Below, in pieces: positions 1 through 64,000 of a stretch of 64,000 nucleotides of DNA. Under the pieces are notes generated by a model that did not search any database, was not told the origin of the DNA, and saw only the letters and a list, made by a program, of their open reading frames with translations. A program made the position numbers and the translations under genes. Each line of letters starts with the position of its first letter. The stretch's first letter is position 1. The DNA comes from Pseudomonas bijieensis (lineage in GTDB: Bacteria > Pseudomonadota > Gammaproteobacteria > Pseudomonadales > Pseudomonadaceae): contig NZ_CP048810.1 in NCBI RefSeq assembly GCF_013347965.1, forward strand, positions 1 to 64,000, read 5' to 3'.

Positions 1-1
1 A

Positions 2-271
2 TGCATCACGTTCAGCGTCTCCCTCGCTGACGGGCCAGTATTGCGTATCACAGTGGCCGACAACGGCAATGGGATTACGCCTGAGCACATGGCGCGTATC
101 TTTTCCCATGGCTTCACGACGCGCAAAGACGGCCACGGTTTCGGCCTGCACAGCTGCGCGCTGGCCGCGCAGGAAATGGGTGGCAGCTTGACCGTGCGTA
201 GCGACGGGGCCGGGCAGGGCGCGACGTTCGTTCTCGATATTCCCATTGATGTCGCGCAGAGCCAGATGTGA
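2..271 (+). CDS. Sensor histidine kinase, C-terminal ATPase end (partial)
   Basis: This is the tail of a gene that begins before the window; the frame is open from base 2, so no start is visible. The visible residues carry the N box (ADNGNGI) and the G box (GHGFGLH) of a GHKL-type HATPase_c domain, followed by the usual final beta strands. It is therefore the ATP-binding end of a two-component sensor kinase that would phosphorylate a response regulator. Nothing can be said about the sensed signal because the input and dimerisation domains lie outside. A clear hairpin terminator follows 26 bases after the stop, so it is the last gene of its operon. Confidence 0.9.
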
Positions 272-296
272 GTCTCGTTTCCCGCTCCAAGTATTT

Positions 297-330
297 AAAA
301 ATGGATCTCCGAAAAGAGGTCCATTTTTTT
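297..330 (+). terminator. Intrinsic terminator after the kinase gene
   Basis: A 9-bp stem (301-309 with 316-324, one G-T pair) with loop CGAAAA is followed by a run of seven T. An A run precedes the left arm, so it could also work on the minus strand. It separates the kinase gene from the lipase gene. Confidence 0.85.
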
Positions 331-495
331 GGCGGAATCACGGACTGTTCTAATTGCTGCGCAGGCGACCGCGCACCAAGTTGTCGCTTCCAAAACTGCG
401 GCTACACTCGATCTTGCTGGCCAAGACGGATCGACGGCAGCAGTGAGTTTTCGTTGGTCCCGTTGAATTATCTATCTTCGAGACAAGGAGCAGTC

Positions 496-1491
496 ATGAC
501 TTCGCTAGACTCACTTCAGCAAAGACAAATCAATCTTACCCACGCGTACGTGGTGAACAATGCGGCGCTGTCTTCGCCGGATTGGAAGAACATGAAGAAC
601 CCTTCGCCGAACCAGGTCAAAGACAACATTCTTACGCGCCTTAATGGCTCCAAGGTAGGCGGCGGCTATGGCGTAGCCTGGGGGCCCGCCCTGGTCCCGG
701 ATGGCGAGCATGTGGCTCACATCACGGTGGTGCTGGTCGGCGGGCAAAACGAAAACGACATCGTCGTGGTGACGAGTGGGACCCTTGCTGATTCCCTCAA
801 GGATCAAATAGATGACCTCGATATTTCTCCAATGGTGCCGTTGCAGAACCTCATCAAGAACTGCCCAGTGCCGGCACACTTGGCGCAGGGGACTGCGGAC
901 GGTGTAAAGGCGATACTGGATCAGGTATCGACAATCGGTTTCCAGGGCACACTTTGCGATTTTCTGGCAAAACAGCGCAGTGGTGCGACGATCCGGTTGG
1001 TCGGGCATAGCCTCGGCGGTGCCTTGATGTCGGTTCTAGCGCTTTACTTGAAAGATAAATTCTCGAACTTCAATTTCCATTGCGAAACGATTGCTGCGCC
1101 AACGGCCGGCGATGGTATTTTTGCGAGCTATTTCAATCAGCAGATGGCCGGCAATGCGCTACGTATCTACAACACGCTGGATGTCGTTCCGATGGCATGG
1201 TGCGCAACCTCTCTCGATTTCTCCTTGACGCTCTATGAGCCTACCAACGTCATCGATGAAAAAATGAAGGAAATGGTTTGCTCCAAAATCGATACCGTTA
1301 CCCGTAATAACTTGAACTACACGCAATGGGGCATGGGCGGTGCAAACATGGAGCTGCGGCTCTGTGGGAAACCTCAATCTCCGTGCCCAAGCTATGAAGC
1401 GCAATCCGGCTATCAGCACATCTACGAATACATTACGCTGCTGGGGTTGCAACTTGGTGATATCCCGATGCCGCCGCCGTCTGGCAGCTAG
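496..1491 (+). CDS. Class 3 lipase-like alpha/beta hydrolase
   Basis: The protein has 331 residues from the ATG at 496, chosen because AAGGAG lies five bases upstream; the frame is open further upstream, but no ribosome site is seen there. It is a serine hydrolase of the fungal-lipase (class 3) type. The nucleophile elbow GHSLGG places the catalytic Ser at about residue 172, with Asp229 (TLDVVP) and His308 (YQHIY) in the order and spacing expected of the triad. No signal peptide is seen, so the substrate is probably an intracellular ester, or the protein is exported by a route not visible here. It is a single gene between a terminator upstream and a convergent gene downstream. The substrate is unknown. 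Confidence 0.82.
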   Translation: MTSLDSLQQRQINLTHAYVVNNAALSSPDWKNMKNPSPNQVKDNILTRLNGSKVGGGYGVAWGPALVPDGEHVAHITVVLVGGQNENDIVVVTSGTLADSLKDQIDDLDISPMVPLQNLIKNCPVPAHLAQGTADGVKAILDQVSTIGFQGTLCDFLAKQRSGATIRLVGHSLGGALMSVLALYLKDKFSNFNFHCETIAAPTAGDGIFASYFNQQMAGNALRIYNTLDVVPMAWCATSLDFSLTLYEPTNVIDEKMKEMVCSKIDTVTRNNLNYTQWGMGGANMELRLCGKPQSPCPSYEAQSGYQHIYEYITLLGLQLGDIPMPPPSGS

Positions 1492-1516
1492 CGCACAGTC
1501 TCATCGATCAGGTGTT

Positions 1517-1566
1517 CGAGTTGCAGTTACCGGCATTCGTTCGGGAAATCACACAGCTGCAACTCG
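1517..1566. repeat. 10-bp inverted repeat between convergent genes
   Basis: CGAGTTGCAG at 1517-1526 is repeated as its exact reverse complement at 1557-1566, with a 30-base spacer that itself holds a short CCG/CGG pairing. It lies between the lipase gene and the convergent thiamine-diphosphate enzyme gene. It could form a long RNA hairpin that ends transcription from both sides, though no T run follows. Confidence 0.5.
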
Positions 1567-1678
1567 CTTATTCGCAGCGCTAATTTCATCCGGGTCGTTC
1601 ATGACGCGCGCCTCATCATTATTTTCCACATTCGCAATTCTGGACTTGTTTTTGAAGGGTACTGTGGCTACTGGCTCC

Positions 1679-3370
1679 TCAGGGCATGATGGGTAGCTCA
1701 ATGAGATTCGGGCAGCCTGAGCGAATACCTTCTTCGACAGCTCCCGCAATATCGCCAGCGCGCTCGATCCTGCGGGAAGGGATCCCCAGGGAAGAGGCGA
1801 GGGCCAGGAAATCGATCGCCGGGTCGCAGAGGTCCATGCCGATGAACTGGTGAGTGCTTGCACTTAGATAGTGCGCCTGGCTACGAGCGTAGTTCTTCAA
1901 AATGTTGTACTCGCCATTGTTCATGACAACGAACGTGACCGGCAGCCGCTCATGCGCCGCCGTCCAGAGTGCTTGCGGTGAGTACATTGCCGAGCCATCA
2001 CCGACCAGACAGACTACCGGGCTGCGGTCCAGGCCAAGTGACGTACCGACAGCCGCCGGCATGCCCCAGCCCAGGATGGCGCTGCGGGTAAAAAGATACT
2101 GGCGGGCCGAATGGGAATCCAGGCAGGCACGGACATGAGGAATCGTGGCGGGTGCTTCGTCGACGATCCAGACGTCCGGCCCGATAGCCCGGATAACCTC
2201 GTGGGCAGCCACGAAAGGCGTTGTCACCGGAGTGTTGAATTCGCGGCTGAGGCGAGCGACGACATCGGCACGACGTGTATCGCGTTCCTGGCCCGCGACG
2301 TTTCGCAGCGTCGCGATTGCCTCGCTGTGTGGGGCCAATTTCTTGTCCAGTATCGGCAACAGCGCTTGCAAGGAAAGTCTTAAATCCCCGATCAGCCCTA
2401 GCGCTGTCTCATGGACCCTACCTAGTTGGTGCCCATCGCCGGTCAATTGGATAAGGCGACAGTGAGATGGAATAGCGGGGCCCTGGGAATATTGATAGCT
2501 GATCAACGAATGGCCGCCGAGCAGGAAGACCGCGTCGAAGTCAGCGAACGTCTCCCTGATATCGGAAGCCTTCGCAGGCAGCGTTCCCCGCCACTGCGGA
2601 TGCGCCGTCGGGAACGGAATATGCCCGGGCCAGGATGGCCCGTAGACCGGCGCGCCGAGTGCTTCGGCGAGCATCACGGCTTCAACTTCCGCGCTCGACT
2701 GGATCACTTCTTCTCCAACGATAATCGCCAGATAGCCGGGGGTAATTGTCGCTAAGGCAGTGGCCAATTCCTCAATCATCCCGGTCACGGCACCGCGCTC
2801 GATTCGCGATGGCGGGCCGGCCGTTACATCCGTGTGTTGCTCCATCACGTTAATCGGCAGGGAAAGGAAAACCGGGCCCGCCGGCCCCGTGCGACAGTCC
2901 TGAAACGCACGACGCAGCAACATCGGGATGTGTTCGGGATGATGAATTTCCTCCGCCCATTTGACGCTCGGTCTGGCGAGAGCGACGAGGTCTCCGTGGA
3001 GCAGCGGGTCGGTCACGCCATGTCGGGTGTCTTGTTGGCCCGCCGTGACGACAAGCGGCGTATTCGCCATCTTCGCGTTGAGAATTGCGCCCATTGCATT
3101 GCCGAGTCCACCGGCCGTATGGAGGTTGACGAAGCCGGGGCGACCGGATGCCTGCGCATAACCGTCGGCCATCGCTACGACTGAGGCCTCTTGGAGGCCG
3201 AGGATGTATTGGATGTCTGGGGCGCCGGAGAGGGCGTCGAGCAAAGCCAGTTCGGTTGTTCCCGGATTGCCGAAGACGTGGCGTACACCTTCGCTGCGAA
3301 GCACTTCTACGAACAGGTCCGCGCCGCGTTGCCCGCGGCTGTTGGAAAAAACATTGGAACCTAAAGGCAT
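1679..3370 (-). CDS. Thiamine-diphosphate enzyme, benzoylformate decarboxylase type
   Basis: The protein has 563 residues from the ATG at 3370, where a GAGG site is present; the open frame extends about 67 codons upstream but that part has no family character. The N-terminal PYR domain carries FGNPGTTEL, the cofactor-activating Glu61 (LQEAS) and an active-site-like His84 (NLHTAGG), both conserved in benzoylformate decarboxylase. The C-terminal domain has GDGS at about 457 and NN at 484, the diphosphate/Mg site. It should decarboxylate or ligate a 2-oxo acid. The acetolactate-synthase/oxalyl-CoA family is an alternative, but the FGNPG and NLH motifs favour the decarboxylase branch. It stands alone, convergent with the lipase gene, and the physiological substrate is not known. 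Confidence 0.82.
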   Translation of the reverse strand: MPLGSNVFSNSRGQRGADLFVEVLRSEGVRHVFGNPGTTELALLDALSGAPDIQYILGLQEASVVAMADGYAQASGRPGFVNLHTAGGLGNAMGAILNAKMANTPLVVTAGQQDTRHGVTDPLLHGDLVALARPSVKWAEEIHHPEHIPMLLRRAFQDCRTGPAGPVFLSLPINVMEQHTDVTAGPPSRIERGAVTGMIEELATALATITPGYLAIIVGEEVIQSSAEVEAVMLAEALGAPVYGPSWPGHIPFPTAHPQWRGTLPAKASDIRETFADFDAVFLLGGHSLISYQYSQGPAIPSHCRLIQLTGDGHQLGRVHETALGLIGDLRLSLQALLPILDKKLAPHSEAIATLRNVAGQERDTRRADVVARLSREFNTPVTTPFVAAHEVIRAIGPDVWIVDEAPATIPHVRACLDSHSARQYLFTRSAILGWGMPAAVGTSLGLDRSPVVCLVGDGSAMYSPQALWTAAHERLPVTFVVMNNGEYNILKNYARSQAHYLSASTHQFIGMDLCDPAIDFLALASSLGIPSRRIERAGDIAGAVEEGIRSGCPNLIELPIMP

Positions 3371-3579
3371 GGCGCAGAACCTCATCTGGTCTGGAAGCTT
3401 TAATTTAGCCGGCTTGCTGTGGTGACTGTCGTGCGGCAACCGGATTGCCCGAGCCATGGTGATATCTAACGAAGACAGCTTGGTTGCCTGATTGTGCAAA
3501 GTATCAACCGTTGGTCGGTTCTGTCTCTTGGCGCCTGTCTCTCCATTAGGCCGACCTCGTTGTATATCCAAGAGCTTAT

Positions 3580-4326
3580 TTAATTTGCGCCCGATCTTTC
3601 CAGTAACTGGCTCCGGACCGAACCGTTACCCGTGGCCTTCAAAATCGCATTGCACAAGGCCCGGGCGACAGGTGCGTAACTGGTCTGGCTGGGCTGTGCG
3701 GTTTCGGGAGCTGCGGTGGGATTGATCAGGTGCACCGCGATCTGTCCTGGCAGCCATGAGACGAGTGGCCAACGGGTGCGATAGGCAGGTTTAGGCCGGG
3801 TATCTCCGGTGTTCGGAGCAAAATCGCAGGATGTCACAAACGCTATCCCTATCAGGCAAGCGCCTATGAGCTGCGAGCGCACGCGACCAGGATTTTTCAA
3901 GAAACCCATGTCCGCGACAACGACCGCGTCATGAATGATCAAGCGGCCTTCGTCGCTCACCTCGATATCGAGAACGACCGCCATGCAGGTCTGCGCGTCA
4001 TAGTGGGCAGCGATGCCTTGCGCCCGACCATGTCTTGGGGGCTTGCCCCAATGAGCTTTCTCTGCCGCTTCGGTGATGACGCTCCGCATTCGATGGCCAT
4101 CGACGCTTGATAAGTGCCGAGTGCCGTCGTTCACCGTCGATGCCGGATCAATCAGCGAAAGCAGGTAGTCCCGGTGATCCAGCTTGCAGGCTCGCACCTG
4201 CGCGGCCATGAATCGCTGTTCGGCGAACAGGCGCAGCAACAGGCCTTTTCTGTCCAGGTTGCTGTCGAGCGTCGATTGCCAAGTGAATGGATCAAGAGTA
4301 CTGACGTGCGCATCAGGATGGCTCAT
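3580..4326 (-). pseudogene. Isolated C-terminal piece of an IorB-like molybdopterin subunit
   Basis: The 248-residue product starts at the ATG at 4326, which has AGGAG seven bases upstream. It resembles only the last third of the large molybdopterin-binding subunit of isoquinoline 1-oxidoreductase/aldehyde oxidoreductase: AAEKAHWGKP, then GRAQGIAAHY, then a degenerate VADMGFLKNPGRVRSQ block, and near the end APVARALCNAILKATG. Full subunits have about 700-750 residues, and the catalytic GxGE-type segment before the last block is replaced by unrelated sequence. No small iron-sulfur subunit or cytochrome partner is nearby. It is most likely a decayed remnant. The good ribosome site leaves open that a short protein is still made. 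Confidence 0.6.
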
Positions 4327-4641
4327 TGCGTTTCTCCTTCCGGCTGATGGCAAGAGGTCCAGCTAAAGTGATGTGTCCTTGGTGCCCGTAACGCTGGCAC
4401 CGTAAGTGCAGTCATTGGGGGATACTTTAGTGAGAAGGATCTGACGTCAGAGTGACCGGAGGCTGACAGGAACATGTCAGGTTTTCATGGTGTCACTCCG
4501 TCACCAGTAATGGGTCGGCTCGCAGGCCTGAAGGTCAACCGCTGGCCCGCGTGACTGCGAATCATGCTGCCTCGGGTTTCTCTCCAGGCACATCTGTCGG
4601 GTCTGGAATCCCTCGGCACCCAACGAGGGGCTTCGATGCGA
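4327..4641. other. Gene-free spacer downstream of ureD
   Basis: No coding sequence is supported here. It holds a GGTGCC/GGCACC dyad (4381-4401), a sigma-54-like sequence on the plus strand (4395-4410), and a CTGACA/TGTCAG hairpin followed by GTTTT on the plus strand (about 4469-4491). The hairpin may help end urease-operon transcription. Confidence 0.5.
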
Positions 4642-5508
4642 TCATTTGCGTCGCGGCCTTGGTGCAGCGCCGAACAGTTGTTCACGGACGCAGGACCAGG
4701 CGCAGTGCAGCCCTGTGCGCAATGCCACTGCATCGAGGGTCATGAGGCGCAAGCTGACCCCGCAATCGTTGGGCAGCGCGCTGACGCCCACGTAGCTGTC
4801 GGGCAGGCTGCTCAGGGCATCGCGCAGGCGTTGCTTGAGGGCGTCGACCGGTAGGTCATGCCCCACCAGCATGAAGGTCGCCAGCGCCTGCATGCCTTCG
4901 CTGACCCCTGGTAATCGACGGCGCATGTCCTCTCCGGTCAGCGCCAGGTGATCACCTGCCAACAGCCGGCCGTTGTGGCTGCGCACTTGCAGGTCGGCGC
5001 GATAGGCGTCGAATACCCCTGTGTTGCCTTCAGGCGCATGCAGGCAGAACGCATCGCAAAGCATCACCCTGGCCGCGGGGTGCAGGATCACCTCGACCCG
5101 GCTGTGCAGCCTGGCGTGGGGAAACAGGATCGTCGCCATTGGCAGGTATTCGAGCAAGGCGCCGCTCTTGGCTTCCAGGCTGACCACCTGCTGCGCTGGC
5201 TGTTCGAGCATGCTGTGTGCGACGGTGGCCGCACCGGTGCTGACGTGTGCCTGGCTACCGGGTTCAGCCCGCACCTGCACGTGCAGGTGTTCCCCCGCGA
5301 AGATGCCCCCCGAACAGGACTGCAGGTACACCGCTGCCATGCCTGGCGGGTCGTCGGGCAGTTTGAGCGTGCGTCCCAGATGAAACGGGTAGCCCACCTG
5401 CTGCGCAGAAATGTAGCTGTCGCCATTCGGGGTTTGGCTGAAGGTAATTCGCGCCTGTGGCTCGACGGATTCGGTCAAGGGACGAAACAGCGTCTGAGGC
5501 GCGTTCAT
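4642..5508 (-). CDS. ureD: Urease accessory protein UreD
   Basis: A 288-residue UreD/UreH family protein. It binds apo-urease and, with UreF and UreG, delivers nickel and carbon dioxide to the active site. The [16 protein letters not shown] start, the GGIFAGEHL block, [11 protein letters not shown] and the [12 protein letters not shown] region follow the family order. Its ATG overlaps the ureG stop as ATGA, which indicates translational coupling and fixes the start (a TTG two codons earlier is less likely). It is the last gene of the urt-ure run. Placing ureD at the end, away from the structural genes, is unlike the ureDABC order of many proteobacteria. Confidence 0.9.
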
Positions 5509-6164
5509 GGGCAATCGAACAGCACGGCGCGGCTGATGGCGTCGACCACCGCATCGACGCCTGCGCCCGTGGCGCAGTTGGTGAACAGCACCGGCTTTGC
5601 GCCGCGGGCCTCGGCGGATTCACGACGCATGCGTGCCAGATCGACCCCGACGTAGGGCGCCAGATCGTACTTGTTGACGACGAGCAGGTCGCAACTCAGA
5701 ACTCCCGGCCCTCGTTTTCGCGGAATGTCGTCGCCCCCTGCAACGTCGATGACGAAGATCCAGTAATCCACCAGGTCCAGGGAAAAGGTCGACGCCAGGT
5801 TGTCGCCGCCGGATTCGATCAGGATCAGGTCCAGGCGCTGGAAACGCGCTTCGAGCTCGTCCGCCATCTGCAGGTTCAGCGTCGGGTCTTCGCGGATCGC
5901 CGTGTGCGGGCATGCGCCGGTTTCCACCGCGCGTACTCGCTCCGGGTCGATCAGGCCGCTGCGTCTGACTCGCTCGGCATCCTCGCGGGTCGCCAGGTCG
6001 TTGGTGATCACCGCAAGCTCCGTGCCTCGGGCAATAAAACGCGGGATCAGCTGTTCCAGCAGGCGGGTCTTGCCCGAACCGACCGGCCCCCCGATACCCA
6101 CCCGTGCAGCACCGGGATGGGGGACGGGCTCGGCGAGCGGTTGTGCATTGAGTCGGGTATTCAT
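5505..6164 (-). CDS. ureG: Urease accessory GTPase UreG
   Basis: A 219-residue SIMIBI-class GTPase that hydrolyses GTP during nickel insertion into urease. The P-loop GGPVGSGKT starts near residue 23, followed by the TNDL switch, the metal-binding CPH motif ([13 protein letters not shown]) that bridges the Ni-loaded dimer, the ESGGDNLA segment, and [10 protein letters not shown] for base recognition. Two adjacent ATG codons are possible starts (6167 and 6164); the AGGAG site sits better for 6164. It lies 25 bases after ureC and overlaps ureD. Confidence 0.94.
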
Positions 6165-6189
6165 CATCGGGCTCCTTGTACCTTAGGGT

Positions 6190-7902
6190 TCAGCGCAGCA
6201 TGTAGCGCTGGGCCAGCGGGACTTCGCTGACCGGCTCACAGGTCAGGCGTTCGCCATCGGCGTATACGTCGAATGTCTGCGGATCGACACGGATGTCGGG
6301 GCAGGCGTCGTTATGCAACATGTCGGATTTGCGCAAGGTGCGGGTGCCGATGGCAGGCAGCAGGGCTTTTTTGAGGCCCAGTTTCGCTGCCGTGTCGGAC
6401 TCCACGGCCAGACGATTGACGAAATTCACCGACAGAGCCTGCTTGGCCTCACCGAACGCACCCCATTGAGGGCGCATCACCAATGGCTCGCAGGTATAGA
6501 GCGATGCGGCCGAATCCCCCATCACGCCATGCACGATGAAACCACCCTTGACCACCAGTTCCGGCTTGATCCCGAAGAACGCCGGGCGCCATAGCACCAG
6601 ATCGGCGATCTTGCCCGGCTCCAGCGAGCCAATGTAGCGGTCAATGCCGAACACCCGTGCCGCGTTGATGGTGTACTTGGCGATGTAGCGTTTGATCCGT
6701 TCGTTGTCGCCCAGCGCGGTGCTTTCTTCAGGCAGGCGGCCGCGCTGGTCCTTCATCTTCGAGGCCAGTTGCCAGGTGCGGCAGATGACTTCATTGATCC
6801 GGCCCATGCCCTGGCTGTCCGAGCCGAGGATCGAGATCGCCCCGGTGTCATGCAGGATGTCCTCGGCGGCGATGGTTTGCGGGCGCACCCGCGATTCGGC
6901 GAAGGCGACGTCTTCCGGCACATCGGGATTGAGGTGATGACAAACCATGATCATGTCCAGGTGCTCGTCGAACGTGTTCACGGTGTAGGGGTTGGTCGGG
7001 TTGGTGGAGGAGGGGATGCAGTTGGCCTTGCCGGCCACGCTGATGATATCTGGCGCATGCCCACCCCCCGCACCCTCGGTGTGATACATGTGAATGGTGC
7101 GATCGCCGATGGCCGCCAGGGTGTCTTCCAGAAACCCTGATTCATTGAGGGTGTCGGTGTGCAGCTGCACCTGGAAATCGTATTCGTCGGCGACCTTCAG
7201 GCAGGTGTCGATCACTGCCGGCATCGCGCCCCAGTCTTCGTGGATCTTCAATCCCAGGCAGCCACCGCGCAGTTGCCCGAGCAACGATTCGGGTTTGCTG
7301 GAATTGCCGCGTCCCAGAAAACCGAAGTTGATCGGCCACGCTTCGCAGGCTTGCAGCATCTTGCCCACGTTCCATTCGCCGCCGCAGTCGATGCCCACCG
7401 TGATCGGGCCCAGCGAGCCGCCGATCAGGGTAGTCAGCCCTGCCGCCAGGGCGTGTTCGCACAGTTGCGCCGAGTCGAAATGCACATGCACATCGATGCC
7501 ACCGGGGGTGACGATCAGACCTTCGGCGTCGCGCACGGTGGTCGCCACGCCGCAGATCAGTTGCGGGTGCACGCCGTCCATGACCTGCGGATTGCCGGCC
7601 TTGCCGATGGCGACGATCTTGCCGTCCTTGATGCCGATGTCGCCTTTGACGATGCCGATCACCGGATCGATGATCAGCGCATTGCAGATCAGCATGTCCA
7701 GTGCCCCGTCGTCGCTGTCGTGACCCGGCATCAGGCCCATGCCATCGCGCAGGGTCTTGCCGCCGCCGTGCAGGCATTCGTCGCCCGGCACCGAGTGATC
7801 GAACTCGACCTCGGCCAGCAGCGAGGTGTCGCCCAGACGCACGGCATCGCCAACGGTGGGGCCGTACATCGCGGCGTATTCCTTGCGGGTCATCGTTGCC
7901 AT
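6190..7902 (-). CDS. ureC: Urease alpha subunit
   Basis: The 570-residue catalytic subunit of nickel urease, which hydrolyses urea to ammonia and carbamate. All metal ligands are visible: the VHVHFD pair of His, the carbamylated Lys in GLKIHEDWG, His in QLHTDTLNE and [10 protein letters not shown], and Asp in GSDSQGMGR. The flap His lies in MVCHHLNP, with the flap Cys equivalent just before it. The length is standard. It starts four bases after the ureAB stop, and together they form the heteromer. The sequence is intact, so an active enzyme is expected if the accessory genes are expressed. Confidence 0.97.
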
Positions 7903-7905
7903 GGT

Positions 7906-8601
7906 TCAGGCCCCCTTGAAGTGTTGAGCACGCGCGCGGTCCAGCGCTGCGGCCTTGCAGGCCGGATCGTGCAGGTTGCCATTGGTCAGGCCGCTGAAGC
8001 CGTGGATGTCGCCGCTGCCGCCAAACTGCACCAGTTGCACCTCGCGCAACTCGCCGGGCTCGAAACGCACGGCAGTCCCGGCCGGGATATCCAGATGCAT
8101 GCCGAAGGCGATTTCCCTGGGGAAATCCAGCGCTTTGTTGACCTCGAAAAAGTGATAGTGGCTGCCAATCTGCACCGGGCGGTCGCCGGTGTTGATTGCG
8201 CGCAGGGTGGCTGTGGGCCGGCCGCTGCTCAGCTGAATGTCGCCCTCTGGCGAGATGATCTCCCCCGGGGTTGGCATGATCGCCAGCGCCAGTCGGCCGG
8301 GACGGATCGGCTGGTGCACGGTGACCAGCTTGGTGCCGTCGGGAAACGTACCTTCCACTTGCAGCACCGGCAGCAGGTCGGCGACACCGGGCATCACGTC
8401 GTCGGTGGTAAGGAGGGTCGAGCCGAAGCCGATCAGCTCGGCGACGCTACGACCTTCACGCGCGCCTTCGAGAATCTCGTCGGCGATCAGGGCGCTGGCT
8501 TCCGGAAAGTTCAGGCGCAGGCCCTTGGCGCGGCGTTTGCGCGATAGCTCGGCGGCGGTGTACAGCGTCAGCCGTTCGAGTTCTGTCGGGGTCAGCAGCA
8601 T
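7906..8601 (-). CDS. ureAB: Fused urease gamma-beta subunit
   Basis: A 231-residue protein in which the gamma subunit (about residues 1-100, [20 protein letters not shown]) is fused to the beta subunit (about 110-215, with [14 protein letters not shown] and [14 protein letters not shown]). In many Pseudomonas ureases these are separate UreA and UreB polypeptides; a fusion of this order is known from Helicobacter UreA and some other bacteria. The start is the ATG at 8601, with AGGAG seven bases upstream; a TTG six bases earlier is ignored. It lies between ureF and ureC in the same operon. The linker is short and has no frameshift, so the fusion looks functional. Confidence 0.93.
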
Positions 8602-8643
8602 GTTCAAGCTCCTGTGTTGACGGCAGGCACAGAGCCCATCACC

Positions 8644-9369
8644 TCAATTGGCAAAAAGTCGGAGTTCCTGGGTTTCGTGACGCATCACGGCGATCTCTGC
8701 CATGGGGGTAAAACCGCAGGCGTCTTCAAGCTCGGGCACGGGCCAGGTGAGGATGTCCAGCAGCAGAGGCTGGATAGTGGTCAGCACCCTTTGCGCATCC
8801 AGATGGCCCATGACGCCCAGGCGTACGGCGGCACTGACCAGCCCCGTGCACAGCCCGTGAGCGGCGGCGAGTTGGCAGTGGTCGTGGTCCATGCCCAGGC
8901 GTTGCCAGAGCAACCCTTGCACCACGGCCAGATGCCCCGGTGCGTCGCCCGCCAGTACACACTGCTGGTAGGCCTCGGCGCCTGGTGTACCCATGGCCAC
9001 ATGCACACCCAGCAGTGACTGACCCACACGGCGCGAGCCCAGGCGCAGTTCCTCGGCCAGGGTCAAGGCTTCGACCTGTGCATCCAGCGCACATAACCCC
9101 TGAGTGTCGGTGGCCGCGTACCAGGCTGCGGACAGGAACGCCCGGTCGAAACCGGCCCATCGGTGACGCAGCTGTCCCTCGACGAATCCGCTGACCTGAG
9201 CACTGCGATCCCGATACACGCCCCGTTGGCGACGAGGGGCCGAGATCTCTGCACCCAGACGACCATCGGCCACCAGCGTCTCCAGTCCCCATGACCAGGC
9301 CACCGCGCCCCCTGGGAAAAAGCTGTCGGCCTGTTGCAGCGCCAACAGGCTGCTGTGTAGCGGACTCAT
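8644..9369 (-). CDS. ureF: Urease accessory protein UreF
   Basis: A 241-residue UreF protein, the component of the UreD-UreF-UreG activation complex thought to gate UreG and hold the nickel tunnel. It opens with the family hallmark [18 protein letters not shown] and contains the helical [18 protein letters not shown] segment typical of UreF. The ATG overlaps the ureE stop as ATGA, so the two are translationally coupled. A 42-base gap separates it from ureAB. Confidence 0.92.
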
Positions 9370-9806
9370 GAACGCGACACCCGGCCGTCGGCCAACATCG
9401 GTGCCAGGCGCTCCAGGTAGTCCGCTTGCGGGCCATGTAGCGGGATCTGTAGCTGATCACCGGCGAAACGCACTTTCCAGTGCATGTTCCCTGCGAAATA
9501 CCCCAGTTCCAGCGCTGCGCCAGCATCGCGAGGGCGCAGCGTCAGGTACTGCTGGTCCAGCATCTGCACGACGATGGCGCGCTCACCGTCGAGCATCAGC
9601 ACCGAGCCGTTGCGCAACTGTTGATGGCGCTCAAGACGAATGGCGCAGTCAGTGCCACGGTCACTGGCCAGGCGCAGGCGATGACGCTGGATGTCGCTGG
9701 CCGAAAGGCTCAGGGTTTCGACCTGGCCGTTGTGGTCCAGGTCGTGCAGCCGCTCGGCGAGAGCAGGGTCGCTGGCCTGGCCGACGATGCGATCGAGTAT
9801 CAACAT
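9366..9806 (-). CDS. ureE: Urease nickel chaperone UreE
   Basis: A 146-residue UreE, the metallochaperone that passes nickel to UreG. The N-terminal peptide-binding domain is followed by the metal-binding domain, with the conserved His in [12 protein letters not shown]. The histidine-rich C-terminal tail found in Klebsiella UreE is absent; the protein ends in DGRVSRS. It begins the accessory/structural urease half of the operon, 21 bases after urtE. Confidence 0.9.
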
Positions 9807-9827
9807 GGCGTGGTCTCCAGTGCCGAA

Positions 9828-10517
9828 TCAGATGGTCAGGTAGCGCAGGATGCGCTCGCGGTCCATGGTTTCACGGACCTCGCTGTGAACGAACTCGCCT
9901 TTCTCGATGATCAGGTAACGGTCGGCCACCGCCATGGCGAACGACAGCACCTGCTCGGAGACGATCAAGGAAAACCCTCGCTCTTTTTTCAGCAGGTTCA
10001 GGGCCCGGGCGATGTCCTTGATGATCGACGGCTGGATGCCCTCGGTGGGCTCGTCGAGGATCAGCACCTTGGGGTTGGAAACCAGCGCGCGGGCGATGGC
10101 GAGCTGTTGCTGCTGGCCACCGGACAGGTTGCCGCCCTTGCGTCGGCGCATCTCGAACAAGACCGGGAAATACTCGTAGATGTAGTCGGGGATCGGCGCG
10201 GCCGGTGCGCTCTGCATGCCGGTCAGAATGTTCTCTTCGACGCTTAGGTAAGGAAAAATCATCCGGCCCTGAGGCACAAAGCCGACGCCTGCCGCGACCC
10301 GGTCGTAACTCTTGCGCCCGGTCAGTTCTTCGCCCGCCAGTTTGATGCTGCCACTGCGCGCGGGGAGCATGCCCACCAGGCTCTTGAGCAGGGTGGTCTT
10401 GCCCATGCCATTGCGTCCCATGATCGCCAGGGATTCGGCGGGCGCCAGATTCAGGTCCAGATTGCGCAGCACGTGGCTGTCGCCGTAATACACGTTGAGG
10501 TTATTGACGGTCAGCAT
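9828..10517 (-). CDS. urtE: Urea ABC transporter ATPase UrtE
   Basis: A 229-residue ABC ATPase of the branched-chain amino acid (LivF) type. It carries Walker A GRNGMGKTT, signature LSGGQQQQ and Walker B VLILDEPTEG, the last followed by IQPSIIKDI, which is typical of UrtE. With UrtD it powers urea uptake through the UrtBC membrane pair. It follows urtD by two bases and precedes ureE. Confidence 0.93.
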   Translation of the reverse strand: MLTVNNLNVYYGDSHVLRNLDLNLAPAESLAIMGRNGMGKTTLLKSLVGMLPARSGSIKLAGEELTGRKSYDRVAAGVGFVPQGRMIFPYLSVEENILTGMQSAPAAPIPDYIYEYFPVLFEMRRRKGGNLSGGQQQQLAIARALVSNPKVLILDEPTEGIQPSIIKDIARALNLLKKERGFSLIVSEQVLSFAMAVADRYLIIEKGEFVHSEVRETMDRERILRYLTI

Positions 10518-10519
10518 GC

Positions 10520-11257
10520 TCAGTGCCCCAGGTAGACGTCGATGACGCGAGGATCGTTTTGCACCTGATCCATCGAGCCGTAGGCCAGGGTCTTGCCCTG
10601 ATGCAGAACGGTGACTTTGTCGGCCACCGATTTCACGAATTCCATGTCGTGCTCGATGATGACCATGGCGCGGCCCTTGGCGATCTGTTTGAGCAAGCCT
10701 GCGGTTTTTTCCCGTTCGCCCGCGCTCATGCCCGCCACCGGCTCATCGAGCAACAGCAGCTCGGGGCGTTGCATCAGCAGCATGCCGATTTCCAGCCATT
10801 GCTTCTGGCCGTGGGACAGCAGCCCGGCCTTGCGGCCCAGTTGGTCGTGCAGAAAGATCATCTCGGCGATGTGTTCGATTTCAGCCTGCAAAGCCTTGTC
10901 CTTGCGGGCGAACAGGCAGTTGAAGATGCCGCGCTTGTCCGGTGAGGAGATGTCCAGGTTCTCGCGCACGGTCAGGTCTTCGTACACCGAGGGGTTCTGG
11001 AATTTGCGACCGACCCCGGCGCGAGTGATCTGGTACTCGATCATGTTGGCCAGTTGCAGATCCTTGAACCGGATGCTCCCGGCACTGGGGCGGGTCTTGC
11101 CGCAGATCATGTCCAGCAGCGTGGTCTTGCCGGCGCCGTTGGGCCCGATAACCACATGCACCTGATTTTCCTCGACGTAGAAGTTGAGGCTGTCCACGGC
11201 TTTGAAGCCATCGAATGACACGGTCAGGTCTTCGACACTCAGTATCATCGCGCTCAC
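10520..11257 (-). CDS. urtD: Urea ABC transporter ATPase UrtD
   Basis: A 245-residue ABC ATPase of the LivG type. It has Walker A IGPNGAGKTT, signature LSHGQKQWLEIG (characteristic of UrtD) and Walker B LLLDEPVAGM. The start is taken as the GTG at 11257: AGGAGGT lies six bases upstream and the GTG overlaps the urtC stop as GTGA. The ATG at 11248 is the alternative. The open frame runs far upstream inside urtC, but that part is shadow sequence. Confidence 0.92.
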   Translation of the reverse strand: MSAMILSVEDLTVSFDGFKAVDSLNFYVEENQVHVVIGPNGAGKTTLLDMICGKTRPSAGSIRFKDLQLANMIEYQITRAGVGRKFQNPSVYEDLTVRENLDISSPDKRGIFNCLFARKDKALQAEIEHIAEMIFLHDQLGRKAGLLSHGQKQWLEIGMLLMQRPELLLLDEPVAGMSAGEREKTAGLLKQIAKGRAMVIIEHDMEFVKSVADKVTVLHQGKTLAYGSMDQVQNDPRVIDVYLGH

Positions 11258-12396
11258 GACTGCACCTCCTTGTTGCTTAGGCGTTGCAGCAGCCCGGCCA
11301 GCCCCGACGGCAGGAACAGCACCACGCCCATGAACAGAAAGCCGATGAAGTACTGCCAGAAGTTGACGAAGTTTTCCGACAGGTAGGTCTTCGCCACGCC
11401 GATCAGCAACGTGCCGTAAACCGCGCCCACCAGCGACAGACGCCCGCCCAAGGCTGCGTAGATGACGATTTCGGTGGACGGGATAATGCCCACCAGAGAA
11501 GGGGAGGCGAGGCCGACCTGGAGTGTGAACATCACCCCGCCCAGGGCCGAAATCAGTGCCGCGACGGCGAAGATGAACGCCTTGAACAGAGCCGTGTTGT
11601 AGCCGGAAAAGCGCACCCGGTCTTCCCGGTCGCGAATGGCGACCACCACTTTGCCCAGCCGGCTGCGCAGAATGAACCCGCACAGCGCCACGCAGCCAAG
11701 CAACAGCAGGGTGGTGATGAGGTACAGGATCCAGGGCGTTTGCGGGGCTTGCAGGCTCAGGCCGAAGGCGGTCTTGAAGTCGGTCAGGCCGTTGACGCCG
11801 CCGGTGTAGCCTTGCTGGCCGATGATCATGATCGACATGATCGCCGCCAGGGACAGGGTGATGATCGAGAAGTACACGCCGCCCACACGCTTTTTGAAGT
11901 ACGCGTAGCTGAACGCAAACGCCAGCAGGGGCGGGATGATCAGGATCGCGGCGATGGTGAAGGTCGCCGATTCGAACGGTTTCCACCACCAGGGCAAGGC
12001 ATCGACGCTGTTCCAGATCATGAAGTCGGGCAGGGCCGAGCCATAGAAAGCAGCCAAGGCGCTGGCCGCTTCATCAGTGGCGGTCGCTTCCAGCTTCAGG
12101 TACATGGCCATCATGTAACTGCCCAGGCCGAAGAAGATGCCCTGGCCCAGGCTGAGAATCCCGCCGTAGCCCCAGATCAGCACCATGCCCAATGCACAGA
12201 ACGCCAGGCTCAGGTATTTGCCCGCCAGCCCCAGGCGAAAATCCCCCAGGCTCAAAGGCAAAATGACCAGTAACAGGATCGACAGCCAGACCAGGCCATG
12301 TCGTTCGATCAGGGGCAACCAGCCCGCGCTGAGCATGCGCGATCCACGGGAGGGCGCCTGTGGCCGGATAAGCGGCTTTTCAGTCATGTCATTCAT
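11254..12396 (-). CDS. urtC: Urea ABC transporter permease UrtC
   Basis: A 380-residue LivM-type permease with about ten hydrophobic segments. Family marks include WGYGGILSLGQGIFFGLGSY near residue 90 and the permease loop AIRDREDRVRFSGYN that contacts the ATPases. The N terminus is cytoplasmic and polar. It forms the membrane channel with UrtB. It starts one base after the urtB stop and overlaps urtD. Confidence 0.93.
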   Translation of the reverse strand: MNDMTEKPLIRPQAPSRGSRMLSAGWLPLIERHGLVWLSILLLVILPLSLGDFRLGLAGKYLSLAFCALGMVLIWGYGGILSLGQGIFFGLGSYMMAMYLKLEATATDEAASALAAFYGSALPDFMIWNSVDALPWWWKPFESATFTIAAILIIPPLLAFAFSYAYFKKRVGGVYFSIITLSLAAIMSIMIIGQQGYTGGVNGLTDFKTAFGLSLQAPQTPWILYLITTLLLLGCVALCGFILRSRLGKVVVAIRDREDRVRFSGYNTALFKAFIFAVAALISALGGVMFTLQVGLASPSLVGIIPSTEIVIYAALGGRLSLVGAVYGTLLIGVAKTYLSENFVNFWQYFIGFLFMGVVLFLPSGLAGLLQRLSNKEVQS

Positions 12397-12397
12397 C

Positions 12398-13300
12398 TCA
12401 GCGTCTCACTTTCGCGGCAAACAGGCCGTTGGGGCGGAAGAACAGCAACACAATCACCACCATCAGGGTGATCGCCTTGGCCATGGAACCAGTGGTCAGG
12501 TACTCCAGCGAGATCTGCGTCTGGCCGATGGCAAAGGCGGAAAGAAAAGTCCCTAGCAGGCTTTCGACGCCGCCGAACACCACCACGATGAACGTGTCCA
12601 CCAGGTACTGCTGGCCGCTTACGGGGCCTGTTGAGGCGAGCATGGTGAACGAGCTGCCGGCAATCCCCGCGAGGCCGCAACTCAGAGCGAATGTGACGGC
12701 GTCAACGCGGGCGGTGTTGATCCCGGCGGCACCGGCCATGGCGCGGTTCTGGGTGACGGCACGGATGCGCAGCCCCCAACGGCTGCGATACAGGAACAGA
12801 AACACGGCACCGGCAATGACCAACGTCAGGCCTATGATGAAAATCCGGTTGAGGGGCAACTCCAGTCCCTCACTGATCTTCCAGGCGCCTTGCAGCCACT
12901 CCACGGTCGGCACGCTGACTTCCTTGGGGCCGAATACCTGACGAAACACTTGCTGCAGCACCAGCGACAGGCCCCAGGTGGCGAGCAAGGTATCCAGCGG
13001 GCGGTTGTACATGAAGCGGATGAAGCAACGTTCAAGCAGGAAACCGAAGGCAAAGGTCACCACGAAGGCGACACCAATGCCGATGATGAAGTACCAGCCC
13101 ATGAACTCGGGGAAATAGCGCTGGAACACCAGCGATGTGACGTAGGTCATGTATGACCCCATCGCCATCAGCTCGCCGTGGGCCATGTTGATCACGCCCA
13201 TCAGGCCGAAGGCGATGGTCAGTCCCAGCGCCATCAGCACCAGCACCGAGAACAGCGAGAATCCGCTGAACACCTGCATTATCAAAATATCGAGAGTCAT
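12398..13300 (-). CDS. urtB: Urea ABC transporter permease UrtB
   Basis: A 300-residue LivH-type permease with MGVINMAHGELMAMGSYMTY near the start and the GLRIRAVTQNRAMAGAAGI coupling loop. It is the short form of UrtB; some bacteria carry a long N-terminal extracytoplasmic extension, which is absent here. It follows urtA after a 90-base gap that holds a strong hairpin. Confidence 0.93.
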   Translation of the reverse strand: MTLDILIMQVFSGFSLFSVLVLMALGLTIAFGLMGVINMAHGELMAMGSYMTYVTSLVFQRYFPEFMGWYFIIGIGVAFVVTFAFGFLLERCFIRFMYNRPLDTLLATWGLSLVLQQVFRQVFGPKEVSVPTVEWLQGAWKISEGLELPLNRIFIIGLTLVIAGAVFLFLYRSRWGLRIRAVTQNRAMAGAAGINTARVDAVTFALSCGLAGIAGSSFTMLASTGPVSGQQYLVDTFIVVVFGGVESLLGTFLSAFAIGQTQISLEYLTTGSMAKAITLMVVIVLLFFRPNGLFAAKVRR

Positions 13301-13360
13301 TGCGTCGCTACCTGTCGCTGCTCATGGGCGGACCGATTTCAGGAACCCTGGGTGGCCGCT

Positions 13361-13380
13361 GGCGCGAGGTGATTCGCGCC
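13361..13380 (-). promoter_or_regulatory. Intercistronic hairpin between urtA and urtB
   Basis: A perfect 7-bp GC-rich stem (GGCGCGA/TCGCGCC) with a six-base loop lies in the only sizeable gap of the urt genes. It has no T run. It probably protects the 3' end of the urtA message, so that more binding protein than permease is made. The role is inferred from position. Confidence 0.55.
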
Positions 13381-13390
13381 GGGCCTCGCT

Positions 13391-14572
13391 TCACAGTTTC
13401 GGGAATGGGTTGGGCTCGATCGGCGCGGACTCGTAGATCACATCGACCTGGCCCTGGGCGTTGATGGTGCCGATGCGCGCACGCTTCCACAGGTGGTGGT
13501 TGTCCTTGTGCACCTTGATCTCGCCTTCAGGCGCATCGAGGGTCAGTTCCGAAGAGGCAGCGATGACGGCCGGGACGTCGAAGCTGTTGGCTTTCTCCAC
13601 GGCTTTCTTCCACAGGTACACCGCGGTGTAGGCCGCCGCCATCGGATCGCCCACCACGCGTTTTTCGCCATACCGGGCCTTGAATGCCGCGACGAATTTT
13701 TCGTTGACCGGATTTTTCAGGCTCTGGAAGTAGCTCATGCAGGTCAGAAAGCCGGTGAGGTTTTCGGCGCCGATGCCGGTGACTTCTTCCTCGGTGACAG
13801 CCAGGGCCATCAGCGTCTGGTTACTGCTGTCGATGCCCGCGGCCTTGAGCTGTTTGTAGAACGCCACGTTGGAGCCGCCGACGATGGTCGACAGGACGAT
13901 ATCGGGCTTGGCGGCCTTGATTTTGTTGATCACCGAGGAGAACTCGATGTTGCCCAGGGGCAGGTAGTCCTCACCGACGATCGAGCCGCCCTGCTTGTTC
14001 ACCGACGCGCGGGCGAGCTTGTTGGTGGTGCGCGGCCAGATGTAGTCGGAGCCCACCAGATAGACGCTCTTGCCCTTGTTGGCCATCAACCAGCTGACAG
14101 CGGCCAGCGTCTGCTGCGAGGCTTCGGCGCCGGTGTAGATGATGGCCGGGGATTTCTCCAGACCCTCGTAGAACGTCGGGTAGTACAGCAGGCCCTTGTT
14201 ACGCTCGAACACCGGCAGCACGGCTTTGCGCGAGGCCGAGGTGAAGGCGCCAAACGTGACCACCACGTGATCGTTTTCCAGGAGCTTGCGCGCTTTTTCG
14301 GCGAAGGTCGGCCAATCGCTGGCGCCATCTTCGACGATCGGTTCAATGGTCTTGCCCAGTACACCGCCGCTGGCGTTGATTTCGTCGATGGCGAGTTTTT
14401 CCGCATCCACCACCGAGGCCTCACTCATGGCCATGGTGCCGGTGAGCGAATGGATGATCCCCACTTTGACGGTCTCTGCCGCCTGGACCTGGCTGGCCAG
14501 GGAAAACGGCAACAGGCTGAAGGCCCCCAGTAATAGGGCATGCTTGATCAAACGGCGTTTGTCGTTGTGCAT
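13391..14572 (-). CDS. urtA: Urea/amide ABC transporter substrate-binding protein UrtA
   Basis: A 393-residue periplasmic binding protein of the Peripla_BP_5 (UrtA/FmdD/AmiC) family. The signal peptide runs to about residue 31 (HALLLGAFSLLPFS core, cleavage near VQA-AET). The ligand-domain signature KVGIIHSLTGTMAMSE, the GAFTSASRKAVLPVFE block and YYPTFYEGLE are typical of urea/short-chain amide binders. GGGGAG seven bases upstream supports the ATG at 14572. It is the first gene of the urt-ure operon. Its 5' leader carries a terminator hairpin directly before the ribosome site, so expression is likely attenuated. It is a paralogue of the AmiC-like cytoplasmic sensor encoded divergently. Confidence 0.92.
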   Translation of the reverse strand: MHNDKRRLIKHALLLGAFSLLPFSLASQVQAAETVKVGIIHSLTGTMAMSEASVVDAEKLAIDEINASGGVLGKTIEPIVEDGASDWPTFAEKARKLLENDHVVVTFGAFTSASRKAVLPVFERNKGLLYYPTFYEGLEKSPAIIYTGAEASQQTLAAVSWLMANKGKSVYLVGSDYIWPRTTNKLARASVNKQGGSIVGEDYLPLGNIEFSSVINKIKAAKPDIVLSTIVGGSNVAFYKQLKAAGIDSSNQTLMALAVTEEEVTGIGAENLTGFLTCMSYFQSLKNPVNEKFVAAFKARYGEKRVVGDPMAAAYTAVYLWKKAVEKANSFDVPAVIAASSELTLDAPEGEIKVHKDNHHLWKRARIGTINAQGQVDVIYESAPIEPNPFPKL

Positions 14573-14591
14573 TTCATTTCTCCCCAGGAAT

Positions 14592-14640
14592 AAAAAAAGC
14601 CCGACGTCCCGGTTAAACGAATAATCGGGAGGTCAGGCTT
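14592..14640 (-). terminator. Attenuator in the urtA leader
   Basis: On the minus strand the leader contains AAGCC-x-GAC-x-TCCCG pairing with CGGGA-x-GTC-x-GGCTT (two mismatches, loop about 14 bases), followed at once by seven T. It sits only about 20 bases before the urtA ATG and directly before its ribosome site. That is the placement of a leader attenuator rather than a gene-end terminator; no gene ends upstream on this strand. Confidence 0.78.
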
Positions 14641-14645
14641 CTTGT

Positions 14646-14672
14646 GCCGAATCTGGCGGGACAACTGTGTCC
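14646..14672 (-). promoter_or_regulatory. Tandem ANTAR-type hairpins in the urtA leader
   Basis: Reading the minus strand, GGAC-ACAGTT-GTCC (14672-14659) is followed after one base by GCC-AGATTC-GGC (14657-14646). ANTAR antiterminators are known to bind paired small hairpins with six-base loops having A at position 1 and G at position 4. The first hairpin fits fully; the second keeps A1 but has T at position 4. They lie just upstream of the attenuator and are the likely target of the AmiR-like protein encoded at 16395. Confidence 0.65.
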
Positions 14673-14692
14673 GATCCAGTCGTACGCCAAGT

Positions 14693-14726
14693 GTCTCCCT
14701 ACTTGCCAAGTGGGCGTAGGGCAGAC
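14693..14726 (-). promoter_or_regulatory. Upstream conserved stem of the urtA leader
   Basis: GTCT-G-CCCTAC pairs with GTAGGG-AGAC around an inner GCC/GGC stem and a two-base AA bulge. The same architecture (CCATAC-GCC...GGC-AG-GTATGG) occurs upstream of the ANTAR hairpins in the amidase leader at 17072. The shared word TGCC-N-TACGCCC marks the left arms of both. Confidence 0.55.
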
Positions 14727-14754
14727 AGCCGGCGCGATGTCTCGGGAGAGTATT

Positions 14755-14770
14755 TGCAAGGTCGGTGCCA
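14755..14770 (-). promoter_or_regulatory. Sigma-54 promoter of the urt-ure operon
   Basis: Minus strand TGGCAC-CGACC-TTGCA matches the -24/-12 consensus with exact GG-N10-GC spacing. Transcription would start near 14743, giving a leader of about 170 bases that contains all the hairpins listed here. This is the expected promoter type for nitrogen-limited urea uptake. Confidence 0.82.
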
Positions 14771-14849
14771 ATTGCCGATGAGGGCACAATCAGGGGCCAT
14801 CGGGCACAACGGTCGGTATTCACTGCATCTATTGCAAGCTTGACGGGCC

Positions 14850-14868
14850 TTGCGCCGGTTTGGCGCAA
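14850..14868. promoter_or_regulatory. NtrC-like dyad upstream of the sigma-54 promoter
   Basis: TTGCGCC-GGTTT-GGCGCAA is a perfect dyad lying about 80-100 bases upstream of the sigma-54 promoter. It resembles the NtrC enhancer consensus TGCACC-N5-GGTGCA, with G for A in each half. The assignment to NtrC is inferred. Confidence 0.6.
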
Positions 14869-15249
14869 GGGGCCTGGTTGCGCACCAAAAGCGTGAAGGT
14901 TTCATCGGTGCTGTGCGAGCAGCATTGCCCTACCGACGGTCAGCGCACCCTATGCGTGGCTCAGCGATCAGGCCGCTGGAAGGGGAGTGGCCCGCAATCT
15001 GCATGAGGACACGGCACTACCCTCGCAGGGTCCCTTGTCACACGCCCGTTCCCGGCAGGTGTGGAAGGTCCCTCGCATGGCCGGCCCCGACAGCGCAGTC
15101 GCACCGGTTTCAGGCACAAGCCGCCTGAGAGCAGCCGTTGAATCCACGGCCACCGCTCACCGATTCTTTGCACAATGACTCTTTGCAGATGGCCCGCCTC
15201 CCTGACGGACGCCAGGCGTCTGATATCACGTTGAACAAGGTTGATAGGC

Positions 15250-16398
15250 ATGGTTGACCAGGCGATCCGCATAGGCGGTCTGTTTTCCGACACTGGCGTC
15301 ACGGCAGCCGCCGAGCGCTCGACAATGCGCGGTGCGCAATTCGCGATCGAGCAGATCAACGCGGCCGGTGGCGTAGGGGGGCGGCCTCTGGAGCTGGTCA
15401 CCCGCAACCCCGATTCGACCCCCGCGTTGTATGCCATGCATGTCGAGTCGTTGATCCGTGAGGAAAACCTGCGGTTCTTCTTCGGCTGCTATACCTCTGC
15501 TGCGCGTAAGGCTGCGTTGCCGATCGTGGAGCGCTACGACGCGTTGTTGATGTACCCGGTGTACTACGAAGGTTTCGAGTACTCGCGCAACATCATCTAC
15601 ACCGGCGCGACACCCAATCACAACGCGGTGCCACTGGGCAATTACATGCTCGACAACTTCGGCAACCGTGTGTTGATGATTGGCTCCGAGTACGTCTATC
15701 CCTACGAAACCAATCGGCTGATGAGCGACCTTCTGTATGAGCGCGGTGGCACCAAGCTGGGTGAATATTACCTGCCGCTCAAGAATGCCCGGCCCGAGGA
15801 TTTCGCCAAGCTGATGGTCAAGGCCAGGGAGCTCAAGCCGTCGTTCATTTTCTCCACGGTTGTGGGCGAGACCATGGCGCACTTGTATCAGGCCTATGCC
15901 GATGCCGGTTTCGATCCGGCCGTGATGCCCATCGCCAGCCTGACCACCAGCGAGACCGACATCAAGCAGATGGGGGTTCACCTGGGGGCAGGGCACATTT
16001 CGGCAGCGACCTATTTTCAGTCGGTGGACACTGCGATCAACCGCCAGTGCATCGCGCAATACCGTGCGCTGTTCGGTCAGGAGCAGGTCACCGACCGATG
16101 CTGGGAGGCTGCTTATTTTCAGGTGCACCTGCTGGCCAAGGCGATTCTCAGTGCGGGCAGTACCAACGTCGATGACGTGCTGCAAGCCATGCGCGGTCTC
16201 GAATTCGAGGCGCCTCAAGGGCGCGTCAGGGTCGATGCGCACAACCATCACACCTACCTTTTTTCGCGCATCGGGCGGGCCAATGCCCAGGGTCAGTTCG
16301 ACATTCTTTATGAAAGCCAGAACGCCCTCAAACCCGATCCATACGCCATCGCGCCGCGCCTGAACGACTGGTCGAGCGGCACCGGGAGGCCGCTATGA
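15250..16398 (+). CDS. amiC: AmiC-like amide/urea sensor (negative regulator)
   Basis: A 382-residue protein of the same fold as UrtA but with no signal peptide, so it is cytoplasmic. It follows Pseudomonas aeruginosa AmiC along its length: IRIGGLFSDTGVTAAAERS at the start, GCYTSAARKAALPIVER, MYPVYYEGFEYSRNIIY, PIASLTTSETDIKQM, and an end block with DPYAIAPRLNDWS. Known AmiC binds short amides and, when empty, sequesters AmiR. The ATG at 15250 has AAGG nine bases upstream. Its stop overlaps the next ATG as ATGA, as expected for an amiC-amiR pair. The ligand here could be urea or an amide; the sequence alone does not decide. Confidence 0.88.
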   Translation: MVDQAIRIGGLFSDTGVTAAAERSTMRGAQFAIEQINAAGGVGGRPLELVTRNPDSTPALYAMHVESLIREENLRFFFGCYTSAARKAALPIVERYDALLMYPVYYEGFEYSRNIIYTGATPNHNAVPLGNYMLDNFGNRVLMIGSEYVYPYETNRLMSDLLYERGGTKLGEYYLPLKNARPEDFAKLMVKARELKPSFIFSTVVGETMAHLYQAYADAGFDPAVMPIASLTTSETDIKQMGVHLGAGHISAATYFQSVDTAINRQCIAQYRALFGQEQVTDRCWEAAYFQVHLLAKAILSAGSTNVDDVLQAMRGLEFEAPQGRVRVDAHNHHTYLFSRIGRANAQGQFDILYESQNALKPDPYAIAPRLNDWSSGTGRPL

Positions 16399-17027
16399 CC
16401 TTGCGCGCGGCAAAGAAACGGCAACGCAGTGACAGCAGCGCGGGGATCAAGGACCTGCGCGACATCAGTGTGCTGGTGGTGCACCCGGATGATGACGATG
16501 GCCGCAATCTGATCGCGCAACTGCAGCGCATCGGCTGTCAGGTGCGTGTGCAGTGGCCGATTCCCGAGCGGCTCAACACCGAGGTGGACGTGATCGTGCT
16601 TGCCGTTTCCCCCGAAAGTCTTTCGACCAACACACCCTGGCTGCTGCACGCCAGCACAGCGCCGATCATTCCGGTGATCGCCTACGAAAACCCGATCATT
16701 GTCGAGGCGTTGGTGCAGCTCAACGCCTGCTCGGTGATCCCGTCGCCAGTTCGCTCGTTCGGACTGCTCACGGCGTTGGCGCTGACCTTGAGTCAATCGC
16801 GCAAGGCCCGTGAGCGCGAAAAACACGTCAAGCGACTGGAAGGGCGGATGGCCGTGATGCGCACGGTGCAGCAGGCCAAGATCATCCTGATCGAAACCAA
16901 GGGTATGTCGGAAATCGACGCTTACAACGCCCTGCGCGATCAGGCGATGGCCAAACGCGAACCGGTGGAGAAGATCGCCGAAGCATTGGTGAAAGCCCAC
17001 GAGCTGTTTCAACAAGCCTGTTCCTGA
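16395..17027 (+). CDS. amiR: AmiR-like ANTAR antiterminator
   Basis: A 210-residue protein with an N-terminal pseudo-receiver domain (about 20-140; DISVLVVHPDDDDG has an acid cluster, but the phosphorylation site is not clearly conserved), a coiled-coil linker (SRKAREREKHVKRLEGRM) and a C-terminal ANTAR RNA-binding domain (about 150-205; VQQAKIILIETKGMSEIDAY and RDQAMAKREP). AmiR binds leader RNA hairpins and prevents termination when AmiC is ligand-bound. It overlaps the AmiC-like gene by four bases. Candidate targets are present in both the urtA and amidase leaders. Confidence 0.92.
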   Translation: MTLRAAKKRQRSDSSAGIKDLRDISVLVVHPDDDDGRNLIAQLQRIGCQVRVQWPIPERLNTEVDVIVLAVSPESLSTNTPWLLHASTAPIIPVIAYENPIIVEALVQLNACSVIPSPVRSFGLLTALALTLSQSRKAREREKHVKRLEGRMAVMRTVQQAKIILIETKGMSEIDAYNALRDQAMAKREPVEKIAEALVKAHELFQQACS

Positions 17028-17071
17028 GCGTCCGGCCCCACGGGCCTGACCCTCTTCTGCACGGAGGATTG

Positions 17072-17098
17072 CCATACGCCCTTGATCGGCAGGTATGG
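17072..17098 (+). promoter_or_regulatory. Conserved stem of the amidase leader
   Basis: CCATAC and GTATGG form the outer stem, with an inner GCC/GGC pairing, a seven-base loop and an AG bulge on the 3' side. Sequence and architecture parallel the urtA leader element at 14697-14721, with similar spacing (22 against 24 bases) to the GGAC hairpin downstream. Confidence 0.5.
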
Positions 17099-17120
17099 AT
17101 CACCGTGTGGCGACCGGCCT

Positions 17121-17148
17121 GGACAACGGAGTCCTCCGGAGCGAACCG
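17121..17148 (+). promoter_or_regulatory. Tandem ANTAR-binding hairpins in the amidase leader
   Basis: GGAC-AACGGA-GTCC (17121-17134) is followed two bases later by CGG-AGCGAA-CCG (17137-17148). Both loops are six bases long with A at position 1 and G at position 4, the published signature of ANTAR target RNAs. The second hairpin shares CGAACC with a longer competing stem (17142-17176), so the two structures exclude each other. Confidence 0.75.
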
Positions 17149-17205
17149 CAACCTGCGTATCCGCGCAGTGGGTTCGAGTCAATGGCTGCCTGATTGCGGG
17201 CAGCC
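17142..17205 (+). terminator. Competing stem and terminator-like hairpin before the amidase gene
   Basis: CGAACC (17142-17147) pairs with GGTTCG (17171-17176), and CTGCG with CGCAG inside it. A second hairpin, GGCTGCC/GGCAGCC (17184-17205), follows and ends 26 bases before the amidase ATG. The T run after it is weak (CTTAA), so this is a less certain attenuator than the one in the urtA leader. Confidence 0.5.
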
Positions 17206-17231
17206 CTTAACCGATATCTGGAGAACACCCC

Positions 17232-18767
17232 ATGTCCGTAAAACGCCCAAGCAAAGCCGACTTTCTAATCGCCGCCGAAGACCACAGCTATCACCTGAGC
17301 GACAGTCAGATGGAATGCTTCCTCAATTTGGCTGACGAGACCCTCGGTTCCTACGACGCCATCGACAAACTGTATGCGCAAACCATCGCGCAGCAACCCC
17401 CCGAGCGTGAATTCAGCAAGGCGCCGGACGCTGACAATCTGCACGGCGCCTGGTACGTGAAAACCCATATTACAGGCGCCGCCCAAGGCCCGCTGGCCGG
17501 CAAGACGGTGGTCATCAAGGACAACGTTTCCGTGGCCGGCGTGCCGATGGCCAACGGCTCGCTGAGCCTGGACGGTTATGTCCCCTCGGAGGATGCAACC
17601 GTGGTCAAACGCCTGCTCGCTGCGGGTGCGACAGTGGTGGGCAAGTCGGTCTGCGAGGACCTGTGCTTCTCCGGCGCCAGCTTCACCGCCGCCAGTGGGC
17701 CTGTGAAAAACCCATGGGACCTGAGCCGCAACGCGGGCGGTTCCTCCAGTGGCAGCGCCGTGTTGGTTGCCTTGGAGGAGGTCGACATGGCGATCGGCGG
17801 GGACCAGGGAGGATCGATCCGCATGCCCTCGGCCTGGAGCGGCATCGTCGGCCACAAGCCGACCTACGGCCTGGTGCCTTACACCGGGGCTTTCCCGATC
17901 GAAAGGACCATCGATCACGTCGGCCCGATGGCCAACAGCGTGCGTGACGTGGCCGTGATGCTTGATGTCATCGCCGGGGCCGACGGCCTTGACTCCCGTC
18001 AGAAGAACCCGCCAGCCGTTGCCTGTGTCGCCACGCTTGATCAGGGCGTCGCGGGCCTCAGAATTGGCGTGCTGCGTGAAGGCTTCGCGATTCCCAGCGT
18101 GTCCGAGGATCAGGTGGATGCTCAGGTCAAGGCGGCGGTCGCGCAACTGCAAAGCCTTGGCGCGACGGTCGGCGAAGCCAGCGCGCCCTGGCATTCTGGG
18201 GTGGCGCTGGACATGTGGAATGTCATTGCCACCGATGGCGCGGCGTATCAGATGCTGCAGGGCAACGGCTATGGCATGAACGTGGATGGCTATTACGACC
18301 CGGACATCATGAGCTACTTCGGTGCCAAGCGTCGCGAGCACGCCGATGCGTTGTCCAGCAGTGTCCGCGCCGTGGCGTTGACCGGCCACTACAGCTTGAA
18401 AAATCTGCACGGCGCCTATTACGCCAAGGCGCGCATGCTGGTGCCGGAACTCACTCGTCAATACGACGAAGCGTTCAAGGATTTCGATGTACTGGTGATG
18501 CCAACCATGCCCTTCGTGGCGACGCCGCTGACCGCTGCCGATGCGCCGATCGAGGAGTACGTGCACAGTGCGCTGAACATGCTGACCAACACCGCGCCGT
18601 TCGACCTCACGGGCCACCCGGCGACTTCGATTCCTACAGGTCTGGCTGATGGCTTGCCGGTGGCGATGATGATCGTCGCCCCACGGTTCCAGGACGCCCT
18701 GGCCTTGCGCGTGGCTCAGGCCTACGAGCAAGCCCGTGGCCCATTCCCTAAACCGCCGCGTCGTTAA
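17232..18767 (+). CDS. Enantioselective-type amidase (amidase signature family)
   Basis: A 511-residue cytoplasmic amidase that hydrolyses amides to carboxylic acids and ammonia. The catalytic triad reads Lys96 (VVIKDNVS), cis-Ser171 (NAGGSSSGS) and nucleophile Ser195 (GGDQGGSIRMPS), with the usual 24-residue step between the serines. Long blocks such as TYGLVPYTGAFPIERTIDH and VIATDGAAYQMLQGNGYGM match the Rhodococcus enantioselective amidase family often paired with nitrile hydratase, but no nitrile hydratase genes are nearby. The ATG at 17232 has GGAG upstream. It follows the amiR-like gene after a 204-base leader with ANTAR-type hairpins, so expression is probably amide-inducible. Confidence 0.9.
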   Translation: MSVKRPSKADFLIAAEDHSYHLSDSQMECFLNLADETLGSYDAIDKLYAQTIAQQPPEREFSKAPDADNLHGAWYVKTHITGAAQGPLAGKTVVIKDNVSVAGVPMANGSLSLDGYVPSEDATVVKRLLAAGATVVGKSVCEDLCFSGASFTAASGPVKNPWDLSRNAGGSSSGSAVLVALEEVDMAIGGDQGGSIRMPSAWSGIVGHKPTYGLVPYTGAFPIERTIDHVGPMANSVRDVAVMLDVIAGADGLDSRQKNPPAVACVATLDQGVAGLRIGVLREGFAIPSVSEDQVDAQVKAAVAQLQSLGATVGEASAPWHSGVALDMWNVIATDGAAYQMLQGNGYGMNVDGYYDPDIMSYFGAKRREHADALSSSVRAVALTGHYSLKNLHGAYYAKARMLVPELTRQYDEAFKDFDVLVMPTMPFVATPLTAADAPIEEYVHSALNMLTNTAPFDLTGHPATSIPTGLADGLPVAMMIVAPRFQDALALRVAQAYEQARGPFPKPPRR

Positions 18768-18781
18768 GCCGGTCTTGGCCG

Positions 18782-18817
18782 GGTGCTGGCGGCGTAAGTG
18801 CCAGCACCTTGCCCTTT
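18782..18817 (+). terminator. Terminator after the amidase gene
   Basis: GGTGCTGGC (18782-18790) pairs perfectly with GCCAGCACC (18800-18808), with a nine-base loop, followed by TTGCCCTTTT. It partly separates the amidase gene from the nickel permease gene. Confidence 0.75.
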
Positions 18818-18838
18818 TCAGGATTCAGGAGTGTTTTC

Positions 18839-19420
18839 ATGGGATTGACTCAATCGATACGGCTTTCTCTGGGCGCCGCCTTATGCCTGCTGCCGGTGTT
18901 CGCATTTGCCCATCCAGGGCATGACGAATCAGGCTTGATGGCGGGCGTGGCGCACCCCTTGAGCGGGATGGATCACCTGTTGGCGATGTTCGCGGTCGGT
19001 CTCTGGGCCGCGCAGCAGGCCGGCAAGGCGCGCTTGATGTTGCCACTGACCTTTGTCGCCGGCATGTTGCTCGGCGGCTTGTTGGGGTTCGAAGGGTTCG
19101 CCATTGCACATCTGGAAACCGGCATCGCTGCATCGGTGCTCGCCTTTGGCTTGCTGGTCGCGGTGGCGGCGCGTCCACCTGTGGCGCTTGCCCTCGCCAT
19201 CACCGGCCTTTTCGGACTGGCCCACGGCATCGCCCACGGCATGGAATTTCCGCAGATGAGTAGCCCTGCGGCTTATGCGGTCGGTTTTCTGATCGCGACA
19301 TCGGCACTGCATGCAGCTGGCTTTGCACTGGCGCGGGGGTTGCCGATGCGCGCCGCTGCACTGGTTCGTGCGCTCGGCCTGGTGTCGGCGGGGGCAGGAA
19401 TCACGTTGTTGGCAGGTTGA
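18839..19420 (+). CDS. ureJ: HupE/UreJ family nickel permease
   Basis: A 193-residue membrane protein with a cleavable-looking N terminus, then the family hallmark HPGHDESGLMAG and HPLSGMDHLLAMFAVGLWA, whose histidines are implicated in nickel transport. About six transmembrane segments follow, including AHGIAHGMEFP. The ATG at 18839 has AGGAG seven bases upstream; an in-frame start 30 bases earlier lacks one. It probably supplies nickel to the urease encoded on the opposite strand, although it sits downstream of the amidase gene. Confidence 0.88.
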   Translation: MGLTQSIRLSLGAALCLLPVFAFAHPGHDESGLMAGVAHPLSGMDHLLAMFAVGLWAAQQAGKARLMLPLTFVAGMLLGGLLGFEGFAIAHLETGIAASVLAFGLLVAVAARPPVALALAITGLFGLAHGIAHGMEFPQMSSPAAYAVGFLIATSALHAAGFALARGLPMRAAALVRALGLVSAGAGITLLAG

Positions 19421-19447
19421 TGGCGGGGTGTTACCCAAAGCGGACGC

Positions 19448-19482
19448 GAGCAGTGAGGTTGGTGCATGCAGCCTCACTACTC
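19448..19482. terminator. Hairpin between convergent ureJ and amidase genes
   Basis: AGTGAGG (19452-19458) pairs with CCTCACT (19472-19478), flanked by a further GAG/CTC pairing. It lies between converging stops, so it may end transcription in both directions. There is no strong T run. Confidence 0.5.
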
Positions 19483-19510
19483 GGCTCATTTCGATTCAAC
19501 GCCGATTGAG

Positions 19511-20950
19511 CTACTCGTGGTTGCCCGCCCAGATGGGCGGGCGTCGGTCAGTCCAGGGCATCGCCCGTTCAAGCTGCGCCGCCAACTGCAGGAGTAAATC
19601 CTCACGCCCATAAGCTGCGCCGAACTGCATGCCGATAGGTAAACCGGATGCCAGGTCCTGCGTCAGTGGCATCGACATGGCAGGGCAGCCGCTGACATTG
19701 AAAACGGCAGTGAAAGGGGAGTGGTCGAAGACATGGGCTATCCACCCTCGGCCATCGAGCGTTTCCTGATTCGCATTGTATTGGCCCACGAGGGGCTGGG
19801 GGGCAGGCAAGGTCGGCGTCAGAAGCACATCGTAATTGCAGAAAAAATCTCCAACTTTTCGGGTCACAACATTGCGCTGGTACATCGCTTCCAGCAATTG
19901 GGTTGCGCTCAGCTCACAGCCGAGCCGGTAAAGGGCGAGCGTGGCAGGCTCCAGAGTCGATTCATCGATGGGCCGATCCGTCGCAGTCGCGATGGCGTCG
20001 ATCCAGGCGGCTGTGTTGCTGGACCAGAATCGCGCATTCAGTTCTACGAAGGCTTCCCAGCTCAGGCCTATGTCCGCGACGGCAGGAGTGACGTGGTGGC
20101 CCAGTCCCTCCAGCGTTTGACAGACTAGGTTCAAACCGGCGCTTACGGCAGGTGCTGTCGGCTGACCATTGAGGGCATGGCCTTGTACGGCGATGCGCAA
20201 AGGCCCGGGCTCGCGACTCAGCAGCGACCGGTAGGATTGTGTCGGCGGTGCAATGTGAAAAGGATCGCCTGATGCGGGGCCGTGCACGGCGTCGAGCACA
20301 CTGGCGGTATCCCGGACGGTACGGCTGAGCACCCCGTGTACGGCCAGCCCTGCCCAAACCTCGTCGACATCCGGTCCCATGGGTAAACGTCCCCGGCTTG
20401 GCTTCAGGCCAAACAAACCACAGGACGCGGCTGGTACGCGGATTGAGCCGCCGCCATCGGTCGCATGGGCTATCGGGACCATGCCAGCGGCGACAGCGGC
20501 CGCCGAGCCACCACTGGACCCGCCGACGCTGCGGGTCAGGTCCCAAGGATTGCGAGTGGGGCCGTCTACACGGTTTTCTGTGGTGGTGCTTGCCGCCAGT
20601 TCGGGGGTGGTCGTGCGGCCTAGGGCGAGTAGGCCGCTGCGGCGAAACCGCGCCATCAGCTCAGAGTCGGCTCCGGCAACGCAACCCTGCGCCAGTCGGC
20701 TGCCCAGTTCATTGCGACGATTGCGCGCGGTCAGGCCCAGATCTTTCACCAGCATTGGCACGCCGTGCAAAGGCCCGGATTGTGCCTGCGGCTCGTCAGC
20801 CCATGTATCGACGACGGCATTGATGTGCGGATTAAGTGCCTGTATGGCCTGCAGGGCAGCGGCGCGTACTTCAGACTCGCTGATCTGACGGTCGGCAATC
20901 ATGCCTGCCAGACCAACGGCGTCATGTTCGGCGTAATCGGAAAGATTCAT
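19511..20950 (-). CDS. NylA-like amidase (amidase signature family)
   Basis: A 479-residue amidase. Triad: Lys69 (MLVKDLGL), cis-Ser145 (SVGGSSGGS) and nucleophile Ser169 (TDGGGSIRVP). Overall layout and the C-terminal block GREDLLLQLAAQLERAMPW closely resemble the 6-aminohexanoate cyclic-dimer hydrolase NylA and its natural homologues, so it should act on cyclic or linear secondary amides. The natural substrate is unknown. It is transcribed away from a TetR gene, and the promoter region between them has three palindromic operators, so it is very probably under TetR control. It is only distantly related to the amidase encoded at 17232. Confidence 0.88.
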   Translation of the reverse strand: MNLSDYAEHDAVGLAGMIADRQISESEVRAAALQAIQALNPHINAVVDTWADEPQAQSGPLHGVPMLVKDLGLTARNRRNELGSRLAQGCVAGADSELMARFRRSGLLALGRTTTPELAASTTTENRVDGPTRNPWDLTRSVGGSSGGSAAAVAAGMVPIAHATDGGGSIRVPAASCGLFGLKPSRGRLPMGPDVDEVWAGLAVHGVLSRTVRDTASVLDAVHGPASGDPFHIAPPTQSYRSLLSREPGPLRIAVQGHALNGQPTAPAVSAGLNLVCQTLEGLGHHVTPAVADIGLSWEAFVELNARFWSSNTAAWIDAIATATDRPIDESTLEPATLALYRLGCELSATQLLEAMYQRNVVTRKVGDFFCNYDVLLTPTLPAPQPLVGQYNANQETLDGRGWIAHVFDHSPFTAVFNVSGCPAMSMPLTQDLASGLPIGMQFGAAYGREDLLLQLAAQLERAMPWTDRRPPIWAGNHE

Positions 20951-20974
20951 TGAAATCTCCAGAAATGAGAGGTT

Positions 20975-21030
20975 GATACTTCTTAGTATCGCGCGATACT
21001 TGTTGGTATCATGTGATACTGTGTAGTATC
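20975..21030. promoter_or_regulatory. Three tandem TetR operators
   Basis: Three 16-base palindromes, GATACT-N4-(A/G)GTATC, lie at 20975-20990, 20995-21010 and 21015-21030. They repeat with an exact 20-base period, close to two helical turns. They fill the 109-base gap between the divergent amidase and TetR genes and so should control both. Confidence 0.85.
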
Positions 21031-21059
21031 GTTGTCAAGCAGAATTTCATCACCAGAGA

Positions 21060-21659
21060 ATGTCCGTCGTGCCAAGACCTATTCGCCCAGAACGCATCGC
21101 CCAGCTGCCACCCCGCGAGCGCATTATCGATGCCGCCCAGGCGCTGTTTTTTGAGCAGGGCATTTCCCGAGTCACTGTGGACGCTATTGCCGCCTTGGCG
21201 GGGTCGACAAAAATGACGTTGTATCGGCATTTCGAAACAAAGGATGTGCTGGTGCAGGAATGGCTGAGACTGCTCACTGAGCAATACAGTGCAGTGCTTG
21301 ACGAGTTGTCGAGCCAGTGGCCCGGTCAACCGGTGAGGCAGTTACTGGGGTTCGCTGAATTTATCGCCGCAGATCTGGCCAGCTCCGGCTACCGAGGATG
21401 CCCTTTCACAAATAGCCTGGCCGAGCTCCCCGACCCACTGCACCCGGCGAGGCGTTTGATCGAGTCGCACAAGCAGCGCCAGTTTCAGCGACTCGCCACG
21501 TTGTGCAAGGAGGCGGATTTGCCTTGTCCAATGGACGTGGCGCAGGAACTGACACTGCTGATGGAGGGGGCGCAGGTGGTGGCTCAGAATAAAGGAATGG
21601 ACGAGGTCGGTGTCCGTCTGATGCGGATAGTGAGCAAACGTTTAGGCGTTACCGTGTAG
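21060..21659 (+). CDS. TetR family transcriptional regulator
   Basis: A 199-residue regulator with an N-terminal helix-turn-helix domain (about 20-65: RIIDAAQALFFEQGISRVTVD, AGSTKMTLYRHFETKD) and a variable ligand-binding C-terminal domain. It probably represses the divergent NylA-like amidase gene and itself through the GATACT palindromes. The ligand is unknown and may be the amidase substrate or product. The start at 21060 is a TTG, since the frame opens AATGTCC upstream only out of phase; the assigned start is less certain than the gene. Confidence 0.87.
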   Translation: MSVVPRPIRPERIAQLPPRERIIDAAQALFFEQGISRVTVDAIAALAGSTKMTLYRHFETKDVLVQEWLRLLTEQYSAVLDELSSQWPGQPVRQLLGFAEFIAADLASSGYRGCPFTNSLAELPDPLHPARRLIESHKQRQFQRLATLCKEADLPCPMDVAQELTLLMEGAQVVAQNKGMDEVGVRLMRIVSKRLGVTV

Positions 21660-21721
21660 GGTAATCGGCATCAGGGAAACACCCTGACTCCGGTTCAAGG
21701 TCAGCATGCAAGCTCATCAAT

Positions 21722-21760
21722 AAGGGAGCTAAGAAAGAAAGCGTCAGCTTCAGCTCCTTC
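21722..21760. terminator. Hairpin between convergent TetR and DUF4132 genes
   Basis: GGAGCT (21725-21730) pairs with AGCTCC (21752-21757), with flanking AAG/CTT and an inner AAGC/GCTT pairing. It lies between two converging genes and could act as a shared terminator. Confidence 0.4.
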
Positions 21761-21800
21761 GCATGCAAGACGCAGCGATGCGCGGGAGGGCTGAGGTAGT

Positions 21801-24752
21801 TCAGGCGTCGATGACGTGCCCGGCTCCCGGTATATCCGCGCGCTGTATCTGCTCCAGTATCAGGCTGTCGGTGATGTTCAGGTCGTCCACCAGCAGAAAC
21901 ATCTTGCTCAGCACTTCGGCCATTTTCTTGTCGGTGTCGGCGAACGGCAGGTAGAACTCCGTAGAGCTGCTGCCGACGGGCACGATACACAGGTAGTTGC
22001 CGGGTTCGATATGGATGGCTGCGCTGCCCAGATGAATGCGGTAGTTCGCGCGCTGGCCGGTAATGTGCAGAAAATGCCCTTCGCATCTGACGTTTCGTAA
22101 CCCCAGACCCTGAATCAACTCGCCGACCAGTTCGGCGCGTCGTTGCAGGGTTTCGTGGCTGGTGCTGTAGCCGTCTGCGGCGTGGGCCACGGAGACCAGC
22201 AGGTCGGCGTCACGCATGATTTCCGAGAACAGCAGCGGCGGTACTTGCTCAAGGGGGATGGCCTTCTGGTCGCGGTAGAACGCAATCGTGTCGAAGGTAA
22301 AGTGTTCTGTTTCCGAGAGGTAATGGCCGGTATCCAGAAAGTTGAACACGGCATGGATGCCGTGCTCTTTGCTCTCGTAATAGATGTCCTCGACGCTTGA
22401 GGTCGACCAGTTGCGGACCTGCAGCAACCGGGCAGCTACCTTGCCTTTCAGGCGGTGGCCGGCGAATCGGTTGGACCACAAGCCAGTGTCTCGCTCGGCA
22501 GGTGTCAGCAGGTACAACTCGCGAAAGGCCTGTTTGAACGGCTGCACGCGGCGATGGGTCACCACTTCTTTCTGCCAGGCCGACAGTTGTCCAGCCATGA
22601 ACAGATGAAAAGGGTGAGCAATACGCAGGCGCTTTTCAGCGATGTGTTGGCGGCCTTCAAGGTCAGTCACCGTCAGCGTCGCGCTATCGAGCCAGCCCAG
22701 CGCAGCGTCGTCGGCCTGCATGATCAGCTGTTCGAGCAGCAGGCGAACCGCAGGCATTTTCAACAGCGGCTTCAGCTCGTCCAGAGCCAGGCTTTCGCCG
22801 CTGCTCATCATTGCTTCCAGGGTGCGGCAGAAGCGGGCGATCTGTTCCTTGAGCTGGGTTTGCTGCGCTTTGAGCGCGATGAAGTCTGCGTTTTTGCGAA
22901 TCGCGGGCGGTGCGGTCTTGAGCGCCTTTGCGCCTTTGCAGATGTGCAACGTAGGCGACAAGCCGTCGATTTCCAGCGTGACGTCATAGCCATCAATGGT
23001 GGTGGCTGTCACGGTGGATTCGGCGATTTCCGATTCCATGGCCCATTCCAGGCGAATCACCGAAGGATAGCCGGCGACACGCGCCAGGTTTTCCAGACCT
23101 GCCTGCACCGCTGCGTGGGAGTTGGCCTGTCGCTGAGCTCCGTATTTACGCACCTCTTTGTGCAGTTTCTTGAGCGTCAGGTAGCGCTGGCGTACGTCGT
23201 CCGGCCCTGTGACGGGCAGCAAGCCATAGATGCGCATGGCCGGCTGTGCGTGGCGGGTCAATTTCTTTTCCAGCGCCGCTCGACCGATGCCCTGGTAGGC
23301 GTCGAGCAGTACACGGGTCTCGGGAAACGCCCAGTGCGAGGGTTCGAGTGCCGCGAGGTACTCGCGCAGGTGGTCTGGGTCGGCTTCGGCCAGGGCCTTG
23401 TCCAGCAGGTAGCGGTCCACCACGCCCACGGTTTCATCCAGCGTATTGGGCAGGTCGCTGCCCCAGCCGGACCGAGGGGCCAGGGCAATGTTCAGGTATT
23501 CACGCTGGAAGGCTTGCAGATCACTCCAACCGAGCGCGTCGAGCACCACTCGGCTGGCTTGGCCGGCGTAGGGCAGGGCGGTGAGCAGGGTATTTCTTGA
23601 AAAGCCGGACAACGCCGCGAGTAGCTCTGGGGATTGGTTTTTGGGCAAATCCTGAAGCAGCAGGAAGTATTGGAGCACCGCAGCCGTGTAGCCGAAGCTG
23701 TCGAAGTCATTCGGCGTTATGCCCAGTCGTTCGATGACCGCCAGAGCCTGCAACAACCAACGGGTCTGATACACCTCGACCGAGCGGAAGGTGTCAGCCA
23801 GCCTTTCGGCGTTATGGGGCAATCCAGCCAGGGCGTCCTCGACATAACGAACGGTGAAGTTCGCCAGTTCAGGGGGCGCGACGGCAGGTTCTTGCGTGGG
23901 GATTTCATCAATCTGAGACGACTCATCATCGATGTCTTCCGGGTCCTCGTCGTTTGCATCGTCCTCGTCGAAATCTTCATCGGCGTACCGAGTCAAGTCC
24001 ACATCATCGCTGTCCAGCCCGGCGTCGTCCGAGTAGAACATCATGGCGCGGCCCCAGGTATTGGCGGCCCGGACGAAGCGCGGGTAATCGAGGCGGCCCG
24101 CTTCCAGCAGGCTCAGGGCGATGCGCTGGATTTCCTTGTGCCCGTAGATATACGCGTCGGCGATCTTCCTTTGTTCGCCACCGGGCGCTGAAGGGGGCTG
24201 CTCGCGGTTCCAGCTGCCGTCCAGCAACCATTCGGCGAAGGTCTGCCAGGCGGGGGTGGATGGGTAATTGCTCAGGCGATTGATGCAGGCGTGAACGTCG
24301 GGGAAGGCCCAGGCCTGGTCCGGGCTTCTTCGGTAATAGGCCGGGTCATCTTCGTCAGTGGGCAAGGGATAGTCACTGTCCTCGAAGGCATATTGCAGCA
24401 TGTGCTGCAGTCGCGCACCGATCTGCTCCAGTGCATAGGCATCCGGGCGAGTCGTGATCCACGCGTCGCAGAGTCGATATTGCAGGCCATAGCGCTGTTG
24501 ATCGCGGCGGTCCTCCAGATCGTCCCAAACGGTCGGGAACACAAAACCATCCGCCAGTGCCTTGGGCCCATCCTTGGGATGCTGCCTGACCCAGTCATCG
24601 GCGATGCGCAGCAAGTCGATGCCTTCCCAGAAATCGGGCTCGAATTCGTCGTAGTGGCTGAACTCGGGATAGTCATCCAACGCTCTATCACAGAATGTTC
24701 GCAGCGCAGCGAGGCGTGTGGTTTGTTCGGGCGCAGGACGGCGTGATTGCAT
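21801..24752 (-). CDS. Large DUF4132 (YehI/MolR-like) protein
   Basis: A 983-residue protein from the ATG at 24752; a TTG 45 bases earlier is the alternative, and neither has a strong ribosome site. The C-terminal third holds the DUF4132 hallmarks FKQAFRELYLLTPAER and YSNRFAGH-like SNRFAGHRLKG, then a final domain with EGHFLHITGQRANYRIHLGS and IHIEPGNYLCIVPVG. Around residues 248-285 is an unusually acidic stretch made almost only of Asp and Glu. The middle is helical and repetitive, as in ARM/HEAT-like scaffolds. The function of the family is unknown; the E. coli relatives YehI/MolR have no proven activity. A small partner gene lies immediately upstream. Confidence 0.82.
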   Translation of the reverse strand: MQSRRPAPEQTTRLAALRTFCDRALDDYPEFSHYDEFEPDFWEGIDLLRIADDWVRQHPKDGPKALADGFVFPTVWDDLEDRRDQQRYGLQYRLCDAWITTRPDAYALEQIGARLQHMLQYAFEDSDYPLPTDEDDPAYYRRSPDQAWAFPDVHACINRLSNYPSTPAWQTFAEWLLDGSWNREQPPSAPGGEQRKIADAYIYGHKEIQRIALSLLEAGRLDYPRFVRAANTWGRAMMFYSDDAGLDSDDVDLTRYADEDFDEDDANDEDPEDIDDESSQIDEIPTQEPAVAPPELANFTVRYVEDALAGLPHNAERLADTFRSVEVYQTRWLLQALAVIERLGITPNDFDSFGYTAAVLQYFLLLQDLPKNQSPELLAALSGFSRNTLLTALPYAGQASRVVLDALGWSDLQAFQREYLNIALAPRSGWGSDLPNTLDETVGVVDRYLLDKALAEADPDHLREYLAALEPSHWAFPETRVLLDAYQGIGRAALEKKLTRHAQPAMRIYGLLPVTGPDDVRQRYLTLKKLHKEVRKYGAQRQANSHAAVQAGLENLARVAGYPSVIRLEWAMESEIAESTVTATTIDGYDVTLEIDGLSPTLHICKGAKALKTAPPAIRKNADFIALKAQQTQLKEQIARFCRTLEAMMSSGESLALDELKPLLKMPAVRLLLEQLIMQADDAALGWLDSATLTVTDLEGRQHIAEKRLRIAHPFHLFMAGQLSAWQKEVVTHRRVQPFKQAFRELYLLTPAERDTGLWSNRFAGHRLKGKVAARLLQVRNWSTSSVEDIYYESKEHGIHAVFNFLDTGHYLSETEHFTFDTIAFYRDQKAIPLEQVPPLLFSEIMRDADLLVSVAHAADGYSTSHETLQRRAELVGELIQGLGLRNVRCEGHFLHITGQRANYRIHLGSAAIHIEPGNYLCIVPVGSSSTEFYLPFADTDKKMAEVLSKMFLLVDDLNITDSLILEQIQRADIPGAGHVIDA

Positions 24753-24786
24753 GAGGGTATCCGAGCAAAAAAGTGAGCGACGAGGA

Positions 24787-25227
24787 TCAACCGCCAATCA
24801 GCGGCACCAGGCGGATAAACGCGAGCGTGGAAGGGGGGCTCAATTCAATGGATTCATCGAGTCTTTGCAGCATGACGCCGTTGTGCAGAACGCGGAACGC
24901 ACGGGTTTCAAAACCCTTCAAGGCGCGTTCGACCTCAACGCTGACATCCAGGTCCAGAGGTGCGCTGGCCTGAGGCATGACAACCGCACCTTCACTGGCT
25001 TGCCGAAGAACGTCCCGCTCGCTCAGGTATTGGCGGTCGAGCACCTCGCGCACCGACACTTGTGCCAGCCAGTGCTGGACCGACAGCGCGGCGATCTGTT
25101 CGGCGACGGTCAGGCGAATGAGCTCGGCGACCGTCAAGGTCAGCGAGGTCGGTGTCAGGGTGACAGGCGGCAGCAAAGGCTCCTGGCGTGCGCCTTTCAG
25201 GCAATAACTATGAACCACGAACTCCAT
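24787..25227 (-). CDS. Small hypothetical partner of the DUF4132 protein
   Basis: A 146-residue protein with AAGGA seven bases before the ATG at 25227. I do not recognise a family. It is rich in Leu, Val and Glu, with a helical middle (ELIRLTVAEQIAALSVQHWLAQ) and a C-terminal beta-like part ending FIRLVPLIGG. There is no signal peptide or membrane segment. It ends 34 bases before the DUF4132 gene, so both are probably in one transcript and the products may act together. Confidence 0.7.
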   Translation of the reverse strand: MEFVVHSYCLKGARQEPLLPPVTLTPTSLTLTVAELIRLTVAEQIAALSVQHWLAQVSVREVLDRQYLSERDVLRQASEGAVVMPQASAPLDLDVSVEVERALKGFETRAFRVLHNGVMLQRLDESIELSPPSTLAFIRLVPLIGG

Positions 25228-25329
25228 GACGCATTCCTTGCAAGCCAGGCCAGCCGGGGCGGGTGGCGCCTTAGCATAGCCCGGTCTGCAACAAACTTCA
25301 TCGTGCTGCGCGCTCGTGCAGTGCCTGGC

Positions 25330-26178
25330 TCAGATTACTTTAGCCATCCGACGACCACTCATGAAACACAAGAGGCCCCCCATCGCGGTCAGTGCGCTCA
25401 ACGCATAGAACATCGTGGGGGCCGGGGTGTGCATCAGCAGGTATCCGCAGATCACCGGGCTCAGGGCGCCACCCAGCGCCGCCAGGTTTTGCGCGCCGTA
25501 GTAGCTGCCGCGCAGTTCTTCCGGGGCCAGGGTGTCGACGAAAAGGAATTCGGCCGGGTAAATGATCATTTCACCGAGGGTGAAAATGAACATCGCCACG
25601 CACCAGCTCACCATGCTGTCGGCCAGGCTGAAGCCGATCAGGCCAAGAATGAACAGGCTGGTGCCCGCGGCAATCCAGTAGCGCAGCTTCTCGCGATCGA
25701 GGAACCGACCGATTTGATATTGCAGCAAAATCACACTGATGGCGTTGCAGGCGAGCAGGGCGGCCATGATGTCCAGCGCGCGTTTGGAATCGTGGGTCAC
25801 CAGCAGGTATTGCGACAAGTAGAGGGTGAAGCGTCCGTGCACCACCGTGCTGAGCAGGCAGCCGCAGGTGAACATGATCAGGGTACGGTCGTTTTTCAGG
25901 GTCTTGAGCGTCTTGAGAAAACTTGGCGGCTGACCAATGACCGGCGTTGGCGCGGCATCCCTGGGGATGCCGGTCATCAGGAAAATGCTGGAAAACGCGA
26001 TGCCAGCGGCGATCAGGAATGGCCCGATCGGATAGACACCGGCAATCACCACGCCGAGCATGGGACCGGTGGCATAGCCGATGTTGGTCAGGGTGTAGCG
26101 CAGGGAAAACGCCTTGGCGCGCTGGCCCACGGGCAGGTTTTCACTGAGGATCGCCTTTGAACCGATAAGGAACAACGC
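25330..26178 (-). pseudogene. MFS transporter lacking its N-terminal segments
   Basis: About 282 residues of a major facilitator family protein of the DHA1/MdtH type. The first visible residues (FLIGSKAILSENLP) correspond to the loop after transmembrane segment 4; segments 1-3 and any start codon with a ribosome site are missing. The remaining eight or so segments are intact (for example LRYTLTNIGYATGPMLG and the closing FYALSALTAMGGLLCFMSG). The break coincides with the truncated 5' end of a LysR gene on the other strand, so one deletion removed both gene starts. Probably not expressed as a working transporter. Confidence 0.75.
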
Positions 26179-26446
26179 TGACGCTGCCCACTACGACAGC
26201 TTTTCCGCCTCGGCAACCCAGGTGGAGGCCGTTGCACTGCTGATCAAGACGGGGCGTTTTCTGGGGTTCCTGCCCCAGCACTATGCCGCGCCGATGGTAG
26301 CGCGGGGAGAGTTTCGCGCGGTGCGCCCAGACCTGTTCTACATCGTCACGCCGTTCAGTTTGATACTGCGCCATAACATTGTACGCAGCCCCTTGGTCAA
26401 GGCATTTGCCCAGGCATTGGGCGTGGACTTGAAAGCCTCGGTTTGA
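26176..26446 (+). pseudogene. C-terminal remnant of a LysR-type regulator
   Basis: The last 85-90 residues of a LysR effector domain (DAAHYDSFSASATQVEAV, GRFLGFLPQHYAAPMVARGE, then FSLILRHNIVRSPLVKAFAQ). The helix-turn-helix domain and most of the sensor domain are missing. Its left end abuts the truncated 5' end of the MFS gene at about 26176. Originally the two genes were probably divergent neighbours. Confidence 0.7.
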
Positions 26447-26786
26447 TTGTTTGCGGCGATAAGCACTAATGGTCCCCTGGCGGCGAATGAGGACAATTTG
26501 ACCATGCTTAAAGCCTGGCATTTACAACAATGCGCACGCCTTACTAGTCGGCCTGTTTGTTGCGTCGATTGATTGAGTTCACAGCCGGATGCTGCCAGTC
26601 AAAGCGTGGTGAAGCCGGTTGCATCGGATTGATGAACCGGGTCATGGATGGTCTATGTGCGGGCAGCCACGGAAGCCTGAAAAAGAAATCTTCGAGCACT
26701 TAAATTAAGTGGTCGGCGAACAGCCTCATCTTGCGAAACCAGGTCGGGTAGTGATCGGGTTGGGCACCGCCCGGCCAGGGAAGAGG
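26447..26786. other. Gene-free stretch between the LysR remnant and an MFS gene
   Basis: No gene is supported. On the minus strand the MFS reading frame stays open for 28 codons past its stop (PLPWPGGAQPDHYPTW and onward) before the next stop, which could be a decayed extension or chance. No tRNA, terminator or insertion sequence is seen. Confidence 0.4.
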
Positions 26787-28037
26787 TCAGTAAGCGGTTT
26801 TCTTGAAGGGACGCGCGGATACACCTCGATAAAACGACAGAATGGCCAGCACCTGTACCACGACCGCGCCTGTCACGACGGCGCCGATGGCGTGATTCTG
26901 ATCGGTGAAGGCGGAGCGCAGCAGGCCGAAAAAGGCCGGGGCGAAGGCGTAGGTGGCCTGGCTGATCGCGACCATCAGGGCGATCACCCTGGCGGTTTGT
27001 TCACGGCTGAACTCGGCCTGGGCAATCAGTGGCGGCAACGATGTGGCATTGCCGATGCCCGAACCGATCAGCGCCACGGCTATCCAGGCCACAGTCGGGT
27101 GAAGGTCCAGGCCGAGAAGCATCAGCGTGCCCAGCACCTGGATGGCATAACCGAGGCAGGCCAGTTGTCGGCGGTTCATGCCTTGGATCATCAGGCGTGC
27201 GGCGACGTATCGCCCGCCCATCGCACTGGCAGTGGCCAGGCCCATGGCGAATGAGGCGTCATGTGCCCCCATGCGTCCGACCAGGATCGAGTACAGGTGC
27301 GCGATCAAGCCGATCTGGGCGAACAGCCCCAGGGACATGCCGGCTGCCAGGCTGCGGAAACGTGCCGACCTGAGCGTCTGCATGGTGCTCCACGGCGTGG
27401 CGCTGGCGCTGATCGGCAGGGGTTCGGGCTGGTCTGCATTGTCGGGATGTTGTCCCAGGCTTTGTGGGCTTTTGCTGAAGACCAGGAAGGCGAGGGCGCC
27501 TATCAGCAGCACGGCGATGACGCTGATCACCAACGCCGCCATGGCGAAGCCGAAACGCTCGATCAGCAACACCCACAGCGGCGAAAAGATCACGCCACCC
27601 AGGCTGGCGCCGTTGTAGGCCTTGCCCAGGGCCTTGGGTCTGTCCTTGACGTACCACGGAGCGATCAGGGTGTTAACGGCGGCGGCACCCAATGTCACCC
27701 AGCCGATACCCGAACAGACGGCGCCGGCATACAGCACCCATAGCTGGTCGGCTTGAGCCCAGATGTTCACGCCGATGCCCAGGACGATGCTGCCCAGCAG
27801 GGTAATGGCGGGTATTCCGAAGCGTGCGTAAAGTCGTGGCAGGTTGGCGATGACGATCGTGCCGCTGAGAAAGTGCAAGGTAACGGCAGTCGAAACCTGG
27901 GCGATCGGCCAACCCGTGCGCTCCATGACCGCTTGCATATAGATCGGCGGCCCATAGAAGCCGACCCCCCAACCGATAATCGCCAGGATGAACGTGCAGG
28001 TCAGTACGGTTTTTCCAAAAAAGCGGGTGTGTGTCAT
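26787..28037 (-). CDS. MFS transporter (oxalate/formate antiporter-like)
   Basis: A 416-residue inner-membrane transporter with 12 hydrophobic segments. The N terminus (GWGVGFYGPPIYMQAVMERTG) and the conserved IAPWYVKDRPKALGKAYNGASLGG loop between segments 4 and 5 place it in the OFA/monocarboxylate branch of the major facilitator superfamily. The start is the ATG at 28037, six bases after GGAGGAG; an ATG six bases earlier would leave no spacing. It lies alone and divergent from the YCII gene. The substrate is unknown, possibly an organic acid. Confidence 0.85.
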   Translation of the reverse strand: MTHTRFFGKTVLTCTFILAIIGWGVGFYGPPIYMQAVMERTGWPIAQVSTAVTLHFLSGTIVIANLPRLYARFGIPAITLLGSIVLGIGVNIWAQADQLWVLYAGAVCSGIGWVTLGAAAVNTLIAPWYVKDRPKALGKAYNGASLGGVIFSPLWVLLIERFGFAMAALVISVIAVLLIGALAFLVFSKSPQSLGQHPDNADQPEPLPISASATPWSTMQTLRSARFRSLAAGMSLGLFAQIGLIAHLYSILVGRMGAHDASFAMGLATASAMGGRYVAARLMIQGMNRRQLACLGYAIQVLGTLMLLGLDLHPTVAWIAVALIGSGIGNATSLPPLIAQAEFSREQTARVIALMVAISQATYAFAPAFFGLLRSAFTDQNHAIGAVVTGAVVVQVLAILSFYRGVSARPFKKTAY

Positions 28038-28264
28038 CGCCATCTCCTCCAAGTTGGCTCATAGCCTATGGGCTCGACGGGTTCCTCACTTCGAGGTGCG
28101 TCGAACAATGGATGTCGAGTGGGTGATCGTCAGTCCAGCAATCTGGCTCGGAGTCTGTAAAAAAATATTCGCATCGGATTGTCGATTTCGGCCAACGCCA
28201 TTCGATTAGCCCATAGAGCCGCCACACGGACGGCTTGATCCATCCACTCTCAGGAGATCAGAGC

Positions 28265-28690
28265 ATGCGATTTATGGTGATCGTCAAAGCCAGTCCGGAA
28301 TCGGAAGCCGGACAGATGCCCAGCGAAGAACTGTTGGCCGCCATGGGCGCCTACAACGAAGAATTGGTCAAGGCCGGGGTGATGCTCGCCGGTGAAGGCC
28401 TGCATCCCAGTGCCGAGGGCGTGCGTGTGCAGTTTTCCGGCAAGGACCGGACGGTGGTCGATGGGCCCTTCGCTCAAACCAAGGAGCTGATCGCCGGCTT
28501 CTGGATCTTCAAGGTCCAGTCATTGCAGGAGGCCATCGATTGGGTCAAGCGCTGCCCGAACCCGATGGTCAGCGACAGTGAAATCGAGATCCGCCAGATC
28601 TTCGAGCTCGAGGAGTTCGGCGAGTCCTTTACGCCGGAATTGCGCGAGCAGGAAGAACGCTTGTGGGCGCAGATGTCCGGTCAATCGTGA
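28265..28690 (+). CDS. YCII-related (DGPF domain) protein
   Basis: A 141-residue protein with a dimeric alpha-beta fold of the YCII/DGPF type; the name-giving motif reads VVDGPFAQTKELIAGFWI. AGGAG lies eight bases before the ATG at 28265. Such proteins are often encoded beside ECF sigma factors or VOC proteins, and their function is unproven. The next gene, a PhnB-like VOC protein, follows after 23 bases, so the two form a small operon. Confidence 0.88.
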   Translation: MRFMVIVKASPESEAGQMPSEELLAAMGAYNEELVKAGVMLAGEGLHPSAEGVRVQFSGKDRTVVDGPFAQTKELIAGFWIFKVQSLQEAIDWVKRCPNPMVSDSEIEIRQIFELEEFGESFTPELREQEERLWAQMSGQS

Positions 28691-28713
28691 AGCCGACTAC
28701 AGGAGAACCCACC

Positions 28714-29121
28714 ATGAGAATCATTCCCTACCTGACCTTCGACGGTCGTTGCAAAGAGGCCTTTGCGTTGTACCAGAAGGTGCTGGGCGGCGAGCTGTTT
28801 TCCATGTCCTTTGCCCAGGCGCCTGAGGAAACCGGCATGCCCAAGGATCCCGACCTGATCCTGCACACCTGCCTGACCGTCGATGCTTTCAGCCTGATGG
28901 CCTCTGACTGCCCGCCAGGCCAGCCGTACAGCAAACCGCAAGGCGTGTCGGTTTCCCTCAACGTCGACAGCGTGGAGGAGGCCGAGCGGCTGTTTAAGGG
29001 CTTGAGTGTCGGTGGCAGCGTGCACATGCCCTTGGCGAGGACCTTCTGGGCGGAACGCTTTGCCATGTTCGAAGACCGTTTCGGGATCGCCTGGATGGTC
29101 AATTACGAGGGAGGGCAATAA
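28714..29121 (+). CDS. PhnB-like VOC family protein
   Basis: A 135-residue vicinal-oxygen-chelate fold protein of the PhnB/3-demethylubiquinone methyltransferase-like group. Features are MRIIPYLTFDGRCKEAFALY, the SVSLNVDSVEEAERLF middle and the closing WAERFAMFEDRFGIAWMVNY. AGGAG lies eight bases before the ATG at 28714, downstream of the upstream gene's stop. The function is not known; its pairing with the YCII protein is common in proteobacteria. Confidence 0.86.
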   Translation: MRIIPYLTFDGRCKEAFALYQKVLGGELFSMSFAQAPEETGMPKDPDLILHTCLTVDAFSLMASDCPPGQPYSKPQGVSVSLNVDSVEEAERLFKGLSVGGSVHMPLARTFWAERFAMFEDRFGIAWMVNYEGGQ

Positions 29122-29195
29122 GTCGAGCGCTGCCTGGGTCGCGATGCGTCGCGGCGCTCGCAACATTCCTCACCTCATGCCCATCAATTGAGGAT

Positions 29196-29224
29196 CCTGG
29201 CGAGCACGTTCGCCAGGGTTTCCC
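29196..29224 (+). terminator. Hairpin downstream of the VOC gene
   Basis: CCTGGCGA (29196-29203) pairs perfectly with TCGCCAGG (29210-29217), loop six bases, followed by GTTTCCC. It is a likely terminator of the two-gene operon. Confidence 0.6.
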
Positions 29225-29342
29225 TTCGCCATGTGAACCTTGCGCGAATACTGCGTTCACTTATTAAGTTGCCGCTTTATGTGACCCACAGGGGACCTGT
29301 CTGGCTCTGGCGGCTGCTTCCTAGTGCCGATAAGGACTTCGC

Positions 29343-31085
29343 ATGCACCCAACCTCGTCCACATTGCCCTTGAACGCCCCTGTCGAACGCGAACTCAGCT
29401 TGCGCGCGGTCAGTACGGGCATTGTCCTGGGTATCCTGCTGACGCCGTCCAATGTCTATGCCGGATTGAAGATTGGTTGGTCGTTCAATATGTCGATCAT
29501 TGCCTTGCTGGTCGGTTATGGCATCTGGCAAGGCTTGGCGAGTCGATCGGTGGGGCGGCTGCCTTGGACGCTGCACGAAAGCAACATCAACCAGACCGTG
29601 GCCTCCGCCGCTGCGTCGATCATTTCCGGTGGGCTGGTCGCGCCAATCCCGGCCTATACCTTGCTGACCGGCCAGCAGCTGGACGCCATTCCCATGGTGG
29701 CCTGGGTCTTTTCGGTGAGTTTCCTGGGGATCTGGATTGCCTGGTATCTGCGACCGTCCCTGCTCAATGACAAGGCGCTGAAATTTCCCGAGGGTATGGC
29801 GACCCTGGAAACGTTGCTGCACATTTACAACCACGGCCACGAAGCGGCGACGCGTTTGAAGGTGTTGCTCAGCGCCGCTCTACTGTCCGGGGTGGCCAAG
29901 GGGGTCGACACCTTCATGTGGGCCATCCCGCGCTGGTCTCCAACTGCCCAACTGGAGCGCCTGACCTTTACCGCTGACCCTTCGCTGCTATTGGTCGGTT
30001 TCGGCGCGATCATCGGTATTCGCGTGGGTCTGACCCTGCTGCTCGGCGCGCTGCTGGCGTGGGGCGGGTTGGCCCCATGGTTGTTGGCCCAAGGCCTGGT
30101 GCGGTTGCCGCCCGGCAGCAGCGGCCCGCAGTTCGCTGCGCTGGTGGAGTGGTTGCTCTGGCCGGGGGTGAGCCTGATGGTGTGTTCGACCCTGGCCTCA
30201 TTGGCAATTCGCCTGTGGGCATTGCACCGCTCCACCAAGGCTGGCGGCGGGGCGATCTGGACGACACCCAAGGCCGGGCCTGCCACAGGTTCCTTGCTGG
30301 CGATCGTCCTGGTGGTGAGCCTGCAAGTGCTGTTGTTCGGCATCAACCCGTGGATGGCGCTGTTGACCATTCCCTTGGCGATCTGCCTGGCGGCGGTAGC
30401 CGCCCGGGTGGTCGGCGCCACGGGCATTCCACCGATCGGTGCCATCGGGCAATTGTCCCAGTTGAGCTTCGGCATCGTCGCGCCGGGGCAGGTGCCGATC
30501 AACTTGATGAGCGCCAACACCGCCGGCGGTTCGGCCGGGCAATGCACCGACTTGATGAACGATTTCAAGGTAGGCCGGGCGATTGGCGCTACGCCGCGCA
30601 AGCAACTGATCGCCCAGACCTTGGGGATTTTTGTCGGTAGCATCGTCGGCGTGTTGGCTTACCTGGCCCTGATCCCGGACCCGCAAGCCATGCTGCTCTC
30701 CGAAGAGTGGCCGGCTCCGGCGGTCGCCACTTGGAAGGCCGTGGCGCAAACCCTGACCCTGGGCCTGGATTCATTGTCCGCGAGCATTCGCTGGGCGATT
30801 TTCATCGGCGGCCTGGTCGGCTTGTTGTTGGGCGTGCTCGACAGCGTGCTGCCGGCGCATCGGGCCCGGTACCTGCCGAGCACGGCGGCCCTGGGCCTGG
30901 CCTTCGTGTTGCCGGCCTCGGTGTCCCTGATGATGGCCCTTGGTGCGGTGCTGACCTGGCTGGTGAGCTGTCGCTGGCCGACCCTCACAGAACGCTTCGC
31001 CATCACCGCGGCGGCGGGGTTGATTGCCGGGGAGAGCATTACCGGGGTCGGGGCGTCGTTGTGGCAGATGCTTGGGAATGGGTGA
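29343..31085 (+). CDS. OPT family oligopeptide/metal-chelate transporter
   Basis: A 580-residue integral membrane protein with about 14-16 hydrophobic segments. It begins LSLRAVSTGIVLGILLTPSN and YAGLKIGWSFNMSI, as in bacterial OPT transporters, and contains the loop VPINLMSANTAGGSAGQCTD typical of the family. OPT proteins carry small peptides or metal-nicotianamine type complexes with proton symport. It is a single gene, convergent with the hydrolase downstream. The substrate is not predictable from this sequence. Confidence 0.86.
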   Translation: MHPTSSTLPLNAPVERELSLRAVSTGIVLGILLTPSNVYAGLKIGWSFNMSIIALLVGYGIWQGLASRSVGRLPWTLHESNINQTVASAAASIISGGLVAPIPAYTLLTGQQLDAIPMVAWVFSVSFLGIWIAWYLRPSLLNDKALKFPEGMATLETLLHIYNHGHEAATRLKVLLSAALLSGVAKGVDTFMWAIPRWSPTAQLERLTFTADPSLLLVGFGAIIGIRVGLTLLLGALLAWGGLAPWLLAQGLVRLPPGSSGPQFAALVEWLLWPGVSLMVCSTLASLAIRLWALHRSTKAGGGAIWTTPKAGPATGSLLAIVLVVSLQVLLFGINPWMALLTIPLAICLAAVAARVVGATGIPPIGAIGQLSQLSFGIVAPGQVPINLMSANTAGGSAGQCTDLMNDFKVGRAIGATPRKQLIAQTLGIFVGSIVGVLAYLALIPDPQAMLLSEEWPAPAVATWKAVAQTLTLGLDSLSASIRWAIFIGGLVGLLLGVLDSVLPAHRARYLPSTAALGLAFVLPASVSLMMALGAVLTWLVSCRWPTLTERFAITAAAGLIAGESITGVGASLWQMLGNG

Positions 31086-31120
31086 GGGGAGCGATATCGA
31101 AGAACGGGTGGGGTTCGTCT

Positions 31121-31150
31121 GGGTGATGGGCGCATTGGCGCCCATCACCC
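31121..31150. terminator. 13-bp perfect hairpin between convergent genes
   Basis: GGGTGATGGGCGC (31121-31133) pairs without mismatch with 31138-31150 around the loop ATTG. It sits between the OPT and hydrolase gene ends and probably terminates or processes both transcripts. There is no T run. Confidence 0.7.
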
Positions 31151-31214
31151 GATCGCCCTGTCACGCTGAAGCGTTCAAATCCTCGTGGCGTGCTGGAGCA
31201 CGAATTTCACACCC

Positions 31215-32372
31215 TTATGCCGTACGGCCGCCGAGCACTTCAGCGACCCAGTCGGCGATGTAGTGACCCGCATTGATACTGTTATCGAAGCTCGAATGCT
31301 GCACGCCACCCTCGCGTTCGGTGAAAATTTTCAGCTCGCGTTTTGGGCTGTTTACCAACTGTTCGTAGGTACGGTGCGCCCATTTCAGAGGAATCTGTGA
31401 ATCCTTTTCACCGTGGGTGACGAGGAAGGGCACCTTGATGCGATCCAGTATGCCGTCCAGATGGACATTCTCGGCGATGCTCATGAACTCATCGGCGTCC
31501 TTGGCACCCCATACCCAAGACACATGCGACCAGTAATGCGGAACCGGGAAGCTGCCTTCCTTTTCCATGCGACGCTTCTGCACATCACGCCAGTCATGAT
31601 TGGCACCCCACACGACACCGCAAGCGAAGCGCGGCTCGAAGGCTACCGCGCGCGGGCAGTAGTAGCCGCCGAGCGACACACCTTCCAGGCCAATGCGTTT
31701 GGCGTCGACATCGTCGCGGGTTTCTAGCCAATCCACCACGCGGCTGGCCCAATGCTCGCTGTCGAAACGCGCGGTCAGGTTATGCAGGCGCAATGCTTCG
31801 CCCGTGCCGGGTTGGTCGATGATCAAAGAAGAAACGCCACGTTTCGCCAGCCAGGCGGGCAGGCCGACGCGGTATTTCATTTCTTTGGTGGAGTCCAGTC
31901 CATTGACCTGCACCAGAATCGGCGATGGGCCGCTGACGCCTTCGGCATGGACCAGCAGACCGGAAATGTGTTTGCCTTCGTAGGGGATTTCAACGCGTTC
32001 GCAGTTCTCCCGTGCCAGTTCGATACCACGTTGAAAGGTGTGTAAAAAGCGCTGGTACAGCTCCGTGCGACCAGGGGCTCCATGGGCCTGCAAGCGTTCG
32101 CAGCTCAAGTAATAGGTCGCGGCGCGGTTGTATTTTTCACCGGCAGACAACATTCGTCCCTTGCTTTCGTCTTCTTCGGCCAGGCCGCAAAGCTTGTCGG
32201 CCATGTTCGCCCAGGTCTCACGGAAGGCCTTGCTGCCGGCGGCATCCGGCTGCTTGGCGGCCTCCTGCAGCGGCGCGCACATTTCTTCGATTTCGCCGAT
32301 GCGGGCGCCCATTTCGATGGCCAGGTCGACGGAAAGATTCCACACGTAGTTGGTCGGGAAGTAACGGAACAT
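31215..32372 (-). CDS. Alpha/beta hydrolase (dihydropseudooxynicotine hydrolase-like)
   Basis: A 385-residue hydrolase whose helical N-terminal extension (MFRYFPTNYVWNLSVDLAIEM) precedes the alpha/beta core. Catalytic residues are Ser in GLEGVSLGGYY, Asp in THGEKDSQIPLKW and His near the end in GGVQHSSFD. The layout matches the C-C bond hydrolase of nicotine degradation (2,6-dihydropseudooxynicotine hydrolase) and related bacterial esterases. The ATG at 32372 has AAGGA upstream; the frame extends further without support. It is divergent from a chemoreceptor gene next to the aromatic-catabolism cluster, so it may act on a diketone or ester intermediate of that pathway. This is inference. Confidence 0.8.
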   Translation of the reverse strand: MFRYFPTNYVWNLSVDLAIEMGARIGEIEEMCAPLQEAAKQPDAAGSKAFRETWANMADKLCGLAEEDESKGRMLSAGEKYNRAATYYLSCERLQAHGAPGRTELYQRFLHTFQRGIELARENCERVEIPYEGKHISGLLVHAEGVSGPSPILVQVNGLDSTKEMKYRVGLPAWLAKRGVSSLIIDQPGTGEALRLHNLTARFDSEHWASRVVDWLETRDDVDAKRIGLEGVSLGGYYCPRAVAFEPRFACGVVWGANHDWRDVQKRRMEKEGSFPVPHYWSHVSWVWGAKDADEFMSIAENVHLDGILDRIKVPFLVTHGEKDSQIPLKWAHRTYEQLVNSPKRELKIFTEREGGVQHSSFDNSINAGHYIADWVAEVLGGRTA

Positions 32373-32805
32373 GATTGTTATTGTCCTTGTTGCAAGCAAA
32401 GGCAGGCAGCCAGCTCCGGCAAGGATGGTGGCCAGAGCTGGCGGTTCGAAGCAGGCTAAGGGGGAGGGCAATTGTTTGGCCAATCGCGAGTCGGGATGGG
32501 AGGTATTGCGAACGGCGATACAGCGTATATGCGCCAACGACCCAAGGGTTTTCTACTCACAGTTCAAGCAGTCAATCCAGATACCTATCATCGTACTTTG
32601 CGATTGCTCATAACGCTGGATGCGATTGGTGTCGTTGAGGTACGACTCACTAGAGTTGACGCTACACCGCGCCATTGGCTGAAGTCCCAGGCGCACACAA
32701 CAACAAGAACAAGGTATCGGCAAATGAGTGAGTCCAATTCCGTCACAGCGATCAGCCTGGGCGCCACGGGCAGGATGTTTTTCCACTACTGTGGGAGGAT
32801 TTGAC
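32373..32805. other. Divergent intergenic region, hydrolase and chemoreceptor genes
   Basis: About 430 bases without a supported gene. It must hold the promoters of both flanking genes; I see no convincing sigma-54, sigma-28 or terminator signal. The only clear sites are GGGAGGA at 32793-32799 before the chemoreceptor ATG and AAGGA before the hydrolase. Confidence 0.5.
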
Positions 32806-34737
32806 ATGCCTGTACTGAGTCGCGTGCTTGGCAATCTGTCGGTGGGCGCCAAGCTGTCGCTGGGTTTTGGCCTGGTGCTGCTGGTCACCCTGGGGGTGGC
32901 GGCGACCGCTTTTCGTTCCATGGGGCTGTTGCAACAACGCGGTGAGCAATCGCGCCAGGAATCATCGATTCAGGCATTGATGTTACGTGCCCGTATCGAC
33001 GAGAAGGCGTTCGCCCTGGACCTTGCTCCGCAGCGCCAGGAGCAGGTCCGCGAGACGATCGGGAAGCTGAACCGGCAACTCGATGAGAGACCGGCCAATG
33101 GTGCCTCTCACGCCACCGTGCGCATGGCTGCCAGCGCATATCTGGAACAGTTTCTCGGCTATGCCGATTCGTTGCGCCGGGCTCGCGAAGCACGCCTGCG
33201 CATGCAGACGCTGGCGCAGACGGCAGGTGACAGTTTTACCCTGCTGTTTCTCGATCAACTGGACGGGCTCAACAGCCGGTTGGGGCAGGGGACGGCGCCG
33301 AGCAGCGACCAGATGGTGCGGCTCGAGCAGACCGCCGCATTGCGGGACAAGCTCGCCAAGCTGCGCGACAGTGAGCTGTATTACTCGCTCGATGGTGAGG
33401 AGCGTTATCGCAGCGACTGGGAAATGAGCATGAGTGACTTGCTGGCCGCCATGCAGGCGCTCGATCTTGGCGAACAGCAGGGCGAGTCGCTGCAGGACGC
33501 GAGCACGGCCTTGGGCGACTACCGCAAGGCCTTCGTCGAGTTTGTCGACAGCCGTCGGCAAAGCGCGCAAAGCAGTGCGGCGATGAATGCGCAAACCGAG
33601 CAGGTGAGCAAGCTGCTGGCCGAGGCTGATGAACAGCAAAGACAGGCGGTGCTGGAGGATAATCGCAATGCTGATCGCCAGTTGGGGTTGATCACTTGTC
33701 TGGCCCTCGCCTTGGGCATTGGCGCCAGCCTGCTGATCCGCCACTTGATTGTGCAGCCGCTGCGCCAGGCTGTGCAGTGGGTCCAGCGCGTGGCGGCAGG
33801 GGACTTGAGTCATCTGCCGTCAGACAGTGGTCGTCGTGACGAATTGGGCCAGTTGTTGGGCTCCGTGGGCAGTATGCTAGGCAGCCTGCGCGGCTTGGTC
33901 GGGCGCATCGACCGGGGTGTTGGCTCGCTCAACGGCATGGCCGGCAGCCTGGCCGAAGTGACCCAGAGCAACAGCCGTGGTGTCGAGCACCAACGCCAGG
34001 AAACCGAACTGGCCGCCACCGCCATGCAACAGATGGCCGCCACGACGCAGGAGGTCGCCCGCAACGCGGGCGAGGCCAGTGCGGCGGTAGCGCATGCCGA
34101 CCAACAGGCGCGCGAGGGCGATGAGTTGGTGCGCCAGGCAGGTGGCAAGATCGACCATCTGGCTGCGGAGATGAGTGGTTGTGCTGAAGCTATGCGCTCC
34201 CTGCTGGTGGAAAGTGCGGCAATTGGTGGCGTGCTCGATGTCATCAAGGCTGTGGCCGAACAGACCAATTTGCTGGCGCTCAATGCGGCCATTGAGGCCG
34301 CGCGTGCTGGCGAGCATGGTCGTGGATTCGCCGTGGTCGCCGATGAGGTGCGCGGCCTGGCGCGGCGCACACAGCGTTCGACCATGGAAATCGAAGGGCT
34401 GATCGTGCGGCTGAGCAATGTCGCTCAACAGGCCGCCGAGCGCTTGCAGGGCAGTCATGTGCTGAGCGACGAAACGGTTGTGCTTGCCGCGCAAGCCTCC
34501 CAGGCGTTGGCGCGGATCACCCGAGCTGTGTCCATCATCGAGCAGATGAACCAGCAGATTGCCGCGGCTGCCGAACAGCAGAGTGTGATGGCCGAGCAAG
34601 TTAGCCAGGGTATGACGCGGGTTCGCGAAGTGGCCAAGGGCAGTGCAAAGGAAAGCCTGCAGCTGCAAGCCGCAACGGCCGACTTGCAGCAGGTTGGCGG
34701 TGAGCTCAAGGCGGCCGTCGGGCACTTTCGTACCTGA
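32806..34737 (+). CDS. Methyl-accepting chemotaxis protein
   Basis: A 643-residue chemoreceptor with a transmembrane helix at about 15-35 ([20 protein letters not shown]), a periplasmic helical sensor domain of about 250 residues, a second transmembrane helix near 300-325 ([19 protein letters not shown]), a HAMP domain and a long cytoplasmic signalling hairpin. The hairpin tip reads [20 protein letters not shown]. The start at 32806 has GGAGG seven bases upstream. The periplasmic domain resembles the HBM/helical-bimodular type seen in receptors for organic acids and aromatics, but the ligand is not known. Its position next to the catabolic cluster suggests chemotaxis toward the substrate. Confidence 0.9.
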
Positions 34738-34761
34738 CCCGCTGTCGAGCCGCAGCGGCAA

Positions 34762-35673
34762 CTACTGCTCCAGTTCGTTGATGATTTGACTGATCTTCGC
34801 CCGCAGCCAACGGTGCATCGGATCCCCCTCCATGGTCCGGTGCCAAAGCATGAACTCGCGCATCACTGGGATCTTCACCGGTGGTTGCACGATGCGCAAC
34901 GGCAAGTAGTTGGCGTAGAGCCTGGCCATGCGCTGGAGCATTGTGGCGACGCGTTGGGTGCCGACGATAAGCTGCGGCAAGGTGTTGAAGTCGTGGGTCA
35001 CCACTTCCATGCGCCGTGTGAAACCGTACTGGCTCATCAGCCATTCTTCGACGCTCAACTGGCGGTTGCGGCCAAAAATCACCGAGACATGGCCCATCTC
35101 GATGTACTGATCGAGGGTGATGCTGTCGCCCACTTGGGTGTTGCCGTCCCACACAACGCAAACATGCTCTTCTTCGAACAGTAATTGGGATGGATGACCT
35201 TCGATGAGATAGCGCTCAGGCACGATCATCATGTCGGCCTCGCCGCGCATCAGCATCTCTGTGGACGTGTCGCCAGGGCCCAGCAGTTCGAAAGTGATGT
35301 GCGGGGCTTCCAGGGAGATCTTCTGGATCACCCGGGCAAACAGAACGCTGATCAGATAGTCCGAAGTGATCAGGCGAAAATGGCGCTTGCTGGTGGCGGG
35401 GTCAAACACCGGTTTGGCGGTAATAGAGGACTGGATAGTCAGCAGCACCTGGCGTACGGGCGCCGCCAGTTCGCGGGCGTAGGGCGTGGGCTGCATCTTG
35501 CGCCCGACCTGCGCCAGCAGTTCATCTTCGAAGTAGAGGCGCAGCCTGCCCAGCACGCCGCTGGTGGCGGATTGGGTCATGTGCAGGCGTTCGGCGGCGC
35601 GTGTGATGTTCTGCTCTTCCAGTAACACATCCAGCGCCACCAGGAGGTTGAGATCCAGGTGGTTAAAACGCAT
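34762..35673 (-). CDS. NodD/FdeR-like LysR regulator
   Basis: A 303-residue LysR-type regulator from the ATG at 35673. The N-terminal domain is strikingly NodD-like: MRFNHLDLNLLVALDVLLEE, then ITRAAERLHMTQSATSGVLG and RLRLYFEDELL. NodD and FdeR of this group respond to flavonoids. The C-terminal domain is a normal effector-binding domain. It is divergent from the 36.0 kb catabolic operon, as activators of such operons usually are, and a perfect dyad (35690-35708) lies just upstream of its own start. The flavonoid link is inference from family and neighbours. Confidence 0.86.
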   Translation of the reverse strand: MRFNHLDLNLLVALDVLLEEQNITRAAERLHMTQSATSGVLGRLRLYFEDELLAQVGRKMQPTPYARELAAPVRQVLLTIQSSITAKPVFDPATSKRHFRLITSDYLISVLFARVIQKISLEAPHITFELLGPGDTSTEMLMRGEADMMIVPERYLIEGHPSQLLFEEEHVCVVWDGNTQVGDSITLDQYIEMGHVSVIFGRNRQLSVEEWLMSQYGFTRRMEVVTHDFNTLPQLIVGTQRVATMLQRMARLYANYLPLRIVQPPVKIPVMREFMLWHRTMEGDPMHRWLRAKISQIINELEQ

Positions 35674-36003
35674 GGCGGTCTCGATTCTTGTATTTATTTT
35701 GTAAATACCTTCCGACCTTCCTATCGCGCCGTCAAGCCCCCTGACGAGATGCGTCGACCGACGTCTTTGCGTTTTTTCACGGCGTTTGGCGCTGCGCAGC
35801 CAGGTATCGCATTTGCCGATAGGTCGCATCCTGACAAGCGATTAGTCAGTACGTTTTCGCCACTTCAGTATCGGCCCACAGTCGGTTGGCCGTGATGCTT
35901 TATCGACTCCACAACCAGCATCAGCAGCGCACTGCCTGGCACCGCACCCCTTAAGTGGAGTGTCCGGCCCTTGTGCTGAATAATTTTAAATGGAGTGGTA
36001 ACA
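35674..36003. other. Control region between LysR and the catabolic operon
   Basis: No gene. It carries the LysR-type dyad at 35690-35708 and, near the operon start, a direct repeat of TTAA(G/A)TGGAGTG (about 35952-35963 and 35986-35997), whose second copy supplies the GGAG ribosome site of the dioxygenase gene. Confidence 0.5.
35690..35708. promoter_or_regulatory. LysR-type operator dyad
   Basis: GTATTTA-TTTTG-TAAATAC is a perfect 7-bp dyad with a five-base spacer. It contains the T-N11-A core of LysR sites and lies 17 bases before the regulator's ATG. It could serve autoregulation and activation of the divergent operon. Confidence 0.65.
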
Positions 36004-36942
36004 ATGAACATCATTGGCCTTGATGCCTTGATTTTTGGCGTCGATGACATTCAAGCCTGTACTCATTGCCTGCGTGACTACGGCCTGCAACCTGTCGATG
36101 TCGACAGCGAGGGCGGTCGTTTTGAAGCCCTCGACGGCACTGCCGTGATTATCCGTCGTGCTGACGATGCCCGCCTGCCGGCGGCTATCGGGCCAGCTCC
36201 CTCGATTCGTGAAACCATTTATGGCGTGGCCAGCGTGGCTGATCTCGAGGCCATCGCCGACGAGTTGGGGCGCGATCGCCTGGTGACCCGTGGCGCCGAT
36301 GGTTCGGTGCACAGTGTGGACGATATGGGGTTTGCCATTGGTTTCCAGGTCAGTATACGGCGCCCTTACAGCGCGCCGGCTGACCTGACCAATGCACCGG
36401 GTCATGCCCCCCAGCGTCCGGTCAACCAACCGGGCATCAACCCCGATATGCAGGCCCTGCCACGCACTCTTTCCCACGTGGTGTATTTCGTGCCGGATGC
36501 GGCCAAGGCCGAGGCCTTTTACAAGCGCCTGGGCTTCATGACCACCGACACCTTCGTTGGCGCCGGCCCGTTCATGCGTCCAGCCGGTTCCGATGACCAC
36601 CATTGCCTGTTCATGATCCAGACGCCACCGCACATGAAGGGTTGCGAGCATTTCACCTTTCACATGGGCAGCGGCACGGAAGTGCTGCTGGCCGGGCGCC
36701 GTTTCGAACAGCAGGGCTGGACCAGTTTCTGGGGCCCGGGCCGTCACCTCTTCGGCTCCAACTGGTTCTGGTACTTCAACAGCCCGTTGGGCTGCCACAT
36801 CGAATACGACGCCGACATGGACAAGCACGATGATGCCTGGCAAGCGCGCCAGGCGCCGTTGTCGGCGGACAACTCGCAATTGTTCCTGTTCACGTCCCGG
36901 GAAAAATGGTTCCCCAGCGGCCCGCCGCCCAAGCAGGCCTGA
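36004..36942 (+). CDS. Extradiol ring-cleavage dioxygenase (VOC family)
   Basis: A 312-residue two-domain VOC protein. The N-terminal half is the degenerate domain. The C-terminal half keeps the Fe(II) ligands of type I extradiol dioxygenases: His158 (TLSHVVYFV), His216 (CEHFTFHMG) and Glu267 (CHIEYDAD), at spacings matching BphC (146/210/260). It should open a catechol-type or trihydroxylated aromatic ring next to the hydroxyls. GGAG lies eight bases before the ATG at 36004. It is the first gene of the operon; the following Rieske ferredoxin and FAD monooxygenase genes suggest hydroxylation and cleavage of the same ring. Confidence 0.87.
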   Translation: MNIIGLDALIFGVDDIQACTHCLRDYGLQPVDVDSEGGRFEALDGTAVIIRRADDARLPAAIGPAPSIRETIYGVASVADLEAIADELGRDRLVTRGADGSVHSVDDMGFAIGFQVSIRRPYSAPADLTNAPGHAPQRPVNQPGINPDMQALPRTLSHVVYFVPDAAKAEAFYKRLGFMTTDTFVGAGPFMRPAGSDDHHCLFMIQTPPHMKGCEHFTFHMGSGTEVLLAGRRFEQQGWTSFWGPGRHLFGSNWFWYFNSPLGCHIEYDADMDKHDDAWQARQAPLSADNSQLFLFTSREKWFPSGPPPKQA

Positions 36943-36957
36943 GTGCGGATTTCGTCC

Positions 36958-37320
36958 ATGAGTCACGACGCCATTGCGCTATGTCGCCTGGATGAACTGG
37001 TCGAAGGGCAGGCCCGCGGGTTCGATCCCCTGGGTTCGGGGAAGGACAGTGTGTTTGCCCTGCGCCATGGTGGCGAGGTGCGGGTCTATCGCAACAGTTG
37101 CCCACACCTGGAGGTGCGCCTGGAGTACCGCAAGGACCGTTTTCTCAGTGTCGATGGCAGCCAGATCGTCTGTTACGCCCACGGCGCCCGGTTCCTTCCG
37201 GACAGTGGCCTGTGCGTCTACGGGCCGTGTCTGGGCGAGCGCCTGACGGCTTTGAAATGGCAGGCGCAGGCCGATTGGCTGGTGCTGGAAGCGGATCAGT
37301 TGGAGGCGTGTGGACCTTAG
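36958..37320 (+). CDS. Small Rieske [2Fe-2S] ferredoxin-like protein
   Basis: A 120-residue protein with the Rieske cluster motif: Cys-Pro-His (NSCPHLEV) and Cys-Tyr-Ala-His (IVCYAHGARF). It is a single-domain ferredoxin, either an electron carrier for an oxygenase or a protective partner of the neighbouring dioxygenase. The ATG at 36958 lies 15 bases after the dioxygenase stop; the ribosome site is weak and a GTG at 36943 is possible. A 178-base gap follows. Confidence 0.85.
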   Translation: MSHDAIALCRLDELVEGQARGFDPLGSGKDSVFALRHGGEVRVYRNSCPHLEVRLEYRKDRFLSVDGSQIVCYAHGARFLPDSGLCVYGPCLGERLTALKWQAQADWLVLEADQLEACGP

Positions 37321-37498
37321 TCAACGTATCGCGGTTGCTGATACATCGTATCCCTACATGCGATTAGTCAAACGCCTGCTTTGCCGAGAAAGTGGACACA
37401 ACGCGCTAGCGAATGCGTGCAGAAACAGCCGGTAGTGAAGTCTCGGACCGCTCCGGCAGAACGCTTGCGTGAATAACAAGAATAAGAGTGAGACAAGC

Positions 37499-38623
37499 AT
37501 GAAAGCAGTGAAAAAAGTGCTTATCGTCGGTGGTGGTATCGGTGGACTGTGCGCTGCAATCGCTTTGCGTCGCCAGGATATCGACGTCGATCTGGTCGAG
37601 CTCAAGACGCAGTGGACAGTCTACGGCGTCGGCATCATCCAGCAGAGCAATGTTGTGCGTGAGATGGCCAAGTTGGGTGTGTTGGACGGCTACCTGGATG
37701 CGGCCTACGCGTTCGAGGATGTGACCATCAATACCATGGCCGGTGAGCAACTGGCGCGAATTCCCGGTCAGCGCCTGGCTGGCCCCGAGTATCCGGCCAA
37801 CGTCGGCATCTCGCGCCTGGCCCTGCATCAAGTCCTCAGCGAAACCACCATTGCCCTGGGTGCCTCTATTCGCCTGGGCCTGAGCGTGCAAACCCTGGAG
37901 CAGGTGGGCGAGGGCGTTGATGTGCTGTTTACCGATGGCAGTCGCGGTTGTTACGACCTGGTCGTGGGCGCCGATGGCCTGTACTCGCAAATACGCGGTT
38001 TGCTGTTCCGCGAGCAGTACCGACCGCGTTTCACCGGCCAGTCGGTGTGGCGCTACAACTTTCCACGCGCCGCTGGAATCGATCACCTGGCTACCTTCCA
38101 AGGCCCCGCCGGCAATGCCGGGCTGGTGCCACTGGGGCGCGATCAGATGTACATGTTCGTCACCTCCCATGAGCCTGCCAACCCGAGGATGGATGCCGCC
38201 ACGCTGGCGACTCAGATGCGCCAGCGCCTGAGCGGTTTTACCGGGCTGATCGGTGAATTGCGCGAGCAGATTCGCGACAGCGACCGGGTGGTCTACAAGC
38301 CGCTGGAGGTGGTGTTCGTCCGCGAGCCCTGGTACCGCGGCCGTGTCGTGCTGATTGGCGACGCGGTGCACGCCACGACGCCGCACCTGGGCCAGGGCGC
38401 CGGCATGGCCATTGAAGATGCCGTCGTGCTCGGCGAAGAGCTGGTCGCCGGCGGCAGCGTCGAACAGCAGCTCGAACGCTTCATGGCGCGCCGTTATGAA
38501 CGCTGCAAATTCATCAGCGAAAGCTCGGTGCTGGCCGGTGACAAGGAAATGGCCCACGACAGCCGCTTTGACCGGATCGGCCTGGTCAGGCGAATGCTCG
38601 AGGTCACCGCAGAGCCCATCTGA
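37499..38623 (+). CDS. FAD-dependent aromatic monooxygenase (first copy)
   Basis: A 374-residue group A flavin hydroxylase. It has the dinucleotide-binding motif VLIVGGGIGGLCAA at the start, the DG motif GADGLYSQIRG near residue 160 and the GD motif VLIGDAVHATTPHLGQGAG near residue 285. It should hydroxylate a phenolic ring using NAD(P)H and oxygen. The ATG at 37499 is preferred over an upstream GTG because the conserved fold starts there, although the ribosome site is weak. In fde-type flavonoid clusters an enzyme of this family (FdeE) hydroxylates the A ring before cleavage. A paralogue is encoded at 58094, and both end in AEPI. Confidence 0.87.
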   Translation: MKAVKKVLIVGGGIGGLCAAIALRRQDIDVDLVELKTQWTVYGVGIIQQSNVVREMAKLGVLDGYLDAAYAFEDVTINTMAGEQLARIPGQRLAGPEYPANVGISRLALHQVLSETTIALGASIRLGLSVQTLEQVGEGVDVLFTDGSRGCYDLVVGADGLYSQIRGLLFREQYRPRFTGQSVWRYNFPRAAGIDHLATFQGPAGNAGLVPLGRDQMYMFVTSHEPANPRMDAATLATQMRQRLSGFTGLIGELREQIRDSDRVVYKPLEVVFVREPWYRGRVVLIGDAVHATTPHLGQGAGMAIEDAVVLGEELVAGGSVEQQLERFMARRYERCKFISESSVLAGDKEMAHDSRFDRIGLVRRMLEVTAEPI

Positions 38624-38751
38624 GGCGCCGGCAAGACTGAATTCGCTCTCCCATGGATGTTTCATGCCTGTGCAGGCTTGGCCCGGTTGGACTGCGGGCG
38701 CCGTTTCACCAGAAGAGCTGACATACAACAACAATAAAGAGGGTTACTTCG

Positions 38752-40431
38752 ATGGCTACTCGCAAGATCGCTGCGTCGCGGCGCGTCCCCTTCACCCTGA
38801 CCCTCGCGGCCAGCCTGGGGCTCGGCGCTTCGGCTGCCCAGGCCTTTCAGATCGATACCGGCAATCCTGATCTCAGCTTGCGCTGGGACAACACGCTCAA
38901 GTACAGCGCGGCCTGGCGCCTTAAGGACTCCAGCAGCAAACTCAGCGAGGGCCAGACGGCGCTGAACCAGAATGACGGCGATCACAACTTTGGGAAGGGG
39001 CTGATCTCCAATCGCCTGGATATTCTTTCGGAACTGGATATCGGCTATCACGACTTCGGCGCGCGCGTGAGCGGTGCCGCCTGGTACGACACCGTTTACC
39101 AGGACCGCAACGACAACAACGACGCAGCCAGTGCCAATCAGCGTTCGGTGGGCTTCGACGAGTTCACCAGTGACACGCGTCATCTGCATGGTGGCGATGG
39201 CGAACTGCTGGATGCCTTTGTCTACTGGAACGGCTCCCTGGCCGACCGTGCCTTATCGGTTCGCGCGGGGCGCCACGGCCTTATCTGGGGCGAGAGCCTG
39301 TTCTTCGGTGGCAACGGCATCGCCGGTGCGATGGCGCCGGTGGACGTGGTCAAGGCGCAATCGGTGCCCAACACTCAGTTCAAGGAAATCACCCGGCCGG
39401 TCAACCAGCTCTCGACCGCCTACCAACTGACCGACAGTGTGTCATTGGGCGCCTTCTACCAACTGGAGTGGGAGGCCACCCGCTTGCCGGGCGCCGGCAG
39501 CTATTTCTCCACCAGCGATACCATCGGCGAGGGCAATGAAAGGTTGATCACGGGCGGGCCGTTCCCGGATTTCCTGGGTGGTAATGCCAACAGCCCGGCT
39601 GCGTTTTTCCATGGCAAGGACAAGAAAGCCAGGAGTTCCGGCCAGGGGGGCCTGCAGCTCAAGTACAACACCGGGACGACGGATTACGGCCTGTACGCGC
39701 TGCAGTATCACGAGAAAACGCCCACGTTGTATTTGAAACCGAATGCCACCGGGCCGAACTTCAGTACCGGACAAGTCGGCGAATATTCCTGGGTCTACCC
39801 GGAAGACATCCGTGTCCTGGGCGTCAGTTTCGCGACCTCCGTGGACGAGTACAGCTTTGCCGGCGAGGCATCGATGCGTTGGAACATGCCACTGGTGTCC
39901 AACGCTCAGACCGTCCTGCCGGGCGTCGATGCGGACAACAACGACGATGCCCTATACGCCGTTGGCCGTACGGCCCATGTGAACCTTAACGTCCTGGCAT
40001 CGCTGGGCCCTTCCTTTGTTTCCAATGAAGCCAGCCTGACAGGGGAAGTGGCCTGGAACCGCCTGCTGGCCGTGACCAAAAACCGCGCAGCCCTGGACCC
40101 CAACGCCACCGATGACGCCCTGGGCCTGAAACTGGTTTACACGCCCACCTATCGCCAGTTCTTCCCTGGCATCGATATCAGCGTGCCGCTGGGCATCAGC
40201 TATTTCCCCATGGGCAAGTCGGCTGTGATCAGTGGGTTTGGCCCGGATAGAGGAGGGGACATGAACATCGGTGTCTCCGCCACCTACCTGGATCAAGTGA
40301 CCGTGGGGCTGACCTACACCCACTTCTACGGGCCCGAGGACACCAGCCTCAACGCCGCCAACCAGTTCAATTACAAGCAGTCGCTGAAGGACCGGGACTA
40401 CCTGGCCTTCTCGGTCAAGACCACGTTCTAA
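38752..40431 (+). CDS. DUF1302 outer-membrane protein
   Basis: A 559-residue protein with a signal peptide (FTLTLAASLGLGASAAQA, cleavage near 31) followed by FQIDTGNPDLSLRWDNTLKY, the standard opening of DUF1302 proteins, and many amphipathic strands ending in the aromatic terminus SVKTTF. It is predicted to be a beta-barrel that brings hydrophobic substrates across the outer membrane. It is followed 12 bases later by DUF1329, its usual genetic partner. Confidence 0.88.
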   Translation: MATRKIAASRRVPFTLTLAASLGLGASAAQAFQIDTGNPDLSLRWDNTLKYSAAWRLKDSSSKLSEGQTALNQNDGDHNFGKGLISNRLDILSELDIGYHDFGARVSGAAWYDTVYQDRNDNNDAASANQRSVGFDEFTSDTRHLHGGDGELLDAFVYWNGSLADRALSVRAGRHGLIWGESLFFGGNGIAGAMAPVDVVKAQSVPNTQFKEITRPVNQLSTAYQLTDSVSLGAFYQLEWEATRLPGAGSYFSTSDTIGEGNERLITGGPFPDFLGGNANSPAAFFHGKDKKARSSGQGGLQLKYNTGTTDYGLYALQYHEKTPTLYLKPNATGPNFSTGQVGEYSWVYPEDIRVLGVSFATSVDEYSFAGEASMRWNMPLVSNAQTVLPGVDADNNDDALYAVGRTAHVNLNVLASLGPSFVSNEASLTGEVAWNRLLAVTKNRAALDPNATDDALGLKLVYTPTYRQFFPGIDISVPLGISYFPMGKSAVISGFGPDRGGDMNIGVSATYLDQVTVGLTYTHFYGPEDTSLNAANQFNYKQSLKDRDYLAFSVKTTF

Positions 40432-40443
40432 GAGGATTCGCGC

Positions 40444-41808
40444 ATGACCATTCAGTTCACTCTAAAGGCCTTGTGCTTGACCCTGCTGGTCGCCGCCGCG
40501 CCGATGGCCTTGGCCGCCAGCGCCGAACAAGCGGCCGCGCTGGGCAAGACCCTGACACCCTTCGGTGCCGAGAAAGCCGGTAATGCCGATGGCAGCATCC
40601 CGGCCTGGGACGGTGGCTACACCAAGGTCGACCCGAGCTACGTACCGGGCGGCAAGCGTGGCGATCCATTTGCCGCGGACAAACCCTTGTTCAGTATCAC
40701 TGCGCAAAACGTGGCGAAGTACGCCGACAAGCTCAGCGACGGCACCAAGGAACTGTTCAAGCGCTTCCCGGACACCTATCGCATCGATGTCTATCCGACT
40801 CGGCGTACGGCGGCTGCGCCGCAGTGGGTCTATGACAACACGCTCAAGAATGCGACCCGCGCCAAACTGGTCGACAGCAGCGCCGGCCTGATCCCCGACG
40901 GTGCCTTTGGCGGGATCCCGTTTCCGATTCCACAGAACGGTACCGAAGCCATCTGGAACCACCTGCTGAACTGGCGCGGCACCTCGGTGGCGGGGCATTT
41001 TCGCCACTATCTGATGACGGCCGACGGTAACCAGGTGATGACCAGCGACGGCCTGTTGACCCAGGAAATGCCTTACTACTTCGAGGAGGGCGGCCCTGAA
41101 AACTACTCGGGTGACTACTGGCAGGTGCGCTTTGTCAATTCCGGCCCGGCGATTCGTGCCGGCGAACAGATCCTGGGGCGTGAGAACATCAACGGCGACA
41201 AATCCCAGGCTCATGTCTATCTGGCCGGTCAGCGTCGGGTGCGTACGCTGCCCAACGCCTGCTGCGATACCCCTACGCCGTCCACCGCCGGGGTCATGTC
41301 CTTCGACGAGCTGTTCGTGTGGCAGGGACGTACCGACCGGTTCGACTGGAAACTGGTGGGCAAGCAGGAAATGTATGTTCCCTACAACACCAACAAGGTG
41401 CAGGCCGCCGCCCAGCCGCAAGACCTGTTCGCCAAGCACCATCTCAATCCTGACTACGTGCGTTGGGAGTTGCACCGCGTCTGGGTAGTGGAGTCGACGT
41501 TGGCCGCGGGCAAGCGTCACCAGTTGCCCAAAGGCCGCTACTACCTCGACGAAGACACCTGGCAAGCCCTGCTCGGCGACCGTTGGGATGCCAGCGGTCA
41601 ATTGGCCAAGACCCTATGGTCCCTGCCTTCCGTACTGCCCGACTTGCCAGCCGTGGTGCAACTGTCTGCCGGTTTTTATGACCTGACTTCGGGTGCGTGG
41701 TTTATCCAGAACGTCTACGCCGGATTGACGGATCAGTATCGTGCGGTGGATCGGTACAAGGCCTCGGAGTTCTCGCCCGCGGCGATGGCCGGACGCGGCG
41801 TGCGTTAA
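40444..41808 (+). CDS. DUF1329 periplasmic protein
   Basis: A 454-residue exported protein (signal peptide about 1-26, ALCLTLLVAAAPMALA). Family marks are AALGKTLTPFGAEKAGNADG, the AWDGGYTKVDP block and RRVRTLPNACCDTPTPSTAG. DUF1329 proteins resemble LolA/B-like lipid binders and are nearly always encoded with DUF1302 and an RND protein. It is likely a periplasmic carrier for a hydrophobic substrate. Confidence 0.88.
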   Translation: MTIQFTLKALCLTLLVAAAPMALAASAEQAAALGKTLTPFGAEKAGNADGSIPAWDGGYTKVDPSYVPGGKRGDPFAADKPLFSITAQNVAKYADKLSDGTKELFKRFPDTYRIDVYPTRRTAAAPQWVYDNTLKNATRAKLVDSSAGLIPDGAFGGIPFPIPQNGTEAIWNHLLNWRGTSVAGHFRHYLMTADGNQVMTSDGLLTQEMPYYFEEGGPENYSGDYWQVRFVNSGPAIRAGEQILGRENINGDKSQAHVYLAGQRRVRTLPNACCDTPTPSTAGVMSFDELFVWQGRTDRFDWKLVGKQEMYVPYNTNKVQAAAQPQDLFAKHHLNPDYVRWELHRVWVVESTLAAGKRHQLPKGRYYLDEDTWQALLGDRWDASGQLAKTLWSLPSVLPDLPAVVQLSAGFYDLTSGAWFIQNVYAGLTDQYRAVDRYKASEFSPAAMAGRGVR

Positions 41809-41826
41809 ACCTGAGCTGAGCGTGAA

Positions 41827-41848
41827 GGGCAGGCCTGTCGGTCTGCCC
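41827..41848 (+). terminator. Hairpin between DUF1329 and YCF48 genes
   Basis: GGGCAGGCC pairs with GGTCTGCCC (one G-T pair) around loop TGTC, in the 71-base gap. With no T run it is more likely to adjust mRNA stability than to end transcription. Confidence 0.4.
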
Positions 41849-41879
41849 TCGGAATGCGAGTGTTTTTCCGAGGTAGGTT

Positions 41880-42983
41880 ATGAACAGAATCAGTCAGGCG
41901 GGCGCGTTGTTCCTGGCCCTGTGTTTGCCCTTTGCCGCCAGCGAGTGCCTGGCAGGTACGACGGCCGTGGGCGCGCCGTTGAGCACCCCGGCCATGGCGG
42001 TACCGGCGGCGCAGAAGAGCGTATTGATCGATCTGGCGCGGGCCGGGACACGCCTGGTGGCCGTGGGTGAGCGCGGCCTGGTGCTGCTCTCTGACGACAA
42101 TGGGCAAAGCTGGCGTCAGGCTTCGGTGCCGGTTTCGGTCAGTCTGACGGCCGTGCAGTTCGTCGATGCGCAAAAGGGTTGGGCGGTCGGTCACGCTGGC
42201 GTGGTATTGGCCACCCGTGATGGCGGCGAGCACTGGACAGTGCAACTCGACGGCTTGCGTGCGGCACAGCTCGAACTGGCCGCCGCCACGGTCGACCAGG
42301 CCAACGCTGTCTATCCGGATGAGGCTTTGGCACGCGTACAAAATGCCGAGCGTCTTGTCGCCGATGGTGCGGACAAGCCCTTCCTGGCGCTCGAATTCAT
42401 CGATGCTCAACGCGGACTGATCGTCGGCGCCTACGGCCTGGCGCTGTGGACTGCCGATGGCGGTGCTACGTGGCAGTCGCTGATGGGGCACATCGCCAAC
42501 CCGAACGGAATGCATTTGTACGCCATCAGTCACCAGGGAACGCGCTGGTTCCTGGCTGGCGAGCAGGGTTACCTGGCGCGCTCGGATGACGACGCCGCTT
42601 CGTTCAAGCAGTTGGAGAGTCCCTATGAAGGCAGTTTTTTCACCTTGCAGAGCCGCGCCGATGGCGCCCTGTTGGTCGGCGGTCTGAGGGGTAATGCCTT
42701 TGTATCCAACGATGGCGGTGAGAGCTTCCAGCGCCTGCCTGTGCCCATGCCGATTTCTTTCAATGACGCCACCCGCCTGGCCGGCGGCCAAGTGCTGCTG
42801 GTCAACCAGGGCGGCGGTTTGTTTCTCAACGGTGAGCAGGCCGGAACGGCGCTGCTGCCACTGGGCAAGCCCTTGGGTAAGCCTGTTTCAAGTGTGATCG
42901 AGGCCGCCGATGGCAGCCTGATCGTTGCCGGTTTCACCGGGCTGCAGCGTCTTGCGCAGCCATCCACTGCCGCTTCGGAGTGA
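41880..42983 (+). CDS. YCF48/BNR-repeat periplasmic protein
   Basis: A 367-residue protein with a signal peptide (ALFLALCLPFAASECLAG) and a repeated beta-propeller pattern: GLVLLSDDNGQSWRQA, GVVLATRDGGEHWTVQ, ALWTADGGATWQSL and AFVSNDGGESFQRL are successive Asp-box-like repeats. This matches the YCF48/photosystem II assembly-like proteins encoded beside RND exporters of the steroid/aromatic type. It probably works with the RND protein whose gene starts four bases downstream. Confidence 0.85.
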   Translation: MNRISQAGALFLALCLPFAASECLAGTTAVGAPLSTPAMAVPAAQKSVLIDLARAGTRLVAVGERGLVLLSDDNGQSWRQASVPVSVSLTAVQFVDAQKGWAVGHAGVVLATRDGGEHWTVQLDGLRAAQLELAAATVDQANAVYPDEALARVQNAERLVADGADKPFLALEFIDAQRGLIVGAYGLALWTADGGATWQSLMGHIANPNGMHLYAISHQGTRWFLAGEQGYLARSDDDAASFKQLESPYEGSFFTLQSRADGALLVGGLRGNAFVSNDGGESFQRLPVPMPISFNDATRLAGGQVLLVNQGGGLFLNGEQAGTALLPLGKPLGKPVSSVIEAADGSLIVAGFTGLQRLAQPSTAASE

Positions 42984-42987
42984 GGTT

Positions 42988-45522
42988 ATGACGTCCCCTG
43001 GTAGTTTCCCCCAGTCCCCCGTGAATGCGTTCGATGACTTTGATCCGCGTTCCGGCTCGGTGCTCGAACGGGCATTGTTCAACCATCGCCTGTGGGTGTT
43101 GCTGCTGTGCCTGGCGACCACGCTGGTGCTGGGTTGGCAGTCCAGTCGTGTCGAGCTCAATGCCAGTTTCGAAAAAATGATCCCCACCCACCATCCCTAT
43201 ATTGCCAACTACCTTGAGCACCAGAAGGAACTGAGCGGGCTGGGTAACGCGGTGCGTATCGCGGTGGTCAACAAACGGGGCGATATCTACGACGTCGCCT
43301 ACCTCAAGACCCTGCAAGCGTTGAGCGACAAGATCTATCTGCTGCCCGGCGTCGACCGTGCATACATGAAGTCGCTATGGACGCCGGCCACGCGCTGGGT
43401 GGCGGTGACCGAAGCGGGCCTGGACGGTGGGCCGGTCATTCCGGATAACTACGATGGCGGCGCCGCTAGCCTCACGGCACTGCGACGCAACGTGCAACTG
43501 TCCAACGAAATCGGCCAGTTGGTGGCATTCGACCAGGCATCGAGCATCATCCATGTGCCCCTGTTGCAGCGCACGCCCGACGGTCAGCCGTTGGATTACA
43601 CCAAGCTGTCGCAACAACTGGAGTCGTTACGCAGTCAGTACCAGAGCGACAGTATCGACATTCGTATCACCGGTTTCGCCAAGAAAGTCGGTGACCTGAT
43701 CGCAGGCCTGCGGCAGATCCTGATGTTCTTTGCCGTGGCGATTCTGATCACTGCCGTGGTGCTCTACTGGTATACCCGCTGCATCCGCAGCACCTTGCTG
43801 GTGGTGTTCTGTTCGCTGGTGGCGGTGGTCTGGCAGCTCGGCCTGCTACCGCTACTGGGTTATCAACTGGATCCCTATTCGGTGTTGGTGCCGTTCCTGG
43901 TATTTGCCATTGGCATGAGCCATGGCGCACAGAAAATGAACGGCATCATGCAGGACATCGGCCGCGGCATGCACTGCGTGGTCGCCGCACGCTTCACCTT
44001 CCGCCGGCTGTTTCTCGCCGGTCTCACCGCGCTGCTCTGCGACGCGGTCGGCTTTGCGGTGCTGATGATCATCAAGATCCAGGTGATCCAGGACCTGGCG
44101 ATGATCGCCAGTATCGGCGTGGCCGTGCTGATCTTCACCAACTTGATCCTGCTGCCGGTATTGCTCTCCTATGTGGGCGTCAGCCGCCGCGCCGCTCGGC
44201 TGAGCCTGAAAAGCGAGCTCGCTGAACAAGCTGGCCAGCATCGCCATGGGTTCTGGCGCTTTCTTGACCTGTTCACCCAGCGGCGCTGGGCGGCGTTGTG
44301 CATCGCCCTGAGCCTGGCAGTGGCTACGATCGGCTTCGTGGTCAGCCTGCAACTGAAAATCGGTGATCTCGATGCCGGCGCCCCCGAGCTGCGGGCCGAC
44401 TCGCGCTACAACCAGGACGATGCGTTCCTGACCCGTCATTACGGTGCCAGCAGCGATCTGTTCGCGGTCATGATCAAGACGCCGGCCAGCGCCTGTTCGC
44501 GTTATGACATTCTGCGCAAGGTCGACGCGCTCGACTGGCAACTGCGCACCTTGCCAGGCGTCGATTCGACCAATTCCCTGGCGCTGCTCAACCGCCGGAT
44601 GCTGGTCGGCCTCAGCGAAGGCAGCCCGAAGTGGTACGAGCTGCAGAACAACCAGGCGATGCTCAACATGGTCACCGCCGGGGCGCCGCGCGGGCTGTAC
44701 AACGAAGACTGCAGCCTGCTGACGCTGTACGTCTACCTCTCTGACCACAAGGCGCAAACCCTGAGTCGCCTGGTGGATCACGTCGAGCAATTCGCCGCGG
44801 CGAACAATACCGACGAAGTCCAGTTCCTTCTGGCCGCTGGCAATGCCGGGATCGAGGCGGCGACCAACATCGTCGTCAAGCAGGCCAACCGAGAAATGCT
44901 GTTCTGGGTCTACGGCGCGGTGATCCTGCTGTGCCTGATTACCTTCCGTTCCTGGCGCGCCACGATTTGCGCGGTGATTCCGCTGATGCTCACGTCGATC
45001 CTCTGTGAGGCGCTGATGGTCTGGCTGAACATCGGCGTCAAGGTCGCGACCCTGCCGGTGATCGCCCTCGGCGTGGGCATCGGCGTCGACTATGCCCTGT
45101 ATGTGATGAGCATCCTGCTCGGCCATATGCGCCAGGGCATGAGTCTGTCGCAGGCGTATTACCGAGCACTGCTGTCCACCGGCAAGGTAGTGATGCTGAC
45201 CGGGGTGACCCTGGCGATCGGCGTGGCCACGTGGATGTTTTCGCCGATCAAGTTCCAGGCGGACATGGGCGTGCTGCTGGCCTTCATGTTCGTCTGGAAC
45301 ATGGTCGGCGCGCTGGTGCTGTTGCCAGCCCTGGCGCACTTCCTGTTGCCGAGCAAGCGTGTGAGCACGGGGCCGGCCGAGGTTGAGCCCAGCCATTCGA
45401 CGAGCTTGCCGCTGATGCCTGCCGTAGCCGAGGAGGGGGCCTGCGTGCAGCGCTCACTCCGCCAGGAGACGTCGGGGCACGATCAACCGACCACAGCGTC
45501 CGCTCACCCCGTCGCGTCATGA
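42988..45522 (+). CDS. RND superfamily transporter (MMPL/HpnN-like)
   Basis: An 844-residue inner-membrane protein with the RND double layout: one transmembrane helix near 25-45, a periplasmic loop, five helices at about 230-400, a second half starting near 435 with another large loop, and a final helix bundle at about 645-800. VIALGVGIGVDYALYVMSIL is the sterol-sensing-like signature with the conserved acidic residue. The start at 42988 has GGAG seven bases upstream. With DUF1302, DUF1329 and YCF48 it forms a four-gene transport module for a hydrophobic compound; import or export cannot be told. Confidence 0.9.
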   Translation: MTSPGSFPQSPVNAFDDFDPRSGSVLERALFNHRLWVLLLCLATTLVLGWQSSRVELNASFEKMIPTHHPYIANYLEHQKELSGLGNAVRIAVVNKRGDIYDVAYLKTLQALSDKIYLLPGVDRAYMKSLWTPATRWVAVTEAGLDGGPVIPDNYDGGAASLTALRRNVQLSNEIGQLVAFDQASSIIHVPLLQRTPDGQPLDYTKLSQQLESLRSQYQSDSIDIRITGFAKKVGDLIAGLRQILMFFAVAILITAVVLYWYTRCIRSTLLVVFCSLVAVVWQLGLLPLLGYQLDPYSVLVPFLVFAIGMSHGAQKMNGIMQDIGRGMHCVVAARFTFRRLFLAGLTALLCDAVGFAVLMIIKIQVIQDLAMIASIGVAVLIFTNLILLPVLLSYVGVSRRAARLSLKSELAEQAGQHRHGFWRFLDLFTQRRWAALCIALSLAVATIGFVVSLQLKIGDLDAGAPELRADSRYNQDDAFLTRHYGASSDLFAVMIKTPASACSRYDILRKVDALDWQLRTLPGVDSTNSLALLNRRMLVGLSEGSPKWYELQNNQAMLNMVTAGAPRGLYNEDCSLLTLYVYLSDHKAQTLSRLVDHVEQFAAANNTDEVQFLLAAGNAGIEAATNIVVKQANREMLFWVYGAVILLCLITFRSWRATICAVIPLMLTSILCEALMVWLNIGVKVATLPVIALGVGIGVDYALYVMSILLGHMRQGMSLSQAYYRALLSTGKVVMLTGVTLAIGVATWMFSPIKFQADMGVLLAFMFVWNMVGALVLLPALAHFLLPSKRVSTGPAEVEPSHSTSLPLMPAVAEEGACVQRSLRQETSGHDQPTTASAHPVAS

Positions 45523-45542
45523 CAACAAGAAAGGACTTTCCC

Positions 45543-45659
45543 ATGCCTCGTATGTATCCGTTCCAGCAGTCTCTATGGCTTGACCTACTCGCCGGCCTGA
45601 GTGCCTTTGGCATGGCGATTTGTGCGACCCAGCCAGCGGAGGTGCGCGATGAACGTTGA
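45543..45659 (+). CDS. 38-residue small ORF coupled to the MFS gene
   Basis: An ATG at 45543 with AAGGA seven bases upstream opens a 38-codon frame whose stop overlaps the next gene's start region by eleven bases. The peptide has a hydrophobic middle (LWLDLLAGLSAFGMAICA) that could span the membrane once, and a charged end. It fills the gap between the RND and MFS genes exactly. It may be a small membrane peptide of the transport module or a leader for translational coupling. I know no family for it. Confidence 0.5.
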   Translation: MPRMYPFQQSLWLDLLAGLSAFGMAICATQPAEVRDER

Positions 45660-46851
45660 ACGCCAGGCGCGGCTGCCGCAGTCCTTGTTGCTGTTGCTCG
45701 GCAGTTGCTTGCCGGTACTTGGCGCGGTGCTGCTGGCCCCCATCCTGCCGCGTATGCAGGAGCACTTCGCCGACACACCGGGCGTGGCCGTTCTGGTGCC
45801 CATCGCCCTGACGCTACCGGCGTTGATGATTGCGCTGTTGGCACCCGTGGCCGGGATCATCGCCGACCGACTGGGGCGCAAGCTGTTGTTGATCGGTGCG
45901 ATGTTGTTCTACACCGTCTGTGGGGTACTGCCGCTGTGGCTGGAGTCGCTACAGCTCATCGTGATAAGCCGCGCCGGCATCGGTGTGGCCGAGGCATCGA
46001 TCATGACCTGCTGCACCACGATGATGGGCGACTACTACAGCGGCGCGCGACGTGAACGCATGTTCGCCCTGCAAATGGTTGCGACCTCATTGTCGGCGGC
46101 GATTTTCATTGCCGTCGGTGGCGTGCTCGGCGAGCACGGTTGGCGCACGCCGTTTGCCCTGTATGGGCTGGGGCTGGTGTTCCTGCCGCTGATGGCCTGG
46201 TTGCTGTGGGAACCGCGCGCTCATGTGGCCGCAGCGCCAGCGACGGCGCGCCAGGCCTTCCCCTGGCGTCCCTTGGCGCCGCTGTATGCCCTGGCGTTCC
46301 TGGCGGGCTTGAGCCTGTTCATCGTGCCGGTACAAGTCGGTTACCTGCTCAACCTGCTGCATGTCCAAGGGTCGCAGCAGATCGGCATGACCATGGGCGC
46401 CAGTCAGTTCGGCGTACTGGTCGGCGCCCTGAGTTTCCGTTTGTTCAGTGGTGTACCAGCGTACCGGCAGGTGCTCCTCGCCTTTGTCGCTGCCGGTATC
46501 GGTGGTGGGCTGCTGGCGGTGGCCGACAGTCATGGGCTGGTGGTGATCGCCGTACTGATCAACGGCTTGGGCATCGGCCTGATGATGCCGACCTTGCTCA
46601 CCTGGATCATGGCCCAGATCGACTTCCGGCAGCGCGGCCGCGCGGCCGGCGGCTTCACGGCGATGTTCTTTGCCGGTGAGTTCGCCAGCCCGCTGGTGGT
46701 GCTGGCCATCACCGGTGGGGTGAGCAGCGCTTTGCCTGCCGCGCTGGGGATCGTCGCCGGCCTTCAACTATTGGTAGCCCTGGCCTGCATTCGGTTGCGT
46801 GGTCGCGCGGCAGCTTTTCCCTCCGCTGTTGTCGCAGACCCTGATAGCTGA
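45649..46851 (+). CDS. MFS transporter
   Basis: A 400-residue transporter with 12 predicted membrane segments. Segment 1 (SLLLLLGSCLPVLGAVLLAP) is followed by LPRMQEHF, and GIIADRLGRKLLL is the classic motif A between segments 2 and 3. GGAGG lies six bases before the ATG at 45649. It probably takes up an aromatic acid or exports a product of the pathway. The following Rieske oxygenase gene is 46 bases downstream, so the operon continues. Confidence 0.87.
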   Translation: MNVERQARLPQSLLLLLGSCLPVLGAVLLAPILPRMQEHFADTPGVAVLVPIALTLPALMIALLAPVAGIIADRLGRKLLLIGAMLFYTVCGVLPLWLESLQLIVISRAGIGVAEASIMTCCTTMMGDYYSGARRERMFALQMVATSLSAAIFIAVGGVLGEHGWRTPFALYGLGLVFLPLMAWLLWEPRAHVAAAPATARQAFPWRPLAPLYALAFLAGLSLFIVPVQVGYLLNLLHVQGSQQIGMTMGASQFGVLVGALSFRLFSGVPAYRQVLLAFVAAGIGGGLLAVADSHGLVVIAVLINGLGIGLMMPTLLTWIMAQIDFRQRGRAAGGFTAMFFAGEFASPLVVLAITGGVSSALPAALGIVAGLQLLVALACIRLRGRAAAFPSAVVADPDS

Positions 46852-46897
46852 CCTGCCCATTCGACGTTATCAAAATAAGAAAAACGAGGAGAACAGC

Positions 46898-47950
46898 ATG
46901 AGTTACTTACTCAACACCTGGTACATCGCTGGATGGGCAGACGAGTTGACGCAAGGCGGGATGCTTGGCAGAACCATCGTCGAGCAACCCATCGTGTTCT
47001 TTCGCGATAGTCAGGGTGTGATTCGGGCGCTCGCCGATCGCTGCCCGCACCGTTTTGCCCCTCTGCACATGGGCAAGATTGTCGGCGATAGCGTTCAGTG
47101 TCCGTACCACGGCTTGCGTTTCGATGGCAGTGGTCAATGTACGCACAATCCCCATGGCGACGGGACGATTCCCAAGGCCGCCTGTGTTCGCGCGTTCGCG
47201 GTCGTCGAGCGGCATGGGGCGATCTGGGTCTGGCCCGGCGATTCGAGCATGGCCAACGATGCGCTGATCCCTGATTTTTCCTTCCTCGAACGGGCCCCAA
47301 CCCATGCCAAGGGACATGGGTATCTGCCCACCCGCGCGCACTACGAGCTGTTGGCCGACAACATCATGGACTTGAGCCACGTCGATTTCCTGCACCCCGA
47401 TACGCTCGGTGGTGGAGCGTTGTCGCGCACGCGCGCCACCATCGAGGAGTTGCCCAATGATCGCGTGCGCATCAGTTGGTGGGCGCCTGATGATGTGCCG
47501 CCACCGGCTTTCGGCACTCATCTTGAAGACCCGACCCGGGCAGACGTCTGGGCCGAGGTTATCTGGCACGCACCTGGCCTGATGCTGCTGGGCAGTGGCG
47601 CCACGCCTCCCGGGCGCCCCAGGGAGGAGGGACCTGTGACATGGAACCTGCACCTGATGACACCGCAGGACGCGACGAATACCCATTACTTCTTTGCCAA
47701 CACGCGTAGCTTCGAGCAGGACAATGCGCAATTGAATGCCTTCGTCCAGGACATGTTGATCGGTATTTTCGCCGGAGAAGACAAGCCCATGGTCGAGGCT
47801 CAACAGCGTCAGATTGGCGAAGTCGAACTGCTTGGTCTCAACCCTGTATTGCTGCCAGTCGATGCCGGGGCCGTGCGTTGCCGGCGCGTCCTGCGTCGGT
47901 TGATCGAGTCGGAGCGGGTGGCCGCAGAACAGTCAGTGGGTACCCGGTGA
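46898..47950 (+). CDS. Rieske non-heme iron oxygenase (VanA-like)
   Basis: A 350-residue terminal oxygenase. The Rieske centre is Cys49/His51 (DRCPHRF) and Cys68/His71 (QCPYHGL), with the standard 16-residue gap. The mononuclear iron site is Asp158-x2-His161-x4-His166 ([11 protein letters not shown]). It resembles vanillate O-demethylase VanA and phenoxybenzoate-type oxygenases, so O-demethylation or ring hydroxylation is expected. GAGGAG lies six bases before the ATG. The reductase partner overlaps its stop. Confidence 0.9.
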
Positions 47951-48903
47951 TGATCGATGTCGTTGTGACCCGCAAGCGTCGCGAAGCCGAAGGCATCTAC
48001 AGCTTCGAACTGGCCCCGGTCGAGGGTTCCATGCTGCCTGCGTTCAGTGCCGGCGCGCATATCGACGTGCACCTGCCCAATGGCCTGGTGCGCCAGTATT
48101 CGCTGTGCAATCACCCGGAAGAACGCCACCGTTACCTGCTGGGCGTGTTGCTCGACCCGGCGTCTCGCGGCGGTTCGCTGGCCATGCACGAGCACGTGCA
48201 CGAAGGCAGCCGGCTGCGGATCAGCGCGCCACGCAACCTGTTCCCGTTGGAGCATGGGGCGGCCTACAGCGTGCTGTTCGCTGGCGGTATCGGTATTACG
48301 CCGATCCTCTGCATGGCCGAGCGCCTGGCGCGGATCGGCGTGCCTTTCGAGCTGCACTATTGTGGTCGTTCGGCCGGGCGAATGGCTTTTATCGAGTACA
48401 TCCGCCAATCGCCGTTCGCCGATCGCGTCCACGTTCATGTGGACGATGGCGAGCAATCCCAACGCCTCGACAGCGCTCGGATCTTGTCCGCGCCGGCCAG
48501 TGACCGTCACCTGTATGTCTGTGGCCCCAGTGGCTTCATGGAGCACGTGCTCGGCACCGCGCGTGAGCGGGGTTGGGCCGAGGCGCAACTGCACCGTGAG
48601 TACTTTACCGCCGCCGCTGTCCCGGCGGGTGAGGCGGGCGGGTTCGAGGTGCAGCTGGCCAGCACCGGCCAGTGTTTCCAGGTGCCCGCCGCGCTCAGCG
48701 TTGCCCAGGTGCTGCTGGAGGCGGGGATCGACATTCCCTTGTCCTGCGAGCAGGGCATCTGTGGCACCTGCATCACGCGCGTGCTGGAGGGCGAACCGGA
48801 GCATCGCGACATGTTCTTGACCGATGCCGAGCGAGCCCGCAACGACCAGTTCACGCCTTGCTGCTCGCGTGCCCGGAGTGCCCGACTGGTGCTCGATCTT
48901 TAA
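47950..48903 (+). CDS. Oxygenase reductase (VanB-like)
   Basis: A 317-residue class IA reductase with an N-terminal flavin domain ([11 protein letters not shown]), an NAD-binding domain ([12 protein letters not shown]) and a C-terminal plant-type [2Fe-2S] ferredoxin domain with Cys266, Cys271, Cys274 and Cys304 (CEQGICGTC, then TPCCSRA). It passes electrons from NADH to the Rieske oxygenase encoded just before it. Its ATG shares one base with that gene's stop (TGATG), so the two are made together. Confidence 0.92.
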
Positions 48904-48965
48904 GATCTTTTCATGAATCCACCTTACCCGCTGCCGCGTTTCGCCAACTGATTGAGGAGTCGAAC

Positions 48966-49538
48966 ATGCAACAACTTCCGGGTTTCAAACGTGTGGTCAC
49001 CGGGCACGATGCCCAGGGCCGGGCGGTGGTCGCGCTCAGCGGACCGACGCCGAACAGCTTCCCGCTCAAGGCCGTACCTGGCACGGTCTTCCATGAGATC
49101 TGGAACAGTGGCGCCAGCCCGGCCTTACTGGACAACGGCGATGACCCCACCAGCAAACCGCTTCAATTGAGCCCGGCCCCACTGGGCAGTGTCATTCGCG
49201 TGGTGGATATACCGCCTGACAGCATGCAGAACCAGGTCAGTGCCGAGGATGCGGCGGCGGCCTTCGCCGAAATTGGCCAGGCCCATGCCGGCACCGGACA
49301 GGCTGACTCCAAGCACAAGTTGATGCACCGCACTGAAACGCTCGATTACGGCGTGGTCACGGAGGGCGAAGTCTGGCTGGTGCTCGATGGCGAGGAAGTG
49401 CATCTCAAGCGCGGTGACATCGTTGTGCAGCGCGGTACCAACCACGCCTGGAGCAATCGCACCGAACAGATGGCACGCATGCTCTTCGTCCTGCTCGATG
49501 GCCGCTTCGCGCCTGAGCTGCAAGGAGAACAGGCATGA
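48966..49538 (+). CDS. Cupin domain protein
   Basis: A 190-residue protein with a single C-terminal cupin barrel (about 110-180): HRTETLDYGVVTEGEVWLVL and VHLKRGDIVVQRGTNHAWSN carry the two cupin motifs with metal-binding His, Glu and His. The N-terminal part is family-specific. It may be a small dioxygenase, an isomerase or a hydrolase of a ring-cleavage product. AGGAG precedes the ATG at 48966, and the stop overlaps the next gene as ATGA. Confidence 0.85.
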   Translation: MQQLPGFKRVVTGHDAQGRAVVALSGPTPNSFPLKAVPGTVFHEIWNSGASPALLDNGDDPTSKPLQLSPAPLGSVIRVVDIPPDSMQNQVSAEDAAAAFAEIGQAHAGTGQADSKHKLMHRTETLDYGVVTEGEVWLVLDGEEVHLKRGDIVVQRGTNHAWSNRTEQMARMLFVLLDGRFAPELQGEQA

Positions 49539-50527
49539 AGCTCAGTACCCTCAAGAATCACAGTCGCGACGGTCGCTTGTTGGTCGTGTCACGCGATCTG
49601 GCCTGGGCGGTGGATGCCAGCGATATTGCTCAGACGCTGCAGGATGCCATCGAGCGTTGGTCGAGCGTCGAGACCGCTTTGCGCTCGCGCTATGACGCCT
49701 TGAATGAAGGCTCGTTGGCAGGTGCCTTCGTCTTTGACTCGCAGAAGGCCGCCGCACCGTTGCCACGCGCCTGGCAGTGGCTGGACGCCTCGTCCTTTCT
49801 CAGTCATGGCGAGCGGATGCAGAAGGCTTTTGCGCTGGATCCGATCGAAGGTGTTGAACACACGCCGCTGATGTATCAGGGCTGTGGCGATGACTTCCTG
49901 GGCGCCCACGACGACATCGTGCTGCCCAGTGAAACCCATGGTATCGATTTTGAAGGTGAATTCGCGGTGTTGGTCGATGAAGTCCCCATGGGCTGCTCGG
50001 CGCAAGACGCTGTCGACCATATTCGGCTCATCGTGCAAGTCAACGATGTCAGCTTGCGTGCGCTTGCCCCCCGTGAAATGAAGACCGGCTTCGGTTTCAT
50101 CCAGGCCAAATCCTCATCGAGTTTCGCCCCGGTGGCGATCACCCCCGACGAGTTGGGCGAGGCCTGGCGCGACGCACGTGTGCACTTGCCGCTGAAGGTT
50201 GAATGGAATGGCAAGTGGTTCGGTCATGCCCATGGTGGTGCCATGCATTTCGGCTTTCATCAATTGATCGCCCATGCGGCCTTGACCCGCCGCCTCAGGG
50301 CAGGCTGCGTGATCGGTTCGGGCACGGTTTCCAATGCCGACCCCAGCGTTGGTGCCGCTTGTATCGCTGAACGCCGTGCCGTCGAGATGATCGAGCAAGG
50401 TGCGCCACAGACCCCCTTCATGCGTTTTGGCGACCGCGTGCGCATGGAAGTATTCGACTTGCAAGGGCAGTCGGTCTTTGGCGCGATTGACCAGCGTGTC
50501 GTGAGTGGAGACCGCTCATGCGCGTGA
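49535..50527 (+). CDS. Fumarylacetoacetate hydrolase family protein
   Basis: A 330-residue member of the FAH family. The metal ligands are Glu140 and Glu142 (IDFEGEFAV) and Asp171 (VNDVSLR); the C-terminal motif GSGTVSN is standard. It hydrolyses a C-C bond in an acylpyruvate-type ring-cleavage product, or hydrates a 2-oxo-pentenoate. It overlaps both neighbours by a few bases. Confidence 0.88.
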   Translation: MKLSTLKNHSRDGRLLVVSRDLAWAVDASDIAQTLQDAIERWSSVETALRSRYDALNEGSLAGAFVFDSQKAAAPLPRAWQWLDASSFLSHGERMQKAFALDPIEGVEHTPLMYQGCGDDFLGAHDDIVLPSETHGIDFEGEFAVLVDEVPMGCSAQDAVDHIRLIVQVNDVSLRALAPREMKTGFGFIQAKSSSSFAPVAITPDELGEAWRDARVHLPLKVEWNGKWFGHAHGGAMHFGFHQLIAHAALTRRLRAGCVIGSGTVSNADPSVGAACIAERRAVEMIEQGAPQTPFMRFGDRVRMEVFDLQGQSVFGAIDQRVVSGDRSCA

Positions 50528-51525
50528 TGATTACCGGCGCCAATGGTTTTGTCGGACGGGCACTGGCGCAACGCTTGCTCGACACGAATCGATTGCGCGG
50601 CCAGCCGATCAGTGCATTGATCCTGCTGGATAAAGAGCTGACGGGCTTTGCCGACGATAAGCGTCTGCGTCGCCATTGCGGTAGCGTCACCGATGCCGCG
50701 TTGCTGCGGCGCGCCCTGGCCGACGGCATTGACGTGGTGTTCCATTTGGTGAGCATCCCCGGTGGCGCGGCCGAAGAGCAGTACTCGCTGGGTTATCAGG
50801 TCAACCTGCTGGCAAGCCTGGAGTTGCTTGACCAGTTGCGCGAACAGCCTGGCCGGCCGGTGCTGGTGTATGCCAGCAGCGTGGCGGTGTACGGCGGCGA
50901 CCTGCCGACGCGTATGGATGAGCGTGCCGTGCCGAACCCGCAGTTGAGCTACGGTACGCACAAGGTGATGGTGGAAATGGCGCTCAAGGACCTGGCCCGC
51001 CGAGGCGAGGTCGACGGCCGTGCCGTGCGCCTGCCCGGCATTGTCGCCCGTCCACGTGAACCCAATGGCCTGCGTTCGGCGTTCATGAGTGAGCTGCTGC
51101 ATGCCTTTGCCCTGGGCGAGCCGTATTGCTGTCCGGTATCGCCCCAGGCACAGGCATGGTGGATGTCGGTCCGTTGTTGCGTGGATAACCTGCTGCGGGC
51201 CGCCGAGTTGCAGGCCGGCGAGCTTGGCGCGTCACGGGTCTGGCAACTGCCGCTGTTGCACCTGTCCATTGCCCAGGTCATCGATGCCCTGGCCATTGCC
51301 TACGGCCAGGAACGTCGCGCGCTGATCAGCTTTGCACCAGATGCCCACCTGCAAGCGCTGTTCGGCAGTTTCCCAGCGATGAAAACCCCGCAGGCCCGCG
51401 CCCTTGGCTTTCGCCATGACGGCTCGGCAGCGGCCCTGATACGCCATAGTTTGAAACCTGCTGCCCCGCCGCGCCGTAAGCGTGGACGGGTGGCGCTTGG
51501 AGTGACTGAACATGCGATCGACTAA
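50518..51525 (+). CDS. NAD-dependent epimerase/dehydratase (DenD-like)
   Basis: A 335-residue short-chain dehydrogenase of the extended type. The Rossmann motif is MITGANGFVGRALAQ, and the catalytic Ser/Tyr/Lys are in VYASSVAVYGG and QLSYGTHKVMVE (SYxxxK). It resembles D-erythronate dehydrogenase DenD and related sugar-acid dehydrogenases. In this operon it may oxidise a hydroxyacid formed after ring cleavage. It overlaps the previous gene by ten bases and the next by fourteen. Confidence 0.85.
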   Translation: MRVMITGANGFVGRALAQRLLDTNRLRGQPISALILLDKELTGFADDKRLRRHCGSVTDAALLRRALADGIDVVFHLVSIPGGAAEEQYSLGYQVNLLASLELLDQLREQPGRPVLVYASSVAVYGGDLPTRMDERAVPNPQLSYGTHKVMVEMALKDLARRGEVDGRAVRLPGIVARPREPNGLRSAFMSELLHAFALGEPYCCPVSPQAQAWWMSVRCCVDNLLRAAELQAGELGASRVWQLPLLHLSIAQVIDALAIAYGQERRALISFAPDAHLQALFGSFPAMKTPQARALGFRHDGSAAALIRHSLKPAAPPRRKRGRVALGVTEHAID

Positions 51526-52297
51526 ACGCCGTCTGGTGGACCTGTCCGTGACCCTGGACAACAACCCCTACACCGATCCACCACCGTTGCTGCCGAAAAT
51601 CGACTACATGGACCATCAGCAAGGCTGGCCGGAGATGGCCGCGATGTTTCCCGGCCTGTCCAAGGCGCAACTGCCCGGCGACGAATCCTGGGCGGCCGAG
51701 CGCTTGCAGATCACGACGCACAGCGGTACGCACATGGACGCCCCCTGGCACTACGCCTCGACCACAGACGGCGGAAAGCCGGCGTTTGGCATCGACGAGT
51801 TGCCGCTGGACTGGTGCCTGCAACCGGGCGTGAAGCTGGATTTTCGTTATCTACCGGATGGCCATGTGGTCAGCGCCGCCGAAGTGCAAGCTGAGCTGGA
51901 ACGCATCGGCCACGTGCTCCAGCCATTGGACATTGTCCTGGTCAACACCCGTGCCGGTGTGCTGTTCGGTCAGCCGGGCTATCTGGATGCCGGGGTCGGC
52001 ATCGGCCGCGAGGCCACGTTGTATTTGCTCGAACGCGGTGTGCGCGTGGTCGGTACCGATGCCTGGAGCTGGGATGCACCGTTCAAGTACACGCGCGAAC
52101 GCTTCGCCGCCACGGGTGACGCCTCGATCATCTGGGAAGGGCACAAGGCCGGACGTGACATCGGCTACGGCCAGATGGAGAAACTGTCCAACCTGGAATG
52201 CCTGCCGGCCCATGGTTTCCAGGTGTCCTGTTTCCCCTACAAGATCAGGCATGCCTCGGCTGGTTTCGTCCGTGCCGTAGCGATTTTCGAGGAATGA
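51512..52297 (+). CDS. Cyclase family metallohydrolase
   Basis: A 261-residue cyclase/kynurenine-formamidase family protein. The metal motif is complete: His70-SGT-His74-M-Asp76-AP-W-His80 (HSGTHMDAPWH). These enzymes hydrolyse cyclic amides, lactones or isatin-like rings using Mn or Zn. Opening a lactone or chromanone-type ring of the pathway substrate is plausible but unproven. The stop overlaps the GntR gene start as ATGA. Confidence 0.87.
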   Translation: MRSTKRRLVDLSVTLDNNPYTDPPPLLPKIDYMDHQQGWPEMAAMFPGLSKAQLPGDESWAAERLQITTHSGTHMDAPWHYASTTDGGKPAFGIDELPLDWCLQPGVKLDFRYLPDGHVVSAAEVQAELERIGHVLQPLDIVLVNTRAGVLFGQPGYLDAGVGIGREATLYLLERGVRVVGTDAWSWDAPFKYTRERFAATGDASIIWEGHKAGRDIGYGQMEKLSNLECLPAHGFQVSCFPYKIRHASAGFVRAVAIFEE

Positions 52298-53025
52298 GCG
52301 CGCCCGCGGTCGGTGGGAAAAAACGCGGGAGCCTTTCTCATGGCCTCGAGACGCTGTTGTCCGGGCACATTCTTGAGGGACGACTGCGTGGCGGTGACAG
52401 GCTGCCCACCGAGTCGGCCCTCATGCGCGAGCATGGGGTCAGCAGAACCGTGGTGCGCGAGGCCATGTCGCGTCTACAGGCGGCTGGAATGGTTGAGACA
52501 CGCCACGGTATCGGGACATTTGTACGGGGTAGCGCCCTGTCGCTGGGGGCGTTCATCGACCCTGCGACCATCGGCATCATCACCGATTCGCTGGCGATCA
52601 TGGAGTTTCGGATCGGTCTTGAGGTAGAGGCCGCCGGGCTCGCCGCCCAACGACGTACCCTGGATCAGTTAGGTGAGTTGCGGGCGCTTCTCGATCAGCT
52701 CGGGCAGCCGGCAATCAGCGTCAATGATCGAGCCGCGCTGGATTTTCAGTTTCATTTGAGCATTGCCCAGGCGACAGGTAATCACTATATCGCCAACACA
52801 CTGCTCAACCTGGGCGTGGTCATTATCCCGCGCAGCCGACTGGATTCTGCGCAACTGTTTCACGCTGAGCCTTTGCATTACGAGCAGCGCATGCAAAGCG
52901 AGCACGAACAGATTTATCAGGCGATCTTCAATCAGGACGCTGAATGCGCGCGTGCTGCCATGCGCCTGCATCTTCAGGACAGCCGTGAATACCTGCATCA
53001 GGCCCGTCAGGAGTTGATGACATGA
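52294..53025 (+). CDS. GntR/FadR-type regulator
   Basis: A 243-residue regulator with an N-terminal winged helix (GDRLPTESALMREHGVSRTV, then REAMSRLQAAGMVETRHGIG) and a C-terminal FCD helical sensor domain. It is cotranslated with the cyclase upstream (ATGA) and with the LysR downstream (ATGA), so the catabolic operon carries its own probable repressor. The effector is probably a pathway intermediate. Confidence 0.9.
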   Translation: MSAPAVGGKKRGSLSHGLETLLSGHILEGRLRGGDRLPTESALMREHGVSRTVVREAMSRLQAAGMVETRHGIGTFVRGSALSLGAFIDPATIGIITDSLAIMEFRIGLEVEAAGLAAQRRTLDQLGELRALLDQLGQPAISVNDRAALDFQFHLSIAQATGNHYIANTLLNLGVVIIPRSRLDSAQLFHAEPLHYEQRMQSEHEQIYQAIFNQDAECARAAMRLHLQDSREYLHQARQELMT

Positions 53026-53981
53026 CGAATGACCAAGGTATCCAGAGCGTCTCTGTGCCTGGCACGGCTTCGCCGTATCCTGCCACTGCCCTGACGATCA
53101 TCGATCCCCGATGGACCTTGTTCGTACGCGTCGTGGCGGCTGGAAGTCTCAGTAAAGCGGCAGTACTGCTGGATATGCCGCAGTCGATGGTGAGTCGAAA
53201 CATCGCCCTGCTCGAGTCGCAATGTGGCGAGCGCCTGTTTCATCGAACCGGGCGTGGGGTGGTCTTGACCGAGTTTGGAGAGCAGTTGTTGCCATGTATA
53301 TCGGATCTGCTCGCGAACGCTGAAGGCCTTGCCGATGACATTCGCAACCTGCGTGGAAAGCCGGTGGGGGAGGTGGTTGTAGGCATGCTGCCCTCCGCGG
53401 TGCGTCGGTTTGCGGGAACGCTTTTTTCCGCGGTGCGCGCCCAGATGCCAGGCGTGAGATTGCATCTGATCGAGGGCGCGAGCGCTCAACTCGAAGAGCA
53501 GTTGCACGACGGTCGTCTGGATATGGCGTTGGTGCTGCGCGAGAGTGAGGCCAGTATCGCAGACGCCCATCTATTGGCCAGGCTGCCCCTGCATCTGGTG
53601 GGGCCCGCCGTCGATCCGCGTCTTGCCAATCGAGATATCGCGTTAAAGCAATTATCGGGGTTGCCCTTGGTCGTGCCTGGGCGTCCCCATTTGTTGAGAG
53701 CCAGGCTCGATCATCTGGCGGCCGAACATCGCGTGGAGTTGTGCGTTGCCGCGGAGGCCGACTCCGTCCAGCTCCAGTACGAAGTCGTGGCGGCGGGTGG
53801 CGGCTATGCCATTGCCTCTGTGCTACCGGGTTCACTGGATCAGCGGCTGACATCATCACGCATCGTCGACCCGCTCCTCGAGCGCTTCGTCGTGCTGGTC
53901 GAGTCGCCCCGTCGCCCCTTGACCCGTGCCTCCCGTGAAGTGCGACGGTTGATCTGCAGCCTGGCCATGCCATCGATTTGA
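53022..53981 (+). CDS. LysR-type regulator within the operon
   Basis: A 319-residue LysR protein with a 25-residue extra N terminus before the helix-turn-helix (FVRVVAAGSLSKAAVLLDMP, then SMVSRNIALLESQCGERLFH). The effector domain is complete and ends in VRRLICSLAMP. It overlaps the GntR gene as ATGA, which is unusual for LysR genes, normally divergent from their targets. It is of a different type from the NodD-like gene at 34762. Confidence 0.88.
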   Translation: MTNDQGIQSVSVPGTASPYPATALTIIDPRWTLFVRVVAAGSLSKAAVLLDMPQSMVSRNIALLESQCGERLFHRTGRGVVLTEFGEQLLPCISDLLANAEGLADDIRNLRGKPVGEVVVGMLPSAVRRFAGTLFSAVRAQMPGVRLHLIEGASAQLEEQLHDGRLDMALVLRESEASIADAHLLARLPLHLVGPAVDPRLANRDIALKQLSGLPLVVPGRPHLLRARLDHLAAEHRVELCVAAEADSVQLQYEVVAAGGGYAIASVLPGSLDQRLTSSRIVDPLLERFVVLVESPRRPLTRASREVRRLICSLAMPSI

Positions 53982-54079
53982 GCGATAGCTGCTTTCCACT
54001 CCAAGCAGTATTCGGCGTGGTGGGTGCCTCGTAGGGTGTCAGTCAATCAATGATTGATACCCGTTGCGAGGTCAGCGAT

Positions 54080-55090
54080 ATGCATCACGCCCAAGAGCCC
54101 CAAACAATAGCCCCGACGCTTTTTCTCAGCGATACCGATGTCGCCGCGCTCGCCGACTGGAGCACCGCCGTCGCCGCGCTCGCCAAGGCATATGCCTGCC
54201 CCACATCGGATGCCATGGTGCCGCCTCGTTCCATGGCCCGCGGCGATGGTATCTGGTTGCGCAGTTTGACTGCGGTGCCCCCCGCTGGCGGCCATATGGG
54301 CTGCAAGTTGATCGCGGCCTCGATGCGGGCGCGATGCGCCAGTTATCTGATCGCATTGTTCAACCAGCAAACCATGGCCCTCAGCGCGCTGATCGACGGC
54401 AATCGGGTGACGGGTTTGCGCACCGCTGCAACCGCTGCGCTGGCGGTCGATCTGCTGGCACCCCAACGCCCGCTGCGGGTGGGCGTGATTGGTGCCGGGT
54501 TTGAAGCGCGTGGTGCGCTTGACTGCCTCAAGTCTGTACGAGATGTCGCCCGTGTCAGGGTGTTCAGCCCAACGCCGGCGAGCCGTGAGCGGTTTGCCGA
54601 AAGCTTCAGGCCGGGGCTGGATATCCAGGCGGTGGGCACTGCGCAAGAAGCCGTACAGGACTGCGATGTGCTGATTTGTGCTGCTCGCAGTCGTGACGAG
54701 TCTCCCGTACTGCAAGGGGCATGGCTTTCTGCGGGTACTACGGTCGTGTCATTGGGCTCCACCCTGCCTGAACAAAGGGAGGTTGACCCGGCCACGATGG
54801 ATCGAGCCGTCTGCATCGTCGCTGATATGCCGCAGGAGGTGCTCCACGACACTGGCGATGCCATTGCTGCGATCAGTGCCGGCGTTTATGTCGCCGACAA
54901 ATTGGTCGCGCTGTCGGATCTGGTAGCGGGTCGTGTCAGCCCCCGCCAAAACGAAAGCGACATCGTTCTCTACAAGTCAGTTGGCTCGGCACTGCAGGAT
55001 GTCGTCATCGCACAAGCGCTGTACGAGCGCGCCAGGCAACAAGGGCTTGGCATCGAGCTGCCCGCCAGCATCGTCCCTGTCTCGAAATAA
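54080..55090 (+). CDS. Ornithine cyclodeaminase/mu-crystallin family protein
   Basis: A 336-residue protein with the OCD fold: an N-terminal substrate domain (MVPPRSMARGDGIWL, GCKLI, LIDGNRVTGLRTAA) and the NAD-binding motif VGVIGAGFEARGALDCL. Members include ornithine cyclodeaminase, alanine dehydrogenase and imine reductases. The family's substrate cannot be fixed here. The ATG at 54080 has GAGG eight bases upstream, better than the ATG at 54050. It follows the LysR gene after 98 bases and precedes the DapA-like gene by 28. Confidence 0.87.
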   Translation: MHHAQEPQTIAPTLFLSDTDVAALADWSTAVAALAKAYACPTSDAMVPPRSMARGDGIWLRSLTAVPPAGGHMGCKLIAASMRARCASYLIALFNQQTMALSALIDGNRVTGLRTAATAALAVDLLAPQRPLRVGVIGAGFEARGALDCLKSVRDVARVRVFSPTPASRERFAESFRPGLDIQAVGTAQEAVQDCDVLICAARSRDESPVLQGAWLSAGTTVVSLGSTLPEQREVDPATMDRAVCIVADMPQEVLHDTGDAIAAISAGVYVADKLVALSDLVAGRVSPRQNESDIVLYKSVGSALQDVVIAQALYERARQQGLGIELPASIVPVSK

Positions 55091-55118
55091 CCCCTCCACT
55101 GTTCGAAGGAAAATCATC

Positions 55119-56135
55119 ATGGCCACTTACAAGAAAGCTGATGCCCGTGCCTGGGCCCGTGAAAACCTGGTGGGCTGTTCAGCTGTCACCATCCCCAGCT
55201 TCAGCGCTGACCTGAAGCGCCTCAATGAGCGTGGCATCCGCCACGACATCGAACATGCGGTCGGGCTGGGCTACAGCAGCACGTTGCTGTGCAGCGAACT
55301 GGCGATTTCGGTCCAGGAGAACGCCCAGTTCACCGCCTGGGCCCGTGAGTCGGGGAAAGACTTGATCCTGTTCTTCCACGCGGCCTTTGGCACCCTGGCT
55401 GAGAACATCGAGGCGGTGAAGCTCGCCGAGAATGCCGGTGCCGACATCGTCCTGCTCTCCTATCCACCGCAATTCTGGCCGACCAGCGAGCAGGAAATCT
55501 ACGACTACACCAAGTCGTTCTGCGATGCGACGGACCTTGCCGTCATGCTCTTCCCGATTCCGCTCTGGGGTTTTGAGCGTGTGCATCCGGCGGGTATGTC
55601 ATTGGAGTTGGTCCGTCGCCTGTTGGCCGATTGCCCGAATATCGCGGCCATCAAGTCGGAGCAAGGGTTTCCGCTGCCGGCAGGCATCTGCGAGATGTAC
55701 TACCACTTCCGCGATCAGGTGGTGATCAGTTGCCCGATCGAAGCTGACGCAATCCCGTTGATGAGCCTGATGAAGCTGCAGTTTTCCGGCACCAGCAACA
55801 CCGCCTGGATGAGCGACTACTACCCGAAAGCGTTCGAACTGGCCCGCACAGGCCGTTTCGAAGAGGCAATGGAACTGTATTGGAAGGTCAATCCGGCTCG
55901 CAGTGCCAACGGTGCCGCCGCGCAAACCTATGCCGGCGGCACTGGGGTGCTCAATCGCACGATGTGGAAATACCAGGACTGGCTCGCCGGCTTCAACGGC
56001 GGCCCACTGCGTGCCCCGGCGATGCGCGTGCCGGATCGCCTCATGAAGTCTTTGCGTCAAGGGTTGGTCGCGGCGGGCCTGCCAGTGACTTCGGACCCGG
56101 ATAGCGCCTTCATGATCGGGCGTCACCCTTGCTGA
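55119..56135 (+). CDS. DapA-like lyase/hydratase-aldolase
   Basis: A 338-residue class I aldolase of the dihydrodipicolinate synthase family. The Schiff-base Lys is Lys179 (IAAIKSEQG) and the catalytic Tyr is probably Tyr115 (VLLSYPPQF). It is longer than DapA, and the GTTGE phosphate-loop-like motif is altered to CSELAIS, so it is not a lysine-pathway enzyme. It probably cleaves or dehydrates a pyruvate-containing intermediate to give an aldehyde, which the next gene product can oxidise. AAGGA lies eight bases before the ATG. Confidence 0.84.
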   Translation: MATYKKADARAWARENLVGCSAVTIPSFSADLKRLNERGIRHDIEHAVGLGYSSTLLCSELAISVQENAQFTAWARESGKDLILFFHAAFGTLAENIEAVKLAENAGADIVLLSYPPQFWPTSEQEIYDYTKSFCDATDLAVMLFPIPLWGFERVHPAGMSLELVRRLLADCPNIAAIKSEQGFPLPAGICEMYYHFRDQVVISCPIEADAIPLMSLMKLQFSGTSNTAWMSDYYPKAFELARTGRFEEAMELYWKVNPARSANGAAAQTYAGGTGVLNRTMWKYQDWLAGFNGGPLRAPAMRVPDRLMKSLRQGLVAAGLPVTSDPDSAFMIGRHPC

Positions 56136-56151
56136 TTACGAGGATTGCAAC

Positions 56152-57621
56152 GTGAAGCATTTACTTAAAGATCCCACGCTGTGGCGCACCGGTGCCTACA
56201 TCGCCGGCGAGTGGCTGAACGAGACGCCTCACGGGCGGTACACGCTGCGCAATCCGGTGGATCAAGCGCTGCTCACCGAGCTGCCGCGCTGCCGCGGGCC
56301 CGAAGTCCAGCGGGCAATCGATGCGGCACAGCAGGCCTTTGGTCCATGGCGACGCTTGACGGCTAAACGCCGTGGCGAAGTGTTGCGCCGTTGGTATGAG
56401 TTGATGGTCGAGCATCGTGAGGATATTGCCACGCTGATTACCTTGGAGGAGGGCAAGCCCCTGGAAGAGGCGCGGGGTGAGGTCGATTACGCTGCGTCTT
56501 TTGTACGATGGTTTTCCGAAGAAGCCACACGGGTGCGTGGTGACCTGATTCCGGGCGTAAAGGACACTCAGCGCATTGTGGTACTGCGCGAGCCTATCGG
56601 CGTCTGTGCCGCGATAACACCCTGGAACTTCCCGGCGGCCATGATCACGCGCAAGGCCGCTCCGGCGCTCGCGGCGGGTTGCACAATGGTCGTGAAACCG
56701 GCAAGCCAGACGCCCATGACCGCCCTGGCACTCGCCGAACTCGCGCAGCGCGCGGGGGTGCCGGCCGGTGTTTTCAGTGTGATCACCGGTAATGACACCC
56801 GAGACATCGCCGGTGAACTCACGGCCAACCCGTTGGTACGCAAGCTTACCTTTACCGGGTCCACCGAAGTGGGGCGGTTGCTGTTGGCGCAAGCGGCGCA
56901 GACGGTCAAGAAATGCTCCATGGAGCTGGGCGGTAACGCTCCGTTCATTGTCTTCGATGATGCTGATCTTGATGCGGCGGCTGACGGGGTGATGTTGGCC
57001 AAGTTTCGCAATGGTGGGCAGTCCTGTATCGGTGCGAACCGGGTGCTGGTGCAGTCAGGGATCTATGACGCCCTGGCCGAGCGCATTGTCGAGCGCATGG
57101 CACGCCTGAAGGTAGGCAATGGCCTGGAGCCGGGCGTCCAGGTCGGACCGTTGATCGATGAGGCGGCGGTACGCAAATCCCAGGCCCTTGTCGATGATGC
57201 GCTGGCGCAAGGTGCTCGGCTGTTGTCCGGCGGCAAACCCCATGCCCTTGGTGGGTGTTTCTTCCAGCCCACCTTGTTGGCTGATGTGACTCATGGGATG
57301 CAGGTCGCTCGCCAAGAGATCTTCGGCCCGGTCATGCCACTGGTGCGTTTCGAAACCGACGACGAAGCCATTGCGATGGCCAATGACAGCGAGTTTGGCT
57401 TGGCGGCGTATCTGTTCAGCCGTGACGCGGCCCGTATCTGGCGCAACGCCGCTCGCATCGAATCGGGCATGGTGGGCATCAACTGTGGCTTGATTTCAAA
57501 TGAGGTCGCTCCCTTCGGTGGGGTGAAGCAGAGCGGACTTGGGCGAGAGGGATCTCACCTTGGGATCGACGAATTCCTTGAGGTGAAATACCTCTGTTGG
57601 GATGGCTTGGACAGCGTGTGA
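56152..57621 (+). CDS. Aldehyde dehydrogenase (succinate-semialdehyde type)
   Basis: A 489-residue NAD(P)-dependent aldehyde dehydrogenase. Catalytic residues are Glu258 (CSMELGGNAPFI) and Cys292 (NGGQSCIGANR), with the cofactor motif FTGSTEVGRLL; the C terminus (GGVKQSGLGREGSHLGIDEF) is like GabD. It starts with GTG, with GAGGA seven bases upstream. It is the last gene of the co-directional run and is followed by REP elements. Confidence 0.9.
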   Translation: MKHLLKDPTLWRTGAYIAGEWLNETPHGRYTLRNPVDQALLTELPRCRGPEVQRAIDAAQQAFGPWRRLTAKRRGEVLRRWYELMVEHREDIATLITLEEGKPLEEARGEVDYAASFVRWFSEEATRVRGDLIPGVKDTQRIVVLREPIGVCAAITPWNFPAAMITRKAAPALAAGCTMVVKPASQTPMTALALAELAQRAGVPAGVFSVITGNDTRDIAGELTANPLVRKLTFTGSTEVGRLLLAQAAQTVKKCSMELGGNAPFIVFDDADLDAAADGVMLAKFRNGGQSCIGANRVLVQSGIYDALAERIVERMARLKVGNGLEPGVQVGPLIDEAAVRKSQALVDDALAQGARLLSGGKPHALGGCFFQPTLLADVTHGMQVARQEIFGPVMPLVRFETDDEAIAMANDSEFGLAAYLFSRDAARIWRNAARIESGMVGINCGLISNEVAPFGGVKQSGLGREGSHLGIDEFLEVKYLCWDGLDSV

Positions 57622-58093
57622 ACCAACGTCGTTAAAGGCCGGTGGATTGTCGGCCAGATGCGCGAGGCGAGCGTCCTCGCGCAGGCTCGACATCATCGTA
57701 GACTGAGCACCGCCATCGCGAGCAGGCTCGCTCCCACAGGAGTATGGCGGTGTACCTGGATCTCCCGTCCAACCCAAAACCCATGTGGGAGCGAGCTTGC
57801 TCGCGATGACGTCGGCACATCCAACATCACCACAGACGGGTTCTCCGCCATCGCGAGCAGGCTCGTTCCCCCATTGGGTTTTCGGGTGTGGTGACACCCA
57901 TCACCCCCTGCGATACCTCCGATTGTGGAAAGCGATTTCAGCGCTGATAGCCGATTCGATAGTCTCGTTGTCGACCCGGCCTTTTCAGTCGGAACTTCAT
58001 GAGTTTGTGGCATTGAGTCGATAGCGCTGCAGAACTCGTCGGTGCGCCATGCAATGTCAGCCCGATTGAAATAAGAATAATTAGGAGAGCGTG
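57622..58093. other. Intergenic region after the catabolic operon
   Basis: About 470 bases without a supported gene. Beyond the REP cluster it holds only the promoter region of the second FAD monooxygenase gene. No hairpin with a T run is seen. Confidence 0.5.
57712..57872. repeat. Cluster of three REP palindromes
   Basis: Three copies of the Pseudomonas REP sequence lie in alternating orientation: 57712-57740 (GCCATCGCGAGCAGGCTCGC then TCCCAC), its inverse at 57784-57810, and a third copy at 57847-57872 with one change. A degenerate fourth may lie at 57659-57690. They follow the operon end, where they can terminate or stabilise the transcript. They are not CRISPR repeats. Confidence 0.88.
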
Positions 58094-59227
58094 ATGATTG
58101 CAGCAGTCAATAAGGTCCTGGTGATCGGAGGAGGATTTTCCGGTATGACCGCGGCTATCCAGCTCGCCCGTCAGGGAGTCGAAGTGGACTTGGTCGAAAT
58201 AGATCCTTTGTGGTGCCCCCTTGGGGCCGGTATTACCCTCAGTGGACCCACGTTGCGGGCGCTGGATACGGTCGGGATTCTTGAACGGGTGGCCGGGGAA
58301 GGCTATCTGTCGACCAATTTCGATGTGTTTTCACCGGCAGGCGAGCTGATCGTGCAGTTGGCGCTTCGACCTCCGGTCAGCGATAAACCGATTCCCTGTG
58401 GTGGCGGTATCCTGCGTCCGGTGCTGGCTCGGATTTTTGCCGACAAGACGCGGGAGGTGGGGACCAACGTACGCCTTGGCATCACCTTCGACAGCATCAT
58501 CGAGCGCGAGGATGGCATTGAAGTGTCTTTCACCGATGGCACTTCTGGCCGCTACGATCTGGTCATTGCCGCCGATGGTGTGCATTCGCGGATGCGAAAG
58601 GACTTTTTCCCAGAAGCACCCTCGCCAAAACCCATTCACCAGAGTGTCTGGCGCGCTGTGTTGAAGCGTCCGCCGGAAATCGTACGCCCCAGTCACTGGC
58701 TGGGACGCACCAAGGTCGGCGTCAATCCGATTTCTGAAACGCACATGTACATGTTCCTCATGGAAAACCGCGAGTTTTCCGAATGGATCGATCCGGCCAG
58801 TTGGCCAGGCGAGATGGCGCGTCTGCTGGGTGAGTTCCCAGCCCCGATCCTGCAAATGCTTGTGCCGCAACTGTACGAGCCGGGTGCCAATATCGACTAT
58901 CGTCCGCTGGCCAATCTGTTGGTGCCGTTGCCGTGGCATAAAGGCCGCATCGTGATGATTGGGGACACGGTGCATGCCACCACGCCACATCTGGCTTCCG
59001 GGGCAGGTATTGGCATCGAGAGCGCCATCGTGCTTGCAGAAGAACTGTTCGCCGATAGCGATCTACAGGCCGCCCTGGCCCGGTTCGAGGCGCGGCGTTG
59101 GGAACGTTGCCAGTTGGTGGTCGAGAACTCTGCACGACTGTGCGAGATAGAAAAAAGTGCGGGTGACAAGGAAGAGCATGCCCAGATCATGCGCGAGTCC
59201 ACTGCTACGTTGGCTGAACCTATCTGA
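58094..59227 (+). CDS. FAD-dependent aromatic monooxygenase (second copy)
   Basis: A 377-residue group A flavin hydroxylase with VLVIGGGFSGMTAAIQLARQ at the start, the DG motif AADGVHSRMRKDF and the GD motif VMIGDTVHATTPHLASGAG. It is a clear paralogue of the enzyme encoded at 37499, sharing the GD block and the final AEPI, but is diverged enough to have another substrate or regiospecificity. The ATG at 58094 has AGGAG six bases upstream. It stands alone after the REP cluster. Confidence 0.87.
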   Translation: MIAAVNKVLVIGGGFSGMTAAIQLARQGVEVDLVEIDPLWCPLGAGITLSGPTLRALDTVGILERVAGEGYLSTNFDVFSPAGELIVQLALRPPVSDKPIPCGGGILRPVLARIFADKTREVGTNVRLGITFDSIIEREDGIEVSFTDGTSGRYDLVIAADGVHSRMRKDFFPEAPSPKPIHQSVWRAVLKRPPEIVRPSHWLGRTKVGVNPISETHMYMFLMENREFSEWIDPASWPGEMARLLGEFPAPILQMLVPQLYEPGANIDYRPLANLLVPLPWHKGRIVMIGDTVHATTPHLASGAGIGIESAIVLAEELFADSDLQAALARFEARRWERCQLVVENSARLCEIEKSAGDKEEHAQIMRESTATLAEPI

Positions 59228-59370
59228 GTGATTCAGGCCCTTCGGCTGGATGCCTTAGAATCACTTCAGCATCCAGTTCGAAGATAGAACGTGGCCGGCT
59301 GGATACCGTGACGCCGGCAAACTTCGATTTAATAAGCCGGCGAACGGTCGTTAGTTCAATTTATTGAGCT

Positions 59371-60105
59371 TTACTGGCCAAGATCTAGAATTACGACTTC
59401 CTTGACATACACGAAAAAAGACTCGGATGAGAGTACGATCCCTTCGTCAGACAGCTGTTGGAACAGTGATTTCTGATACTGACGAAAAATAGAAAGATCG
59501 GCTTCGTTTTCAAACCACAGGCTGGAAGTGCCTTCGTATACCGCTACGTCTGGCCCGAAATAGGACGTTACCCGGTCACCTTCGGGAAGGTATCTGGAAT
59601 GAACATACCGACGTAGTACCTTCTGGAAATCCGGGTGCTTATTGACAACAGTGTCGTGAGCTGAATCCCACGCGGTAAAGAAGCTTTCAAGTTGTACCGT
59701 TGGATTCTTTTTCAAGAAAACGATCGCCTTCCATTTGAGGGGGGCGGCACCGGCATTGGATACTTCTACTTCGTCCATCAACTGAGCGGCCTGTTTGGAC
59801 AGGTCGGCGAAGTTTTTCGCATCAGGTCCGGTGGTTTGTTGTGTATAGGGATCGCTGAAGGTTTGAATTAAATCAGACATGTTGTCAAAAAATAATTCGG
59901 TGATGGAGTCTCTGTGGAATGTTTGTGTGTAGGCGTTATCAGCGTCAACGCCGAACGCGGAGTCGATGACATGATTTTGCACGTATCGTTTGACGCCTAA
60001 AGGTTTGGCCCGGGCGATTTCGCCATGCTTATGTTCTATATAGTTCAAGAACTCAGCATGAGTCATGCCGGGTTTGCGGCGTACGGCTGCTAGGATTTTA
60101 ATCAT
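59371..60105 (-). CDS. Tandem EthD-domain protein
   Basis: A 244-residue protein with two EthD-like dimeric alpha-beta barrel halves: IKILAAVRRKPGMTHAEFLN with YIEHKHGEIA in the first, and WKAIVFLKKNPTVQLESFFT with AWDSAHDTVV in the second. EthD proteins accompany oxidative pathways and sometimes act as small monooxygenases or decyclases. The gene is visibly richer in A and T than its neighbours and has no clear ribosome site. It is convergent with the second FAD monooxygenase gene. Horizontal acquisition is possible. Confidence 0.78.
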   Translation of the reverse strand: MIKILAAVRRKPGMTHAEFLNYIEHKHGEIARAKPLGVKRYVQNHVIDSAFGVDADNAYTQTFHRDSITELFFDNMSDLIQTFSDPYTQQTTGPDAKNFADLSKQAAQLMDEVEVSNAGAAPLKWKAIVFLKKNPTVQLESFFTAWDSAHDTVVNKHPDFQKVLRRYVHSRYLPEGDRVTSYFGPDVAVYEGTSSLWFENEADLSIFRQYQKSLFQQLSDEGIVLSSESFFVYVKEVVILDLGQ

Positions 60106-60138
60106 GAAGGCGCTCGCGTCTGGTTGGGTGTGATTACA

Positions 60139-60222
60139 TTGGTTTTATCTTTCTAAACATCGAATGCATTTTTGCAGGCGGTATTCACCATGATGATGTT
60201 TTAGAAATGAAGATAAGACCAA
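60139..60222. repeat. Imperfect long inverted repeat upstream of the EthD gene
   Basis: The left arm (60139-60161) and right arm (60195-60222) are reverse complements apart from one mismatch and two small insertions: GATGTTT-AGAAA, then GATAA-ACCAA. The spacer is 33 bases. It sits 34 bases upstream of the EthD gene start and may be an operator or an RNA hairpin in the leader. Confidence 0.55.
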
Positions 60223-60360
60223 AACTACCCTCCAAACCAATCAGTGTTTCCGCTAGCAGGTATCACGTAAGAACATACGTGACGAGCCAATCTGGCGGAC
60301 GCGATTGCCTGGCATAATGAGCCCCAGCGCCTGACCCGGTGTCAGTGAAAGTGCATATTG

Positions 60361-60603
60361 CTAGGGCTGACTTGTGCTCTTGGTCGAGACAATTTTGCCG
60401 TAATTCTCTGCTGGCGGCGTCTCATCGACCACCCACAAACGCTCGCTACGACACTTGAACTTCACGCCTTTGCGCGGAGCCATGCCTCTGGCCGTCTCCA
60501 TGCATATTGCCTTGGAAGCAAAAGTTGGTCCTTGTTTGCGTTCCTCGACACAGCCTTCGATGCCACTGCAAATCGTCATGACAACAAAATATACAGTCAT
60601 CAT
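60361..60603 (-). CDS. Small cysteine-containing hypothetical protein
   Basis: An 80-residue frame from two adjacent ATG codons (60603/60600), with GGAG ten bases upstream. Its four Cys are spaced through a pattern (ICSGIEGCVEERKQGPTFAS, then VKFKC) that looks like a small disulfide-bonded fold. No family is recognised. Base composition is similar to the AT-richer EthD region. It may be a real small gene or chance. Confidence 0.4.
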   Translation of the reverse strand: MMTVYFVVMTICSGIEGCVEERKQGPTFASKAICMETARGMAPRKGVKFKCRSERLWVVDETPPAENYGKIVSTKSTSQP

Positions 60604-60893
60604 CTCGGTGTTGCTCCATTGAGCGAAGCGATTGATTACATCCTTTCGTTCAGGTCGGCGGCCTGAACGTACTGCGGGGGTTGCCAGCGGATGATGAGCC
60701 TCGACTTGAACCCCCAGCAATGGCGCATGGCTACCGTGCGTCGGGAAACCGTCGCTGTATTAATTTATTTTTATCTCGGTGTTTTTTGTGCCAATAAGTT
60801 GGCGTCATCCGGATGGAAGTAAATGCTTTATTAGGTGGGGATAGCCGAACCGAAACCTGGGGGAGCGGGCTTGCATTGTGGTGCTGGCCTTTT

Positions 60894-61817
60894 TTACGCG
60901 GCCCTGACAGTGCCCGTTTGAACGAGCTTGCCCTCGAGCCATTCCTTGAGCGCCAGGGTGGCGGAGGAGGCAAATTTTGCCGAGGGCCGGATAAGATAGA
61001 TCCCTCCTTTTGCTCCCAACTCCCAGTCCGGTAATACTCTGACCAGTTCTTTGTTTGCCAACGCACGGCTGAACAGCCACTCCCCCGCACCGAGGATGCC
61101 GGTGCCGGCAATGGTCGCGCTCAACAGCGCTTCACTGTCGTTGGACACGAGGGAGCCTTGGGGGTGCACGCTGAAGTGTTCGTCGGCGCGGATGAGCTTC
61201 CATTCAGGGTATGACGCCAATCCCGTGAATCCCAGGCAGTTGTGATTGACCAGTTCCGCGGGTGACGCTGGCCAGCCATGGCGTTCGATGTAACCGGGAG
61301 ACGCGCAAAGGATGCGCCGATGATCGCCGAGGCGCTTGGCAATCAGGCGGCTATCGTTGAGTTCACCTAGGCGTATTGCCACATCGAAACCTTCGGCGAT
61401 CACATCGACGAGACGCTCGCTGTAATCCACGGTGAGCGTCAAATGCGGATGGGCCGCCAGGAACTCCGGCAGTATCGGCGCCAACCAGAGCCTGCCCATG
61501 GCTGCCGGTACCGCCAGGCGCAGATTGCCACGCACCTCGGCGGCCCCGGACGTTGCTTCCTGCTCTGCTTCAACCATCAACTCGGTCGCCAGCCGCAGGC
61601 GTCGGACCAGGCGGGCCCCGGCGTCTGTCAGGCGGATGTGTCGGGTGCTGCGCTCGAGCAGCCTGACTCCCAGGCGGGCTTCCAGCGCCGCGAGGCGTTT
61701 GGAAATGATCGTGGGGTGGCGCTGCAAAAGCCGCGCGGCGGCAACGAACGAACCTTGCGATTCGAGCGCCAGCAAGGCGGCAAATTCGTCCGTGTGGCGG
61801 CTATCCAGTGTGATCAC
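60894..61817 (-). CDS. LysR-type regulator
   Basis: A 307-residue LysR protein of the CrgA-like group (helix-turn-helix QGSFVAAARLLQRHPTIISK, then LEARLGVRLLERSTRHIRLT). The start is a GTG at 61817, with GAGG 11 bases upstream. It lies 35 bases after the quinone oxidoreductase gene on the same strand, so the two are probably cotranscribed and the regulator may control that gene. The effector is unknown. Confidence 0.87.
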   Translation of the reverse strand: MITLDSRHTDEFAALLALESQGSFVAAARLLQRHPTIISKRLAALEARLGVRLLERSTRHIRLTDAGARLVRRLRLATELMVEAEQEATSGAAEVRGNLRLAVPAAMGRLWLAPILPEFLAAHPHLTLTVDYSERLVDVIAEGFDVAIRLGELNDSRLIAKRLGDHRRILCASPGYIERHGWPASPAELVNHNCLGFTGLASYPEWKLIRADEHFSVHPQGSLVSNDSEALLSATIAGTGILGAGEWLFSRALANKELVRVLPDWELGAKGGIYLIRPSAKFASSATLALKEWLEGKLVQTGTVRAA

Positions 61818-61852
61818 GTGTCCACAACCTCTGAGGCATACTCAAGGACATT

Positions 61853-62827
61853 TCAGGGAATGAGCAGCAGAGTACCTGAAGCGCGGCCGCTTTCCAGATC
61901 CGCGTGGGCTTGTGCGACGTCCTCCAGCTTGTAGGTTTTCCAGACGGCGGGTTCGATGATTCCGGCCTGGAGCGCGGCCAATACGTCATTGGCGCGCGCC
62001 TGGTACTCCTCGACGCTACTGGTGTGGGCGGCAATCGAGGGGCGGGTGAGGAATAGCGAACCCTTGGCGTTGAGCATGCCCACTTCGATCGCTTGTGGCG
62101 CACCTGACGATGCGCCGAAAGACACCATCAGCCCGCGCGGGCGCAGGCAATCGAGCGATGCTGCGAACGAGACTCGCCCAATCGGGTCGTAAACCACATC
62201 GGCCTTCTTGCCGTCGGTGATGCGAGCCACCTCCTGCGCCAACGTCTGGGTATCGAAAACCAGGACTTCATCGCAGCCCAGAGCCCGCGCCTTCTCGACG
62301 CTTTGCGCACGAGAGACGACTCCGATCACGAAAGCGCCCAGATGCTTGGCCCACTTGGCCATGATTGCGCCGACACCACCGGCGACGCCATACAACACCA
62401 TGACCGTTCCCGGCCCCACGGGATAAGTGCTCTTGAGCAGGTACTGGGCGGTGATGCCCTTGAACAGTACGGCGGCAGCATCCTGGAAGCTGATCGATGC
62501 AGGAAGTGGTACCAGTTTCCCGGCCGGAACCAAGCGGCCACTCGCGTAGGCACCCAGCGGGCCGGTGGCATACGCCACGCGATCACCGACCTTGACGTGA
62601 GTGACACCTGGTCCTACCGCAGTGACCAGCCCGGCCCCCTCCAGACCCAACCCCGAAGGCAGGGCGACGGGAACCGCGCCGTTGCGCTGGGTGACGTCGA
62701 GGTAGTTGATGCCGATGGCATGCTGTTGGAGCCACACCTCACCGAAGCCGGGCGCAGCATGACCGTCCTGTTTGACCTCTAGAACCTGCGGCCCACCCGT
62801 GGAAGAAAAACCAATGACCGTGACCAT
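61853..62827 (-). CDS. Quinone oxidoreductase (zeta-crystallin type)
   Basis: A 324-residue medium-chain dehydrogenase without zinc ligands. It has LGLEGAGLVTAVGPGV, the NADPH-binding VLYGVAGGVGAIMAKWAKHLGA motif and DPIGRVSFAASLDCLRPRG. It matches QorA, the NADPH:quinone reductase. AGGAG lies eight bases before the ATG. It may detoxify quinones formed from catechol or trihydroxybenzene intermediates. Confidence 0.9.
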   Translation of the reverse strand: MVTVIGFSSTGGPQVLEVKQDGHAAPGFGEVWLQQHAIGINYLDVTQRNGAVPVALPSGLGLEGAGLVTAVGPGVTHVKVGDRVAYATGPLGAYASGRLVPAGKLVPLPASISFQDAAAVLFKGITAQYLLKSTYPVGPGTVMVLYGVAGGVGAIMAKWAKHLGAFVIGVVSRAQSVEKARALGCDEVLVFDTQTLAQEVARITDGKKADVVYDPIGRVSFAASLDCLRPRGLMVSFGASSGAPQAIEVGMLNAKGSLFLTRPSIAAHTSSVEEYQARANDVLAALQAGIIEPAVWKTYKLEDVAQAHADLESGRASGTLLLIP

Positions 62828-63096
62828 TCCAGCAACTCCTCAGGATTCGAAAATGTGTGTCGCTGGAGAATGATTGCAGACCTTTGCATGGACAATACCT
62901 TGGTCATGCAAGGCATAGCTGCACCCTGTGCAGTAATTCGATGGGTTGAATCATTGATGGGGCTGCCCCGTTTTTTCTTGATCCCTCTGAAATCCATTTT
63001 TTATCACTGGCATTGCCCTTTTACCCACAAAGGACCTGATGGCAGCAGAACCGACTATCCTTTGGGAACACTGCATTCTCGGCAAAAAGGGACGTC

Positions 63097-64000
63097 ATGC
63101 CAGACTATGATCGCGTCACCGGCCCCAGACCCGGCATCCCATGCGGTGATCCCACCTGTTTGATCAGGCCCAGATTACTGAGTCCCTGGCTACTGGGGAT
63201 GGCTTGCATAACGGTAGCCTGTCTTTTCACGGCAACTTCCGGATACGGCCAGAACCTGTCAACCGCAACGGATGCCGAGAACGACAAGGTCACGGTGACT
63301 CAAGCACAGGAAATCGTTTCCAGGGCCTCCCTCGGCGCCGTTCGTTGGAACGGCCCAGAGTCCGGCCCGCAAGCCCAGCGGGGCAAGAGCATCGCGCTCG
63401 TCGCAGAAGATTTGCGTAACGGAGGCATCGTCGGTGTCGCGCAGGGCGCTCGGGAGGCTGCCAACGCGTTGGGCTGGACGCTGAAGATATTCGATGGCGC
63501 CGGATCATCGGCTGGGCGCGCGAAGGCCTTTGCCGATGCCCTGGCAGCGAAGCCCGACGGCCTCATTCTGTGCGGCTCCGATGCCCTTGAGAACAATGCG
63601 GCGCTGCTTCTGTTCGCCAACCAGGAAGTGCCGGTGGTTGGTTGGCACGTCGGAGTACGCCCCGGGCCGATCGACGGCACGCCGGTGGCCATGAACGTCA
63701 CCACTGACCCGCTTGAAGTGGCCCGCCTCACGGCCATGGCGGCGGTGGCGCAGTCGAGCGGACGCGCCGGCGTGGTCATCCTGACCGACTCCAAGTACAG
63801 CATTGCCATGGCGAAAGCCAGGGCCATGGAGGACGTCATCCGGGCCTGCCGAGAATGTACGTTGCTGGAGGTGCGCGATGTCGCGATCTCCGAGAGTGGC
63901 GAGAAGATGCCAGCGATCACCAAGGAGTTGCTTCAGCGCTATGGCAAGCGCTGGACCCACACGCTGGCCATCAACGACATCTATTTCGACTACTCGATTG
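63097..64000 (+). CDS. Periplasmic sugar-binding-like protein (partial at window end)
   Basis: The frame opens with the ATG at 63097, six bases after an AAAAGG site, and is still open at the window end, giving at least 301 residues. A signal-like hydrophobic stretch (LLGMACITVACLFTAT) at about residues 33-52 is followed by the Peripla_BP_4 fold: GKSIALVAEDLRNGGIVGVA, FDGAGSSAGRAKAFADALA, then KPDGLILCGSD and VVGWHVG. It should be the substrate-binding component of a ribose/xylose-type ABC transporter, or a sensor of that fold. The long N-terminal part before the hydrophobic segment is unusual, and a later start is possible. Confidence 0.8.
   Translation, partial: MPDYDRVTGPRPGIPCGDPTCLIRPRLLSPWLLGMACITVACLFTATSGYGQNLSTATDAENDKVTVTQAQEIVSRASLGAVRWNGPESGPQAQRGKSIALVAEDLRNGGIVGVAQGAREAANALGWTLKIFDGAGSSAGRAKAFADALAAKPDGLILCGSDALENNAALLLFANQEVPVVGWHVGVRPGPIDGTPVAMNVTTDPLEVARLTAMAAVAQSSGRAGVVILTDSKYSIAMAKARAMEDVIRACRECTLLEVRDVAISESGEKMPAITKELLQRYGKRWTHTLAINDIYFDYSI

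Follow-up and report, generated by a model that had tools for sequence, protein, structure and literature searches.

The best-known relative of the locus described here is the amidase operon of Pseudomonas aeruginosa, in which the sensor AmiC and the antiterminator AmiR, both represented by solved structures (1pea and 1qo0), control the aliphatic amidase AmiE. ANTAR proteins such as AmiR recognize dual-hexaloop RNAs (PMC3369931; PMC8934654, a paper on the EutV–RNA structure). ANTAR regulons with several leaders are already reported in PMC3369931, which in 2012 also mentioned target RNAs of this kind ahead of urea transporters. Operons in which an AmiC/AmiR pair accompanies an ABC transporter are known elsewhere too (PMC13209695), and we observed such combinations among the related loci as well. 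Separately, the livK RNA (RF01744) was listed in 2010 as a candidate cis-regulatory RNA (PMC2864571).

To compare these systems with the Pseudomonas bijieensis locus, we analyzed the first 64,000 nucleotides of contig NZ_CP048810.1 (the window). Open reading frames and profile matches establish the gene layout and bear out the earlier note, in which an AmiC-like sensor and an ANTAR antiterminator lie between a divergent urt-ure operon and a downstream amidase:

4642..13300, minus strand, remaining operon genes urtBCDE, ureE, ureF, a ureAB fusion, ureC, ureG and ureD (open reading frames)
13391..14572, minus strand, urtA-type binding protein of the second urt-ure operon (TIGR03407, 538 bits, cut-off 492.75)
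15250..16398, plus strand, AmiC-like sensor lacking a signal peptide (P. aeruginosa AmiC, 1pea, 336 bits; UrtA, 7s6e, 209 bits)
16395..17027, plus strand, AmiR-type antiterminator (Pfam AmiR_N, 107.6 bits, and ANTAR, 46.5 bits, both over cut-off) with the N-terminal tail MTLRAAKKR
17232..18767, plus strand, amidase-signature amidase of the PRK07235 type (NF005565, 773 bits, cut-off 545)
18839..19420, plus strand, HupE/UreJ protein downstream of the amidase, present in some relatives only

The sensor is a periplasmic-binding-type protein closest to AmiC among the solved structures, and its alignment begins past the end of the UrtA leader peptide, leaving it with no leader peptide of its own. 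The antiterminator scores 91 bits against 1qo0_D. In having adjacent genes for an AmiC homologue without leader peptide and an AmiR_N-ANTAR protein, the locus resembles that of P. aeruginosa (PMC3369931). It differs in its amidase, which belongs to the amidase-signature family (PF01425; the solved amidase 3a1k matches at 603 bits) and not to the AmiE type; in its divergent urt-ure operon and the presence, in three leaders, of a livK RNA with its 5′ helix; and in its AmiR, which carries a basic N-terminal tail and forms part of a clade distinct from that of the genus's 11 classical AmiRs. Within the operon, urtB was named by model, ureC by comparison with solved ureases (homology at 684 bits to 1ejw_C) and the other genes by eye from their sequences. 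The UreC translation displays the urease Ni-ligand motifs, and the gene order is conserved in related loci. This operon is the second urt-ure set of the genome; the canonical one lies at 3.44-3.45 Mb.

To characterize the leaders, we searched them against Rfam and read their hairpins from the sequence. The urtA, AmiC-like gene and amidase leaders all match the livK RNA above its gathering score of 65, and no further copy was found in a search of the 6.73-Mb genome. The features are as follows:

14592..14640, minus strand, intrinsic terminator before urtA, with U7
14636..14648, minus strand, P2 hairpin GGC-ACAAGAA-GCC of the urtA leader, its 3′ arm within the 5′ arm of the terminator
14650..14732, minus strand, livK RNA of the urtA leader (79.2 bits)
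14659..14672, minus strand, P1 hairpin GGAC-ACAGTT-GTCC of the urtA leader, loop A1/G4
14755..14770, minus strand, sigma54-type promoter element TGGCACCGACCTTGCA before urtA, conserved in urtA leaders
14988..15003, plus strand, sigma54-like element TGGCCCGCAATCTGCA upstream of the AmiC-like gene, matching the consensus less closely
15027..15110, plus strand, livK RNA of the AmiC-like gene leader (80.4 bits), absent from the earlier note
15088..15101, plus strand, P1 hairpin CGAC-AGCGCA-GTCG of the AmiC-like gene leader, loop A1/G4
15111..15127, plus strand, P2 hairpin CAGGC-ACAAGCC-GCCTG of the AmiC-like gene leader
17061..17142, plus strand, livK RNA of the amidase leader (71.8 bits)
17121..17134, plus strand, P1 hairpin GGAC-AACGGA-GTCC of the amidase leader, loop A1/G4
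17137..17148, plus strand, candidate second hexaloop CGG-AGCGAA-CCG (A1/G4) that cannot form together with the P1 outer stem

The GGAC-hexaloop-GTCC hairpins previously noticed in the urtA and amidase leaders, each with a small hairpin-capable sequence within two bases, are thus present, and they are more than chance because both lie within livK matches. A covariance-type search for further copies in relatives, as had been suggested, yielded 83 livK copies, counting those of the window and of 29 related loci. Double changes occur at 8 of the 16 livK pairs, and the covariation score was reached in none of 500 shuffles; one of the five pair measures (further pair types) did not exceed the shuffles, 45 of 500 being as high. 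Sliding the columns by +2 reduced the double-changed cells from 111 to 65 and the score from 0.284 to 0.152. Whole-genome RNA searches over 40 genomes were run with stricter filters.

The 3′ half of livK contains the P1 hairpin (GAC-hexaloop-GUC), present in 83/83 copies. Position 4 of its loop is G in all 83 and position 1 is A in 78 and G in 5, with positions 2, 3, 5 and 6 variable; 77 of the loops have six bases, in 24 kinds, and 6 have seven. This largely fixed A1/G4 pair amid drifting positions, found in P1 of all three window leaders, is, judged by its pattern of conservation, an ANTAR signature, and GAC-AxxGxx-GUC arose in only 4 of 4,150 shuffled livK cores. An outer stem, CUGG/CCAG, pairs around P1 in 82/83 copies. 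Free folding does not prefer P1 (mean probability 0.17 in amidase and 0.32 in urtA leaders). Like the dual-hexaloop RNAs (PMC3369931, PMC8934654), livK has an A1/G4 hexaloop and, at urtA, a P2 that overlaps a terminator; unlike them, its P2 loops mostly lack G4, and it possesses an additional covarying 12-bp 5′ helix and the outer stem.

The P2 pattern GGC-A...-GCC occurs in 27/27 urtA and 27/28 amiC leaders, compared with 95 of 4,150 shuffles. Its loop starts with A and is 7 nt long in 15 urtA and 14 amiC leaders, and position 4 is A, not G, in 24/27 of each. The second urtA-leader hairpin proposed earlier, GCC-AGATTC-GGC, competes with the outer stem, and we prefer GGC-ACAAGAA-GCC as P2. The terminator before urtA is strong (mean -29 kcal/mol) and overlaps P2 in all 27 leaders, making the two structures mutually exclusive there, as they are in the single ureE leader (1/1); at amiC a weak terminator is seen in 12/28 leaders, and at the amidase in 0/27. 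Upstream, TGGCAY-N5-TTGC is found in 26/27 urtA leaders (TGGCCC-N5-TTGC in the remaining one, L095); in 25/27 its end lies 20 nt upstream of where the livK model starts. Before amiC, TGGCCC...CTGCA occurs in 28/28 leaders, and in 25 the distance to the start of the livK model is 20-21 nt; a first sigma54 candidate beside the amiC livK start was dropped for this better conserved element.

Based on these features, the livK RNA is probably bound by the AmiR-type ANTAR protein of the same locus, which would be released by AmiC and act by antitermination at urtA. We propose that the cytosolic AmiC-like protein sequesters AmiR, that binding of a small amide- or urea-like ligand sets AmiR free, and that the freed AmiR would then bind P1, the hairpin with the A1/G4 hexaloop, on nascent livK RNAs. 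At urtA, transcribed from what appears to be a nitrogen-controlled sigma54-type promoter, AmiR on P1 would favor P2, whose 3′ arm forms the base of the intrinsic terminator, and polymerase would read on into urtABCDE-ureEF(AB)CGD. The livK element before amiC would provide autoregulation, and that before the amidase would couple this gene to the same regulator. The arrangement suggests that one AmiR-type antiterminator serves the urt-ure leader, the amidase leader and its own operon.

The distribution of livK is consistent with this assignment. Within the genus, livK occurs in 7/199 genomes, all 7 with a livK-type AmiR (AmiR_N 105-109 bits), and none was found in the 11 genus genomes with a classical high-scoring AmiR. 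Within the family it occurs in 12/398 genomes (11 over cut-off), and AmiR is present in all 12. Every livK genome found has an AmiR-type protein (17/17), and in the genomes searched livK is found only alongside the livK-type AmiR subfamily. All livK-type AmiRs form one clade, apart from the classical ones, and the co-occurrence may therefore represent one ancestral association followed by joint losses or transfers. Three further cases agree with the assignment: in a paralogous system (G085), the separate urtA is preceded by a diverged livK that scores 48.9 bits, below cut-off; in one genome without urt-ure at the locus (G469), AmiR remains and a single livK precedes the amidase; and in S. kunmingensis livK precedes ureE. 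The related loci are the best 80 of 127 and were found via AmiR, and so are no independent test of co-occurrence. Among them, 51 loci outside the livK clade (L096-L146), mostly Burkholderiales, contain the same AmiC/AmiR pair, often beside urt-type genes, but differ from the window in giving no livK match at E up to 1. Inspection of the leaders of 9 of the 80 loci revealed that, with the sister AmiRs L096 and L099, the urtA leader contains an A1/G4 hairpin together with a terminator-like one; L098 (UrtA 63%) has the terminator-like hairpin and no A1/G4 hairpin there. In L096 and L099 the same scan also returned hairpins before amiC, which are probably due to chance.

To examine the likely signal, we compared the UrtA pockets. 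Urea-binding UrtA contacts its ligand through W120, S122, Y141, Q144, E146, Y190, N246 and S274 (PMC10392092). In the alignment, the window UrtA has W120F, Q144F and N246V and retains the S, Y, E and Y (S274 is unmapped), and the AmiC-like protein has Y, Y and V at the positions of W120, Q144 and N246. None of these three residues is kept in the 29 UrtA rows of livK loci, of which at least one may be an AmiC cross-match; matches under 34% identity were dropped, the 'others' row of AmiC cross-matches was not used, and the 62-63% UrtA class is represented by 2 loci. With three urea-contact residues missing from the window UrtA, an amide-like signal is more likely than urea. It is unlikely, though worth weighing, that urea itself is what the sensor detects and that the operon serves urea uptake and urease: the operon holds a complete urease set, its UrtA passes the urea-transporter model TIGR03407, and urease genes still accompany the regulator in a stretch that has no urt (L094), but both pockets depart from the urea-binding residues, and a canonical UrtA with W120, Q144 and N246 is encoded elsewhere in the same genome, at 3.44-3.45 Mb beside a second urease. 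Of the earlier proposal that one sensor could couple urea uptake, urease and amidase, the common AmiR for the urt-ure and amidase leaders is supported by the comparison, and 'urea uptake' is undercut by the F, F and V of UrtA.

The amidase leader presents a different picture. We saw a terminator in none of its 27 examples, the urtA-type second hairpin is lacking, and the regulatory mechanism there may therefore differ from that at urtA; the 'shared leader' proposed before holds for the livK RNA common to both genes and fails for the terminator and P2. A short-stemmed GG[AxxGxx]YY is found in 25/27 of these leaders. One possibility, which we regard as doubtful, is that AmiR acts on amidase translation: CUCCGGA, 3′ of P1, would pair the Shine-Dalgarno region, and binding at P1 would free it. 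All seven pairs can form in 23/27 amidase leaders and six of seven in 4/27, the P1 5′ arm could pair the start-codon region in 24/27, and translational action has been reported for actinobacterial ANTAR RNAs (PMC8164766). Predicted Shine-Dalgarno openness in the amidase leaders rises from 0.26 free to 0.38 with P1 forced (21/27 folded, those with TCTGGAG); however, this predicted gain is small and the control is not clean, since urtA leaders (26/27 folded, with no amiC leader contributing) rise too, from 0.63 to 0.71. Furthermore, by-eye inspection of the amidase leaders revealed no compensatory changes in the CUCCGGA pairing, the Shine-Dalgarno sequence and start codon are constrained anyway, and the start-codon pairing is broken in 3/27.

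The covarying 5′ helix is strongly conserved and was seen only with AmiRs that have the conserved basic N-terminal tail (30/30 vs 0/51); no MTLRxxKK tail was found in the AmiRs of the 51 loci outside the livK clade. This association counts as one event on the tree. We tentatively suggest, as a speculative extension, that livK is a composite ANTAR target, in which the ANTAR domain would grip the P1 hexaloop and the basic tail MTLRxxKKR the 5′ helix, tail and helix having arisen together on the clade branch, with antitermination at urtA and translation controlled at the amidase. That livK is instead a metabolite-binding riboswitch, with the 5′ helix and its 7-nt loop as aptamer and the AmiR neighbor coincidental or a second input, would accord with the strong conservation and covariation of the helix and with the '?' for livK in the last yes/no column, taken as the riboswitch column, of the 2010 table (PMC2864571), but is very unlikely, as the ANTAR loop signature sits in the 3′ half, the 51 loci with other AmiRs gave no livK match, and under strict filters 22 of 24 matches to the 5′ domain in 199 genus genomes are livK sites themselves (the other two having E 0.004-0.007 per genome), which speaks against a free-standing aptamer.

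The arrangement had not been seen described before, but parts of it are on record: the RNA belongs to a known Rfam family, RF01744, whose gathering score all three leaders exceed, and ANTAR RNAs before urea transporters appear in PMC3369931, whose Tables S1 and S2 may hold some of these leaders. What is new is the assignment of livK to an AmiR-type ANTAR protein and the restriction of its 5′ helix to basic-tailed AmiRs. The words 'ANTAR' and 'amidase' are absent from the main text of PMC2864571, and among the matches listed we found nothing on point, by title, linking ANTAR with livK and nothing on P. syringae and urease.

These results correct the annotation of the window operon, which is a second, differently tuned urt-ure set and not the canonical one. 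An orphan RNA family, regarded since 2010 as a candidate regulator, gains a likely partner and mechanism, and the tailed AmiR clade may show a way for an ANTAR target to grow a second domain.

Rfam searches place three copies of livK (RF01744) in the stretch between two divergent operons, and a whole-genome search found no livK beyond these three. Gene names given without a model search were assigned by eye from the sequence.

14573-17231, stretch between the divergent operons
Left operon, minus strand, urtABCDE-ureEF-ureAB(fused)-ureC-ureG-ureD
Right operon, plus strand, amiC-like, amiR-like, amidase, hupE/ureJ
14732-14650, minus strand, livK RNA before urtA
15027-15110, plus strand, livK RNA before the AmiC-like gene
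17061-17142, plus strand, livK RNA before the amidase gene

The earlier note, in which one AmiC/AmiR pair seemed to control the urea operon and the amidase through a shared leader RNA, saw two of these leaders but missed the third, before the AmiC-like gene. The AmiC-like protein is closer to P. aeruginosa AmiC (1pea, 336 bits) than to UrtA (7s6e, 209 bits) and should be cytosolic, since the alignment contains no leader peptide; the AmiR-like protein has both AmiR_N and ANTAR domains and matches AmiR 1qo0_D. The target of the P. aeruginosa ami system is AmiE, whereas the amidase here is an amidase-signature enzyme near 3a1k. A second amidase-signature gene (19511-20950, minus strand) has no livK match; in several related genomes, similar genes or pieces of this one occur close to the locus. 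Antisense to ureC, a match to the Rfam 5' ureB sRNA (RF02514; 7452-7752, plus strand; 45.6 bits, gathering 40) is probably an echo of the conserved ureC coding sequence. The genome's other ANTAR match (G000:C1:2157218-2157301, locus L005) lies in a frame that is NasT-like by eye and departs from ANTAR sequence past domain position 32, as if frameshifted, by sequencing error or decay.

The livK family was introduced in 2010 for Pseudomonadales, with the entries y, y and ? in a table of PMC2864571, where we take the "?" to fall in the riboswitch column; in the literature searched, RF01744 is mentioned by two papers, whereas "livK motif", and "livK RNA" with "motif", are mentioned by none. With a model built from 22 copies, 83 copies were recovered from the window together with 29 related loci, whereas 51 additional loci whose AmiRs are more distant gave no match at E up to 1. 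All 83 contain a GAC-loop-GUC hairpin (P1). Its loop has six bases in 77 copies (24 kinds), with G at position 4 in 77/77 and at position 1 A in 72 and G in the other five; the six seven-base loops likewise have A first and G fourth, and positions 2, 3, 5 and 6 vary. This A1/G4 pattern, found in only 4 of 4150 shuffled cores, is the one described for hexaloop hairpins of ANTAR targets (PMC3369931, PMC8934654); in the account of the EutV-RNA structure, a single hexaloop is the minimal motif and G4 stacks on a tyrosine (PMC8934654). Covariation is seen in the closing pair of P1 and in a 5' helix: both sides have changed in 8/16 pairs, with a score of 0.284 versus 0.119 in shuffles (reached by 0/500) and 0.152 in a control slid by +2. 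The outer stem around P1 is paired in 82/83 copies, as CUGG/CCAG in 50 and CCGG/CCGG in 32.

At urtA, a promoter-like element, TGGCAY-N5-TTGC in 26 of 27 leaders and TGGCCC-N5-TTGC in the remaining one (L095), ends 20 nt upstream of the livK model start in 25/27. A weaker element lies at a similar distance in 28 amiC leaders (the lower element score, 16.5, was reached by 9/1660 mononucleotide shuffles), and none of such score precedes the amidase. A strong terminator is present in 27/27 urtA leaders (mean -29 kcal/mol, U6-U7) and in the single ureE leader. Between P1 and the terminator, a second hairpin, P2 (GGC-A...-GCC), occurs in 27/27, compared with 95/4150 shuffles; at loop position 4, however, 25/27 do not follow the A1/G4 rule. 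Its 3' arm lies inside the terminator 5' arm (14638-14636 within 14640-14631), so that P2 and the terminator are mutually exclusive. As read from the sequence, this arrangement is an ANTAR antitermination layout. The amiC leaders contain P1, with P2 in 27/28 and a weak terminator in 12/28. The amidase leaders have P1 in 27/27 and an adjacent GG[AxxGxx]YY in 25/27, with a terminator in 0/27 by the test used at urtA. Here the strand 3' of P1 could possibly pair with the Shine-Dalgarno region; no covariation was seen in this pairing. The predicted gain in Shine-Dalgarno opening at the amidase is modest, from 0.26 to 0.38, and unspecific, since urtA leaders rise too (0.63 to 0.71).

In the genomes searched, livK was found together with a particular AmiR type. 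Within the genus, 7 of 199 genomes carry livK, each with an AmiR_N match of 105-109 bits at the same locus; 21/199 pass the AmiR_N cut-off, and the 11 with a classical match (122-128 bits) yielded no livK. Across the family, livK occurs in 12 of 398 genomes (11 over the cut-off; 3/19 genera), all 12 with AmiR (11/11 searched, at 66-95% identity, plus the window's own); the two sets overlap in two genomes, giving 17. The urt-ure/amiC-amiR-amidase order is constant in 7/7 genus genomes and in 26 Pseudomonas loci (L067-L092), two of which end before urtA. Stutzerimonas stutzeri (L093) has two livK copies with no amidase seen, and S. kunmingensis (L094) a single copy before ureE, with urtBCDE absent from the stretch. 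Genome G085 encodes another AmiR, 59% identical, which comes with a further urt-type operon and a livK copy that scores under the Rfam cut-off. In locus L061 of this genome (G085:C69, 9230-16605), a paralogous amiC-amiR pair accompanies a divergent operon for a urt-like ABC transporter (36-46% identical), and the 20 kb gave no match to the urease or amidase queries. At L060 (14900), ureC of G101 matched in two frames, as if frameshifted. In genome G469 the locus has no urt-ure but retains AmiR, and the amidase livK is the only copy left. There (L219, ~10050-10800) an amd2/tetR remnant directly adjoins the AmiC-like gene start, and urt-ure and two livK leaders are gone, as after a deletion.

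The livK-locus AmiRs form one clade (30 rows, support 100/99), and 30/30 begin with MTLR[AS][AG]KK[RK] versus 0/51 others. Searched for on its own by a model in 199 genomes, the 5' domain gave nothing convincing outside livK sites; this N-terminal tail and the 5' helix thus appear together. The tail may bind the helix, although their joint appearance is one event on the tree. Two Burkholderia AmiRs (L096, L099) adjoin this clade on long branches (L096 placed at 87/68); upstream of their urtA genes lie a long A1/G4 hairpin and a hairpin resembling a terminator, and no livK match.

Urea uptake, which the earlier note has coupled to urease and amidase, is not supported by the residues of the binding protein. 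W120, Q144 and N246, which contact urea in the Prochlorococcus UrtA structure (PMC10392092), are F, F and V in the window UrtA and Y, Y and V in its AmiC-like protein, and none is kept in any of 29 livK-locus UrtA rows, at least one of which may be a cross-match. Two representatives of a 62-63% identical UrtA class, taken from other Pseudomonas urt operons, keep W and have F and V. UrtA matches at E up to 1e-50 occur in 58/59 genus genomes. In the window's genome, UreC (58% identical) and UrtA (48%) of another set lie together at 3.44-3.45 Mb, and this UrtA retains all three contacts. Because Q144 and N246 accept hydrogen bonds from the urea amino groups, a ligand resembling an amide seems the likelier one, although the operon also encodes a complete urease; going by these residues, the window's urt-ure set is not a canonical urea system.

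The earlier note's author had not seen the arrangement described; nitrogen regulons under ANTAR control, including hits upstream of urea transporters, are already in print (PMC3369931). What is new here is the proposed assignment of livK RNA to an AmiR-type protein. The core idea of leaders read by one AmiC/AmiR pair, here extended to a third leader and to an Rfam family, is an inference with good support. The orphan family livK would thereby gain a candidate partner in AmiR.
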